A DNA stretch of 64,000 nt from Henricia sp. BOLD:AAB3569 (lineage: Eukaryota; Echinodermata; Asteroidea; Spinulosida; Echinasteridae), in the NCBI GenBank assembly GCA_037783545.1, contig JBBELK010001433.1, positions 26,999 through 90,998 of the forward strand, read 5' to 3'. Numbering within the stretch: position 1 is the first letter of the stretch; each line of letters begins with the position of its first letter. The notes below the pieces were generated by a model. The model searched no databases, was not told the DNA's origin, and worked only from the letters and a program-made list of their open reading frames with translations. Both the position numbers and the translations under genes were made by a program. Shown in pieces: positions 1 to 64,000 of the stretch.

Positions 1-4
1 ACAT

Positions 5-286
5 TTAGAGTGTGGTGTCGTAGGCAAGATTATAAAAGTATGATTTGAGTGCAGTTTTAAATGAAGTGAGTGATATACTAGACCGGATATCTAAAGGGAG
101 ACTGTTCCACAGACGTGGGGCAGCTATACGGAAAGATCTGTCTCCCCAGGACCTATATGATCTCGGTACAGCCAGAAGATTTTGGTTAGCAGACCGAAGA
201 CCTGAACGGCTGGGCTGGTATGGAGCTAATAGTGTGGACAAATATGGGGGAGAGATGTTATGCAGTGAACGATATGTGAGGAGCAT
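5..286 (-). pseudogene. Non-LTR retrotransposon ORF2 C-terminal fragment
   Basis: The minus strand reads open for 93 residues that resemble the region after the reverse transcriptase in CR1/L2/Jockey-type elements. Visible motifs are LLTYRSLHNISPPYLS near the start and the block GDRSFRIAAPRLWNSLP with LTSFKTALKSYF near the end, which is the usual final segment of these polyproteins. The catalytic RT lies upstream on this strand and is absent, so this is a truncated 3' copy. It precedes the VPS11 exons and is not part of that gene. Clade is uncertain. Confidence 0.7.
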
Positions 287-495
287 ATTGTTTATACATG
301 ATTCTGAATTTAATGGGAAGCCAGTGGAGTTGTTGAAGAATGGGGGTTATATGTGAAAAACGTCTGGTGTGCATTATGAGGCGAGCTGTAGTGTTTTGTC
401 TCCGCTGGAGTTTGTTGAGTAGTTGTTGATGAATGCCAAAGAGGAGCGAGTTACACGTGTCTAAACGAGAGGTGATGAAGGCATGTGTGAGTTGC

Positions 496-855
496 TCAGT
501 TGCTTGTTTTGAAAGATGTTTTGATTATGGGTTCTCCATCATGCCCGTTGGTGAAGCCAGTCTCACTTCCGTCCGTCCACACAAACTTCCCTTCCTCTTG
601 CATGTCGTTGAACCCAAGCCAGACTTTATCAGCTGCAATGCTAATTGTGTACTTGAACACAAAATCATTTTCGGACTTTTTAGAAATTGATACGAGATGG
701 GCAGCTCTCTCCGGCTTGGTAAATGTTGAGCAGTATGCTTCGGCATTCAGAAATGGCATTCTATCATTGACGTAAAGGTAGCAGTGATTTCCATCATGAA
801 CATAAGCCAACCAAGGGTGGAGGACAGGTTTCGTGATGTCTGTGTTGAGATGCAC
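496..855 (-). pseudogene. C-type lectin-like domain fragment
   Basis: On the minus strand 119 residues read like the first two thirds of a C-type lectin domain: W-L-A-Y..NHCYLYVN, then LNAEAYC, then AHLVSI with SENDFVF, then VWLGFNDM and KFVWTDGSETGFTN. The order and spacing fit the family, whose members bind sugars or other ligands outside the cell. The conserved TNW is TNG here, and I cannot find the C-terminal part with the last two cysteines (normally after GEPNN). Possible splice acceptors lie just upstream (higher coordinates), so this could be one exon of a gene, but the missing half and altered core favour a relic. It is antisense to the neighbouring VPS11. Confidence 0.55.
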
Positions 856-1016
856 CTGTCAGACAGTCATAAAGCAGGTCCAAATGTCACCAAGATTAAA
901 AGACTCTGGGGTCTTGAAGAAAGTGTCCTGACTTACATCTGTCCAAAGTTCCCTCTTGTTGAATGTCATTATAAGTGCAATCAAAACACCATCTTTCTTT
1001 TTGCAGTTAGCATCCT

Positions 1017-1041
1017 TAATAATAATAATAATAATAATAAC
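1017..1041. repeat. (AAT)n microsatellite
   Basis: A short AAT trinucleotide run. Similar runs lie at about 4767-4790 and in the tail of the SINE ending near 17758. Confidence 0.85.
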
Positions 1042-1060
1042 AACCGAGAATGGGGCATTT

Positions 1061-1641
1061 GGGAGACATTTTCGGGAACCATTTCCTGAATGACCACTGA
1101 GTTATCGGTAACAATTTCTCAAATGAACACTAACTTATTTTACCTAAAGCTCCAAAAAATGTTTTGTAACCTAAAAAAGATGGTTCTCGACCTAAAAAGA
1201 TGGTTAGTAACCTAATAAAAATGGTTTTTTAAACAACGCTGAATGCCGCAATGGGGCGACATTTCGGGAAGACTCTCACCGAAGACCACCGAAATTTCGG
1301 CAAGAGTGACTCAAAATGACACCTTATTTTTTTACCCGAAGCTTCCAAAAATGGTTGCAGAACGAAGAGAAACAGCTCCAGTCCCGATAAAAATGGTTCT
1401 CGACCTAAAACAAATGGTTTTTGACCTAAAAAAATGAATTTTAAACTCAAAAATATTAGGGCGACACCAAAATGTCGCCCTATTGAGCAGGTCGCCCTAA
1501 TATAGCTTTTTTACACACGATTTGTCGCCCTATTCTAGCATTGATAGTAATTGGCCTAATTAAAAATAGGGAGACATCCAGATGTCTCCCTATTTGCACA
1601 TGTCTCCCTAATATACTTTTTTTACACCTACCATGTCTCCC
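1061..1641. mobile_element. Outer MITE with GGGAGAC termini
   Basis: The left end is GGGAGACAT (1061) and the right end ATGTCTCCC (ending 1641). Subterminal copies of the same word are at 1569-1575 (GGGAGAC), 1584-1590 and 1602-1608 (GTCTCCC). It encloses a sister element with GGGCGAC ends. No coding capacity is seen. Superfamily is not recognised and no target duplication is clear. Confidence 0.5.
1254..1530. mobile_element. Inner MITE with GGGCGAC termini
   Basis: It lies inside the preceding element and has the same layout, but every terminal and subterminal word carries C/G where the outer one has A/T: GGGCGAC at 1254 and 1459, GTCGCCC at 1474, 1491 and 1524-1530. The body aligns with the outer element's body (both have 'aaaatggttctcgacct'). 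This suggests insertion of one subfamily into another. Confidence 0.5.
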
Positions 1642-2599
1642 TGTTATGTAATTAAGGAAAATAATACATTTATATTACGCTCTTTCCATAAAACAAAATG
1701 TTCAAAAGCGCATTACATAGTAAAAAAAATAATACACTTGACCAAAAACGTTTTGTCACCAGTAAGACATTTATAGATGTTTATTATTAAATTTGATTTA
1801 ATGTAGGAAAATAATATATCAAATTTTAGCTGAACATATCGCTCAAAGGAATAGAGCTCAAGAGAGATCATGATGGCAAGCTTCACTGAACAGGAATGTA
1901 ACAAAGGAGTGTGGGGTCAGAATGAAAAACACCAAAGAACAATGCAACTAGTGATTTTGGCAATTTGTGCGTAGACAATTAGGAAATTTTTAAGTGTTTG
2001 GATTTATCAATGTCTTGTCAAAAACATCCAAATCAAAATGGTTAAATTGTCCAATCTGAATCGTGCCATTGCATTAGGTATGGTGGAAGCAAAGTACTGA
2101 ACTGTAACTCCCCTTGCTTGAGTGCAATAAAGTTGACATCGTTGTTTTTTGGGGGGTGGGTGGGGGTGCCTTCTACACCCCCCTCCCCCCTCCCCCCCAA
2201 AAAAACAAATTCAATTTTGGTTCCAATTTGGAGGGAGGGTAGCCAGTCATATCGGCTTATTGCGGACAGGCGGACGAACACAATTTATTAAATGCCTCGG
2301 GCTTGTACGTGTTTGCTAGATGCAACAACCGTTTTTTTCTTCGCAGATTAGCGTGGATTTCCTCAGGGTATTGTAACATCGCTTCACAGAGTGGAAATTC
2401 CCTAAGATCTCAGCATGAGTCCTGTGAGATACCATAAAATTCCAGTTAATTTCGACCCCTGTAAACGTACAGTTTTAGACCGGCAAGACGCCTTTATTCC
2501 CTATATTAATGGTCAAGTTTAATACTGAACTCGGAGTATTTCGAGCAATGTCATTGGGGACAACCTGTGATTGGTTGCATTTTGAATTATTATCCACAG

Positions 2600-2753
2600 T
2601 CTTGCAAAGAGCCAGCATTATGACTATGATGGCCTGATTGATATCTTCACCCAATATGGAGATCATCTGTACAGCAAGGGAGACCACGACGGGGCTATAT
2701 CTCAGTACATTCGCACCATTGGCCACCTAGAACCATCTTACGTCATCAGGAAG
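2600..2753 (+). CDS. VPS11: VPS11 exon (first in window)
   Basis: Follows acceptor 'tatccacag' and ends at donor AAG|gtaagat. Starts with one base completing a split codon. Encodes the solenoid segment containing LAKSQH, TQYGDHLYSKG and EPSYVIRK. Confidence 0.92.
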
Positions 2754-5700
2754 GTAAGATAGCGTTTCTAAACTATTGTGTCTGAGTGGTCTGGTTCATT
2801 GTTTAAATTCAAGAGGTCGTGGGTTCAAATACAGTCCATGATGTCGTTAGTCCGAGTAACTTGGACCCTATGCTTTTTTAACATGTGTACATGACGGGCG
2901 ATATAATAGGGTTGACAGGTATCGGATATCCATTAATTCCCATCCTCTTGCAACAGTGCCCCTTTAACGCACTCCCAAACTCCTGCGTACAGTGGCCCTG
3001 TTGAAAAAGGCCCCATTTGGCGGTGGGACTAGCGACAGAAATCTTGTCGCCACTGCTGGACCAATCAGGACGCTTGCAGTGCATTGTAGCACGATTGCAG
3101 GCATTCAAATGTAACGCGCACAGATTGTAAACACTGTGCATGCATGTGATACATGTACTCGGTAATGTTGTCCGCGTCGGCGATTGGCTGCTATTTAAAG
3201 CATATTGGGGAATCCCTTCCATTACATTCGTCAGCATGCATCCCTGTTATTAATTTGAAAAAACTGCGGAGTAAATAAGGTTCGTCGTTTGAAAGTTTGG
3301 TAGGATTGGGACAGTCATCAGGAACGGAACCCAATACAATTTCTGGAAAGTATAGAAATTGTTTCTTTTCGGCATAACATGACCGAATTGATTAAATTAC
3401 ATCAAAATGACTCGGGCGTGAGTTGGCTCAAGACAACAGCCGGCTCGCTCCACAGATTTGCGTGTATTTCCTCAGGGTATTGTCACGTCGCTTTGCAGAG
3501 TAGAAATTCCCTGAGATCTCAGGATGTTAATTCCCGGCCCACACACAACCGACACGACCCTGGAGATTCTATGGATTATAACTTTGACTTACCCATTTTT
3601 CAAATTTTACTCGCCCTTGCAGATTTCAGCTTGTTATTCGTCTTATTGCTTATTGTTTACTTTAAATGCCTTGTGGTTTTTTTTTTATCTGATGTTACAT
3701 GTTCATGTCTTCTTATGTAGACTCTTTATATTTATGATTCATTTATATTGATGATTTATTTTTTTACACATGTTTTATATGCATGTGATGAGCACTATAA
3801 GTCTGGATAGGCAGGTCTTTGGGCCACAGTGTATTGGTATACTTTTGCTTATCCTGGTCAACTTATATTGCTTTGTTGTTGTATCGTCTCCCCCTCCCAA
3901 CCCCCCACCCCAACCCCCCACCCCACACCCCTCCCAATTCCCCCACACCCCAACCCCTCCCAATTCCCCCACCCCAACCCCTCTCAATTCCCCCCACCCT
4001 AAGCCCTCTCAATTCCCCCCCTCCCAATTCCCCCCCACCCTAACCCCTCCCAATTCTCCCCACCCCAACCCCTCCCAATTCCCCCACCCTAACCCCTCCC
4101 AATTCCCCCCACCTCAACCCCTCCCAATTCCCCCCACCCCAACCCCTCCCAATGCCCCCCAACCCATCCCAACCCCTCCCAATTCCCCCATCCCAACCCC
4201 TCCCAATTCCCCCATCCCAACCCCTCCCAATTCCCCCACCCTCACCCCTCCCAATTCCCCCACCCTAACCCCTCCCAATTCCCCCCACCCTAATCCTCCC
4301 AATTCCCCCACCCCAACCCCTCCCAATTCCCCCACCCCAACCCCTCCCAATTCCCCCCACCCCAACCCCTCCCAATTCCCCCACCCCAACCCCTCCCAAT
4401 TCCCCCACCCCAACCCCTCCCAATTCCCCCACCCCAACCCCTCCCAATTCCCCCACCCCAACCCCTCTCAATTCCCCCACCCCAACCCCTCTCAATTCCC
4501 CCACCCTAACCCTCCCAATTCCCTCCCAATTCCCTCCCAATTCCCCCCACCCCAACCCCTCCCAATTCCCCCCACCCCAACCCCTCCCAATTCTCCCAAA
4601 TCCCCCACCCTCTCCTCGTTTTATCTTGCCGTCTGTCCCCCCAGTATTCATCACAACTCCTTCCTCATTCAAATTGTTGCTTGTTTTGCCCTAGTGTAAT
4701 TGCTTTAATTATACCTTGCTTATTTTTTATGTACACTGTCTTTGTATTTGTTGATTCATGGCCGAATAAATAATAATAATAATAATACATAATAACAATT
4801 TGAGTTTGATTAACATCAGCATCAAAACTGATAATAGTTTCTTTTTATTGCTTGTAGTTTCTAGATGCCCAGAGAATCCACAACCTGACAGCCTATCTGC
4901 AAGCTCTCCACAAGCAATCCCTTGCTAACGAGGATCACACTACGCTGCTTCTCAACTGCTACACCAAACTGAAGGACAACAGCAAACTGGATGAATTTAT
5001 TATGGTGAGAGTTTCACAAGGCCTGACCAAGTCTGGAGTGGGCTTTGATTGGGCCTTCTGTAGCCTAAATGCCTGGTCACACATACGCGTGATTACGCCA
5101 GCGTCGTGCGTCAAGTATGGTATACAGAGTTAACATTTAGAAATATCTCTATTTCTAGACATGCCAAGTTAACATTTAAACCCGAAATTCAGGGGTGAGA
5201 TTTGTGCAGATTTTGTCCGGATTTCCGGAATTTTACCGACATGTCTGGATTTGAGAGTTTTCTGTTTTTTATTGTGAAATTTGGGGTTTTTTTGCGGATT
5301 TTCTACTTATTTGTTGTGTGCTTCGCGATCCACATTTTATTTTCCACTTTTTTGCCCTTCCAGCGGGCCATGTTTTTTAATAAGCGCCCTCAATTGATTC
5401 AGTAATTTTGCGAAACAAACTTGTGCAAGTCTAGTCGCCACGCAAGTGCCATGACATGTATGTACTGTGCCGCTCGTCGAGCAGACCGAGACTGCAACGA
5501 GTAGCGAAGCAGACGTGTAAAAGTCTAATCCATAAGCAAGCGCCATCTTTGCCTGCATTGTAAACTGGCAACAGTCGTGCGTTGCGTGTGGTGTGTGATG
5601 CGTGCACGTTGCAAGCAGTTGGCAACGAACCGATTTTACCCTCCGCTTTCGCTTCGCCGTCATCAACGATCGATGTTGCCTAGATTCTTTTAAATATTAT

Positions 5701-8700
5701 CCATATTTGTACAAGGTAAGTATTTAAAACAAAACTGGATCTTGTGATACCTGGTTAAAATGTTTTTGCCATTACAATTTGCACGATGGTGGTGTTTAAA
5801 AGTTGAAGTCTCTGTGGTCTTTACGTCTCTCCCCCGCCCCCTCCCCAAGAAAGCCACGCCCCCGTCCGATTTTTTTCCCCCAGAATGTTTGTTTTCCTCC
5901 AATCTCAGCCCTGTATGGGAATTAGGATGCATTGAACTCGTCTTAAAGGGCCTGTGACATGCTGAACAACTTTGTGCCTAAGCTTTGCTTCATAATGACG
6001 GATTACTTGTTCAGCAAGATATATACTATTGTTCGTTTGGATGTAAAATCAATAAAAGGTGGCCTTTTTTAACTTTGAAGATTGCATTGCAATAAATTAC
6101 AGACAGAGGGCGCTGTTTGGAGTGCATCACGTAAGGAAGACGGAAGGGAAAAGTTAAGAAAAAACATAAGACTTCAAGTTGGACTTGTGGCAAATTGCTG
6201 CAGTTTCTACACCCAGTTTTGTCATGGCTTACAGCAGGCAACATGTAAAACAAACTCAAACAGCCATGGATTACAAAAGTTTCAGAAAAATTGAGAAAAA
6301 AGTGGAATCTTTTGTGCACAGTTGAATGTGATTTTTCTGTGTTTGCCTCTAGTCACATCGTGACCTTGGTCATGAATATGCATTTTTTCATTAGCATAAA
6401 AACTAAAAACCTTTGTTTTAACCCCCGAAGCAAGCTCCAAATAGGATTTTTATGACTTTAACTGAGTAGAGTGGTTTTAAAGCATAGATTTTATTGATAA
6501 AAATCCTAAATAAGGGGCCCTTTAACTTTTGTGAAATCCATCCCAGGTCACACATATGTGTGAACACACAAGCGTCGTGCGTCAAGTATGGTATGCAAAG
6601 TAAACATTTAGAAATATAGGGCTTGTTTTGCAAAACAAACCCTAATTAACATTCAGCCTTCCCGACGCAAGTTAGAAATCATTTTCCAAACACCAACTTG
6701 ACTCCCTTGTTTGCAACAGACCAAGGACAAAGAGGTTGACTTTGATGTAGAAACGGCCATCAAAGTGTGTCGTCAGGCCGGATACTACAAACACGCCTTG
6801 TTCTTAGCTGAGAAACATGGACAGCATGATTGGTATCTCAAAGTCCAACTAGAGGATGTTAAGGATTACCAGAGGGCACTCACCTATATCGCTAAGCTGG
6901 AATTTTTTGAGGTTAGTAAGGCCTACTTCAAACGTCGCGCTTATGCCGTGTCAAATTAAATTCAACTTGGCACGACGTTAGCACGGTGTAAGAACGGCAG
7001 TAGTTTCAAACGTCGAACTTAATTGCAAACTCCCAGTCGAGCTTAAATACATCCAAGATGGCGGATGGGTTGTGTGCACGTCATGGACGTTGTACACATG
7101 CGTTTTCCATTCTGTCCATTGTACGTCGCCATATTTATTATTTTGATGCACTCGTTTGTTGGTTATTTCCTTGCTCGCATGCGCATTTTTTTAGTTGTGA
7201 ACACAATTGCGGCCCAACTTAAAACTGGAATTAAGTTCGATACAGCAGAAGCACGAAGGATGGGAACGTTTAAAACCATTTCACCAAAAAGAAGTTGAAA
7301 TTTTGCTGATCAATTAAACGAAACCAACTGATAAAGAATTGACACTACCATTTTAGCCAATCGGCAACTAAAATGAGAATATCATTAAATGTACTTAAAT
7401 TTCTGTATTTTGGGAAGTTAGTGGTAATTATAAAATATTGGATGGCTTTGAGGGTGATATGAAAATACTGAACGAGCCGAAGGCGAGTTCGGTATTTTCA
7501 TGACAAGTGCGGTACATTCTCATATCACCCGAATAGACATCCAATATTATTATTGTTATATAAAATGAAGCTTCTATCTTCTTTGTTTTGTAAGATTTTC
7601 GCAAGATTTTTGTCTGTTTTGTGTTTAAAACTACAGTTCTTCTCATGGTTTACAAATGCATGCACTTTTGTTACTGTTGTACAGTATTTTTTGTTACTGT
7701 ACTCTGGCGCGCGTGGCGCACGCGTGTGTTCGTGGTGCGCCCAGCGTGCACGCACATCGAATCTGGGCTCTGTGCTGCACAGTAACAGAAATGCACGGTG
7801 TCCGCAAAAGCTTCATTTTATATAATAATACACAATTCTGTATAGGGGGAACACCACAGAATCAAGCAGGGACTAAAGTACTGTCTGCATTGGACCTTTT
7901 TGGGAAAACTTACTGAGGCGATGGGTACTTTTTTCCATTTCAAGTCCAATGCGGACAGCCTAGGACGTATTCCTCACAGTAACTTTTCCCGAGTCCAGCG
8001 GTTACTTTTCCTGGCCAACTGCTGCCCAGGACAATTTACCAGGTAACTTTTCCCGAGACAATAAGTCCAATGCAGACACCTCGAGTCGGTAAAAGCACTC
8101 TGGAAGCATACATTGTACGTCCGGGCCGTGAAGGTCATACTGCGAAAGGACACTGCGCATGCTCTCCCACGGTCTCTGTAAAATTTTCCTGTGTCGAAAA
8201 AGTCGAAATGCAGACAGCAGTAAAATTTAGCCATTTGTCATTTTACCATCATCTCAGTAAAACCTCCCGAAAAACAAGTTCAATGCGGACACGGCTTCAG
8301 AACCCAATTCACATACTGACCCGGACGGGATTCAAACCAGGGCTACAGAGGTTGAAGGCGCGGAAGTTGGTGTTTTAATAGTACCCATACTTTCACATAA
8401 CAATTGATCAAAATAGCGACATCATTGTAACTTGTATGCTGTATAACATATTTATTTTATTTCATCAGGCAATGGACAACATGAAGAAATACGGCAAGAC
8501 GCTCATGAGCGAAGTTCCCAAAGATACGACAGATCTTCTTAAGATTCTGTGTACGGACTACAAGCCAAGTGACAGTAAGCAGTCATTCTTTGGACAGTTT
8601 GTATAGTCAATGTTTGACAAGATTATCAAAGAAGTCTTAATGAGTGTGTTTGCCTTTGATCCTCGGCTCGGGGTCGAACTCCGAGCTCGTGTTAAATCCT

Positions 8701-11700
8701 TTCAGATTTGGCGCGGAGATCGGTACCTTTCGTTACCAGACAGTTGCTAGCTACAATTCATCACCCGCATGTATAGACACCAACCGATTAGAAATGCCTT
8801 TCCTATATAGACTAGTTCCCGCACCACATATTCAACGAACATGAGATATCTGGTTTGTATGTGGAAAATAAGGTCCGAGAAACCAGTCTAAAATGTATTG
8901 CGCCTGGGATGCATATGGGCATGTGTAAATGGTCAGCGCGCGGCTAGCTACGAGTCACCATTTCCCAATGCATAGTTCCGACCTGTCAATCAACCGAACC
9001 CGCCGACCAATCACAACAGAGCTAGCAGATATCACTGACATAGGTCAAAGTGCACTGTCAAACAACATGATCACGCGATATGTTCTGCCGGCCCCATACA
9101 ATTTGTACAGTGTTGTATGCAATGATCCGGGTGAATTTTTGGTTTCAAGGCCGGTCGTTTCGTTGTTCAAAGGTACGAAAGCACGTATGTCATGATATGA
9201 CATCCCTGTATTACTGACCCTTTACTCAGTGTGTTCTAAGATAACTGTCGACCCTGAAACATGAATACCTTTGAGTTTTCTCCAATGAATATGTGCTTTC
9301 CGTTGAAAGTCCCATTGCTTTGTGCGTTGTGTGGCGCCATTTTTACAATAGCGTGTGAGCCATAGCAACAATATCCAAGGGGGCGGGGCTAACTAGGCAA
9401 ACTCGGAACTATGCATTCCTGTTCGACGGGCGTAGATAGAGAATCGATTCTCTGATCGCTACTGCAGTAGGAATCGGGGGCAGTTTGCGTGCAGTCTACA
9501 CTTTTGTTTTTATCGAATACTGCTATTTGAGTACGAGTACTTGGAGAGTCGAGTACAGTGCCGAGTTCGAGTACTTCGCTTACCGAGTACGAGTACGGAC
9601 TGTTCGAGTACGAGTATTTCTCTGAAGTCGAGTACTCCGCCGCTGGCTCAATGAGAATACACCTTTTGGGGCCTTAAACAAACATTAATGAAAATGTTTA
9701 TTTTTGACAGCCTCTCTTCCTTGTCCTACTTTTGATATTAAAGAACCTTGTCATTTTCCAACGGATTTAAACCAAATTTTCACATCATGTAAACAAGGCT
9801 TGACAAATTTTATTAAGTGAGTTTCATAAGTTTTGGACAAGAGGGTGAGATTTAAAAGCCACACGAAAAAAACCACCTAAATTTCAGAATTTGTCACTTT
9901 CAACTTTGCATCTTCCATTGTCAAGGCAATTATCTATGTCTGAGGTCCCTTTGCACCTCTTGTTGAGTTGCGCAAAACAATCACTAACATTAGGGATGAT
10001 CCTGCATTCCTTCAGAAGCTTTTGGCTGCAGCATCCACATTCCACCAGTCTCCAGCGGTGTATTGACATTGGAGGAGGCCAAGTCGAAAGTGGCAAATTT
10101 AAAATTGACCTTCGTTTTCGTATGGCTATAAAATCGCACCCTCTTGGTCAAAACTGATGAAACTCACTTAATAAAATTTGTCAAGCCTTTGTTTGCATGA
10201 TGTGAAATTTGTGTTAAAATCCGTTGGAAAATGACAAAGTTATTTAAAATCAAATGTAGGACATTTTTTGGACACGTAGTACATGTACATGTATATAATC
10301 CAAGTTTATTTATTTCCCCCCTCCCCCCCCCGTTTTTATTCCAAAAATGAAGTCGCTAATTTCCTGAAATATGGAGTGGAAGATGGTAAAATGTTTATGT
10401 GAACTTCAGTTGGAATTTGAGCATGGAATTTGTCTGTAGTTAATGTCTTTTGTTTAAAAGAAAGTGAGAAGTATGCAAAATGTTTTGAGCATGTGTAATG
10501 AAGGCCCTCTCGCACACGAAAAAATCTCAGGCCCGAGTTGGCACACGCTTCGAGTTGCAAATTCGGGAAACTCAAGACAAGTCGTGGGACAACTTGGGAT
10601 GATTTGTGTAACTTTGGGACAACTCGTTTGTCTTAAAAAAATTCCACATGCATATAGGGGGAAAAAAATCAATCAAACCTTGTCTGTATCATGAATTTGG
10701 TAGTGTCAGTGCCATTCTAATTCTCGAAACACATGACAAATTGCACCCGACGATAAATGATAACGTCCGGACGTGCATTCCGGTAAATCCGGAAACTATA
10801 TGGCATACTGGCGGCTGTCGTACCTAAAGAATAGTCAGAATATTTTGGTCTGGAAACCAGATTATGTATCACACAAGTTTGGTATATGGGTCATTCCCAA
10901 AATTAGGGGTCCAAAATTTTTGGTGTCCCAGTTACGTACGACACTCTCTTCATCAAAAATCACCCCTCCTGATCACAAATTCTCGGTTATAGACTGTGGC
11001 CTGTGATTATAGGGGCCAGCATTATTTTCTTCAATATTTTGTTCTCTGATTCCTGAAAAATATTTAAAACAAAAGACCATAAAAGCTTATAATTTGTTCA
11101 TGGTATTGAATAGGAGTTTGGTGTCCCGGGTTACCTACGCCAATGAAAATTGGCTGTAGAATGAGTTTGCATTAACCTTGGTGCCATATTTACACACAAA
11201 CATTAAATTTAAGTGGCATTTGTGGGAAACCACTTTCAATCACTTGGAAATCTTTAAAAGCATGTCACACTTTTGGACCCCTAATTTTGGGAATGACTCG
11301 TATATAGTTATGTACGAGTGGTCTACGACTTACAAGAGTTCACGCACAAGGCTGCTTTCGAGCGCTCGTCCCTGGTGCTCCCAGGCATTGGGAACGTTAC
11401 GTCACACACATGCGTACACACGATCGCGCTCAAAAGAGTTGTCGGGATCCCTGATGCACCACGGTCATTATAAATTACATCCCCGCTATGTGGAAGCTTG
11501 AACATTCAAAATATCAACCCAAATTTCCAGAATTATTCTACGACGCGCCAGCCATTTTCACTGAGTCATGCGTGAGTAATCGCAACTGCGCATGTCTCCC
11601 AGTTGTCCCGACGACTCGGAGGTCAGGAGCAGTTGGTGCCACCATCTGGTGTACCAATGCGCTTTCAGGGGAGCACCAGGGATCCCTTGTGCCGCACTCG

Positions 11701-14700
11701 AAAGCAGCCCAAGTTGCAAGAGATAGTGAAATTCTAGTTTGGTTTGGCGCCAAATCCCACGCAAAATGCCGAAGTCTGGTAGCTTTTAAAAGTACCAAAC
11801 TCGTACCACACTCGAAACTGACTCACAGTAAGATCAGAAATCTTGTAGTAAACTTGTGACTTATTGGGAAACTCCTGCCTAATAGACCTTTATCACGGTG
11901 CAGCCATCTTTCCTTTTCTCCTATTAAAATGAATGTAACCAAAGCAAGGCTTGCAGAAAAAATAGTTTGGCCCCATTTTAAAAATGTTCATTGTGTGCAT
12001 CACAATGGCACAGGCGTTGCGCGATCAAGAGAGCGTGGACAGTGATTCTCAACGGTGGATTTACACGTGTTATCGCGCGGTACAGCACAGACGCACTGAT
12101 CATACCTGACACGTACTATGGGGAACAAGACAAAGATGGACGCACCGTGATAAAGGTTTATTTCTAATAACATCATGAAACCCATAGTTAACTCGTAAAA
12201 CCCGTAGTACACTCGGGACAACTTATACCAGGCTCGTATCAAAATCGTAACTGAATCGTACCTAACTCGTAGTATGCTCGTATACTCGTAGACATTGTGA
12301 CGCAAAGCGTTTTAACAAGAGTTTTAACAAGAGTTTCAAGATTTTGCCAATTCTTGAAGCTTCATGCGCCCAAGATTTTTCCGTATGTGAGAGTACCTTA
12401 CGTATGTTTCTTGTGTGAGTATTGGAACTATTTTTTTGCATTGACTTGATGAATAAAGTATTTTGCATGCTTTGCCACACTTTACTTTTTGCATGCGCGA
12501 CAGTTAAAATAACTTCCCACACAAAAAAGTGGCATTGGCTGTATAACTGCTTAAATACCAGTTGCAATTATCGTAGTAATATTCTGGTGGTGCCATACAA
12601 CTCTGCATGGCCCCACTAACTGCAATATTCTACTGCACAATGGGATTCAAATTGAACAGCCGCTTATTACACACAAAACATAACAGAGAATGCACATAAA
12701 GTGGGGCCAACTCTGCGTGGCCCCACCAACAACAAAGTTCTCTGTGCACCAAACCATTTCTGTATAAATGAAGGTATACATGTTTATGACAGGATTGATA
12801 ATTGAAAGATGAATTTAGAAACACGAGAAATTTGCAGTGCCCCGACTGGGATTCGAACCCAGGTCCTAATTGGCTTACATGGCCAACTGCTCTACCAACC
12901 GAGCTATCTGGGCATCCCACCGGAGCACCACAACAATGTCGTGTTTGCCTCTCTTTTCTAACAATGCAGTGGGGCAAATCTATGCCAACCAATTGGCTAC
13001 ACTGATGGCAAAGAGAGGAAAACACGAGATTGTGGTGCTCCGGCGGGATGCCCACATAGCTCAGTTGGTAGAGCATGCAATTGGCCATGTAAGCCAAGGA
13101 CCTGGGTTCGAATCCCAGTCGGGGAACTGCAATGTTCTCGTGTTTCTAAATTCATCTTTCATTTCTGTAATGTTCATCGTCCTTGGTAGAAAAATGCTAA
13201 GCTATTGTTTTCTTTTTTGTTTTTGCTACCTGTGTGAATGTTTTATCTTTGTGAATGTTTGACTTAAAATTTAAAGCGAAAGATTGTTGTAACGCTTGAA
13301 AACTAACTGCTGCAACAATTGTTCTTGTTTTGCCAGACTAACACGGCTTTCCACCACTTTGGTTTATTAACGGTCCATGCAAAGCTGTTTTTTGTTTTTT
13401 TTGTATCCTAACTGGAACTTTTGCAAAAGATTTCTTACCAATTTTGTGAAGCAACAGCATCACAAATCTGAAGAAGAAATTTCAAGAATGTTGGCAAACT
13501 ACCTAGCAGAAATGTCACCTTTATAGGTCCAGTGGTGAACACATCATCTGGTATGGTGCTTGATCACCATTGAAATGAAACAACTAAACTTGGGATGAGA
13601 GAAAAATTATAAGGGCCTTATTGGGATTCGAACCCGAGACCTCCGACTCACTAGGCAGATGCTCTACCAGCTGAGCTATAAGACACAGTTGGTATACTCC
13701 CTCAGGTTTTCCCTATGGACCCAATTCTTCTCTCGGTGTTGCATGGTGTTGCAACTGGGCAAAGGAACAAACACAACATCTGGTATGGTGTCTGGTGCCT
13801 GATCACCATACCTGGTTGTTTAATTTCAATGGTGATCAGGCACCATACCAGATGTTGTGTTTGTTACTTTGCCCAGTTGCGCCACCATACAACACCAGCA
13901 GCTGATTTTACGAACAGTTGCGTAGCTGTCACAGAAAAAAGAAGTCATCTGAAATGAAAATCTGGGGGATAAGGAATTTAGGAAATTAATTGCCATTGCA
14001 TTTGGGAGGACGACGAAATACAAAAGCAACTAAAACTGGACAGAATCACGAGAAATTCTACTTGATAGGCGCTCGCCCTGGGACCAACTTGCTCAAGTGA
14101 GAAACGAGGGTGCCGATCCCTGGAGCAAACTCGCCCGGCCTGGGGCGAGATATGTGTGGTTTGAGAAAGACAAGTGTGAAAAGACGCATGGGTTGAACTC
14201 GGCGGTGAAAAATCGCGCGTCACCCCGGGGCTAGCACCGCGTTTACACTCGAACGGGCGAAGGTGGATACAGATTCGGCATTTTTATTGCAACCGCAGAG
14301 CAAACCCCAAACTCGGCAATTTGCCATGTTTAGACTACAGCTCAACCCACCTTTTGTGCCGGAAATACCGATGCGTGTGACCCCGGGGTGTGAAAGGTCA
14401 AAATGAGAGGTCATGAAATCCTGCGCCCGATGTTATTGTGTAATGATCGTGTGCATGCAAGCGCTGCTGCATGCACGTCACACGTGGTGGGTGTCGTGAA
14501 AATCGACACGTTATTAGTATATTACTGTGCAGCTGCATGCAAAACTGTTCCTGTTGACGAAAATTCTCATGGAAAATAACTTGGTTTTTGTAGCCATGAT
14601 GGTGCCACTTTTGGCTATTTTACGGCGTAGATTTATGCAGAGAAGAAGTGCTTGTCAGAAGGACGAATTTCCAGTAGGACTAGGGTAGTTTTTGCCCAAC

Positions 14701-17700
14701 AAAACGTATGTATACCGTGAGCTATGTACTAGCAGTAGCACACCAGCACAGTAAGTGGCGTACATTCTATCACGCACGCCCACAAAATAAAGTGCGCCAA
14801 ACGATGGCTAGCTCCCGGATGTCGCCAAAGGAAATTGCTGAATCTGTATTCGGGTAGCGTTTACACTACAAGCGGCCTTGACGATTGCGGGGTTCAACCC
14901 CGCAATTGTGGGGTTCAACCCTACCCCAAAGGTGACTTGAAAAAGGCGAATCAGACCCGGGTCTGATCCGCCTTTTTCAATTCGCCTTTTGCGTTTACAC
15001 TTAGTGCCTACCCGGCTTCAACTCCCCTTTTTGGAAATTGCGGAGTTCGATTCGCCTTTGCCGAATCGAGTGTACCCGGGGCTATAGTTCGCCCCGGGTT
15101 TTTGACGGTCTAGTGGGAAAAGGCCTATAGTTCTGCTGTGGTTACTTTTTAACTTTCATTGTTTGAACTTTTGCCGTTCTGCAGAGCCCTTGATTGACTC
15201 CAGTATGTTGAGTGGAGACGTCATTCCGTCCATTCAGAAAGCCAATGCTGAGGAGTTTATTCATATCTTTGTCAATAACTCACAACAACTCATGGAGTTC
15301 CTGGAACACATGGTCAAGGTGAGATTGCAATCAAATTTAACTTAGTTGAGTGGATGCTTTGATTTAGTTGTTTGAACCTGATAAAACCAGTCCAAACCGG
15401 TCAAAACCAGTCCAATCCAGCTTGAACCTTACCGACTTTCCCCCGTATCATTTGTCATATTTTTGTCATTATCTTTCTGAAATTGTGCGTTTTAAATCCC
15501 TTTTTTGTTAAGGATATCGTAAAAAAACACCAATGTTTTGTAAACTACACTACTCGCAATTAAAGTTAGAGATATTATTATTGGTATGTTGTCAATTTTT
15601 GAATTTGTTTTTTTTAATGACTGTTTTCACCTATTCTTGTGACAAGGTGTGTCTGTCATGCAGATACAATTGTCTAATCATTTACAAAATCATTCAGGCG
15701 GAATGCATACCCTCAATAAAATATCTGCATACACTTCGCAATATCCCTAACTTATTGTAAGTGGTGTAATTTATCTGATTATACCAATCTTTTTGCTTCC
15801 ACACCCAAATTGGAGATTGCAAATTTTTCTTTCCATTGATCGTATTTTGGGGAGGTATTTATATACGATTGTTAAGTTAGAGAGCGAAATCCATTTTCTG
15901 GAAAAATTTGAACATCCTCCTTTAAAGGTACATGTTGTATGATTGGTAAACCGTTACAAATAGTTTTATCCCCCTGTGTGATTGCAAGATATGCATGATT
16001 AAAACCAACCTGAGTACAAATCAGCTCCCTACTTCTAACTGTTGGGAAAACAGGCAAAAAAATGGTTTACAGTCACTTTGCCCCAAAACCACTTCGACCT
16101 GAACCACTTCGACCTAAACCACTTCGACCTAAACCACTTTGACCTAAACCACGGCCTTTGGACGAAGTTGATTTGGGGCGAAGTGGCATTTGGGCAAGGT
16201 ACATGTAGTGTTTGGACAAAGTGGTTTTGGGGTGAAATGGCCTTTGGGTCAAGTGCTTCGGGGCGAAGTGGTCCAGGGCGAGGTGGTTTTGGGGCGAAAT
16301 GAATTTACGTCTCACGAGACGAAAAATTATTGTTTTGCTAATTTCTCAAAGACTATAGCACTTGAGACAAAACCATTTCAGGGGAAGTTTTCTACCGTCA
16401 TCGTGTTTATATTGTGTAAGTTATCGGTATGTGTAAATCTGTGAACATTTCTGATTCCTCGAGATACCAATCATGTATTCTACCTTTGAGGAGGTAACGA
16501 AAACCCACTAATATCCTGTCGATCTTCCAACATTTTTCCTGTTTAATTTAAATTGGTATTAGGTCCAGCCTGACTCTTCCCATCTGATTTACAACACTGT
16601 GCTGGAGTTGTATCTCCATGACATGGCCCATGAGGACGTAGCACGCAATCGATTGGAGCTCCACCGCAAGGCCATGGATCTGCTACAGACATCGGATGTA
16701 ATCGTTTAAAAATAATATACCATAAATACCCATGTTCAAGTCGCAATTATCACGGGTGTGCCTCGTGCGCGGGTGTGCCTTATACATGTACACGGGTGTG
16801 CCTTATACATGTACACGGGTGTGCCTTATACACTGACAATCGCGGACGTCCCTTTGTTGCTCTTTTGTTTGGACATAGTCTATTTTTCTTTACTCTCGTT
16901 GGTTTTGTACAGGAGCGAATCGCGGACGTTCGCTTGCCAAGCGCGGACGATATTGTTCTCTTTGTTAGACCTCCCTAAAATGTCCACGATTGTTTGGGGA
17001 GAACAAGCGCACGGGTGTGCCGTATACACGGGTGTGCCGTATACACGGGATTGCCGTAAATACTTGTGTATATAAGGCACACTTTTCCCTATCGCCTCAG
17101 ACATAAACAGACATAAACGATGTGTTCGCTGACGTCACAACAAACCAGAACATGCCCGGCATTATGCGCACGCATAAATTTGGTTTAGGAATGAGGTCGC
17201 ATGTCATATAGTCTTTGAATTTTGGCTTGTCTGCGGGAGCTTCTTACCACTTTGGAGGTCTTCATTGTGTTCAATTGTGCTTATGAGAAATGAGGCTCCC
17301 ATATAGACAAGCCAGTTTTGTACATGTCATGTATAATGAGCCATATCTTGAAATCCACTTAAAAAGCTAAATTAATCTTCTTTTTTTTAGGAATAGTGGG
17401 GTACCGTGGCCGAGTGGTTAGGGCCATTGACTCGCAATCATGGGTGAAAACTTGGGGTTGCGGGTTCGAATCCGGCTGCGGTACCTGTGCCCTTGGGCAA
17501 GGCACTCAACCACACTTGCTCTATCCTTCGGAAGGGATGTAAAGCCGTTGGTCTAGTGTGTTAGGTAATGGTAACGCACTCTAAAGATCCCAGAGCATTC
17601 TTTCGTGAAGAGCAAGGGGATTCCCCGGTGTCTCTGGCCATTTCTAATTCTAATTCTTCATGGGTTTCCTCACGCTTACGAGTGACAGTGCAATGAGCAC

Positions 17701-20700
17701 TATTGAGGAATCCTTGGTATGAATACCAGAAAGAAATAATAATAATAATAATAATAAACAACCTACTCATCAAAACTGGGTCAAAACAAATTCTCTGAAA
17801 TTACAGGAATTGGGTGAAAAATCACTTTTAATTCGGGAATCTTTTTTAAAAGTTAATTTATCTAAAGTGTATGCAAACATCCATATTCATAATTTCTGAC
17901 ATGTTAATCCTTTTATACTACAATTTGCAGGCACTTTATGACATCGATCAAGCGCTGGTACTGTGCCAAATGCACAACTTCAAGCAAGGAATCCTTTTCC
18001 TCTACGAGAAGTCAAAATTGTGAGTTAAAGTTAACTTTAGGCTAAAAAAAAGAGCTATGTTATTAAAGCGTTAGTGCGCGTGTCACTGTCAATCCTGCGC
18101 GTCACTTTCAACCCTGTGCGTCAAAGGGTTTTTTTGCTTGGAATCCACTCACCCAAAAAAAAAGAAGAAAAAAAAGCCTTGTCACCACATCAATTTGAGA
18201 GACTTCAACTTACGCCTTAAAGTTACACTGTCTGATTTTAGGCCGATTTGAGCGTCAACATTTTTTTTAAATGTTCAATTGCTATTTTTCTAGAATAGAA
18301 AAAGTTATCAGCTTTCATTTGGTACCAAGAACGTAAAAACCTGTCAAGGATTAATGCTAGTCGATTAAAAACAAGAAATAATAAAAGACAGGCCCTGTCT
18401 TTTATTCAACAGAGTTATGACGTATACATGTGCGCGTACGTGTGTACATTTTACACATACTATGTACATATGAGCGTACGCGCACATGTACAACATGTGA
18501 AGCCAGTTTCAAGAAAAAGGCTTGTATCTCCAATTCCTGACGTCGGAAATTTAAGTTTTTTATATATTTTGTTGCAGAGACACCTAAGCTTTCTAAATTC
18601 ATTCTCTTGTGTAAATATATTTTTTAATCCTTTCATCACCCAAATAGGGACAGTGCAACTTCATCAAAGGTTTGATTGAAGGATTGTAGATTACGTGGCA
18701 AAGCAAGTTGTATTTAATTTTTGCATTCTTCTGACTTGGCTTTCCAGATATCAACAGATTCTACACTATCACATGGAACACAATGAATATGACCAAGTTA
18801 TTGACACTTGCAAGAGACATGGGTAAGGACAAACCCAGTTGGGTCATTCCTAAATTAGGAGTCCAAAATGTTTGGTTATATCCGTCACTCTGTGCTTCAA
18901 AAGTGTTGAAAGTAAGGCCCGACCGATACATCGGTTTGCCGATAAAATCTGCCGATATTTGGCTTTTGCCTATAAATTGGTATCGGCAAAAATCCGCCAA
19001 TAAATGGCCGATAAAATTAAATCACAGACATGCCAATATTTTCCAAAAATGTCAAAAACAGAACTTGCGTTTTACCACTTGTTACGTCTCGCGTGCAAAA
19101 GACATCGTGAGAAATCATTAAAACCGGAATGGCATGTTTGTGGGGTGCCCTCTGTAGTCCACTTGGAGGCCAATTCGACACACTCGTCCCCGTGCGTGCG
19201 CGCGTGCATAAGCTTTCGGCGTGAATGTAGAAATGGGAGTATCTTCTGTGAACGAGTGTGATAACTTGGTGATGCCGCGACATATACATGACGTGTGTGA
19301 AAATCGAACGTAAACAAGCCATGGTGAGTAAAAGCATAATCTGCTAAAGCCCAACACCTTGTTTACTGTAAGATATTAGTCAATTAGGTGGCCGCAGCTG
19401 CCATGCACTCCGAGAATTAATGGGGCTTATTTTATATAATGGGGTATATGATAGGATTGACAATTAGAGAAGATTTTAGAAACACAAGAAAATTGCAAGG
19501 CCCTGACTGGGATTCGAACCCAGATCCTTGGATTTACTGCATTGTTGGAAAAAAGAGTGGCAAGCACAAGATTGTTGTGACGCTCCAACAGGATGCCCAG
19601 ATAGCTCAGTTGGTAAAGCGGTTGGCCATGTATGCCAAGGATCTGGGTTCGAATCCCAGTCAGGGCCTTGCAATTTTCTCATGTTTCTAAAATCTTCTCT
19701 AGGTGCTTATTTTGCTTGTGTGCGTGTTTCTGGCGCAAAATCTGAAACGGACATATATATTTCTAACAAGGCGCAGAGCGCGATTTATGTAGTAATGTTA
19801 ATAGGAGTCGTCCTATTGTTGTTGTTGTTGAATAGACATCCTTCTCAGTTAGTTCTTGTACCAGTTAATGAGTCCAAGCCGGCCCTACCCTCGCCCTAGA
19901 GCGGCGATATACGGTCTCCAAATGGACCTCCCCAAGCACTGCTGGACTGCCGCTCGCCCGAGCAGTGTACCGAGTCAGAAGGACGTGGACAGGTTTCGCC
20001 ACATTATTAAAACTTTTAGTCAGGTTTTTCTTGTCAACTCATGAAGTGAGCTTTTGGGTCGCTGCAAATGTTGTATTGGGGTTTTAACGGTAAAATTTGT
20101 TACCTAATTACATGTAGTTCTCAGGACCCCAACCTATGGGTGCAGACGCTGTCCTACTTTGCCCGTAAGGAGGAAAACTGCAAGCAGTACATCGTGGAGG
20201 TGTTGTCTCAGATAGACCGCTACAACCTACTCCCACCCCTTCTGGTTATTCAGACATTGGCACATAACTCATCGGCTACTCTCTCCGTAGTCAAGGTAAT
20301 ACTTTCTTTTTTTTTATTTTTTTTTATTTTATACAAGTCACCCATTGCAGGGTATCCTTAATAAAGCCAGGCTAAGAGCTTGAAGCTACTTGGCGAGGAA
20401 GAAAGTTATTTTATAAAACGGTTGTTACTTGATAAAGTTGTGTTTTTCTATTTTTATTGGTTACTTTATATTAGAGTAAAAACCGGACCGTGTTCGTCAA
20501 CCGGCAACAGACCAAAACGGGTGACGACGTCATAATAATATGCATTGACCCCGCTACGTCATAGCGAGGAGACAGTCACTATTTTGCAAAGCAAGTTGCA
20601 TGCTTTCAGCATAGCATGAACCACCAGTCGTTATTTTTCTGTAATAGTTTTCAAAGTTTTCGGTGTATTTTCTCAGTGGTTGTTACACTAAATTCATTTT

Positions 20701-23700
20701 TGATATCAATAAAATGCCAGCTTCGTGCCTTGTTGGTGGTAACACTTGCAACTCTGTGGTAAATCCGCGGTTCCGTGCGTGCATACAACGTATACATGTT
20801 TGCTGCGAGGAGCTAGGTATACGACCACAGTCAGTGAAGCAGCTCTGTGTGTCTCCTTGCTATGACGTTACACACAAAGCTGGAGTTGATTGACGTGACC
20901 TTCCGTTTTCAGTTTCGCGTGAAAAGAGTCTCAGGGAAAAAGACTGACATTTTCTGACTTTTCCAGGATGAAATTCTGAATGAAATATTCCTAGTACATA
21001 AAGGACTATATAAAAAAGGGAATACTGTTGAAAACCGTGAAAGTAAAGGGAGATTTCCACCCAGCTTTAACCCAATATCACTAACTGGAAATATGTGCGG
21101 TTTTTCGGTAATACCGAATAGTAACAGTATTTTAAAAATATAGATTAATACCTGATGATCTTGCTGCAATCTGGCTTCATATTTAAAAAAGTAGCCTCTG
21201 AAGGTCACACAAGTTTTAAGAAGTATACAATCAATACAATATTGTATTATGTAACATATTATGTGTAATACGTTCTTTTAGATTTGTTCTGACTGTTCTC
21301 TGATTTATTGAGGTCCCTGGAGCGTGTCCAAAGTCACTTTGTACTAGCTGAATGCACAGTATTGGCACCAGTCAGTTCTTGACCACTATCAGATACATGT
21401 AGCTATCTAGTCTATATTTGCCTTTCCTGCATACACAACTGTTGTAAAATGGCAAAAGGACCCCAGTTGAGTAAAGAAAAGGGCAAGCTGTGATTACTCT
21501 ACGAAATGAGGGTCAATCTTACAGACAAATTGCAAATACATGTACATAGTTTTCAACAAGTGTACTCAAACTTTTGGCCGGTACTGTATAAAGAAACATA
21601 CATGTAACACGTCGTGCACAGAAAGAACAAGGCTGTGATTTAGCCTCGCGCGTGTATGTCTGGTTTTCAGACCAAGATATTCCGGTAAACAGCCTAGTCG
21701 TTTGCTACAGTTTACCGCGAGAGGTCGCTAATGATGCCACCGTGCTGGGATTTAGCTTAATACATGTAGTACATTTTATTTTATTTATTTATTTCATTTT
21801 TCGGGATATATAAATCACAGACAAATAAATTACACGCACATATTACATACATACAAATAAACACTGAGAAGGAAACATAACAGAAAACAATACCCAAATA
21901 GCTCCCGCAGGATTACCCAAAAGAAACAAGTTTCTATCGAGGGGCTCTCCAAACTAATTGGATAATACATTTAGGATAAATACATTTAATAAAAATATTT
22001 ACAAAATTAAGCAATTATTGAAAATTATAATACTTGTAAATAAAATAAATACTGGCATGCATACTATATTTAAATCATAATAAAAAATAAAAAAACAGAA
22101 ACAAAAACATAAACAAAACAACTCAAAACACAAAACAAAACAAAAAAGTACATGAGATTGAAGTTACCGGTATAAATCCTAAGCTTAATGTCAATACAAT
22201 CTTGGAAAGAAGGTAAACAAAGAAAATTTGACACAGTTAGTCCTGCTGTATTGATGCTTGAAGAGCAGGGTTTCGTTTTTCCTAGTATTGATCTGTGGGA
22301 GAAAATTTGAAGAAACAGAAATTTTATTGTAGAGGCATTTAACAACAAAGGAAGCACTGAGGTATACCAGTCTGTTGTAGAGAGGAGGCAAGTGAAGTTT
22401 GGACAGGCGTTGTTCATAGGAAAGAGAAATAGCAACATTGTAGGGAAAGCAAGATTTAGTGAAGCGGCGTTGAATTGTCTCGAGGCATTGAATGTGGTTC
22501 TTCTGGTGAGGTAGCCAAACCGGTGCGGCGTATTCTAAGACTGGTCTGCATAGAGAACAATATAATTTAATTAAAACTTCGGCATTCCTGGATTTTACAG
22601 TGCGTCGTATGAAGCCAGCAAGTCTCGAACACTTAGCACGAATAGAATTTACATGTTTGGTCCAGGTGAGGTCGTTTGAAAGAATAACACCAAGGTATTT
22701 ATAAGAGGTAACTACATCAAGGTGTTCATCAGAATCTGAAAAAAAAGTAAGGAGTTAGTAATTGCTTCCTGGAGCGGGTGACATGCATAACCTTGCACTT
22801 GGTGGAGTTTAGTTGCATTCGATTCTCAGAGCACCATCTGGAAATGGAGTTGAGGTCATTCTGCAAAATGGAGCTGTCATCGTTACATTTAATAACCCTA
22901 TACAAAACAGTGTCATCAGCATATTGTGGAAGAGAAGATTGAACATAGTTTGGCAAGTCAGCTGTGAAGAAATTAAATAATATTGGACCAAGGACTGACC
23001 CCTGGGGGACCCCAGAGGTTACTGGTATCCAGTCAGATCTGGCTCCTGAAAAGATGACTCGTTGTTCTCTATTGGAAAGAAAATTATTAATCCATGAAAG
23101 TATGTTACCGCAAATTCCATAGTGGTGTAGCTTGTGAACAAGGATTGAATGGTCACACGTGTCGAAGGCTTTGGACCAGTCAAGAAATATTGCATCAATT
23201 CGGGGAGGCATCAAGGGCTCGGGACCATGTGTCAAAGAGAGAGCTTAACTGGGTAGTACAGGAACGTCTGGGTTGAAATCCATGCTGGGAGTCTGGGATG
23301 ATATTATGCTGAGAAGAATGGTCAAGTAGTTTCTTACTTATAAAACCTTCGAGCATTTTACATGGAACAGAAGTAAGGGAAATAGGTCTATAATTTACAA
23401 TGAGAGATTTATCACCATGTTTAAACAAAGGAACAACATTTGCCTGTTTCCAGTTGAGGGGAACTACAGCGGAAGAAAGACTGAGATTAAATATGTTAGT
23501 TAACATTGGAACAATCGAAATCCCAGCTATTTTGAGAATTTTGGGAGATATGCCATCCAAGCCAGGCGGCTTAGATGGATTGAGCTTGTCGATGGCCTTC
23601 ATCACATCTGCTTGAGAAACATGAAGATTATGGAGAGGACTAACACCAGGATGGGCAGCACAGGAAGCTAATTCTGGAAGATGGTATGAAGACTGCTGTG

Positions 23701-26700
23701 AAGAAAAGTTACTCTGGAATGAAATATTAAAAGCATCAGCAATTGCACTTGGATCACAGAGGGTTTGGTTGTTGTAATTAAAGGTGGTATTTGATTGGTG
23801 CTTCCTCTTACTATTTATGAATGACCAGAAACGTTTAGGGTTATCTTTACAATCTAGAGCCAGACTTTGAACATAATCATTGTAGGATTTACTTGTCATT
23901 TGGTTAACTAGGGTTCGTAACTCTTTATATTTGTTCCATAAGTTGGCATTGTTCTTGTTCCTCACAGCACGCCTGTATGCCCGGTTCTTTGTTCTTGCAG
24001 CTTTGATTATGTCACTTGTTATCCATGGGGACCGACGATGTCCTTTGGAGGTGGCGATAGGGACGACATCTTTCACTGCCGCATGGACAAGTGACGTGAA
24101 GTTGTTCCATGTCTCATCCACGTCATTCTCAAGGAACAGCTGCCACGGTATACAGTTTAGGGTAGTCTGGAAATCGTGTTCGTCGACCTTGTGGAATTGG
24201 TAAAAAGTACGGCGAAGAAACTGACGGCTAGATGTTGTGGAAATCTGGAAGTGAACAGAGTCATGGTCACTGTTCCCCAGACCAGGTGCTTTATGAATGT
24301 TTTCAGTCCAGCTTGGATCAGTGCAGAAGATGAGGTCCAGCATGGTATCGTCACCATGTGGATTTCGTCTTGTAGGGAAGAAAACTAGTTGAGACATGTT
24401 CAGGGATTCGATGATGTTGAGAGCAGCAGCGGAGCGAGTATTGAGAGTTGGGGGGTTGTGTTCATCAGATGATGTCGAGCAGGGTATTTGTAGATTGAAG
24501 TCGCCCAAAAGGAAAATGGCTTGAAATTGGTGTGAACAAGGAAGAATGCGGTTGATCGAGAATGAAAGTGCTTCGTCAAATCCTGTTGTTGAAGATGGCG
24601 GCCGATAACAAGTCCCAATGAGTAGTTTGCCCTTGTTGTGTGGAAGAATGACTTGGACCCAAATGAGTTCACATTCTTTGAAGTTGGCTTGGATGCTGGA
24701 AGAGGGCTCAAATTCATCTCGTCGTGATGGCATGAGACTTGGCTTGCATGCAAAGAGCACACCGCCACCGTTGCGATTTCTGTCACGCCTGAATAACTGG
24801 TACTGTGAAGTGTCCAAAATTTCGGAGTCCATGATGTCGGGGCATAACCAAGTTTCGGTTATGCATGCGATGTCGATATGGTTCAGGGCCAGTTCTGTCT
24901 GAAGATTGAGAGTTTTGTTGACCACACTGCGGGCATTCAGCAAGATACAATTTAAACTGGTAGAATTTTGATGATTATGGGGCTGGCAAGAAGATGATGG
25001 TGGTCCTGGGTTTGGCTGAATGTCTCCTGACCTGATGAGTTGAAGTTGGAAAGTGCAATTGGAATTACTGTAGTACAGGATTCTCTGCCCATGGTACTTG
25101 GCATGTCCAGTCCTGGCTTTCACAGTTGATCCAGAAGGAACAGAGGGATCTCCATGACCACAGCTAATGAATATCAATAGCAGTGTGGCCAGCAGTTGCA
25201 GATTATAGCAGCCATTGTACAATGGCATCCACGGTTCACTGGTCAGGAAGCTTCCTGTATCAATAATGGCTTCACTTTTCAGTTCAGAACAGCAGGAAAT
25301 TCAAGATGAATTTCATCAAATAACTCCACAACCCTGATGAAATTGAAGCAGAAAATGGTCTTGGGAGATCTCTGACACTAGTTGAGTAGACTGATGATAA
25401 AAATACTTGAGGGTTGGAGCTTTGAAGGATAAAACAATTTGTGATAAACGCAGAGCAGTATTCCAGTGCTATGTAGTCATACGGGACTAGATTTTGCCAG
25501 CTCACGTCACAGACTTGGACAAGGCTATACTTTTCTGGGATAGTGGAAGCATTCATCGGAGTACATGTACTTTGCCGACACCACAAACATGGATCCCCTT
25601 GTGAACCATCCTGAGATCTCAGGGAAATTCCACTCTGCAAAGCGACGTGACAATACCCTGAGGAAATACACGCAAATCCGTGGAGCGAGCCGGCTGTTGT
25701 CTTGAGCCAACTCACGCCCGAGTCATTTTGATGTAATTTAATCAATTCGGTCATGTTATGCCGAAAAGAAACAATTTCTATACTTTCCAGAAATTGTATT
25801 GGGTTCCGTTCCTTATGACTGTCCCATTCCTACCAAACTTTCAAATGACGAACTTTATTTACTCCGCAGTTTGTCAAATTAATAACAGCGATGCATGCTG
25901 ATGAATGTAATGGAACGGATTCCCCAGTATTCTTTAAATAGCAGCCAATCGCCGACGCGGTTGTCGGCCAGCATTACCTCGTATTGTATCACATGCATGC
26001 ACGGTGTTTACAATCTGCGCGCGTTACATTTGAATGCCTGCAATCGTGCTGCATAATGCACTGCAAGCGTCCTGATTGGTCCAGCAGAGGCGACAAGATT
26101 TCTGTCGCTAGTCCCACCGCCAAATGGGGCCTTTTTCAACAGGGCCACTGTACGCAGGAGTTAGGGAGTGCTTTAAAGGGGCACTGTTGCAAGAGGATGC
26201 TTGTGAACCGGATCTCGCCCTTATCCATGGACCCTTCAACAAGCTAGGAAAACCCGCCAATCGCACAGCGCCAGTGCGCAGCGAAGGTGTCGAAGCCAAA
26301 TCAACCGTGTTTCGGTCATAAATTTCAGTCTCTGTAGTACAGTGCAGCTCCGATGACGGGCTTGACCTGCTTGAAAGTAGCACACAATAATGTATAGTAC
26401 ACATGTGTACGGATGCTGTTCGCTATTAAACACACAGATGAGATTCTTCTGACTTTTGGTGGAATTCCAGAGTTCGTTTCGTGCATTAGCACTTCTCCCT
26501 TGAAGTTGATCGTGTGAATTATATGTATATGTTTGGCAAAGTGCCGATTTGATTGAGCTCAAAGAAGACATAGTTCTAAGGTGTGCACTAAGGCTGTTCT
26601 AAATTGGGGCGCCAGTTACAGCAAAACTCGAGGCGTAAGACTCCTTTCGTGCAAAGGGAATTTTCAATGTCTTTTCAGCAGATTGACGAGTTTCTCGAGT

Positions 26701-29700
26701 TTGTACGCACGGTGGAAATAGGCTTGCCATATATATTGTATAGTGTACTGCGGGGCCAAGGAATTGATGCTTTTAGAGACAAATAGCTTTCTTGTATTTA
26801 ACTCTCTCTGAATAGGCAAGCCAGTCGAGCTTTTTGAACATGTCAGCTGATGGCGTTAGGAAATCGCATTTCAGTATTATTCTGGCTGCACGTTTGAGGC
26901 ATTTGTTCAAGACCGTGTTATGAGATGCGTAACGGTCACCCCATACTATACTGTGCAACAATAATCTAGACTAGGCATGACTAAACTTAACATAAGGGTG
27001 TTCATGTGCTTTTGAGTTACACAGTCCCGAATTCTCTTTGGGTTCGTGGGCACGCTACAAATTTTTCTCTGTCTTGAGGCAGCACTGAGTATACAGTGCC
27101 AATTATTAAAGTTATGTTGTGTACAGTCAAAACAACTCCGAATTGACTTGATTTTTGTCTTCTAAGAAATCTAATGTTGGCTCGTATTTCATATTGGATG
27201 TCACTTTATTTTCTGTGTGTACGTTAGGAAAGGCTTTGTATTTTAGCCAATCGGTGTGCGATGAAAAAATGAAATATTTCCTTCCAGGACTACATCATTC
27301 GTCGACTTCAACAGGAGAACGATCAAATCGCAGAAGATGAAAGATTGGTCAAGCAGTACCGAGAAGAAACGGAGAAAATGAGGACACAGATGGAAGAAAT
27401 GAAGACAAGGTTTGTTGTTTGCTGTCTCATATCCTCACTTAAAGGGCCCTTTATTTAGGATTTTTATCAATGAAATCTATGCTTTAAAACCACTCTACTC
27501 AGTTAAAGTCATACAAATCCTATTTGGAGCTTGCTTTGGGGTTAAAACAAAGGTTTTTAGTTTTTATGCTATTATTCATGACCAAGGTCACGATGTCACA
27601 AGAGGCAAACACAGGAAAATCACATTCAACTGTGCACAAAAGATTCCACTTTTTTTCTTAATTTTCCTGAAACTTTTGTAATCCATGGCTGTTTGAGTTT
27701 GTTTTGCTGTAAGCCATGACAAAACTGGGGGTAGAAACTGCAGCAATTTGCCACAAGTCCAAATTGAAGTCTTATGTTTTTTCTTAACTTTTCCCTTCTT
27801 TCTTCCTTATGTGATGCACTCAAAACAGCGCCCTCTGTCTGTGATTTATTGCAATGAAATCTGCAAAGTTGAAAAAGGCCACCTTTTATTGATTTTACAT
27901 CCAAACGAACAATAGTATGTCTTGCTGAACAAGTAATCCGTTATTATGAAGCAAAGCTTAGGCACAAAGTTGTTTAGCATGTCACAGGCCCTTTAAAGGC
28001 AGAGGCTTGTCAGCAATGTGCGCGCGCCAAATTCATACCACGAAATAAGCAGCTCCATGCCTTTGCTATGGAGCTGCGTATTTCGTGGCACGAATTTGGT
28101 GCGCGCATTGCTAACGAACCTGTGCCTTTAAAGACGGAATACATGATTGGAAAAGGTGTACAAACAGGAACATCACATAACTAAATAATAATGTTGATAA
28201 ACTGCCTTGTATAAATTTCAGCCACACAGATGCTGTAATACCATACTTCAAAAAACCTTAAAAATTCCATGCATGGTTTTAATGGTAAAAAGGTCAAAAC
28301 AAAATCGTTTGCAAACAGTTTCTCTCACAAAGGTACCATTTTACATGTTACCATTGCTATTTTTAGTCTGAGTTTTTCTTGCTAAGTTATCAAGTACGTT
28401 TTTGGGTCACTGCAAATGATGTATTGGAGTTGTCCTCATCGAGACTCGAACAACCCAAGACATCAGATATGGTTTACCAGCCAAGCTATGGGTTCCCTTT
28501 TACATTTAAAAAGTTGCGAACGAGGCAGATATTTGAAGCACAAATTGAAAGTACAGATTCATGTGCGTTGTTGATCAAATGCAAGATCAGTCAAGTCCCA
28601 CTTACTTTGCTTTTTGAATACATTTATCTTGAATCCGAGTACTTTCCTAAAAGCCAAAGTTTGCTAAAAAAACAAAACTACATAAACATTCTGTAGTCGA
28701 CGAAGACTTATACAAACGGTTTCACTATTACATGTAAATCTACTTTACATTACAGTAGGCTGTCTGCAAGAAATCTTTTCAGTTTGTATTTAAATGTGCT
28801 ACATGTACTTGACGAACAGTTGCTTAAAGGCCCTGTAGATGATCTGTTTTTGAGCGATTCTGCGAATAAAACCATTATAAATCAAAAGAAAGATATCAAC
28901 AAACTCATCTGAAAAAATTTCAGCTTTGTCAAATGTACCACGTTTGAAAAAACCATGAAAATCCATATGCGTTTTCCTGGTCTTGGCGGGGTGTTTCAAA
29001 TATTCGTTCTTAGTTGATCGGGCACTATGTGGCTTGCGTCATGCACTCTGTGGCGCACATACTGCGTGGTAAAATTATATCATTTTGAGCGAAACCTTTT
29101 AATGGATAGTTGCTATTAATTCAATTTTTACTTTCAGAACTTTTCCCCTGTAAACTCGTCGATTACTTTTTGGGGTCATTGCAAATGATCCACTGGGCCT
29201 TTAAAGAGGAGAGGAGACTATTTCAATATTTTGGCCTTGTAAAGAAGACCGTGTGCTGATTATAAAATATTGTTGTTCTAGAGAATGGTATATGCACCTT
29301 TAAGGTAGACCGTGTGTTATAGCTATGAATAAATTGATCTACATGTATTCAGTCAAATTCATAACCGGTTAACTTAAAGGAGAAGGGTACCCAAGAAACA
29401 AAAGACCTTGTGCTCAAGAAGTACAACCCGTAAATTATTTTAATGCAAAGAAAAAGAAATATTACCTACTGAAAAGCGCACAACTTCAAAAAGAATCAAA
29501 ATTTTAGCGATGCGTCGCACTATGGGCGCCGCCATTTTGTCCCAGTATTGGGCAAAGAATGACATTTTCGCGTACAAGTCCTACGTGCATTTCTATGGCA
29601 ATACACGAAAACGTTGTCCGCAAAAACGTCATCCGTTGACCAGTATTAGGACAAAATGGCGGCGCCCATAGTGCGACGCATCGCTAAAATTTTGATTCTT

Positions 29701-32700
29701 TGTGAAGTTGTGCGCTTTTCAGTAGGTAATATTTCTTTTTCTTTGCATTAAAATAATTTACGGGTTGTACTTCTTGAGCACAAGGTCTTTTGTTTCTTGG
29801 GTACCCTTCTCCTTTAAATTTCGTCAAGAAAATTCGCAACTTTGCATTTCTCATGTTTAATTTCGTAATTGGTCGCTCATGTTCATAATAGATTATGATT
29901 ATGCACAGATTATGGTTGCCTAACATGGGCAAATGTAATATTTGTTGAAGATTTGGAATCATGAGAGGATGTGCAAGAATCCAACCTGAAAAGTTGCCCT
30001 TAAAAAGCTTGTCCACACATCTGCACACAGTCTGACCATCCGGTGAATCTGGTCGATAAGTTCTTGAAATGGGTTGAACAAAGATGAATTCAATCCTTAC
30101 GTGACGTAGATGATCATTAGTCGAGACGAATTTGATTGTAATCTTCCGACATTGAACGGACAAATCATTGAAATCGGTCGACCAATGATCATTTGGAAAG
30201 ACCAAAGACCAAGTCAATTGTAGCATTTGCGCGTTTCACTCGTCTTGGACGAAATTGAAGTTAACCGGGCATAAATTTGAATTTAAAAGTTTTAAAAAGT
30301 GTGGGAAAACTTATATTTATACAGTATCAGGCAGAATTTTCAATAACATTGCCAATTGTCTTCTCAGTGCCAAGATCTTTCAAGTATCTAAGTGCAGTAT
30401 TTGCAATCACAACCTGGAGCTACCGTCTGTCCATTTTCTGTGTCAGCACTCGTATCATCAACAGTAAGTATAGGCAGATACTAACGTGTTAAATATTTCA
30501 GCCGATTAATTGTTGAGCCTACCCCTCATTTTATTCATTATTCAAAAATACTGGTAGTCATGTTATGCTGAAAATAAACTATTTTTTTATATACTTGTTA
30601 CGACAATTGGATTGGGTTTTTTATACCCGGCACAATATGTGGCAAAGGGACTTCCCTCACCCACACCCCCTAACGCCCCTATACCTCAACACACTCTTCC
30701 CTTTTGTTAACGCACCAACCCCCACTAAAAACTGAAAGGAATTCCTTGGATGTTTGAGACACATTGGGGAAACAATAGGGGGGGGGGGATACCTTCTGTT
30801 CTTAATCAATATCCCTTCCTGCCGACATTTTTGGTGATGTTTTTATTAATACTCCACAGTTTTTCAAATTAATAAAAGGGTGCAAAATGCCAAACAAAAT
30901 AGAACAGGATTCAAATACATGTAGCAGCCAATCGCCAAGCATGTGTAGCAAAAATTGACACCGAACGCCCCATGTCTGCATGTTACAAGTGCCCTGGTTG
31001 GCCCAGAGCAGCGACAAAATTTCTGTCGCGAATTTCAACAGGGGCTCAGACGTGCGTTTGATTTATTTTGGTAAAGCAGTTCACAAATGGTTATAGTATG
31101 TGATTCATTTAAAATTAGCAAAGAATGTGTCCGAGAACATCAAGATGTTCTCTCTTTCTGAAGTTGTTTTGAAAGTTACGCTGAAAATGACATGGAGTGC
31201 CCTGCCTGTGCCCCCGAGAACCACAAGGTGATGGACATCATCCGTGCCCAGGAACAGAGCAAAGATCTCCACGAACAGTTCCACAGACAGGTTGGTATCA
31301 TGAGTCCTTCCACGGTAAAGGGGGCCTTTTGGCAACACAGACCATATTTTCCAGAAAATACCCTTATCTGGTCTCAAAATAAAAGAAATAAGTTTCAGTT
31401 GTTCTGAAGAGATAACTTAGGCCCAAAAAGGGTTACAAAACGTTAACATGCCTTTCTAAAAACCCTGTGTACAAATTTTCCATGTACGCTTGTAACCGGG
31501 ACAGCCTAAAATGTAACACAAGTGTCCGTCCCGGTTACGAGCGTATATTGGATATTTGTACACCGGTTTTTAGAAAGGCATGTTGTTACACTATTTGTAA
31601 CCCTTTTTGGGCCTACGTTATCTCTTCAGAACAACTTAAACTTATTTCTTTCATTTTGAGACCAGACAAAGGTATTTCCTTGAAAATATGGTCTGTGTTG
31701 CCAAAATGCCCCCTTTACTGTGGAAAGACCCATAAAGCACAGGGTCATTAATTGTTTCAGTTACAGTAGTGTAATATCAAAGTGACAAATCAACAATATT
31801 GGTGTTACGCATGAAACACTCTCAAGTTGATTAATTGTGGATTTTTTTCCATTTCATTTCAATTTGGTAATCTTTCCTCCACAGCTCGAGAAATCCCAAG
31901 ATGGTTTCTCTGTGGTCGCTGACTATTTTGGCAGAGGAGTTTTCAATAGGGTGAGTTATACAGTAAAATCTCGTTAAGTCAAAACTGGATACCTCGAAAC
32001 TCCTATCTCGAACTCTGGATACCTCAAAATTTGTATCCATTCCCTCGACTTAAAGGCCCTGTAGATGATCTGTTTTTGAGCGATTCTGCGAATAAAACCA
32101 TTATAAATCAAAAGAAAGACATCAACAAACTCATCCGAAGAAATTTCAGCTTTGTCAAATGTACCACGTTTAAAAAAACCATGAAAATCCACATGCGTTT
32201 TCCTGGTATTGGCGGGGTGTTTCAAATATTCGTTCTCGGTTGATCGGGTACTATGTGGCTTGCGTCATGCACTATGTGGCATACATCATATACTGCGTCT
32301 GCGCGCGCTCCATAAAAATGCATCGCGTTGGAACACGCACGCGGAGTACACAGCGCCCATGCATTTTGGACCGCATACGTGCGAACCAAAAATAAGTAAA
32401 TCGTTTGCAAACGATTTAAATAATTTCATCTTTACGGATTATTTTCTGGTAAAATTTTGTCATTTTGAGCGAAAACCTTTCATTGGGTAGTTGCTATTAA
32501 TTCAATCTTTACTTTCAGAACCTTTCCCCTGTAAACTTGTCGATTACTTTTTGGGGTCATTGCAAATGATCCACTGGGCCTTTAATGAGATTTTACTGTA
32601 CTATAAATCACAGCCTGAATTCTTGCTGAGGCAAGTGTTTTTATAATTGGTTTAACATTATTTTTTTTTCTGTTTTGGAAAATGTTGAGTTTGTAAGAGA

Positions 32701-35031
32701 GCTCGACTTAAAATTTTGAAATTGTCAAGTCAACAAAATGTGCATCTTTTTCGGCAAATGACAAACAACTGAGATCTGTTTGCAAAGGTTTTTAAGACCA
32801 GGGGTGTAAAATCTCCGATTTTTATCGGATTTCCGCTTTTTTGTCGAGCGTGCCCGAATTTATTTTTCCCTTTATTTTGGGCGCTCCATATTTTATTTTC
32901 TGTTTTTTTTGCCCCACCAACGGGCCATATTTTTTTACCGAGCATAAAAAAAAGCACCTTTAATTGATTCATTAATTTCACGAAGCAAACTTGTGCGAGT
33001 CTAGTCACTAAGCAAGTGCCATGGCATACGGCGCTGGTGTTCAAGGGACTATCTCCGTTGTTCGAGGGACTCTAGGCGACTATAATCGCTTGATCAAAGT
33101 TGTTAAGCTGCTAAAACAACCTCATACTCACTATCATTCGTTCTCATTCTATATCAGCATCGTCCGAATCTATTGCCCTGAGTACGAGGTCGAGCTGTCC
33201 GGAAAAATACATAGACTTGTTCCCATTCCCTATGTAGTCTACAGGATGGCGATCAGTCTAGAAAATGTGAGGCGGTGTTGCAATAGAGGGCGCCGTTTTA
33301 GCTGCCGCAGGGGGAAAAGGATTGACGCGCATGCTTGAAATCGACGCGCTCGCGGACCAGAGACTGAACGTTTTTTGGTTTTTTTTAGCCTTAATACAAG
33401 GAAAATATTTAGGTTCCAATTTCTTGTTAATCTTTTTATTTCATTCCTGATTATTAATTGCTTTCCGTGACGTAGAACATACGGGAATGTTTAGTGGTCA
33501 ACGGTCATGCACGCGCCACTAGACGCACATGGGCACGCGTAAAATATACTCATCAGCGTACGTTCGTTCGAAGATGCGGCACGAGCGCATTGCAATACGT
33601 TTAAATTATTGAGCATGCACTGCAGCTTGTAAAAACGAAGGTGCTTTTGCTTGATCACAATTTTTAGCCTGAAGAAATACATTTTTATCTTTATCGATAC
33701 AACAGCCACGGCGCAACAATTTAACATAAAGCAAGTAACCAAGGTAAGTGCAACCAATGTGCTTTTTTGGCCGGTTATTAATCGAGCCACGTGGGACATG
33801 AAAAATTACCACCAAAATGGTGGATGGAAGGGGTGACGTCACCGGAAAGCAATCAATACAAGGTTGCTGTTATTAAAGTACATGTAATCTGCAAAGTTCC
33901 AAGGACCTGTTATTCATGAGGCTTGTCATAAGTCAGAAGTTTACATACATGTACACCACTACCATCATCACCCAAAATGGTAAACAGGACTACCCGAACC
34001 ATTGCAAGGTGTGCAAGCTACAGTTGAAGTCGGTAGTTTACATACATGTACATGTACACCACTACCATCATCACCCAAAATGGTAAACAGGACTACCCGA
34101 ACCATTGCAAGGTGTGCAAGCTATGTTTTAATTACTGCAAGCACATGAGGAATTCCACAAAATCACGACCTTAGTAAAGACTGTTACAAAAATAGTGACA
34201 ATGCAAGTTTAAGCACACCAGTTTTAACACATGTGCAGTTGTATGTAAACTTCTGACTACAACTGTACGTATGTCGTCCTTTTGTGAAATTTATCAAATT
34301 TTGGTGTCAAACAAAAACCTTACCTGTCCTTTTTTTGGGGGGTAATATCTCAGGTTACTCTCCTCACGGATACTTTCCAACCTTCAACAAAGAAGCCGGG
34401 ACCCACTCCAACACCCAGTGCCCATCCCCCACCCAAGCAACCCACAGTAACGCCCAATGCAGCACCCAGTGCAACCCAGCCTAGACCATCTCAGCCCACA
34501 CCAGCACGAGCCACCCCACCAAGTCAAGCGTACAGCCAGCTGCCGTCCATAGGGACGCCTCCAACACACAGAGCCCAAGGACCAACTTCAGGGACGGCGG
34601 TTCACGAGCCCGCAACCCGAGGGGGCACGCAGTCTTTCCAGCAAGGCTCTAAACAGCCTCAAACAGCGGCTGCCGATATTTATCACTCAAGTCCTTCAAA
34701 AGTTGCTCCAACATCAAGCCCCATCACTGAGCGCCCCGCACCCACAGCCCCTGTACAAGAGTACAATCCATTTTTCAAAGGTGCCGGAGCGGCTCCAACT
34801 GCACCCAGAGGTCCTACCCCTACATCAAATAGTTCTCCTCAAAAGGCAGCCCCGAAAGAGCAGTTTAACAAAGCTGGCAAAAAACCACCTGAAACGGGGG
34901 AACGTCTCGGTACCGTTAACCCATTCACGGGTCGTCCTGACACACCCCCTAACCCATTTGAAGATCAGCCAGGCAACATCAACCCATTCGAGGAAGATGA
35001 AGATGCCAACAACCCCTTTCATAATCAATAG
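2600..35031 (+). CDS. VPS11: VPS11, HOPS/CORVET core subunit (3' half, 14 exons)
   Basis: VPS11 is a core subunit of the HOPS and CORVET tethering complexes, which act in endosome-lysosome fusion. Joining 2600-2753, 4858-5004, 6720-6911, 8469-8574, 15185-15318, 16563-16697, 17931-18019, 18748-18822, 20118-20295, 27288-27409, 30368-30463, 31164-31290, 31885-31950 and 34354-35031 gives 765 residues with all junction phases compatible and GT-AG at every intron. The product follows animal VPS11 from about residue 400: the solenoid block (QYGDHLYSKG, EPSYVIRK, QAGYYKHALFLAE, QTLAHNSSATLSV), a coiled-coil linker, then a RING-H2 (CSIC, LCQHSYHQHC, CPAC). Beyond the usual end (ADYFGRGVFN) vertebrate proteins have a few dozen residues; here about 225 follow, rich in Pro/Thr/Ser with five NPF motifs. 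Upstream exons lie outside the window. The last exon is present twice (see 37256). Confidence 0.95.
2930..3535 (+). repeat. Dispersed repeat, copy A
   Basis: About 600 bp matching 25605-26203 in inverted orientation with scattered differences. A more diverged relative is at about 30540-31060 (shared 'cagccaatcgcc' and 'cgacaaaatttctgtcgc') and a short piece at 2340-2420. The dispersion suggests a transposon family; no protein is recognisable. Confidence 0.75.
3890..4610. repeat. C-rich minisatellite (~23-bp unit)
   Basis: About thirty imperfect copies of a unit made of CCCAATTCCCCC and ACCCCAACCCCT. One strand is almost pure pyrimidine plus A; the other has regular runs of four or more G. 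Long open frames on both strands here (Pro-rich and Gly-rich) are artefacts of the repeat. It lies wholly inside a VPS11 intron. Confidence 0.95.
4858..5004 (+). CDS. VPS11: VPS11 exon
   Basis: 147 bp, phase 0 to 0, acceptor 'cttgtag', donor ATG|gtgaga. Begins FLDAQRIHNLTAYLQ and ends KLDEFIM, a highly conserved part of the VPS11 solenoid. Confidence 0.95.
5005..6719 (+). other. VPS11 intron with repeats
   Basis: A stretch at about 5200-5470 is a diverged copy of sequence at about 32790-33020 (shared 'cgggccat', 'cttgtgc', 'gagtctagtc'). A TTAA-bounded element fills 5943-6525. Otherwise no recognisable feature. Confidence 0.8.
5943..6525 (+). mobile_element. TTAA-flanked non-autonomous element, copy 1
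   Basis: Bounded by TTAA on both sides with inverted ends AGGGCC / GGGCCCT. An inverted copy occupies 27439-27996. The TTAA duplication suggests a piggyBac-type mobiliser; no transposase is present. Confidence 0.65.
6720..6911 (+). CDS. VPS11: VPS11 exon
   Basis: 192 bp, phase 0 to 0. Acceptor 'tttgcaacag', donor GAG|gttagt. Contains FDVETAIKV, QAGYYKHALFLAEKHG and WYLKVQLEDVKDYQ, diagnostic of VPS11. Confidence 0.96.
6912..8468 (+). other. VPS11 intron
   Basis: Contains a hairpin MITE (7436-7548) and a block at about 7880-8300 with several copies of 'gtccaatgcggaca' in both orientations, probably an inverted-repeat element. No coding signal is seen. Confidence 0.75.
7436..7548. mobile_element. 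Hairpin MITE (TATTGGATG family), copy 1
   Basis: A near-palindrome starting ATATTGGATGGCTTTGAGGG and closing with ACATCCAATATTA. Centre: 'gaacgagccgaaggcgagttc'-like, with outer arms 'gggtgatatga' / 'tcatatcaccc'. A second copy lies at 46358-46494. Confidence 0.75.
8469..8574 (+). CDS. VPS11: VPS11 exon
   Basis: 106 bp, phase 0 in, one base over at the end. Acceptor 'ttcatcag', donor GACA|gtaagc. Encodes AMDNMKKYGKTLM and LLKILCTDYKP. Confidence 0.93.
9520..9640. repeat. GTACGA/GAGTAC low-complexity tract
   Basis: Repeated 'gagtacgagtac' and 'ttcgagtac' words over about 120 bp. Confidence 0.7.
9719..10267. mobile_element. Fold-back element with ~145-bp arms
   Basis: The left arm (about 9719-9865) is repeated in reverse complement at about 10125-10267. 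Paired landmarks are 'cattttccaacggattt' with 'aaaatccgttggaaaatg' and 'ttgacaaattttattaagtg' with its reverse complement. The central 260 bp has no recognised content. Confidence 0.75.
10885..11312. mobile_element. Inverted-repeat element (GGGTCATTCCC ends)
   Basis: Starts 'gggtcattcccaaaattagg' and ends with its near reverse complement plus 'actcgtatata'. A short related end is at about 18838-18870. Non-coding. Confidence 0.65.
12839..12913 (-). repeat. tRNA-like sequence (Thr-UGU-like)
   Basis: On the minus strand it reads GCCCAGATAGCTCGGTTGG, an anticodon arm with loop CATGTAA (anticodon TGT), and GGTTCGAATCCC before GGGGC. One acceptor-stem mismatch. It is part of a repeat, so a functional tRNA is doubtful. 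Confidence 0.55.
13050..13124 (+). repeat. tRNA-like sequence (Thr-UGU-like)
   Basis: Mirror copy of 12839-12913: A-box-like TAGCTCAGTTGG, loop CATGTAA, B box GGTTCGAATCC. The D arm carries a few extra bases (gagcatgcaa), which argues against a working tRNA. Confidence 0.5.
13615..13686 (-). repeat. tRNA-like sequence (Thr-AGU-like) in a repeat
   Basis: The minus strand reads TAGCTCAGCTGGTAGAGC, anticodon loop CTAGTGA (AGT) and GGTTCGAATCCC. Upstream context 'cttgggatgagagaaaaa' recurs beside a decayed copy at 40064-40134, so this is a tRNA-derived repeat family. The body that follows (13690-13910) contains a further inverted repeat around 'gatcaggcaccatacc'. Confidence 0.55.
14884..14977. 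repeat. Cluster of GC-rich palindromes
   Basis: A perfect palindrome around 14884-14906 (ATTGCGGGGTT and its complement around one base) is followed by a 19-bp-arm palindrome centred on CCCGGG at 14940-14977 with one mismatch. 'GTTTACACT' recurs at about 14242, 14871 and 14994, which may mark a decayed TIR element spanning about 14221-15104. Confidence 0.55.
15185..15318 (+). CDS. VPS11: VPS11 exon
   Basis: 134 bp, two bases complete the split codon. Acceptor 'ttctgcag' (the AG two bases later would give a stop), donor AAG|gtgaga. Encodes KANAEEFIHIFVNNSQQL and EFLEHMVK. Confidence 0.92.
15319..16562 (+). other. VPS11 intron
   Basis: Holds a copy of the 'aaaggcagtatacat...' MITE family at about 15880-16060 (relatives near 35490, 39358, 43920 and 46180) and a repeat of CACTTCGACCTAAAC units with GGGGCGAAGTGG variants at 16078-16300 (related sequence at 43795-43890). 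Confidence 0.7.
16078..16300. repeat. Short-unit repeat (CTTCGACCTAAACCA / GGGGCGAAGTGG)
   Basis: Four 15-bp units with CACTTCGACCTAAAC followed by inverted-sense GGGGCGAAGTGG-type units. Open frames here (HFDLN repeats) reflect the repeat only. Confidence 0.75.
16563..16697 (+). CDS. VPS11: VPS11 exon
   Basis: 135 bp, phase 0 to 0. Donor GAT|gtaatc. Starts VQPDSSHLIYNTVLELYL and continues through LHRKAMDLLQTSD, aligning with the VPS11 solenoid. Confidence 0.93.
16753..17050. repeat. CACGGGTGTGCC tandem units
   Basis: Four ACGGGTGTGCC(TTATACATGTAC) units at 16753-16836 and three more at 17006-17050, separated by non-repetitive sequence. Confidence 0.7.
17398..17758 (+). mobile_element. tRNA(Ser)-derived SINE with AAT tail
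   Basis: The head is a class II tRNA-like sequence with A box TGGCCGAGTGGTTAGGG and B box GGTTCGAATCC, then a SINE core with 'tccttcggaagggatgtaaa' and 'gccgttggtc', ending in an (AAT)n tail. Anticodon loop CTCGCAA is one base from serine CGA. RNA polymerase III would transcribe an intact copy. Lies in a VPS11 intron. Confidence 0.8.
17931..18019 (+). CDS. VPS11: VPS11 exon
   Basis: 89 bp, phase 0 in, two bases over. Acceptor 'caatttgcag', donor TT|gtgagt. Encodes DIDQALVLCQMHNFKQG and LYEKSK. Confidence 0.94.
18020..18747 (+). other. VPS11 intron, nothing notable
   Basis: I see no recognisable repeat or coding signal in this 728-bp intron apart from an alternating 'tacatgtgcgcgtacgtg' stretch near 18423-18490. 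Confidence 0.6.
18748..18822 (+). CDS. VPS11: VPS11 exon
   Basis: 75 bp, one base in and two out. Acceptor 'ggctttccag', donor GG|gtaagg. Encodes YQQILHYHMEHNEYDQVI, ending in a glycine split across the intron. Confidence 0.93.
18823..20117 (+). other. VPS11 intron with repeats
   Basis: A 'ccgataaaatctgccgat' tract at about 18903-19020 (dispersed-repeat look), then the tRNA-bearing element at 19465-19701. The rest shows nothing recognisable. Confidence 0.7.
19465..19701. mobile_element. tRNA-bearing fold-back element, deleted copy
   Basis: Same family as 12801-13163: arms beginning 'caattagagaagattttaga' and ending 'tctaaaatcttctct'. The left tRNA-like unit is truncated to its T arm (19511-19530, minus); the right one is complete (19595-19667, plus; A box TAGCTCAGTTGG, B box GGTTCGAATCC). 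Confidence 0.7.
20118..20295 (+). CDS. VPS11: VPS11 exon
   Basis: 178 bp. The acceptor at 'acatgtag' was chosen over the later 'ttctcag' because only it restores the split glycine and the conserved GxQDPNLW. Donor AAG|gtaata. Encodes LSYFARKEENCKQY, LLPPLLVIQTLAHNSSATLS. Confidence 0.93.
21775..22194 (-). mobile_element. 3' UTR and tail of the CR1/L2 element
   Basis: AT-rich sequence downstream of the ORF on the minus strand, ending in an AAAT-type tail (plus strand 'ttttatttatttattt' at about 21779-21797), typical of elements that end in a short repeat rather than poly(A). Confidence 0.6.
22195..25228 (-). pseudogene. CR1/L2-type non-LTR retrotransposon ORF with N-terminal 2A motif
   Basis: The minus-strand frame opens at 25228 and runs 677 codons. 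Residues 1-22 look like a signal peptide (QLLATLLLIFISC), and GDIQPNPGP lies at 68-76, a 2A-type ribosome-skipping motif. An AP-endonuclease follows (LNARSVVNK, ITETWL, LLGDFNLQ, SDHDSVHF), then the reverse transcriptase (PSKPPGLDGISP, NYRPISLTS, QHGFQPRRSCTTQL). A one-base frameshift near 23200 moves reading to the frame with FLDWSKAFD, SGVPQGSVLGP and QYADDTVLY; a second shift near 22735 leads into the C-terminal region (YLGVILSNDLTW, FIRRTVKSR, RLSKLHLPPLYNRL) ending about 22195. The catalytic YADD is intact, but two frameshifts make the copy inactive. It sits antisense in a VPS11 intron. Confidence 0.88.
25605..26203 (-). repeat. Dispersed repeat, copy B (inverted relative to 2930-3535)
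   Basis: Runs from 'tcctgagatctcagggaa' to 'cactgttgcaagaggatg' and matches copy A in reverse complement along its whole length. It abuts the 5' side of the CR1/L2 element. Confidence 0.75.
26773..26961 (-). pseudogene. Non-LTR retrotransposon C-terminal fragment
   Basis: Sixty-two minus-strand residues with SIVWGDRYASHNTVLNKC, KRAARIIL and MFKKLDWL, typical of the region after the RT domain in LINE-type elements. 5'-truncated. It is not the same copy as the element at 22195-25228. Confidence 0.65.
27288..27409 (+). CDS. VPS11: VPS11 exon (coiled-coil linker)
   Basis: 122 bp, phase 0 in and two bases over. Acceptor 'ttccttccag', donor AG|gtttgt. Encodes DYIIRRLQQENDQIAEDE and KQYREETEKMRTQMEEM, a charged helix just before the RING domain. 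Confidence 0.93.
27439..27996 (-). mobile_element. TTAA-flanked element, copy 2 (inverted)
   Basis: Reverse complement of the 5943-6525 element with TTAA at both ends. Its right TTAA is shared with the next element. Confidence 0.65.
27993..28131. mobile_element. TTAA hairpin MITE, copy 1
   Basis: A 139-bp near-palindrome: 'ttaaaggcagaggcttgt' against 'cctgtgcctttaa', core 'gcagctccat' / 'atggagctgc'. A relative lies inside the DUF3987-like gene's intron (51850-51990). Confidence 0.7.
28824..29204 (+). mobile_element. TTAA element (AGGCCCTGTAGATG family), copy 1
   Basis: TTAA at both ends, inverted ends AGGCCC / GGGCCT. A longer copy is at 32050-32585. Non-coding. Confidence 0.65.
29374..29817. 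mobile_element. TTAA fold-back element with ~165-bp arms
   Basis: The arms are nearly perfect reverse complements, from TTAAAGGAGAAGGGTACCC to GGGTACCCTTCTCCTTTAA. The central ~110 bp has no coding content. Confidence 0.8.
30368..30463 (+). CDS. VPS11: VPS11 exon (first half of RING)
   Basis: 96 bp, one base in and two out. Acceptor 'ttctcag', donor CA|gtaagt. Encodes KCSICN and PSVHFLCQHSYHQ, the first zinc ligands of the RING-H2. Confidence 0.94.
30540..31060 (+). repeat. Diverged dispersed repeat in a VPS11 intron
   Basis: Shares words with copies at 2930 and 25605 ('gcagccaatcgcc', 'gcgacaaaatttctgtcgc', 'tttcaacagggg') but is heavily decayed. It includes a run of G at 30778-30788. Confidence 0.55.
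31164..31290 (+). CDS. VPS11: VPS11 exon (second half of RING)
   Basis: 127 bp. The acceptor 'tctctttctgaag' restores a split histidine. Donor CAG|gttggt. Encodes CFESYAENDMECPAC, VMDIIRAQEQSKDLHEQF. Confidence 0.94.
31309..31726. mobile_element. Fold-back element with ~195-bp arms
   Basis: Ends 'ccacggtaaaggggg' and 'ccccctttactgtgg'. The arms pair through 'taaccgggac' / 'gtcccggtta' at the centre. It starts about 20 bp downstream of a VPS11 splice donor. Confidence 0.75.
31885..31950 (+). CDS. VPS11: VPS11 exon
   Basis: 66 bp, phase 0 to 0, acceptor 'tcctccacag', donor AGG|gtgagt. Encodes SVVADYFGRGVFNR, the conserved end of animal VPS11 before the tail. Confidence 0.95.
31961..32598. mobile_element. 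TA-flanked MITE containing a nested TTAA element
   Basis: TA-bounded ends CAGTAAAATCTCGTTA and GAGATTTTACTG, as in mariner-type MITEs. It is interrupted by a TTAA element at 32050-32585 (second copy of the 28824 family). It starts ten bases after a VPS11 splice donor. Confidence 0.7.
34021..34265 (+). mobile_element. Tc1/Sleeping Beauty-like MITE, copy 1
   Basis: TA-flanked, starts CAGTTGAAGTCGGTAGTTTA and ends with a reverse complement of that type (GTATGTAAACTTCTGACTAC). The ends match the terminal repeats of Sleeping Beauty-like Tc1 elements. The preceding ~90 bp (33931-34018) is a direct duplicate of its left part. Confidence 0.8.
34354..35031 (+). CDS. VPS11: VPS11 terminal exon with NPF tail (copy 1)
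   Basis: 678 bp, phase 0 in, acceptor 'atatctcag', stop TAG. Starts VTLLTD, which matches the first residues of the vertebrate tail, then continues as a low-complexity Pro/Thr/Ser/Gln-rich region. The last ~90 codons hold five NPF motifs at 34765, 34918, 34951, 34981 and 35011, several followed by acidic residues (NPFED, NPFEEDED). NPF is the ligand of EH domains (EHD, Eps15, intersectin families). I infer a tail that could connect HOPS/CORVET to EH-domain proteins. The frame stays open for 225 codons with a biased but consistent composition, supporting that it is coding. Confidence 0.88.
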   Translation, partial: VTLLTDTFQPSTKKPGPTPTPSAHPPPKQPTVTPNAAPSATQPRPSQPTPARATPPSQAYSQLPSIGTPPTHRAQGPTSGTAVHEPATRGGTQSFQQGSKQPQTAAADIYHSSPSKVAPTSSPITERPAPTAPVQEYNPFFKGAGAAPTAPRGPTPTSNSSPQKAAPKEQFNKAGKKPPETGERLGTVNPFTGRPDTPPNPFEDQPGNINPFEEDEDANNPFHNQ

Positions 35032-35454
35032 ACTGTGAGTTGACCTCGAGAGCGTGCGAGACTCCGCGAGACTTCCGGGGACCTCGTATATAGGTTTTAT
35101 TAACACATGCAGCGACTTTTTTTGGGACCATTTTCCAGTGTTCAAGTACTTTCTGAGTACTCATCACTTGGCTGCCATACATTATCCGCTTGATAAAGTA
35201 CACGTTGCGTTTTAAAACTGGCACGCTCATTGCGAGCTAGCCAGCAGCTCACCAGACACATTGGCGGGCAATTCAACACTAATTTGTAAGTTCAGATGAC
35301 GGGAATTTATTCGGGTGTATAAAACAAATATTGAATGTTTAAAATTCGTGCATACTAGAACAAATAATTTCATTCTTTGAAATTGCGCTTCGCCACGTGG
35401 AGAAGAACACTTCACCTCAAGTAATTTCTTGAATTTGTAAGATTGTAATTATTA

Positions 35455-35460
35455 AATAAA
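35455..35460 (+). promoter_or_regulatory. VPS11 poly(A) signal, copy 1
   Basis: AATAAA about 425 bp after the stop codon; duplicated at 38357-38362. Confidence 0.6.
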
Positions 35461-36922
35461 ATTGGTACAAATGCAAAGCCTAGAAGAGTTAAAGGCAGTA
35501 TACATCATTGGTAAGCCCTTACAAACAGTGTCATATAGTGTCATCTTCCTGTATGAATAAAGATATGCATTATTAAAACCAACCTCAGTAAAATCTAGCT
35601 CCATACCTCGTCAAACTTTTGAGAAAACGGTGAAAAACCGTGTCGTTTTTCTTCCGAAATTGTGTGAAACAAAATGTCGAGGCGAGTTTTTGTACTAGCG
35701 CCCTCTTGCGATAAAATACATTACTGCAGGGATAAGCAGGCACTGTTTCATGTTTACGTAGTTTCTTCTAATACAACAGCCGTTTGATATGTGCGCAAAT
35801 CAAGTACTGTTTTTTTTGCCCCACCAACGGGCCATATTTTTTTACCGAGCATAACAAAAAGCACCTTTAATTGATTCATTAATTTCACGAAGCAAACTTG
35901 TGCGAGTCTAGTCACTAAGCAAGTGCCATGGCATACGGCGCTGGTGTTCAAGGGACTATCTCCGTTGTTCGAGGGACTCTAGGCGACTATAATCGCTTGA
36001 TCAAAGTTGTTAAGCTGCTAAAACAACCTCATACTCACTATCATTCGTTCTCATTCTATATCAGCATCGTCCGAATCTATTGCCCTGAGTACGAGGTCGA
36101 GCTGTCCGGAAAAATACATAGACTTGTTCCCATTCCCTATGTAGTCTACAGGATGGCGATCAGTCTAGAAAATGTGAGGCGGTGTTGCAATAGAGGGCGC
36201 CGTTTTAGCTGCCGCAGGGGGAAAAGGATTGACGCGCATGCTTGAAATCGACGCGCTCGCGGACCAGAGACTGAACGTTTTTTGGTTTTTTTTAGCCTTA
36301 ATACAAGGAAAATATTTAGGTTCCAATTTCTTGTTAATCTTTTTATTTCATTCCTGATTATTAATTGCTTTCCGTGACGTAGAACATACGGGAATGTTTA
36401 GTGGTCAACGGTCATGCACGCGCCACTAGACGCACATGGGCACGCGTAAAATATACTCATCAGCGTACGTTCGTTCGAAGATGCGGCACGAGCGCATTGC
36501 AATACGTTTAAATTATTGAGCATGCACTGCAGCTTGTAAAAACGAAGGTGCTTTTGCTTGATCACAATTTTTAGCCTGAAGAAATACATTTTTATCTTTA
36601 TCGATACAACAGCCACGGCGCAACAACATAAAGCAAGTAACCAAGGTAAGTGCAACCAATGTGCTTTTTTGGCCGGTTATTAATCGAGCCACGTGGGACA
36701 TGAAAAATTACCACCAAAATGGTGGATGGAAGGGGTGACGTCACCGGAAAGCAATCAATACAAGGTTGCTGTTATTAAAGTACATGTAATCTGCAAAGTT
36801 CCAAGGACCTGTTATTCATGAGGCTTGTCATAAGTCAGAAGTTTACATACATGTACACCACTACCATCATCACCCAAAATGGTAAACAGGACTACCCGAA
36901 CCATTGCAAGGTGTGCAAGCTA

Positions 36923-37167
36923 CAGTTGAAGTCGGTAGTTTACATACATGTACATGTACACCACTACCATCATCACCCAAAATGGTAAACAGGACTACCC
37001 GAACCATTGCAAGGTGTGCAAGCTATGTTTTAATTACTGCAAGCACATGAGGAATTCCACAAAATCACGACCTTAGTAAAGACTGTTACAAAAATAGTGA
37101 CAATGCAAGTTTAAGCACACCAGTTTTAACACATGTGCAGTTGTATGTAAACTTCTGACTACAACTG
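36923..37167 (+). mobile_element. Tc1/Sleeping Beauty-like MITE, copy 2
   Basis: Same element as 34021-34265, carried along by the segmental duplication rather than a fresh insertion. Confidence 0.8.
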
Positions 37168-37255
37168 TACGTATGTCGTCCTTTTGTGAAATTTATCAAA
37201 TTTTGGTGTCAAACAAAAACCTTACCTGTCCTTTTTTTGGGGGGTAATATCTCAG

Positions 37256-37933
37256 GTTACTCTCCTCACGGATACTTTCCAACCTTCAACAAAGAAGCCG
37301 GGACCCACTCCAACACCCAGTGCCCATCCCCCACCCAAGCAACCCACAGTAACGCCCAATGCAGCACCCAGTGCAACCCAGCCTAGACCATCTCAGCCCA
37401 CACCAGCACGAGCCACCCCACCAAGTCAAGCGTACAGCCAGCTGCCGTCCACAGGGACGCCTCCAACACACAGAGCCCAAGGACCAACTTCAGGGACGGC
37501 GGTTCACGAGCCCGCAACCCGAGGGGGCACGCAGTCTTTCCAGCAAGGCTCTAAACAGCCTCAAACAGCGGCTGCCGATATTTATCACTCAAGTCCTTCA
37601 AAAGTTGCTCCAACATCAAGCCCCATCACTGAGCGCCCCGCACCCACAGCCCCTGTACAAGAGTACAATCCATTTTTCAAAGGTGCCGGAGCGGCTCCAA
37701 CTGCACCCAGAGGTCCTACCCCTACATCAAATAGTTCTCCTCAAAAGGCAGCCCCGAAAGAGCAGTTTAACAAAGCTGGCAAAAAACCACCTGAAACGGG
37801 GGAACGTCTCGGTACCGTTAACCCATTCACGGGTCGTCCTGACACACCCCCTAACCCATTTGAAGATCAGCCAGGCAACATCAACCCATTCGAGGAAGAT
37901 GAAGATGCCAACAACCCCTTTCATAATCAATAG
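37256..37933 (+). CDS. VPS11: VPS11 terminal exon, duplicate copy
   Basis: Same length and reading frame as 34354-35031, with acceptor, five NPF motifs, stop and downstream AATAAA all preserved. One coding change was noted: ATA (Ile) at 34549 is ACA (Thr) at 37451. Because the upstream exon ends in phase 0 and both acceptors are intact, either exon could be spliced. It could also be an uncollapsed second haplotype in the assembly. Confidence 0.75.
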   Translation, partial: VTLLTDTFQPSTKKPGPTPTPSAHPPPKQPTVTPNAAPSATQPRPSQPTPARATPPSQAYSQLPSTGTPPTHRAQGPTSGTAVHEPATRGGTQSFQQGSKQPQTAAADIYHSSPSKVAPTSSPITERPAPTAPVQEYNPFFKGAGAAPTAPRGPTPTSNSSPQKAAPKEQFNKAGKKPPETGERLGTVNPFTGRPDTPPNPFEDQPGNINPFEEDEDANNPFHNQ

Positions 37934-39592
37934 ACTGTGAGTTGACCTCGAGAGCGTGCGAGACTCCGCGAGACTTCCGGGGACCTCGTATATAGGTTTT
38001 ATTAACACATGCAGCGACTTTTTTTGGGACCATTTTCCAGTGTTCAAGTACTTTCTGAGTACTCATCACTTGGCTGCCATACATTATCCGCTTGATAAAG
38101 TACACGTTGCGTTTTAAAACTGGCACGCTCATTGCGAGCTAGCCAGCAGCTCACCAGACACATTGGCGGGCAATTCAACACTAATTTGTAAGTTCAGATG
38201 ACGGGAATTTATTCGGGTGTATAAAACAAATATTGAATGTTTAAAATTCGTGCATACTAGAACAAATAATTTCATTCTTTGAAATTGCGCTTCGCCACGT
38301 GGAGAAGAACACTTCACCTCAAGTAATTTCTTGAATTTGTAAGATTGTAATTATTAAATAAAATTGGTACAAATGCAAAGCCTAGAAGAGTTAAAGGCAG
38401 TATACATCATTGGTAAGCCCTTACAAACAGTGTCATATAGTGTCATCTTCCTGTATGAATAAAGATATGCATTATTAAAACCAACCTCAGTAAAATCTAG
38501 CTCCATACCTCGTCAAACTTTTGAGAAAACGGTGAAAAACCGTGTCGTTTTTCTTCCGAAATTGTGTGAAACAAAATGTCGAGGCGAGTTTTTGTACTAG
38601 CGCCCTCTTGCGATAAAATACATTACTGCAGGGATAAGCAGGCACTGTTTCATGTTTACGTAGTTTCTTCTAATACAACAGCCGTTTGATATGTGCGCAA
38701 ATCAAGTACTAGTTGTAATCCGACACCGTCTGTACGCGCGTTAGCTGGCCGGCTGTTGGCAGCCGAGGTCAATTATATATACTGTATACAGCATGCACAG
38801 TATAGTAAACCGTATTCGTTGTACACGGTACGTGTTTTTTAGTAAATGTGTGTGTGTCATTACAAAAAAAGAGGAAAATGCAGGATTTTTTTTTTTATTT
38901 TCCGTATAAATACCATACACCCACGCCACTAATCCTTCATAATGACATAACACCCCACTGAGAAAGAGTAAATATGGCGAGGAAACATGAATTTAGGGGT
39001 GAAAATATAATGTTTTTCTTTGAATTTTTATGCCATATGTTCCATAGATTTAGTGCATGAAGTCCATTTTCAATGGGATATGAGGAAACAATGAGAAAAT
39101 CAGCTGATCAACTGAAAAGTTTTGTGAATTTTTTACAACTTTTGTGAAAACAAGGTGACAAGTTTGTTGAAAAACGCATGTTTTTGTGAATTTCAAACTC
39201 TCGGCCGGTTTTGTAGAATATTGGCAATTTTTGTGACATTTTCACAAAAGTGGTAAATTAATTTCACAAAACACTTACATGTACTTCTGCACCGCTGACA
39301 AAAAGAGACAAAGACCAAAGACATTCTTTATTTTTCTTAAATTGTGTTTATTTCAAATAAAGGCAGTATACATGATTGGTAAAATAGTGTAATCTCCCTG
39401 TGTGATTGAAAAACAACCTGAGTAAAAAATCAGCTCTTTACTTCGTCTAACTTTTGAGAAAAGTCAAAAACCGGGCCGTTATTGTCCTAAAATATTGCGT
39501 GGTTATTAATCTGAGAATTTCACATCAATATAGGCCTATGTACATGTACACTTTCGCTCACTTCTTGAATAAACACGCAACATTTTGATACA

Positions 39593-39700
39593 ACCACCTG
39601 ATTTTTCCGAGCCGCATACGTTTCCCGTACGCGTATCATGGTCCCTTGCGATGATGTTACGCGTACGGGAAACGTATGCGGCTCGGAAAAATCAGGTGGT
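39593..39700. repeat. Near-perfect hairpin with ~42-bp arms
   Basis: 'accacctgatttttccgagc' opens the left arm and its exact reverse complement closes the right arm, with a ~23-bp loop. Arms include the palindrome TACGCGTA. No target duplication is obvious. Confidence 0.8.
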
Positions 39701-40063
39701 AATAGACAGTTTCGGCAAGCTCAAAATCCGCGCGCGTATAGCTATCTAACCTACATACAAAGTGACTTGCATTCATATTTTTGATAGAAGGTTCACAATG
39801 TCTACTAAGCTCCATATGGGACTAAACTTCAAGCTCGTGACAAAATCCCATTCCTGTGTAAAGTTTGTGCACTCCCAGTAGATTAGTGCACTGGAAATGT
39901 CGATTTAGTTTGTTTTGCGGAAAATAGGCCTAGTCACACACGTCTATTGAGATAGGCATGATAGGTGCTTGTACATTTTTTAATATTAGTGGTTATTGAT
40001 TGCAATCCAGATCATCAGTCCCAAGGAAACAACCAAACTTGAGATGAGAGAAAAATCGTGAGG

Positions 40064-40134
40064 GCCTAATCAGGATTTGAACCTGATACCTCTGACTCGC
40101 TAGACAGATGCTGTACTAGCTAAGCTATAAGGCA
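40064..40134 (-). repeat. Decayed tRNA-like repeat
   Basis: A diverged copy of the 13615-13686 tRNA-like sequence in the same flanking context; its B box is mutated (ggatttgaacc on the plus strand). Confidence 0.6.
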
Positions 40135-40300
40135 CAGTTAATATTAATCCTGAGGGGGTATTACCATATAGTATTTCATATCAATGGTGATCGGGCAACA
40201 TACCACACATGTATGTTGTGTTCAGTCCCAAGTAAAAGAACGTATGATGTCAATTGCCATATTGATTAGCCGAAAATATGAAACACCAATTAGTATTATA

Positions 40301-40464
40301 CAGTCAACATGATCAAACACTGATAATAAGAGCACTGTTAAATACAAAGTAGTCATGCCTCTAACAAGGAAACATTTAGGTCCCAAGTCTTTGTTTTCGT
40401 TTGTTTTTAAGACTGATAATACTTGATTACTCTTATAACAAAGTAATATATCAGTGTTTGACTG
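40301..40464. mobile_element. TA-flanked MITE (CAGTCAA ends)
   Basis: TA on both sides; ends 'cagtcaacatgatcaaacac' and 'gtgtttgactg'. A fragment of the same family is at 41567-41710. Confidence 0.6.
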
Positions 40465-40572
40465 TATTTGGTAACACACAAAGGCGCTTTCACTTGAGTA
40501 GATTTATGCACATATCAATTGCATCTGGAAAATTGTATTGAATTATGTATAAATCTGTACCTATCTTGGCAG

Positions 40573-40755
40573 CCTGAAGGTGCTAAATCCGTCACTGAAA
40601 GGGGAAGGGGGAGAGGTAGGCCTTCCAGAGGAAGGGGTCAAAAAGGCAGCCAGGGGAGGGCCAGAGAAGGCCTAGAGGCAGAAGAGCTGCTCTCCAACCT
40701 GTTAGACAAGGCCAACCAGTCATTGATTTACCAGATCAGCGACGGCAAAGACTAA
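40573..40755 (+). CDS. Possible terminal exon, RG-rich
   Basis: After a plausible acceptor ('ctatcttggcag') the frame reads PEGAKSVTERGRGRGRPSRG, then GLEAEELLSNLLDKANQSL and a stop at 40753. The Arg-Gly repeat with an AT-hook-like GRGRPSRGRG core and the ordinary helix-like end look like protein, not repeat noise. I find no partner exons on this strand and do not recognise the family. Confidence 0.35.
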   Translation, partial: PEGAKSVTERGRGRGRPSRGRGQKGSQGRAREGLEAEELLSNLLDKANQSLIYQISDGKD

Positions 40756-40788
40756 GAGTATGCAAAACTTAGACTGGGTGAAATAACA

Positions 40789-40932
40789 CAGTAAACTCTT
40801 GTCATAACACCCTTGATATAAAGCACCCTGCCATTATTCTTCGCATCGTGTATGCATTGGTTATAGCACTCTCTGGATATAAAGCTCAAATTATTCCGGT
40901 CCCTTGAAGAAAGCTATAATGAGAGTTTACTG
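40789..40932. mobile_element. TA-type MITE (CAGTAAACTCT ends)
   Basis: Inverted ends CAGTAAACTCTT and GAGAGTTTACTG followed by TA; mariner-like MITE. Confidence 0.6.
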
Positions 40933-41310
40933 TAACCCTAGAGCTCATTACCATGCACGGACACCCAGAATTTCCCATGTTATAACATATATATACCATA
41001 TATATACTCTCCAACAAAAGAACTGTGCATGGTAAAAATTGCTGTATTTTTTCAAGAAGGTAAAAAATAAAAACCAAATTCACAGACAATATTCTCTGAC
41101 ATTGTTAGAAAAAGGTTATGCACTCAAAACCTGCTCATGGCATAGTGCAGGAGTTAGGCATGCCTAGGTGTTGATTTCACAATAGGGGTCCTACTGGTTG
41201 TTATGTAACAGAATTCCATAAAGTTCAGGTCTCGTTAGCAAGCCGTATAAAAGGACTACCCAAATGCCAGAAGAGCATTTTGCAAGATTGTGTCCAGTAC
41301 TCAAAACGTC

Positions 41311-41520
41311 ATGCCGCGTCTGTCCTTAGCTGACCGTCATCAGGCCATTGAGCATGTTTGGGATGAGATGGAGCGCCGATTATGTCATCTTCCTCAGCAG
41401 CCAACAAACCTGCAACAGCTTGGTAGAGATCTCATCCAGGTGTGGAATGACATCCCACAAGACTTTCATGCGCGTGTCATTGGCTCCATGAGGCGAAGAT
41501 GCACAGCAAAGATTTTGTAA
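41311..41520 (+). pseudogene. Internally deleted Tc1 transposase
   Basis: Starts MPRLSLADRHQAI, the usual N-terminus of Tc1-type transposases, and jumps within the same frame to IEHVWDEMERRL, then LGRDLIQVWNDIPQ and IGSMRRRC, the usual C-terminal 60 residues. The helix-turn-helix and the DDE core between them are missing. It ends in a stop at 41520. Such deletion derivatives arise during transposition and can be mobilised by a full-length enzyme. Confidence 0.75.
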
Positions 41521-42050
41521 GCATATGTTCATGTACTGTTATTGTGTAAAGGAAAAGAGATTATACAGTCAAACACTGATAATTAGAGCACTGTTAATAC
41601 AAAGTAATGCCTATAACAAGCAAAAGTTTAAGTCCAAAGTCTTTTGTTTTCAAGACTTATAATACAAGATTATTTCCAAGGACCTCGTATTATCAGTGTT
41701 CCATCGATATGAAGTTTGCAATTGATCACGTTCAAATGACGTAACTTCCTACAAGATGTCATGGCATCGGGATTTTCAGCGTAATTTTTTGGTGACGCGC
41801 TTCGGTTGCGCCGTGTTTCGAACAAATTTCGAGCAACACGCACGCATGTTTGGAACAATTTTCAGGGTGTGCGTGCGCGTACTTGATGGCGTTTAATACG
41901 CAGTAGCACTTTTCCTACGAAGATGGCATCTGTGAACGTGATAAATTAGTGGCCAGTTTGCATTAGAAGAGTTATGTTGCATTATGAAAATTATATATTA
42001 TGCTGTCAGAAAGATGCAGAAAAATTGCGCAAACAAAACAGGCATCATAC

Positions 42051-45000
42051 CGGAAATTGACACAGTACTCCATGTTGTTCAAGAACCGCTTGTCCATGGT
42101 GATAGACATCAGTGCTGAATGGGGAGCTTCTCCTGGTGTCAGGTAGTCTTCACGGGGTTTTTCCAGTGGCTCATGCTCACACTGACCTAACCCAACAGAC
42201 CCACCCAACGCCCATTCATGTTTTCCACACACATGGTGGAGTAGGCCCCTCCATTTCTCCTGAAAGGTACGGGAAAATTCACTTATTAACCCTCGTAGCA
42301 GGTGATCCTTGGGACTGTTTTGAACTGTCTGTTTGTATTACGTGTATACACATATAAGCTTGCCGTGGGTTAGCGCAGGCGCGGGCACACACCCCATAGG
42401 GGTGCAAAAACCATTTTCGTATCTGTATACAAATTGGAGGAACAGAAATCTGCATACATCTTTAATTCGGATTTTTGAGTAGTCGCATCGAGTTGTTACT
42501 GAACTTGTCTATCGACCGTGCCTGGATGAGGAGCTTTTCTTCATTCAAAAAAATTGTTTTTTCGTTATAAATTTAGCTTTGCGGTGCTTTAGAAGCCATG
42601 CCTTTGTTGGGAGAGCAAAAATATTCACGTGCGGAACTATATGATGTATGCCAGCGCAGCACGCGCTAACCCTGAGATTGCCTGTGAACCCATACATGTT
42701 ACCCCTGGTTTCCCTTTACAATGCTAACCCTGGGGTTTTGGCCGTTAACCCCGAGATTGCCCTCCTTAATCCTAGTCACTGGCAGGGTTAACCAACCCCG
42801 GGGTAACGGTCTTATTATGTCTTAACCCGGGGCGGAAAAACAGTAGTGGCCCCCGGGCATCTCGGGGTTAAGGATTGCAAGTACCTTACATCCTGATTAA
42901 ATTGGCCTTTGTAAGGGCCCGATTGCAGATTTTGTTTCAGCAAGGTGGCAAAGTGGTGATGGGGTGAAGAAGTGATGGGCATATTAGCAATGGTGCAAAG
43001 TGGATGTGGGGTAAATTCACTCATACATTCCTGTATTTTTTGGCGGCATTCACTAATGACTGATGTGTCTCTGACAAATTTTGCAATGTGTTCACTGACT
43101 TGGAATGAAATGCATAGCACATGCATTCTACTCTTTATAACAACCCTAAATACAGTTTGCCCTTTGAGTTACATACCTGGCAGATGTCTTTTTTTCTCGG
43201 AAGGGTTTCACTCCAGACACCCCTGAGCTGTAAGGGGACAATATATTTGGAAATACTCAGCTCTGGCAAATGCTAAAAGAACGAGAGAGCTTGGCTGAAG
43301 CATACCTCATATAATTTTCTCAAATATAGTTAGAGGTCCAAGTGCTCGATAAAAGCCTACGAAACACAAATATACATCAGACAGTTTTTTTAGACAAAGA
43401 CTGGACAGTTTTAAACCCTTTTTAGCTTGGCACGTGCTCATGCCCAATTCAGCGAATATGGAACATGCCCACATACAAACTACATGTACATGCCCCCATA
43501 AGCAAAACTGGAATAAACATGATACAATACAGACAAGACAATACCTGTCAGTAGAGTGGGCCATTTCTCCTCCATGTTGTTGGCTCTCGAAGGCGATACA
43601 CCTATCATGGGACTACAAAGAAAAACCCCATAAATGTTAAATGAACTGTTGTCAGCTATGTGTTTCAATCACTGTAGCACAATCCCACTCAATTTAAATT
43701 ATGCATTCACCAACCAAAAAGGTGCATAGTGCAATGTGAACATGTAGACTTGTTAGAAAATAACCAATGATTCTTAATCTGTTTTCCTTATGTCCGCCCC
43801 AAAACAACTTCGTGCACAGGCAATCAGGAGTGCAGGCCGTGGTTTAGGATGAAGTACATGTAGTTCAGGGCGAAGTGGTTTTGGGGACGGTTAACCCTTT
43901 TTTGACAGTTTTCTCAAAAGTTAGACGAAGTACAGAGCTTATTTTTGCTTAGGTTGGTTTTTATCATGAATATCTAATAACGACACAGAGGGATAAAACT
44001 ATTTGTAATGGTTTACCAATCATGTATACCGCCTTTAAGTGTTTACTGAGAAAAGGCATTATCTGATTTTCTTCAACTCATAGTCTTACCTGGGAGCTAC
44101 ACCGGATAGATGTGCAGGGGTGGATGTGGCAAATTTTAGTCCTGCAGATGAACTTGGTCCTGGAATGCTTGGTGAAGAACTCCTAAATGCACAGTAAAAC
44201 ATGTTAGCAAAAAGTTAAACCATGCAAGATTCCAACTTTGCCTTGTCCCATGTTTTTCAGAAAGACATCGATTTGGAGGTTAGAGCCACAGTCACAAACC
44301 AGTCACAAACCATTCTGCCCCAAAACAGAATGAGTTGACATATTATTACAGTCAGAATACCCTAAATGTTATTTTTACAATATGACAGTTCCATTTTTCA
44401 ACAGCCAAATTTAAATGCCTCAGACGTGTGGCTTAACTTCCTCCTTGCCAGGGCTAAATATGCAAGTGCAGCAACAAGATCAAACTGTATTTTATTTGCC
44501 GTTACTTTTATTACTTTATACCTTGGGTAAGACAACAAAATACATGAAACAGAAGTACTGGTTTGTAATACTACATGCATATTTGTTTAACAAGACCTCC
44601 AACACTGTACCTGTACACACACTAAATCACTGCATCATGATATAGGGCAATATAACTGATAGAAGCATACAATGTCGCAAGGCAAACTCAAGATTCGGGT
44701 GCTTCATATTTTGGCGCATGAGGGCTATTCAAGGCTACTATTTCCGGTAGAAAATATAAATGTTCACCCATGATGCGGAAGACAGAGTTCCGCAGCCTTG
44801 GAAAGCCCCCTGCCAATGTGGAATTCGCAGGAAACAGGACAAATCGTACCCGGGACAACTTGCAGCGACCTTTGTCAGGAATTTACCGGGACATTTTGTC
44901 GGGACATTCAGACTTTTGGCAAGAGTTTTAGTGCCACTTTTGCCGGTACTAAATTCTTATCAACGCTCCAGTTGGCAAACGGTCGAGTTCATGACTCGAC

Positions 45001-45676
45001 GGTATTTTTTAAGTTTATGCCACAACTCGAATTTAAGGAAAATAAATATTGGAATCGATAACTTGGACGATTTTAAAATACCTTTTCCATTGGCATTTCC
45101 GTCGCAAATGTTGCGTTTCCATGAAAATTCTGTGTTTTTGTCACGCGACCGCCCGCCTCCGGCTCCATACAAAAGTGTGTGAAACTGCTGCCGGCCGAGC
45201 AGTGTGTAAAGAAATAGGGCGTGCGCGTGATGATCCGTTTGGTTTATGGCCGGCCGCTTTGCGTGCAATCATATGCAATATTTTTCCTGTGATTTTTCTC
45301 TAAAACTAAGCTTTTGCGACGGAAATGCAACATGAACTTATTCTAAAATTGTCAAAGCTATCGATTCCAATAATTATTTTCCTTAAATTCGAGTTGTGGC
45401 ATAAACTAAGAAAATACCGACTCGACTGTGAAGTCGAGTTGGTACGACGGTCGAGTTGGTACGACGGTCTAGTTGGCAGGCAAACGGTCGAGTTGACTGT
45501 AAACCTTTCACATGTTTCAATATAAGTGGAGACCAGTAAATGGAATTCTTTCTAAATTATAAAATAGGACTAGCCTAGGCCTGCTAGGCTACTTTTAATA
45601 CTTACTTATCATGCATATCCAGATTAAACATTCTGGCTAGATTCGCATTGGACATGTGGAGACCGACAGCTTTTAA
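42051..45676 (-). CDS. Unrecognised multi-exon gene fragment
   Basis: Six minus-strand segments join with matching phases and GT-AG borders: 45676-45606, 44182-44090, 43612-43545, 43222-43177, 43094-42890 and 42259-42051. Landmarks in order: LHMSNANLARMFNLDMHD; a Ser/Pro-rich exon (SSSPSIPGPSSSAG); NNMEEKWPTLLT; EHIAKFVRDTSVISE and IQECMSEFTPHPLC; then EKWRGLLHHVCGKHEWALG, CEHEPLEKP, YLTPGEAPHSALMSI, MDKRFLNNMEYCVNFR. The last exon resembles a C/H-containing segment I have seen in uncharacterised fish and invertebrate proteins possibly derived from transposons, but I cannot name the family. Neither start nor stop is found; the 3' side runs into a Tc1 remnant and MITEs, so the gene may be broken. 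Confidence 0.45.
44965..45495. mobile_element. Fold-back element (ACGGTCGAGTT ends)
   Basis: 'ggcaaacggtcgagtt' near 44973 pairs with reverse-complement sequence around 45320-45490, including 'gccacaactcgaatttaagg' and 'ccttaaattcgagttgtggc'. The right end has extra tandem 'ggtcgagttggtacgac' units. Confidence 0.6.
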
Positions 45677-46357
45677 CTCAGAATAAAACAACCTCGCGTT
45701 GTACAAACACGTACGTGAACAATGCGTGATGAACCAAACCAGCAAAGACGCGCGTGCATGCGCATGCATACCATTCGCGAATAAAAAAAATGCCTTTTTC
45801 CAAATCTCGACTTTGACCGAGGTTGAGGCTCGGGCTAAAACTGGAACTTTTTCGCAAATACTGCTTGAGTGAACTTGGACAAAATACAGAGTTACACTGG
45901 GCAAAGGTTGTTGAATAACTATCATTCCCACATTGCAGTACTGTTGCAGAGGATATTTGCAAAAAGGTGTATGGCCAAATAGAGCCGGAGCCTTAGCCCA
46001 AGTTCAGATTTAGAAAAGGGCCATTTGCAGAGTTACAACCTGACAACCTTGTCCCGGGGGTGGTAGAAATCGTTGTGTTGCAGAGGACGAGGTTGTAATT
46101 CCATCGCTATTATCGGTCGTGTGAGGGCAGCATTCAACGAAATGTTTAAAAAAAACGAGTTTTGGTCTCATGAGACGAAAACTATTTCTTTTGCTCATTT
46201 CTCAAAGACTATATCACTTCAGACAAAATCATTTTAGGGGAAGTTTTCTACGGTCATCATGTTTATATTGTGTAAGTTAGGCGTAAATCTGTGAACATTT
46301 CTGATTTCGAGATTACCAATGATGTATACTGCCTTTAAAAACAAGAAATATTTATAT

Positions 46358-46494
46358 AATATTGGATGGCTTTGAGGGTGATATGAGAATATACCGCACG
46401 AGTCATGAAAATACTGAACGAGCCGAAGGCGAGTTTGGTATTTTCATGACGAGTGCGGTATATTCTCATATCACCCGAAAAGACATCCAATATT
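46358..46494. mobile_element. Hairpin MITE (TATTGGATG family), copy 2
   Basis: Nearly the same as 7436-7548 but with longer intact arms ('gaatataccgcacgagtcat' pairs with 'atgacgagtgcggtatattc'). Confidence 0.75.
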
Positions 46495-46582
46495 ATTATT
46501 GTTATATAAAATGAAGCGGTACAATTATAGAATGCAGGGCCCACGAGGACAGTATCTGGAGATCCGGATCTGTGGATCTCCG

Positions 46583-46735
46583 GTCACAGAGTTCACTGGA
46601 TAACCGCAGCCGCTAGTTTATTGCCACTCCAGCCGGCGCGGTCACAGAGTTCACTGGATAACCGCAGCCGCTAGTTTATTGCCACTCCAGCCGGCGCGCT
46701 AGTTTATTGCCACTCCATCCGGCGCCGGCCGGACG
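46583..46735. repeat. Tandem duplication of ~57-bp unit
   Basis: 'ggtcacagagttcactggat' begins two adjacent copies, followed by a partial third copy ('ctagtttattgccactcc'). It lies just left of the satellite monomers at 46800. Confidence 0.8.
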
Positions 46736-46799
46736 ACCACGTGCAAATACATGTGTGTGTAAGCGTACTACAAAATCTGCAAAATTACAAAATACAAAT

Positions 46800-46990
46800 A
46801 ATAACACGATCTATCGGGCCCGAGTGACGTTTTGGAATGGGCGGGCCTTCGGAGATTTTTTTAATAAAGGGAAATAAAGCCCGAGTAGCATTCGGTTGCC
46901 GATAACCGCCTCGGACACCTTTCGGGCATTCGGGGATTGTTTTAATAAAGCGGAATAAAGCCCGATTATGAGGAGAATTCTGCCCTTCAT
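46800..46990 (+). repeat. Left block of the AATAAAGCCCGAG satellite
   Basis: About two monomers with 'acacgatctatcgggcccga', 'ttaataaagggaaataaagc' and 'gcattcggttgccgataacc'. Same orientation as the large array at 61100-64000, so the 14 kb between looks like an insertion into, or expansion within, a satellite. Confidence 0.85.
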
Positions 46991-47399
46991 GGCTGCCATT
47001 TACAGATCCCTATATTTTCGCATTAAGCGTACCAATCTATAAGGTATCGGGAATCAATCTATTGCGCAGGGGTGATGACCAAGGTGTGACGTTCGTTGGT
47101 GTTACGTTCGTTGCCATGGCAATTAATCACATTCAGGCTGGCGCACATTCAGGCTGGCCAATTACCTAGGTATTATGCAACATACACATCTCGGCTGCAG
47201 CCAATGGACGCTATTGTCCCATTGATAGAACGCACATATAGTTCAGGGTATTAGCCAATGGGTTTTGGCGATGAGTACGGTATTTTGTGGGACCCATCTC
47301 TGTATTATTAATAGTCCCTGTTCACGCTCACATTAAACTAACCTTCTCATCACGGCCTGGCGTCTATCTCATCGGTACGGTTGCCTATCATCGTTCAAC

Positions 47400-48431
47400 A
47401 TGTATCGTATTAAGTGTAATGTTGGTGTCCAATTCGGTTCAAATGTAACTTTGCGTACAACGTCCACACAAGTTGAGAAATTTACACCTACTTACAATCG
47501 CTCTCTGCCATCGTCCTCCCGCGTCATGACGTACGAGGATTTACTTTTTAACGTTTTGTGGTCAAAAGAGTCAACAATGCAGTGGTGCGTTGAGCACAAC
47601 CTCATCGTCAAGTCGGCATCATGCTCGGTATGCCTCTCACCAATGGAGCTTTGCTCTACACAAGACAGGCTAGACGGTCTGCGCTGGGAATGCCGCAAAC
47701 GAATTGATAGAAAAAGGCACAGAGTTTCCTCCTCCATCAGAGCGTCTTCATGGTTTTCTCAAAGCAACCTTTCTATCGAAGAAACGCTTAAATTTACGTA
47801 CCTGTGGTGCATGGGTCTCGATCAACAGCAAATTCGGATGCAGCTCCGTTTGAGTCCAAACACTAGCGTTGATTGGGACATGTTTTGCCGTGAATCCTGC
47901 GACGTCGTGATCTCACGCCACATTGACCAACTTGGAGGTCCGGGGAAGAGAGTTCAAATTGACGAGTCAAAGATAGGCAAACGGAAGTATCATAGAGGTC
48001 ACAGGGTCGAAGGGCAATGGGTCTTTGGTGGCATCGAAGAAGACTCAAGAAAATGCTTCATAGTGTGCGTGGATAGACGCGACGAAGCAACATTAATCCC
48101 ACTCATTCAACGGTGGATCGCGCCAGGCACTACAATAATCTCTGACTGCTGGAAGTCATACTCCACACTGTCAAAAATAGGCTACCAACACGAAACGGTC
48201 AACCATTCCAAGGAATTTGTAAATGCCGAGGGCAGTCACACCAACAAGATTGAGGGACACTGGCGTCAACTTAAAGCTAGCTTACCAACGCATGGAAGAC
48301 GCAAGGCCCACTATGATTCCTATCTGGCAGAATTTTTGTATCGCTATATGCATCGCGAGGAGGACATTTTCACCAAATTCATTACTGACATCGCCACTAT
48401 TTACAATCCAAACTCGGCACTAACAACTTAA
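47400..48431 (+). CDS. ISXO2/IS1595-type DDE transposase (Merlin-like)
   Basis: Intronless, 343 residues, ATG after 'ttcaac' and a TAA stop. N-terminal zinc-ribbon-like cysteines (C75, C78, C85, C98), a basic stretch, then a helical region (ASSWFSQSNLSIEETLKFTYLW). The catalytic domain shows D188 in VQIDESKIGKRKY, D249 in IISDCWKSY and E285 in HTNKIEGHWRQLK, the order and spacing of ISXO2-like transposases known from bacterial IS1595 and eukaryotic Merlin elements. The reading frame and catalytic triad are intact. It cuts and joins transposon ends in the nucleus. An imperfect inverted repeat follows 37 bp after the stop. No matching terminal repeats were identified for a stand-alone element. 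Confidence 0.88.
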   Translation: MYRIKCNVGVQFGSNVTLRTTSTQVEKFTPTYNRSLPSSSRVMTYEDLLFNVLWSKESTMQWCVEHNLIVKSASCSVCLSPMELCSTQDRLDGLRWECRKRIDRKRHRVSSSIRASSWFSQSNLSIEETLKFTYLWCMGLDQQQIRMQLRLSPNTSVDWDMFCRESCDVVISRHIDQLGGPGKRVQIDESKIGKRKYHRGHRVEGQWVFGGIEEDSRKCFIVCVDRRDEATLIPLIQRWIAPGTTIISDCWKSYSTLSKIGYQHETVNHSKEFVNAEGSHTNKIEGHWRQLKASLPTHGRRKAHYDSYLAEFLYRYMHREEDIFTKFITDIATIYNPNSALTT

Positions 48432-48467
48432 AGGCAAAATATATGCGTCATCAAATCCACATCAAAG

Positions 48468-48565
48468 CCACGAATGTCCTACGAATTGGTACGATTATCG
48501 GAGACTGCCTATAGATCCTACACACAATCGAACCCAATCGTACCAATTCGTAGACAATCCGTGGC
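48468..48565. repeat. Inverted repeat downstream of the transposase
   Basis: 30-bp arms (48468-48497 and 48536-48565) with a few mismatches: 'ctacgaattggtacgatt' against 'aatcgtaccaattcgtag', flanked by GCCACG / CGTGGC-like ends. Confidence 0.75.
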
Positions 48566-48879
48566 AAGAATCGCACAGTGGGAGGCCCGCTTTAGCCCTA
48601 TAGGGCCTGATAATAAATATAACCAAACAACTACAAACAGGTCACTTTCATATACCATAACCATATAAAGAAAGGTTAATAACTAATTACACACAAACAT
48701 CCGGATGGGTTAACAAAATTATTAATCTCTATTTTTAATAAATCGCAATCGAAACTTTTATTTTAAGGATTACGTACTATTGACCACATCTTTGTATAAT
48801 GTTGCATTCGAAAAATGTAATTTATCTCAGCCGACATGCCAGGGTTAATTGTGCAATTGTTATTTATCAAAAACCATTA

Positions 48880-49533
48880 AAATTAATACATAGAACCTCA
48901 GTGTCGTCTAAGCTCATCTACAATGGTATCAATGGGAAGCTAATTACTGTGGTTAACAACATGTATGCTAAGGCAAAATCATGTTTTAAATTTTAGAAAC
49001 AAATAACATTAAGTTTTCACGATTAACAAGGTGTTAGACAAGGTGAAAACCTTTCACAATTATTATTTATTCAACATTTAAACGACTTTTCCATTTTTAC
49101 TAGCAAATGTTAAAATGGCATTAATCCGTAGCTAGTTACATAAGTAATCTTCTTAGTGCTGATATATTTCTTTTATTGTACGGCCTTCATCTATGCGGCT
49201 GATACTGTTGTAATCGAAGACTATCAACATTATTTACAATGTACTTTAAATGCTATTTACAATTATTGTTCACTCCTGCATTTATATATTAACCCAAGTC
49301 AAACTAATAATATCTTTTGTTCTCAATATTTATCAACTTGGCAAATAGATTGTACGGCCTTCATCTATGCGGCTGATACTGTTGTAATCGAAGACTATCA
49401 ACATTATTTACAATGTACTTTGAATGCTATTTACAATTATTGTTCACTCCTGCATCTATATATTAACCCAAGTCAAACTAATAATATCTTTTGTTCTCAA
49501 GATTTATCAACTTGGCAAATAGATTACAAATAA
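48880..49533 (+). pseudogene. Non-LTR reverse transcriptase relic with internal tandem copy
   Basis: Plus-strand fragments in several frames: KLIYNGINGKLITVVNNMY, then GVRQGENLSQLLF, then IYAADTVVIEDYQHYLQ and LLHLYINPSQTNNIF, i.e. the fingers/palm of a LINE-type RT with the catalytic YADD changed to YAAD. The last ~174 bp (about 49177-49350) is repeated in tandem to 49524, and because 174 is a multiple of three the frame stays open through both copies. Confidence 0.7.
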
Positions 49534-50391
49534 ACCATATTTTTATCGCACATTTATTTCCTGTGGTCCATTTAATATGAAATTTCATTGGTATTACAGT
49601 CAAATTTTTTTTTTTTAGGTGTCGTTATTTTCTTCGTTATGGCGCCATTTTATAACTTCAATGCTCGTAATTTCAATCAATCTACATTTATTATTATTTA
49701 TTCAACATTTAACATTTAATTGTAACTTTAATTGTTGGACAATTGAACCATATCTATACTTTCAACTATGCATGTCCCTCAAGTGTAAACAAAATAATTA
49801 AAAAGGTCGGTTAGTCTATGCTGTTTGTACAGGTTCAATGAATGGCTTTTTCAAGGCTACCATTGCACAATAGTTTCCAACAGGACATCATATACAAAAG
49901 CGGGTATTGACCTCTTGGGACAACGAGGCAGACAATGGAACCACCAACTTTACAACACATATGTGTTTCTATTGTCCAAAATTGTTCCGTTCGCACTTAA
50001 CCAGACAGTTTGGCTTTTCGCTATTGCTTACTTAATCTCTTTCGCGCTTTTATTACACCCCTCATTCACAAGGCGGTCGACTTTGATCAAGCTTCTTTGA
50101 GACTGTGCCGTTCATTACAGTTTTGGCAACCTCCTCCAAATTTGACACATTGCTAACTCAAAAAAAATGGTTTCATTGACAGATTACGTGGGTCCGCCTA
50201 CTGGCGTTTGTCCAATAAGAACCTTTTATCAAAGTGGCTTCCTTGAGATACATCACTTACGGCCATACAACTAAACGTCGTATATTTTCTCATTGGTCAA
50301 TGTTCTATGTACCCGGTCTTATAATTAGCAACAAACATTTTCTAAGTTTTCACTTCATCACTTCTTCAAGTACGTTTCGGATATTTACACG
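49534..50391. other. AT-rich stretch, no feature recognised
   Basis: Between the RT relic and the DUF3987-like gene. I see short open frames but no protein resemblance. The promoter of the downstream gene is probably in its last part. Confidence 0.5.
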
Positions 50392-52637
50392 ATGGCTCAT
50401 GCTAAACTTTCCAAACAGCGCGAGGAAACGTGGTGCTCTCTGCACAAAAGATTAAGCTCGATGGAGTTCGACCTCCAAGGTGTTTTTCCACAACCGGTCG
50501 CAGATTATGTAAACACACAGTCAGACAGCATCAGCACGTGCCCTGGGTATGTTTTGTCTTGCATCCTCACCACTGTGTGTTTCGTCATTGGACTTCAGTG
50601 CGACATACAGCTTCCCCACGGCCACAAACAGAAGACAAACATGTTCAACATCTTCGTTGGACCTCCATCTACTGGAAAAAGCCAGGCTATCAGAGCTATG
50701 ACCACCGACCCTCTCCTACATATTTTTCGACAAAAGGACTTAACCAATACAATCTTCAACAAGTGCACCCCGGCAGGACTAGGGAAAAAACTTTCTGAAA
50801 ATAAGAACGGTTTCATCGTAAGCGCTGAAATTTCAGACTCGCTCATGAGAATCACAAGAAATGATGACTCGGATCCTGCCTTACTTTGCCAACTATTTTC
50901 CGGGGAACCAGTAAATTTCTCTTTCGCCACCAAGGATGACAACTCTATACCGGCGTTTATACCATTTTCCATTCTTGGTGCGATCCAAATGCAACCGGCT
51001 GCGATACTTTTCTCATCATTCAATAAGGGGCAAGGTCTTTTGGACAGATTTTTGATTAATGTACCACGATGTCTCCGTCCAAATCCTGAGGTCACATTGG
51101 CAGCACAGCACAGAATTCAAGAACACAACTTCACTTTTTCAGATTTAATGTCTAAGATGTACGACAATCTGGGTGCCATTAATGCATTTACATTCAACGA
51201 CGAAGCTAAAGAACGGCTGGCAGAAATAAACAAAAACGTCACTGCCGACATCAATGAAGCTATCAATAACGGCACCATCCCTCCGAAATCGAAAACGTTC
51301 GATTTTCTAGTTAGACTAGCACCTGCCATCCACGTTTTTGTACATACGTGTTCAGATTTTCTACAGGGACAAGTTGAAATACAACCTCCTCCAACCGAAA
51401 TCGACCTTTCAAGCTTGAACGCGGCACTTGCCTATGTAGACCACTGCGAGGCACAAAAAACAGTCTTTATGCAGGTAAGTTTTGGTTATTTATTAAACAT
51501 ACGGTTGCATCCAAACCTTATATATGTAGGTCTATTAGGCGCAATCTTCATGCTAACGAAATTGTTGTATTTGCACAAGCAAATTTCAATATTCGCAGGC
51601 AAAATTTGAAATTTACTTACTTCGTAAAATTGAGCACCAAATTTAAAACGGCGCTGGGCCTGTCGCTTACGTCACGTCCAATTGAAGGGCAAGTCTAATG
51701 TGCGGTCATTTCGATATTTCTATTATTTAAACAAACTTAACCAAAGCGAGGCTTGTAAAATACATTAAAATTTGTTTAATTTGTATATCACAATATCACA
51801 CGAGTTGTACGCTCAAAATGAGAGCACGACGCGTTTGAAATTTTAACTTTTAAGGACAGGCTCGTCTACAATGCGCGCGCGCAAAAATAGGGCCACGAAA
51901 TACGCAGCTCCATAACTAAGACATGGAGCTGCGAATTTATTGCCACCTTATTGGCGCGCCCGCGCATTGTTTACGAGCCTGTGCCTTTAAAGGAACAGGC
52001 GACAATTTTAATATTGCTTTTTAAAACTTAACCCAGGCTGGTCAGCAATACCCGCACGACAATTAATGTCACGAAATACCCAGCTCAATACACAGCAACA
52101 TTATGGGTTTTTTTTTGTTAAACTAATTTTTTGGTTCACGCATTGATGACGACCATTGTTTTACATTAAAAGTGTTAAACTGTTTATTACCCCATTTCAT
52201 CTATTAATTTGTCCTTACCAACACAGGTTATAGACAGCATGCTGACTCCAGTCATGGAAGAAGTCCGTCTGCAACCTGTTCAAGAAGACTTGGTCAGAGC
52301 AATACTACTATTCCCGGGAAAACTTGTCACTTTCAGAAGCTTTGTCACATCTGGACCAAGAAACCTACGGCAAAGTAACAAGGTGGAGTTTGAATCGGCC
52401 ATTGGCAAGACTCCTGCTTACGGAAAGATCGTCACCGTCCGGGTTCCGCGATCAAAGCCAGTCACGGTATTCCTGAAGAAGCATCCCGACAATATCGCGG
52501 ACTGGGAAATTGTCGACCAAGATGTGTATACGGCACGTTTCCAATCGTCATGCCACGCCAAAATATCACTAAATGTGCGGGAGGCGGTGATCCAGCAAGA
52601 ACGCTTACCAGATGGTTATTTCAACATCGTTGCATAA
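50392..52637 (+). CDS. DUF3987-like P-loop ATPase, two exons
   Basis: Exon 1 50392-51474 and exon 2 52227-52637 join in phase 0 (ATGCAG|gtaagt ... acacag|GTTATA) to 497 residues. Exon 1 has a Walker A GPPSTGKS at 90-97 after FNIFV, a Walker B-like strand GFIVSAEISDS (140-150), FSILGAIQMQPAAIL (192-206) and GQGLLDRFLINVP with a candidate arginine finger R219. This order is typical of the DUF3987 helicase/primase-associated ATPases of phages and mobile elements. Exon 2 looks like a winged-helix end (VQEDLVRAILLFPGKLVTFRSF, VEFESAIGK). The intron carries a MITE of the same family as one in VPS11, so the gene is resident in this genome. Lies between the ISXO2 transposase and the inverted array. 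Family call is from motif memory; function is inferred. Confidence 0.72.
51850..51990. mobile_element. TTAA hairpin MITE, copy 2
   Basis: TTAA-bounded near-palindrome related to 27993-28131 (core 'cgcagctccat' / 'atggagctgcg'), inside the intron of the DUF3987-like gene. Confidence 0.7.
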
Positions 52638-54061
52638 ACTTTCCAATGACAGACATAGGCCTTTGAACGTTTCCATTCATACATTTTGTAATACCCTTTG
52701 TCGTGTTTGTGGGGGGAAGAGTGACGCAAACACACAGCATTTTCAAATCGAGTAAATTGGCAAAACTTAACATGGAGTTGTAATTTTATCAGAGAACAAT
52801 GAGTGTTATGAAGTTTCGAGTGCTCACTTTTGCTTATTTCAAGGGGAAGAGGTAGTGCTTGCAGAAAATATTCTACGGTACCGGTGCGGTCCAGCAATGC
52901 TCAATCGGCAATTGTTTTATCGTGGATTAGCAACCACTTGTTGTTTGATCAATGTGCCGTATGTGAAACATTGCGGACCCGAATTCCTTTAGATATTTAT
53001 TTTTTGAAAATCTTTTGTATAGAGTGCTTGAAACCTTGGGTTAATTTTCGGTTCTATGTGCAGATTGTATTTACCCGTAAGGCAACAAGTCTCGTATAAT
53101 GACTTATTGGTTTATTTTGGGCTATGGCTTTTATCGTATGGCCGCAATTCCTTTAAGGTTCTTTTTTAAGATGGCTTGGCTCAAACGATAACCCATGTAT
53201 GCCCGTGTCTTTAAGTTTTTAAGTAGGTTCTTTTTGTGGATGTTATACTATTAAATGCCGTTCACGGGAGTGTACTATGTACACCTTTGCAAAGATGGAT
53301 TCACCAAGCGCTTTTTTAGAATTTTGGCTTTGCCTTTTAGATTTTTCCTCAAAATCCGTTAAGCGTCCTGAGCGAATCCTTATTGCTGTCATTTTCATAG
53401 TTTAATTGTTTTTTGTTTTAACAGATCTGTCGCAGTCTCTTGGTCTATCAATTAATTGTGGTTTTTATTTACTGGTGATAGGACTCAAAGAGACGCGATG
53501 TCTGGACATTTGCAGTTTTACCACAATGGGGGTTCTCATCATGTCTGTCAATAAGCTCCTAACTTTGTTACGCTGTTTGTCGCGGGATCTTTGAATTTCG
53601 GTTTGGTCAGCGGCTATATTGACAAGACATGTGTCCCCCATTTGTAGAGAATTCATAATTTTCACCGGTAAGAATATGCTGGCCCGCCAGATTTAGTTTT
53701 TTTGTTTGTGGGGGTATCCAGGCATATTTTCTGTGTAATTGCACGTCATCAGTTCCGGTATTTCGTTTTCTTTGCTTTCAAGCCATTTCTGGCTTTTGTG
53801 CTTGTAATTTGGACTACGTGATAGGCTTCAACCTTAGGTTGTTATTTTCATAACATTATTTTGTTATCTCTATCACAGAAGTTCAATTACACACATCATA
53901 CCTGTTAACAAGAGGTATGGAATTTGTAAAGCGATCAATTTCCTAAATGTATAAGGATTCTGTTTGTTTGGCCGGGAAGTTATCTGACCACATTAAAAGA
54001 AGAGATTTGTGTTCGTAATTTTAGGCCTGAATGAACTCATACTCTTTCTTGAACATGTGGT

Positions 54062-54077
54062 GGCTCTGAAAAGAGCC
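54062..54077 (-). promoter_or_regulatory. Histone-type 3' stem-loop (inverted copy)
   Basis: Reads GGCTCTTTTCAGAGCC on the minus strand, with CAAGAAAGA at 54051-54043. Confidence 0.85.
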
Positions 54078-54104
54078 GTTTGGTTTATTTTTTTCTTCCA
54101 AGCC

Positions 54105-54534
54105 TCATCTGTGTCCACTCCTGGCTCGGTGTCGTCCCGCGTTGCGTTCGGCCGACTCTGATTGGATCTGGAAAACCCGGTGAGCGCGTTCTTTCTCCCT
54201 GTTGCTGGGAATATTTTGCGAGAGCAGGCCGTTTCCTGCTGCTTTGGCTTGGGCCAGTTGTTCCTCAACCGCGGAGAGCCTGGACTCAAGTTGGTTTAAT
54301 ACGAGTCGTCCCAGTTCCGCAGAACACGCTGCAATTTTCCCTTTCCATGAGATTATCATCTCTGGGTTGCAGTCAATGTCCAGTGGTAGGGACGGAATGT
54401 TTTTGCGTATTTTTAACCAACCAGGGCATTCGCCACGGTTGAGGGACGTTCTGAGTTGTTCCGCTTGGTACCGGACTCGATTCCTCAAGTCGGCCGCGCG
54501 GAACACCTCTCTGCCGGCGCGTTTAACCCAGCTT
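54105..54534 (-). pseudogene. 5'-truncated copy of the 213-aa histone-end gene (inverted)
   Basis: Encodes SWVKRAGREVFRAADLRNR onward to the normal end ...RARSGHR with stop, followed on the minus strand by the stem-loop at 54077-54062 and the downstream element at 54051-54043. The promoter and first ~70 codons are missing. Confidence 0.85.
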
Positions 54535-54535
54535 T

Positions 54536-54697
54536 GAGGAACAACTGGCCCAAGCCAAAGCAGCAGGAAACGGCCTGCTCTCGCAAAATATTCCCAGCAA
54601 CAGGGAGAAAGAACGCGCTCACCGGGTTTTCCAGATCCAATCAGAGTCGGCCGAACGCAACGCGGGACGACACCGAGCCAGGAGTGGACACAGATGA
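54536..54697 (+). pseudogene. 5'-truncated copy of the 213-aa gene (forward)
   Basis: Only the last ~50 codons (EEQLAQAKAAGNGLLSQN to the end), with stem-loop at 54725-54740 and CAAGAAAGA at 54751. Promoter absent. Confidence 0.85.
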
Positions 54698-54724
54698 GGC
54701 TTGGAAGAAAAAAATAAACCAAAC

Positions 54725-54740
54725 GGCTCTTTTCAGAGCC
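54725..54740 (+). promoter_or_regulatory. Histone-type 3' stem-loop
   Basis: GGCTCT-TTTC-AGAGCC followed by ACCA, with CAAGAAAGA at 54751-54759, after a truncated gene copy. Confidence 0.87.
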
Positions 54741-56328
54741 ACCACATGTTCAAGAAAGAGTATGAGTTCATTCAGGCCTAAAATTACGAACACAAATCTC
54801 TTCTTTTAATGTGGTCAGATAACTTCCCGGCCAAACAAACAGAATCCTTATACATTTAGGAAATTGATCGCTTTACAAATTCCATACTCTTGTTAACAGG
54901 TATGATGTGTGTAATTGAACTTCTGTGATAGAGATAACAAAATAATGTTATGAAAATAACAACCTAAGGTTGAAGCCTATCACGTAGTCCAAATTACAAG
55001 CACAAAAGCCAGAAATGGCTTGAAAGCAAAGAAAACGAAATACCGGAACTGATGACGTGCAATTACACAGAAAATATGCCTGGATACCCCCACAAACAAA
55101 AAAACTAAATCTGGCGGGCCAGCATATTCTTACCGGTGAAAATTATGAATTCTCTACAAATGGGGGACACATGTCTTGTCAATATAGCCGCTGACCAAAC
55201 CGAAATTCAAAGATCCCGCGACAAACAGCGTAACAAAGTTAGGAGCTTATTGACAGACATGATGAGAACCCCCATTGTGGTAAAACTGCAAATGTCCAGA
55301 CATCGCGTCTCTTTGAGTCCTATCACCAGTAAATAAAAACCACAATTAATTGATAGACCAAGAGACTGCGAAAGATCTGTTAAAACAAAAAACAATTAAA
55401 CTATGAAAATGACAGCAATAAGGATTCGCTCAGGACGCTTAACGGATTTTGAGGAAAAATCTAAAAGGCAAAGCCAAAATTCTAAAAAAGCGCTTGGTGA
55501 ATCCATCTTTGCAAAGGTGTACATAGTACACTCCCGTGAACGGCATTTAATAGTATAACATCCACAAAAAGAACCTACTTAAAAACTTAAAGACACGGGC
55601 ATACATGGGTTATCGTTTGAGCCAAGCCATCTTAAAAAAGAACCTTAAAGGAATTGCGGCCATACGATAAAAGCCATAGCCCAAAATAAACCAATAAGTC
55701 ATTATACGAGACTTGTTGCCTTACGGGTAAATACAATCTGCACATAGAACCGAAAATTAACCCAAGGTTTCAAGCACTCTATACAAAAGATTTTCAAAAA
55801 ATAAATATCTAAAGGAATTCGGGTCCGCAATGTTTCACATACGGCACATTGATCAAACAACAAGTGGTTGCTAATCCACGATAAAACAATTGCCGATTGA
55901 GCATTGCTGGACCGCACCGGTACCGTAGAATATTTTCTGCAAGCACTACCTCTTCCCCTTGAAATAAGCAAAAGTGAGCACTCGAAACTTCATAACACTC
56001 ATTGTTCTCTGATAAAATTACAACTCCATGTTAAGTTTTGCCAATTTACTCGATTTGAAAATGCTGTGTCTTTGCGTCACTCTTCCCCCCACAAACATGA
56101 CTGAACCCTCCCCCGGTCCCCGACCGGCGGTCGAAGATGTGTGCAATTGTATCTTTGAGACCCAAAAGGGACTCAAATGATCCACGTCAGCGTATAATAA
56201 ATTATCAAAGAATTGTGCAAAACTTAAACAGATGGGGGTAACCCAAACCATGGCACAAACAAGCTAAGGTAAAGCAGTTAGGGGCAACGAGTGAAGTACT
56301 AAAATATGGTATGCGCCGGTTGCTCTAG

Positions 56329-56415
56329 CCAATCAGAACTCAATGTGAGTCACCTCCCCCAAAATCAACGACAGGGGAGGTTATTTAAACCCCACTGGCA
56401 GAGCAAACGGAGTCA
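56329..56415 (+). promoter_or_regulatory. CCAAT/TATA promoter of the 213-aa gene, unit A
   Basis: CCAATCAG at 56329-56336, a CCTCCCC / GGGGAGG inverted pair at 56353-56380, TTATTTAAA at 56381-56389 and a possible start at TCATACC (56413), about 30 bp downstream and about 32 bp before the ATG. The layout resembles replication-dependent histone promoters. Confidence 0.6.
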
Positions 56416-56444
56416 TACCGCTCACTGATCAAACCAAATCTAGA

Positions 56445-57086
56445 ATGGATTCTGATAGTGATCTAATCTGTCCGCCTACTCCTGGTCGAGATATGGAGGA
56501 TTTCCCGATGAGTAGCGACGAAGACGACGCAATCCCCTGCGGCCAGCGGCAACCTCGAGGGAGTCCCAATAGCCAAGAACAAGACGGGACACCGAGGGCG
56601 CCGCCACGGTCAAGACAAAGCAAGCCGAGGCGGATCAAGCTCACTCCTGTTGCCCAAAGCTGGGTTAAACGCGCCGGCAGAGAGGTGTTCCGCGCGGCCG
56701 ACTTGAGGAATCGAGTCCGGTACCAAGCGGAACAACTCAGAACGTCCCTCAACCGTGGCGAATGCCCTGGTTGGTTAAAAATACGCAAAAACATTCCGTC
56801 CCTACCACTGGACATTGACTGCAACCCAGAGATGATAATCTCATGGAAAGGGAAAATTGCAGCGTGTTCTGCGGAACTGGGACGACTCGTATTAAACCAA
56901 CTTGAGTCCAGGCTCTCCGCGGTTGAGGAACAACTGGCCCAAGCCAAAGCAGCAGGAAACGGCCTGCTCTCGCAAAATATTCCCAGCAACAGGGAGAAAG
57001 AACGCGCTCACCGGGTTTTCCAGATCCAATCAGAGTCGGCCGAACGCAACGCGGGACGACACCGAGCCAGGAGTGGACACAGATGA
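56445..57086 (+). CDS. 213-aa non-histone protein in a histone-style gene, unit A
   Basis: Intronless. ATG follows a ~32-nt leader behind CCAAT and TATA-like boxes. The N-terminus is acidic (MDSDSDLICPPTPGRDMED, MSSDEDDAIPC), then a basic Arg/Ser/Pro stretch (PRSRQSKPRRIKL), a central segment with SWVKRAGREVFRAADLRNR and CPGWLKIRKNIPSLPLD, then a heptad-like helix (LGRLVLNQLESRLSAVEEQLAQ) and a basic end. No histone fold and no family I know. The stop is followed 27 nt later by a canonical histone stem-loop and downstream element, so the mRNA is predicted to be non-polyadenylated and S-phase regulated. A charged DNA- or RNA-binding, possibly dimeric protein is inferred. The copy at 58835 has the same translated sequence. 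Confidence 0.78.
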   Translation: MDSDSDLICPPTPGRDMEDFPMSSDEDDAIPCGQRQPRGSPNSQEQDGTPRAPPRSRQSKPRRIKLTPVAQSWVKRAGREVFRAADLRNRVRYQAEQLRTSLNRGECPGWLKIRKNIPSLPLDIDCNPEMIISWKGKIAACSAELGRLVLNQLESRLSAVEEQLAQAKAAGNGLLSQNIPSNREKERAHRVFQIQSESAERNAGRHRARSGHR

Positions 57087-57113
57087 GGCTTGGAAGAAAA
57101 AAATAAACCAAAC

Positions 57114-57129
57114 GGCTCTTTTCAGAGCC
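57114..57129 (+). promoter_or_regulatory. Histone-type 3' stem-loop, unit A
   Basis: GGCTCT stem, TTTC loop, AGAGCC stem, then ACCA. This is the metazoan replication-dependent histone mRNA consensus bound by SLBP. It begins 28 nt after the last base of the stop codon. Confidence 0.9.
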
Positions 57130-57139
57130 ACCACATGTT

Positions 57140-57148
57140 CAAGAAAGA
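57140..57148 (+). promoter_or_regulatory. Histone downstream element, unit A
   Basis: CAAGAAAGA, 10 nt after the stem-loop; the sequence and spacing match the U7-snRNA pairing site of invertebrate (sea urchin-type) histone genes. Confidence 0.85.
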
Positions 57149-58718
57149 GTATGAGTTCATTCAGGCCTAAAATTACGAACACAAATCTCTTCTTTTAATG
57201 TGGTCAGATAACTTCCCGGCCAAACAAACAGAATCCTTATACATTTAGGAAATTGATCGCTTTACAAATTCCATACCTCTTGTTAACAGGTATGATGTGT
57301 GTAATTGAACTTCTGTGATAGAGATAACAAAATAATGTTATGAAAATAACAACCTAAGGTTGAAGCCTATCACGTAGTCCAAATTACAAGCACAAAAGCC
57401 AGAAATGGCTTGAAAGCAAAGAAAACGAAATACCGGAACTGATGACGTGCAATTACACAGAAAATATGCCTGGATACCCCCACAAACAAAAAAACTAAAT
57501 CTGGCGGGCCAGCATATTCTTACCGGTGAAAATTATGAATTCTCTACAAATGGGGGACACATGTCTTGTCAATATAGCCGCTGACCAAACCGAAATTCAA
57601 AGATCCCGCGACAAACAGCGTAACAAAGTTAGGAGCTTATTGACAGACATGATGAGAACCCCCATTGTGGTAAAACTGCAAATGTCCAGACATCGCGTCT
57701 CTTTGAGTCCTATCACCAGTAAATAAAAACCACAATTAATTGATAGACCAAGAGACTGCGAAAGATCTGTTAAAACAAAAAACAATTAAACTATGAAAAT
57801 GACAGCAATAAGGATTCGCTCAGGACGCTTAACGGATTTTGAGGAAAAATCTAAAAGGCAAAGCCAAAATTCTAAAAAAGCGCTTGGTGAATCCATCTTT
57901 GCAAAGGTGTACATAGTACACTCCCGTGAACGGCATTTAATAGTATAACATCCACAAAAAGAACCTACTTAAAAACTTAAAGACACGGGCATACATGGGT
58001 TATCGTTTGAGCCAAGCCATCTTAAAAAAGAACCTTAAAGGAATTGCGGCCATACGATAAAAGCCATAGCCCAAAATAAACCAATAAGTCATTATACGAG
58101 ACTTGTTGCCTTACGGGTAAATACAATCTGCACATAGAACCGAAAATTAACCCAAGGTTTCAAGCACTCTATACAAAAGATTTTCAAAAAATAAATATCT
58201 AAAGGAATTCGGGTCCGCAATGTTTCACATACGGCACATTGATCAAACAACAAGTGGTTGCTAATCCACGATAAAACAATTGCCGATTGAGCATTGCTGG
58301 ACCGCACCGGTACCGTAGAATATTTTCTGCAAGCACTACCTCTTCCCCTTGAAATAAGCAAAAGTGAGCACTCGAAACTTCATAACACTCATTGTTCTCT
58401 GATAAAATTACAACTCCATGTTAAGTTTTGCCAATTTACTCGATTTGAAAATGCTGTGTCTTTGCGTCACTCTTCCCCCCACAAACATGACTGAACCCTC
58501 CCCCGGTCCCCGACCGGCGGTCGAAGATGTGTGCAATTGTATCTTTGAGACCCAAAAGGGACTCAAATGATCCACGTCAGCGTATAATAAATTATCAAAG
58601 AATTGTGCAAAACTTAAACAGATGGGGGTAACCCAAACCATGGCACAAACAAGCTAAGGTAAAGCAGTTAGGGGCAACGAGTGAAGTACTAAAATATGGT
58701 ATGCGCCGGTTGCTCTAG
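57149..58718. other. Spacer of the 2390-bp unit
   Basis: AT-rich, no convincing gene. A 66-codon frame (57526-57726) is preserved between units but has no family resemblance. Short hairpins occur, for example CATACCT...AGGTATG at 57272-57294. The 'ccccccacaaaca' word near 58479-58491 marks the unit position where the array ends on both sides. Confidence 0.6.
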
Positions 58719-58805
58719 CCAATCAGAACTCAATGTGAGTCACCTCCCCCAAAATCAACGACAGGGGAGGTTATTTAAACCCCACTGGCAGAGCAAACGG
58801 AGTCA
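58719..58805 (+). promoter_or_regulatory. CCAAT/TATA promoter of the 213-aa gene, unit B
   Basis: Same elements as in unit A, shifted by 2390 bp: CCAATCAG at 58719 and TTATTTAAA at 58771. Confidence 0.6.
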
Positions 58806-58834
58806 TACCGCTCACTGATCAAACCAAATCTAGA

Positions 58835-59476
58835 ATGGATTCTGATAGTGATCTAATCTGTCCGCCTACTCCTGGTCGAGATATGGAGGATTTCCCGATG
58901 AGTAGCGACGAAGACGACGCAATCCCCTGCGGCCAGCGGCAACCTCGAGGGAGTCCCAATAGCCAAGAACAAGACGGGACACCGAGGGCGCCGCCACGGT
59001 CAAGACAAAGCAAGCCGAGGCGGATCAAGCTCACTCCTGTTGCCCAAAGCTGGGTTAAACGCGCCGGCAGAGAGGTGTTCCGCGCGGCCGACTTGAGGAA
59101 TCGAGTCCGGTACCAAGCGGAACAACTCAGAACGTCCCTCAACCGTGGCGAATGCCCTGGTTGGTTAAAAATACGCAAAAACATTCCGTCCCTACCACTG
59201 GACATTGACTGCAACCCAGAGATGATAATCTCATGGAAAGGGAAAATTGCAGCGTGTTCTGCGGAACTGGGACGACTCGTATTAAACCAACTTGAGTCCA
59301 GGCTCTCCGCGGTTGAGGAACAACTGGCCCAAGCCAAAGCAGCAGGAAACGGCCTGCTCTCGCAAAATATTCCCAGCAACAGGGAGAAAGAACGCGCTCA
59401 CCGGGTTTTCCAGATCCAATCAGAGTCGGCCGAACGCAACGCGGGACGACACCGAGCCAGGAGTGGACACAGATGA
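58835..59476 (+). CDS. 213-aa non-histone protein in a histone-style gene, unit B
   Basis: Second complete copy of the gene at 56445, exactly 2390 bp downstream, with the same translated sequence and intact promoter and 3' signals. The unit then diverges: past about 59677 the spacer is rearranged and joins the right terminus of the array. Its preservation argues either for very recent duplication, gene conversion or selection on the protein; a comparison of copies in other genomes would be needed to choose. Confidence 0.78.
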   Translation: MDSDSDLICPPTPGRDMEDFPMSSDEDDAIPCGQRQPRGSPNSQEQDGTPRAPPRSRQSKPRRIKLTPVAQSWVKRAGREVFRAADLRNRVRYQAEQLRTSLNRGECPGWLKIRKNIPSLPLDIDCNPEMIISWKGKIAACSAELGRLVLNQLESRLSAVEEQLAQAKAAGNGLLSQNIPSNREKERAHRVFQIQSESAERNAGRHRARSGHR

Positions 59477-59503
59477 GGCTTGGAAGAAAAAAATAAACCA
59501 AAC

Positions 59504-59519
59504 GGCTCTTTTCAGAGCC
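59504..59519 (+). promoter_or_regulatory. Histone-type 3' stem-loop, unit B
   Basis: GGCTCTTTTCAGAGCC, 2390 bp after the unit A copy, followed by ACCA and CAAGAAAGA at 59530-59538. Confidence 0.9.
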
Positions 59520-60685
59520 ACCACATGTTCAAGAAAGAGTATGAGTTCATTCAGGCCTAAAATTACGAACACAAATCTCTTCTTTTAATGTGGTCAGATA
59601 ACTTCCCGGCCAAACAAACAGAATCCTTATACAGTTAGGAAATTGATCGCTTTACAAATTCCATACCTCTTGTTAACACTCATTGTTCTCTGATAAAATT
59701 ACAACTCCATGTTAAGTTTTGCCAATTTACTCGATTTGAAAATGCTGTGTGTTTGCGTCACTCTTCCCCCCACAAACATGACCAAACCGAAATTCAAAGA
59801 TCCCGCGACAAACAGCGTAACAAAGTTAGGAGCTTATTGACAGACATGATGAGAACCCCCATTGTGGTAAAACTGCAAATGTCCAGACATCGCGTCTCTT
59901 TGAGTCCTATCACCAGTAAATAAAAACCACAATTAATTGATAGACCAAGAGACTGCGAAAGATCTGTTAAAACAAAAAACAATTAAACTATGAAAATGAC
60001 AGCAATAAGGATTCGCTCAGGACGCTTAACGGATTTTGAGGAAAAATCTAAAAGGCAAAGCCAAAATTCTAAAAAAGCGCTTGGTGAATCCATCTTTGCA
60101 AAGGTGTACATAGTACACTCCCGTGAACGGCATTTAATAATATAACATCCACAAAAAGAACCTACTTAAAAACTTAAAGACACGGGCATACATGGGTTAT
60201 CGTTTGAGCCAAGCCATCTTAAAAAAGAACCTTAAAGGAATTGCGGCCATACGATAAAAGCCATAGCCCAAAATAAACCAATAAGTCATTATACGAGACT
60301 TGTTGCCTTACGGGTAAATACAATCTGCACATAGAACCGAAAATTAACCCAAGGTTTCAAGCACTCTATACAAAAGATTTTCAAAAAATAAATATCTAAA
60401 GGAATTCGGGTCCGCAATGTTTCACATACGGCACATTGATCAAACAACAAGTGGTTGCTAATCCACGATAAAACAATTGCCGATTGAGCATTGCTGGACC
60501 GCACCGGTACCGTAGAATATTTTCTGCAAGCACTACCTCTTCCCCTTGAAATAAGCAAAAGTGAGCACTCGAAACTTCATAACACTCATTGTTCTCTGAT
60601 AAAATTACAACTCCATGTTAAGTTTTGCCAATTTACTCGATTTGAAAATGCTGTGTGTTTGCGTCACTCTTCCCCCCACAAACAT

Positions 60686-61099
60686 ATTTATTACGTTTGT
60701 ATTTCACACGACTTGTGCACATATATAGTGTACAGTATACAACCATTATTAATCGTCTTTTTTATATTTTTCAAGAACAATTATTGCTTATTTTATGTTT
60801 ATTATTGCGAAAAAAGACTTTTATACACATTCTTATTAATCATCTTTGTCAATTATTAAAAACAACCTTTTCATACTAATCGTCAGATCAACTGATCCGT
60901 TACAAAAAAATCAACACCGTCTCGTTTAAGTGTGTGGGTCAAGAATATTTCAACACATGTCATTCGCACATTTTCATATCTTACTACTCACGGAAGTCAA
61001 TTTCACAGAATTACCAATTGTTTATTGCAACCTGCCGATAATCCTTGTTTGGGGTTTATTGTCTCAAGGCCAAATAGTGCTAACCGTCGATTTACAATT
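60686..61099. other. AT-rich right flank of the array
   Basis: Unique-looking AT-rich sequence between the array edge and the satellite. No gene or terminal repeat recognised; it has no counterpart beside the left edge. Confidence 0.5.
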
Positions 61100-64000
61100 A
61101 CAGCCTCTATTGGGCCCGCGTGACGTGTTTGACTGGAGATCCGCAGATCCGGAGATCCACTCAAAAAAAGAGACCCGATATGGTTAGGGGTCTGGACAGG
61201 GAAATAAATCCCGAGTAGCATTAGGCTGCCGATAACCGACTCGGAAAACTTTCGGGTATTTGAAGATTGTTTTAATAAAGGGAAATAAAGCCAGAGTAGC
61301 ATTCGGTTGCCGATGGCAGTCTCGTATACTATTCCGGCTTTCGGAGATTGTTTTAATAAAGGGAAATAAAGCCCGAGTATACATTCGGCTGCCGATAACT
61401 GCCTCGGACACTTTTCAGGCCTTCGGAGATTGTTTTAATAAAGGGAAATAAAGCCCGAGTAGCATTCGGTTGCCAATGGCCGTTTCGTACAATGTTCCGG
61501 CTTTCTGAGATTTGTTTAATATAGGAAAATAAAGCCCGATTGCCATTCGGCTAACACGATCTGTCGGGCCCGAGTGACGTGTTTGACTGGAGATCCGCAG
61601 ATCCGGAGATCCACTCAAAAAAATAGACTACCTTTGGTGAGGGGTGGGGACAGGGAAATAAAGCCCGAGTATACATTCGGCTGCCGATAACTGACTCGGA
61701 AACTTTTCAGGCCTTCGGAGAATGTTTTAATAAAGGGAAATAAAGCCCGAGCTAGTAGTATTCGGTTGCCGATGGCCGACTCGTATATTCCGGCTTTCGG
61801 AGATTGTTGTAATAAAGGAAAATAAAGCCCGAGAATACATTCGGTTGTCGATGGCACACTCGTATACTGTTCGATCTGCTGGCATTCGGAGTTTGTTTTA
61901 ATAAAGGGAACTGAAGCCAGAGTAGCATTTGGCTGCCGATAACCGCCTCTGAAAACTTTCGGGCATTTGGAGATTGTTTTAATAAAGGAAAATATAGCCC
62001 GAGTACCATTCGGTTGCCAATTGTCGTTTCGTACAATGTTCCGGCTTTCTGAGATTTGTTTAATATAGGAAAATAAAGCCCGATTGCCATTCGGCTAACA
62101 CGATCTATCGGGCCCGAGTGACGTGTTTGACTGGAGATCCGCAGATCCGGAGATCCACTCAAAAAAATATACTACCTTTGGTGAGAGGTGGGGACAGGGA
62201 AATAAAGCCCGAGTAGCATTCGGTTGCCGATGTCCGACTCGTACACTATTCCGGCTTCCGGAGATTGTTTTAATAAAGGAAAATAAAGCCCGAGTATACA
62301 TTCGGTTGCCGATAACTGACTGGGACACTTTTCAGGCCTTCGGAGATTGTTTTAATAAAGGAAAATGAAGTCCGAGTGCAATTCGGTTGTCGAAGGCCGT
62401 CTCGTGTACTTCTTGGGCCATCGGAGATTGTTTTAATCAAGGGAATTAAAAGCCCGAATGCCATTCGGCTAACACGATCTATCGGGCCCGAGTGACGTGT
62501 TTGACTAGAGATCCGCAGATCCGGAGATCCACTCAAAAAAATAGACTACCTTTGGTGAGAAGTGGGGACAGGGAAATGAAGCCCGAGTAGCATTCGGTTG
62601 CCGATGGCCGCCTCGTATACTATTCAGGCTTTCGGAGATTGTTTTAATAAAGGGAAATAAAGCCCGAGTATACATTCGGCTGCCGATAACTGCCTCGGAC
62701 ACTTTTCAGGCCTTCGGATATTGTTTTAATAAAGGGAAATAAAGACCGGGTAGCATTCGGTTGCCGATGGCCGACTCGTATATTCCGGCTTTCGGAGATT
62801 GTTATAATAAAGGAACATAAAGCCCGAGTGTACATTCGGTTGCCGATGGCCGACTCGTATACTGGTCGATCTGCTGGCATTCGGAGTTTGTTTTAATAAA
62901 GGGAACTGAAAGCCCGAGTAGCATCGCGGTTGCCGATGGTCGCCTCGTATACTATTCAGGCTTTCGGAGATTGTTTTAATAAAGGGAAATAAAGCCCGAG
63001 TATACATTCGGCTGCCGATAACTGCCTCGTACACTTTTCAGGCCTTCGGATATTGTTTTAATAAAGGGAAATAAAGCCGGAGTATACATTCGGTTGCCGA
63101 CTGCCGTCTCGTATTCTAGTCGATCTGCTGGCACTCGGAGTTTGTTTTAATAAAGGGAACTGAAGCCCGAGTAGCATTCGGCTGCCGATAACCGCCTCTG
63201 AAAACTGTCGAGCACTATTTGGAGATTGTTTTAATAAAGGAAAATATAGCCCGAGTACCATTCGGTTGCCGATGGCCGCCTCGTATACTATTCCGGCTTT
63301 CGGAGATTTTTTTAATAAAGGGAAATAAAGCCCGATTGCCATTCGGCTAACACGATCTATCGGGTCGAGTGACGTGTTTGACTGGAGATCCGGAGATCCA
63401 CTCAAAAAAATAGACTACCTTTGGTGAGGGGTGGTGACAGGGGAAATAAAGCCCGAGTAGCATTCGGTTGCCGATGACCGCCTCGTATACTATTCCGGCT
63501 TTCGGAGATTGTTTTAATAAAGGAAAATAAAGCCCGAGTATACATTCGGCTGCCGATAACTGCTGTTGACACTTTTCAGGCCTTCGGAGATTGTTATAAT
63601 AAAGGGAAATAAAGCCCAAGTGCCATTCGGCTAACACGATCTATTGGGCCCGAGTGACGTGTTTGACTGGGCGGGCCTTCCGAGGTTGTTTTAATAATGG
63701 GAAATAAAGCCCGAGTAGCATTCGGTTGCCGATGCCCGCCTCGTATACTATTCCGGCTTTCGGAGATTGTTTTAATAAAGGGACATAAAGCCCGATTGCC
63801 ATTCGGCTGCCGATAACTGCCTCGGACACTTTTCGAGCCTTCGGAGATTGTTTTAATAAAGGGAAACAAAGCCCGAGTGTCATTCGGCTTACACGATCTA
63901 TCGGGCCCGAGTGACGTGTTTGACTGGAGATCCGCAGATCCGGAGATCCACTCAAAAAAATAGACTACCTTTGGTGAGGGGTGGGGACAGGGAAATAAAG
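61100..64000 (+). repeat. AATAAAGCCCGAG satellite array with higher-order spacers
   Basis: Diverged monomers of about 80-90 bp, each with 'ttaataaagggaaataaagc', 'cattcggttgccgat', 'cctcgtatactattc' and 'ggctttcggagattgt'. At irregular intervals (about 61110, 61560, 62105, 62478, 63358, 63645, 63900) a spacer with 'cgggcccgagtgacgtgttt' and usually 'gagatccgcagatccgga' interrupts the monomers. Runs off the window end. Long open frames on the minus strand are repeat artefacts. Confidence 0.92.

Follow-up and report, generated by a model that had tools for sequence, protein, structure and literature searches.

We found that the window, the 64,000-nt stretch of Henricia DNA analysed here, contains an insertion at positions 52700 to 60685 that is made up of two tandem full units, inverted and truncated pieces and long inverted ends, and that its ends in the repeat map coincide with those of a related copy on another contig (C666, locus L069). 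The two full units, each of 2,390 bp on the forward strand (54887 to 57276 and 57277 to 59666), differ by a single mismatch. In the first unit, a pseudo-LTR-like repeat (55008 to 56097) is followed on the same strand by a CCAAT box (56329 to 56333, -116 from the ATG), a TATA-like TTTAAA (56384 to 56389, -61 from the ATG) and a single open frame of 213 aa, ORF1 (56445 to 57086), confirming the intronless ORF, its stop and the promoter layout described in the initial annotation. The second unit encodes an identical protein in an open frame (58835 to 59476, forward). Two further pieces were located as ORF1 genome matches, one inverted and retaining residues 68-213 (54108 to 54548, reverse strand) and one retaining residues 159-213 (54530 to 54694, forward strand). 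In the surroundings, ORFs at 47400 to 48431 and 50392 to 51609, a few kb upstream of the insertion, match DDE_Tnp_IS1595 (Merlin-like) and DUF3987, and a degenerate array of repeats, about 81-82 nt per step, adjoins the insertion at 61070 to 63970. Two identical 105-aa ORFs (33021 to 33338 and 35928 to 36245) lie about 2.9 kb apart and are surrounded by further identical ORFs, a recent local duplication.

A histone-type 3' end occupies positions 57114 to 57148, 27 nt past the stop of the intact ORF1. It consists of the stem-loop GGCTCTTTTCAGAGCC (57114 to 57129, forward), the sequence ACCACA, and the purine-rich downstream element CAAGAAAGA (57140 to 57148, forward), the position and make-up of which are as in the host histone genes. 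The stem-loop has a 6-bp stem, a 4-nt loop and conserved flanks, as expected of a histone 3' end, and a covariance-model search with Rfam Histone3 (RF00032) gave 38.1 bits, above the cut-off of 34 bits, thus bearing out the earlier proposal of such an end. The same score was obtained at four window sites, all of them copies of the ORF1 unit: in addition to the first, these are the stem-loops of the second ORF1 (59504 to 59519, forward), of the inverted piece (54062 to 54077, reverse) and of the piece with residues 159-213 (54725 to 54740, forward), each also recovered as a 16-mer match. No other RF00032 match was present in the rest of the window, including its LINE-like reverse transcriptase (RT) and transposase ORFs. 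Allowing up to three mismatches, the 16-mer matched four times in the window versus 0.45 times expected from shuffles, and the exact 16-mer occurred 1446 times genome-wide, with none for the reversed control. AATAAA stands directly 5' of the stem-loop in the window copy, so that tailing may be possible for this copy; the C666 copy has no AATAAA before its stem-loop.

Host histone genes end in C(A)AACCAA, GGCTCTTTTCAGAGCC, AC(C)ACA and AAAAGAGA, and the signal of ORF1 with its flanks matches those of the H1, H2A, H2B, H3 and H4 genes, the comparison that the initial annotation had proposed. Upstream, the host H2A, H2B and H3 genes have CCAAT boxes at -104 to -248 and TATA-like boxes at -54 to -91, with extra upstream matches in some; the scan detected no TATA-like box for the H2A copies on contig C62, H4 and H1, and no CCAAT for H4 and one H1. 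On C62, a long array of stem-loops extends from about 26000 to beyond 266000 with a spacing of mostly about 2,430 bp, and the three loci cut from it (L066-L068) are H2A genes. With respect to the processing machinery, exons of the SLBP domain are present in the genome (PF15247 matches on C95 and C254). Rfam returned no U7 snRNA match in the genome, in a search whose controls were silent too, and a U7 pattern gave one genome match, equal to the reversed control and without the look of a U7 gene.

No Pfam family matched the ORF1 protein at E<=1, in keeping with the view that it is not a histone; none of 251 candidates proved homologous at E<=1, and the PDB gave two weak keratin matches alone (E 0.15 and 0.24). 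In its own genome, ORF1 gave 17 matches on five contigs, one of which, on C666, is intact and 96% identical, so the ORF is not disrupted in all other copies. Comparison with the fuller copies on C666 and C1225 (L070) revealed, at a junction corresponding to 57398/57399 of the window (forward strand), an additional segment of about 2.4 kb that the window copies lack. This segment encodes an RT (ORF2), open over 678 aa in L070 and frameshifted in L069; no RT match was found in the window, and its ORF1 copies are thus RT-less. The order in the fuller copies is ORF1, histone 3' end and RT, and the pseudo-LTR-like repeat lying 5' of ORF1 recurs 3' of the RT, as in the C666 copy. Among the copies read, none of this lineage (lineage 1) had both ORF1 and RT open: in C666 ORF1 is open and the RT broken, and in L070 the RT is open and ORF1 broken.

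The lineage-1 RT scored 23.4 bits against RVT_1, below the cut-off of 29.6, and the RT of a second lineage, described below, scored 38.3 bits, above it; a PDB search with the RT gave no match at E<=0.01. Rfam found no hammerhead ribozyme at E<=0.1 in L069 or L070; this motif is common in Penelope-like elements (PLEs), though not in every one. Among the 120 of 133 RT relatives in the matches listed, at least 10 carry a GIY-YIG domain beside the RT, a combination given as a mark of PLEs in the available portion of PMC11167929. PF01541 (GIY-YIG) was absent from the 677-aa RTs of L070 and L079 in the Pfam search, so the element is not an endonuclease-bearing PLE. In an RT tree of 48 rows, sampled from among the matches listed, both own RTs fell into a supported group of 31, together with 29 GIY-YIG-less rows; none of the rows of this group has a precomputed GIY-YIG domain. 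Pseudo-LTRs and tandem or partial-tandem copies, two further features of PLEs, are both present. Based on the RT behind ORF1, the GIY-YIG relatives, the tree group and the repeat on both sides, the 213-aa gene is ORF1 of a PLE lacking the GIY-YIG endonuclease, and the insertion at 52700 to 60685 is an RT-less PLE derivative; the suggestion that the gene was born from a histone gene unit is not supported. The tandem arrangement of 2.4-kb units noted earlier was confirmed by the two full copies; tandem copies are usual for PLEs (PMC11167929, in the sections available).

A second PLE lineage in the same genome keeps the order ORF1, stem-loop and RT, with an RT about 44% identical to that of lineage 1. 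The lineage-1 RT gave at least 80 genome matches (66 of 528 candidates scored), and the five nearly full-length ones were 43-44% identical. Rfam detected the stem-loop in 11 of 14 upstream regions (L079, L080 and nine of the 12 loci L081-L092); with regard to the three misses, the upstream part of L085 resembles another element, the segment of L089 has apparently been lost, and in L087, the RT of which is 29% identical, the upstream sequence was read and the stem-loop is absent. A complete ORF1 (208-213 aa) is present in L080-L083; it is broken in L079 and reduced to its end in most others, and copies with both ORF1 and RT open exist in this lineage. The lineage-2 ORF1s are 21-23% identical to the window ORF1 and have the motif IPCGQR in common with it (IPCGQG in L082), and hhalign supported homology across the lineages (probability 87, E 3.7e-6, over 139 columns). 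Their stem-loop, GGTCCTTTTCAGGACC, has two pairs changed on both sides and retains the loop and ACCACA. It occurs 126 times genome-wide, with one occurrence of the control, and at least one site (L096) is chance-like, without histone flanks. Upstream of the RT and on the same strand, it was found in 32 of the 66 RT rows, at 26 distinct stem-loops, and the distance to the RT start is 75-121 nt in 26 of these 32 rows and outside that range in the other six. On contig C758, 11 listed lineage-2 stem-loops are spaced at 2802 bp in a tandem array, in which one unit has an open ORF1 of 208 aa and another, over the 971 bases read past its stem-loop, matches the RT only at residues 1-159 and 477-677, in two matches that overlap at the DNA level. 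By eye, CCAAT/ATTGG and a TATA-like string precede ORF1 in a unit of this array, and the other lineage-2 copies looked at do not show this layout.

The signal and ORF1 both bear marks of conservation. In a set of 24 rows comprising histone, PLE, nanos and transposon 3' ends, and including one wrong-strand row (H3_38), the stem was 98.6% paired, versus 91.6% for shuffles and at most 50.7% for slid versions. With that misplaced row in the set, the covariation score exceeded those of all 500 shuffles, although most pair changes on both sides stem from one lineage and further pair types were no more numerous than in shuffles. Between sub-lineages with 55-60% identity in the spacer, a 22-nt core is unchanged. 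For ORF1, dN/dS was 0.33 between the window and C666 copies (eight synonymous and nine other changes) and 0.22-0.56 within lineage 2, values indicating that ORF1 is under purifying selection.

Animal mRNAs ending in the SLBP stem-loop are taught as histone mRNAs, and the initial annotation likewise regarded the signal as essentially confined to histone genes. Since PLEs, a DDE_1 transposase, other units and nanos carry it, this rule appears to fail in the present genome. Among 30 loci cut for the exact 16-mer, a histone ORF precedes the signal in nine (H1, one; H2A, five; H2B, one; H3, one; H4, one), and a tenth, L044, resembles an H2B 3' end without the ORF. Among the remaining loci are a DDE_1 transposase (L058), whose complete histone-type 3' end lies 30 nt past the stop of a short frame and 121 nt past a longer frame; a GIY-YIG PLE (L059), to the 3' end of which L050 and L054, among others, are related; a unit of roughly 180 aa with a stem-loop (L052 and L061); and nanos (L051). 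A dispersed unit (L009-L015), with a weak MULE match below the cut-off (E 0.1), is among the best Rfam histone stem-loop matches. In the PLE 3' ends of L050, L054, L055 and L059, a hammerhead-like core was seen by eye directly before the histone stem-loop; Rfam gave no hammerhead at E<=0.1 in these GIY-YIG PLEs. In both PLE lineages and in the other families, the stem-loop is accompanied by the downstream element.

For nanos, there were at least 150 matches (226 candidates), 144 of them on C376, where a very large tandem array in two orientations extends from about 210700 to 683500 (L074-L078). The nanos protein of this genome has its closest matches in starfish nanos (Patiria, Asterias and Acanthaster among the named ones), with 55-67% identity for the top 13 of 73 matches, which makes an asteroid host very probable. 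Eight nanos loci were cut, and in all seven readable ones the stem-loop lies 20-26 nt past the stop, with the loop TCTC in five; these include all five loci cut from the C376 array, each with a histone-type 3' end and this loop. Outside the array, L072 (C26:2455-2613) and L073 (C201:1167849-1168007) have a canonical stem-loop 26 nt past the stop, and the eighth locus, L071 (C9), had no RF00032 match at E<=1. The array unit L074 also contains three vault RNA matches (RF00006). Viral contigs yielded neither a match to the pattern of stem-loop plus downstream element nor an RT relative. In the titles and abstracts of the open literature, among the matches listed and with subscription papers mostly outside, we found no prior report of a histone 3' end on a transposon or nanos gene.

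These data may be best explained, with a probability of about 0.73, by a model in which ORF1 of the PLE is expressed as a histone-like mRNA, processed by SLBP and U7 and devoid of poly(A), and the RT and the genomic RNA come from uncut transcripts. From 5' to 3', the element has a pseudo-LTR-like repeat, a CCAAT/TATA-like promoter, ORF1, the stem-loop and its downstream element, the ORF2 RT and again the repeat, and ORF1 would form a self-contained histone-like cassette expressed from its own promoter. The host SLBP/U7 machinery would cut the ORF1 transcript behind the stem-loop, and the resulting tailless mRNA may be governed like histone mRNA, in S phase, in the egg and in the early embryo. 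Because the RT lies behind the cut, transcripts escaping it would have to supply both ORF2 and the template RNA for reverse transcription, and the signal would thereby separate the ORF1 message from the genomic RNA. The insertion in the window no longer has the RT part, and its ORF1 units remain in tandem.

The stem-loop has an ORF on either side, and its distance to the RT start in lineage 2 is mostly about 75-121 nt. Rather than a 3' end, it may be a regulatory site at which SLBP binds an uncut bicistronic RNA, acting in ORF1 translation, ORF2 reinitiation, packaging or localisation. The GIY-YIG PLE copies are consistent with this, as closer pairs share sequence for about 60-120 nt past the stem-loop and downstream element, suggesting that the RNA copied there is not the cut form. 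However, both lineages and the other families retain, next to the stem-loop, the U7-type downstream element, which is not needed for SLBP binding alone, and we consider such a site unlikely. Even less probable is a domestication of the tandem ORF1-only units as host genes kept, with a function of their own, in histone-like arrays. Tandem units that are RT-less (window) or lack the RT core (C758) occur in both lineages, but PLEs form tandem copies anyway (PMC11167929, available sections), selection on ORF1 can act through transposition, and the window units differ by one base in 2,390, so that the array may be recent.

The letters and flanks of the signal equal those of the host histone genes, and it might therefore be a passenger from a histone gene, without a role. 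This reading appears already strained by the covariation, and the compensatory changes, the conservation across an RT divergence to 44% identity and the presence of the signal just behind different ORFs in unrelated families leave it very improbable. Pick-up from a neighbouring histone gene was likewise set aside, since unrelated families carry the signal behind different coding ends.

More widely, germline and mobile genes of this starfish lineage could share the histone 3' end as a second, general kind of mRNA end, which most nanos copies and transposons of several unrelated groups would have taken up for storage and translation without poly(A) in the egg and early embryo, or for production in S phase only, and which would serve in PLEs as a switch between ORF1 message and genomic RNA; we regard the odds of this wider proposal as about even. 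Here a retrotransposon gene carries the full histone signal together with covariation evidence, and in the same genome other transposons and nanos carry the signal too. If it is processed, mobile elements may be able to tie their expression to DNA replication or to the egg, bypassing poly(A)-dependent control. Non-histone SLBP targets would escape poly(A)-selected RNA-seq, which makes a search for them worthwhile.

Compared with the 3' end of replication-dependent histone mRNAs (RF00032; SLBP, U7), the element shares the stem, the loop and its flanks, the downstream element and the spacing, but the ORF1 protein is no histone and, in the fuller copies, a second ORF lies 3' of the signal. Penelope/Poseidon-type PLEs, for example PAc of Anolis, resemble it in an RT related to RTs combined with GIY-YIG, in pseudo-LTR-like repeats and in tandem or partial copies, and the available portion of PMC11167929, which describes such tandem copies, does not mention a histone-type 3' end between ORFs. 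In contrast to these PLEs, the Henricia RT contains no GIY-YIG, ORF1 is separate, and a histone 3' end lies between ORF1 and ORF2. The endonuclease-deficient Athena/Terminons of rotifers are like the Henricia element in that no GIY-YIG is found, extra ORFs lie beside the RT and copies form head-to-tail arrays. They attach to telomeres, which was not seen for the Henricia element, and the accessible part of PMC6431247, which deals with them, does not mention a histone signal.
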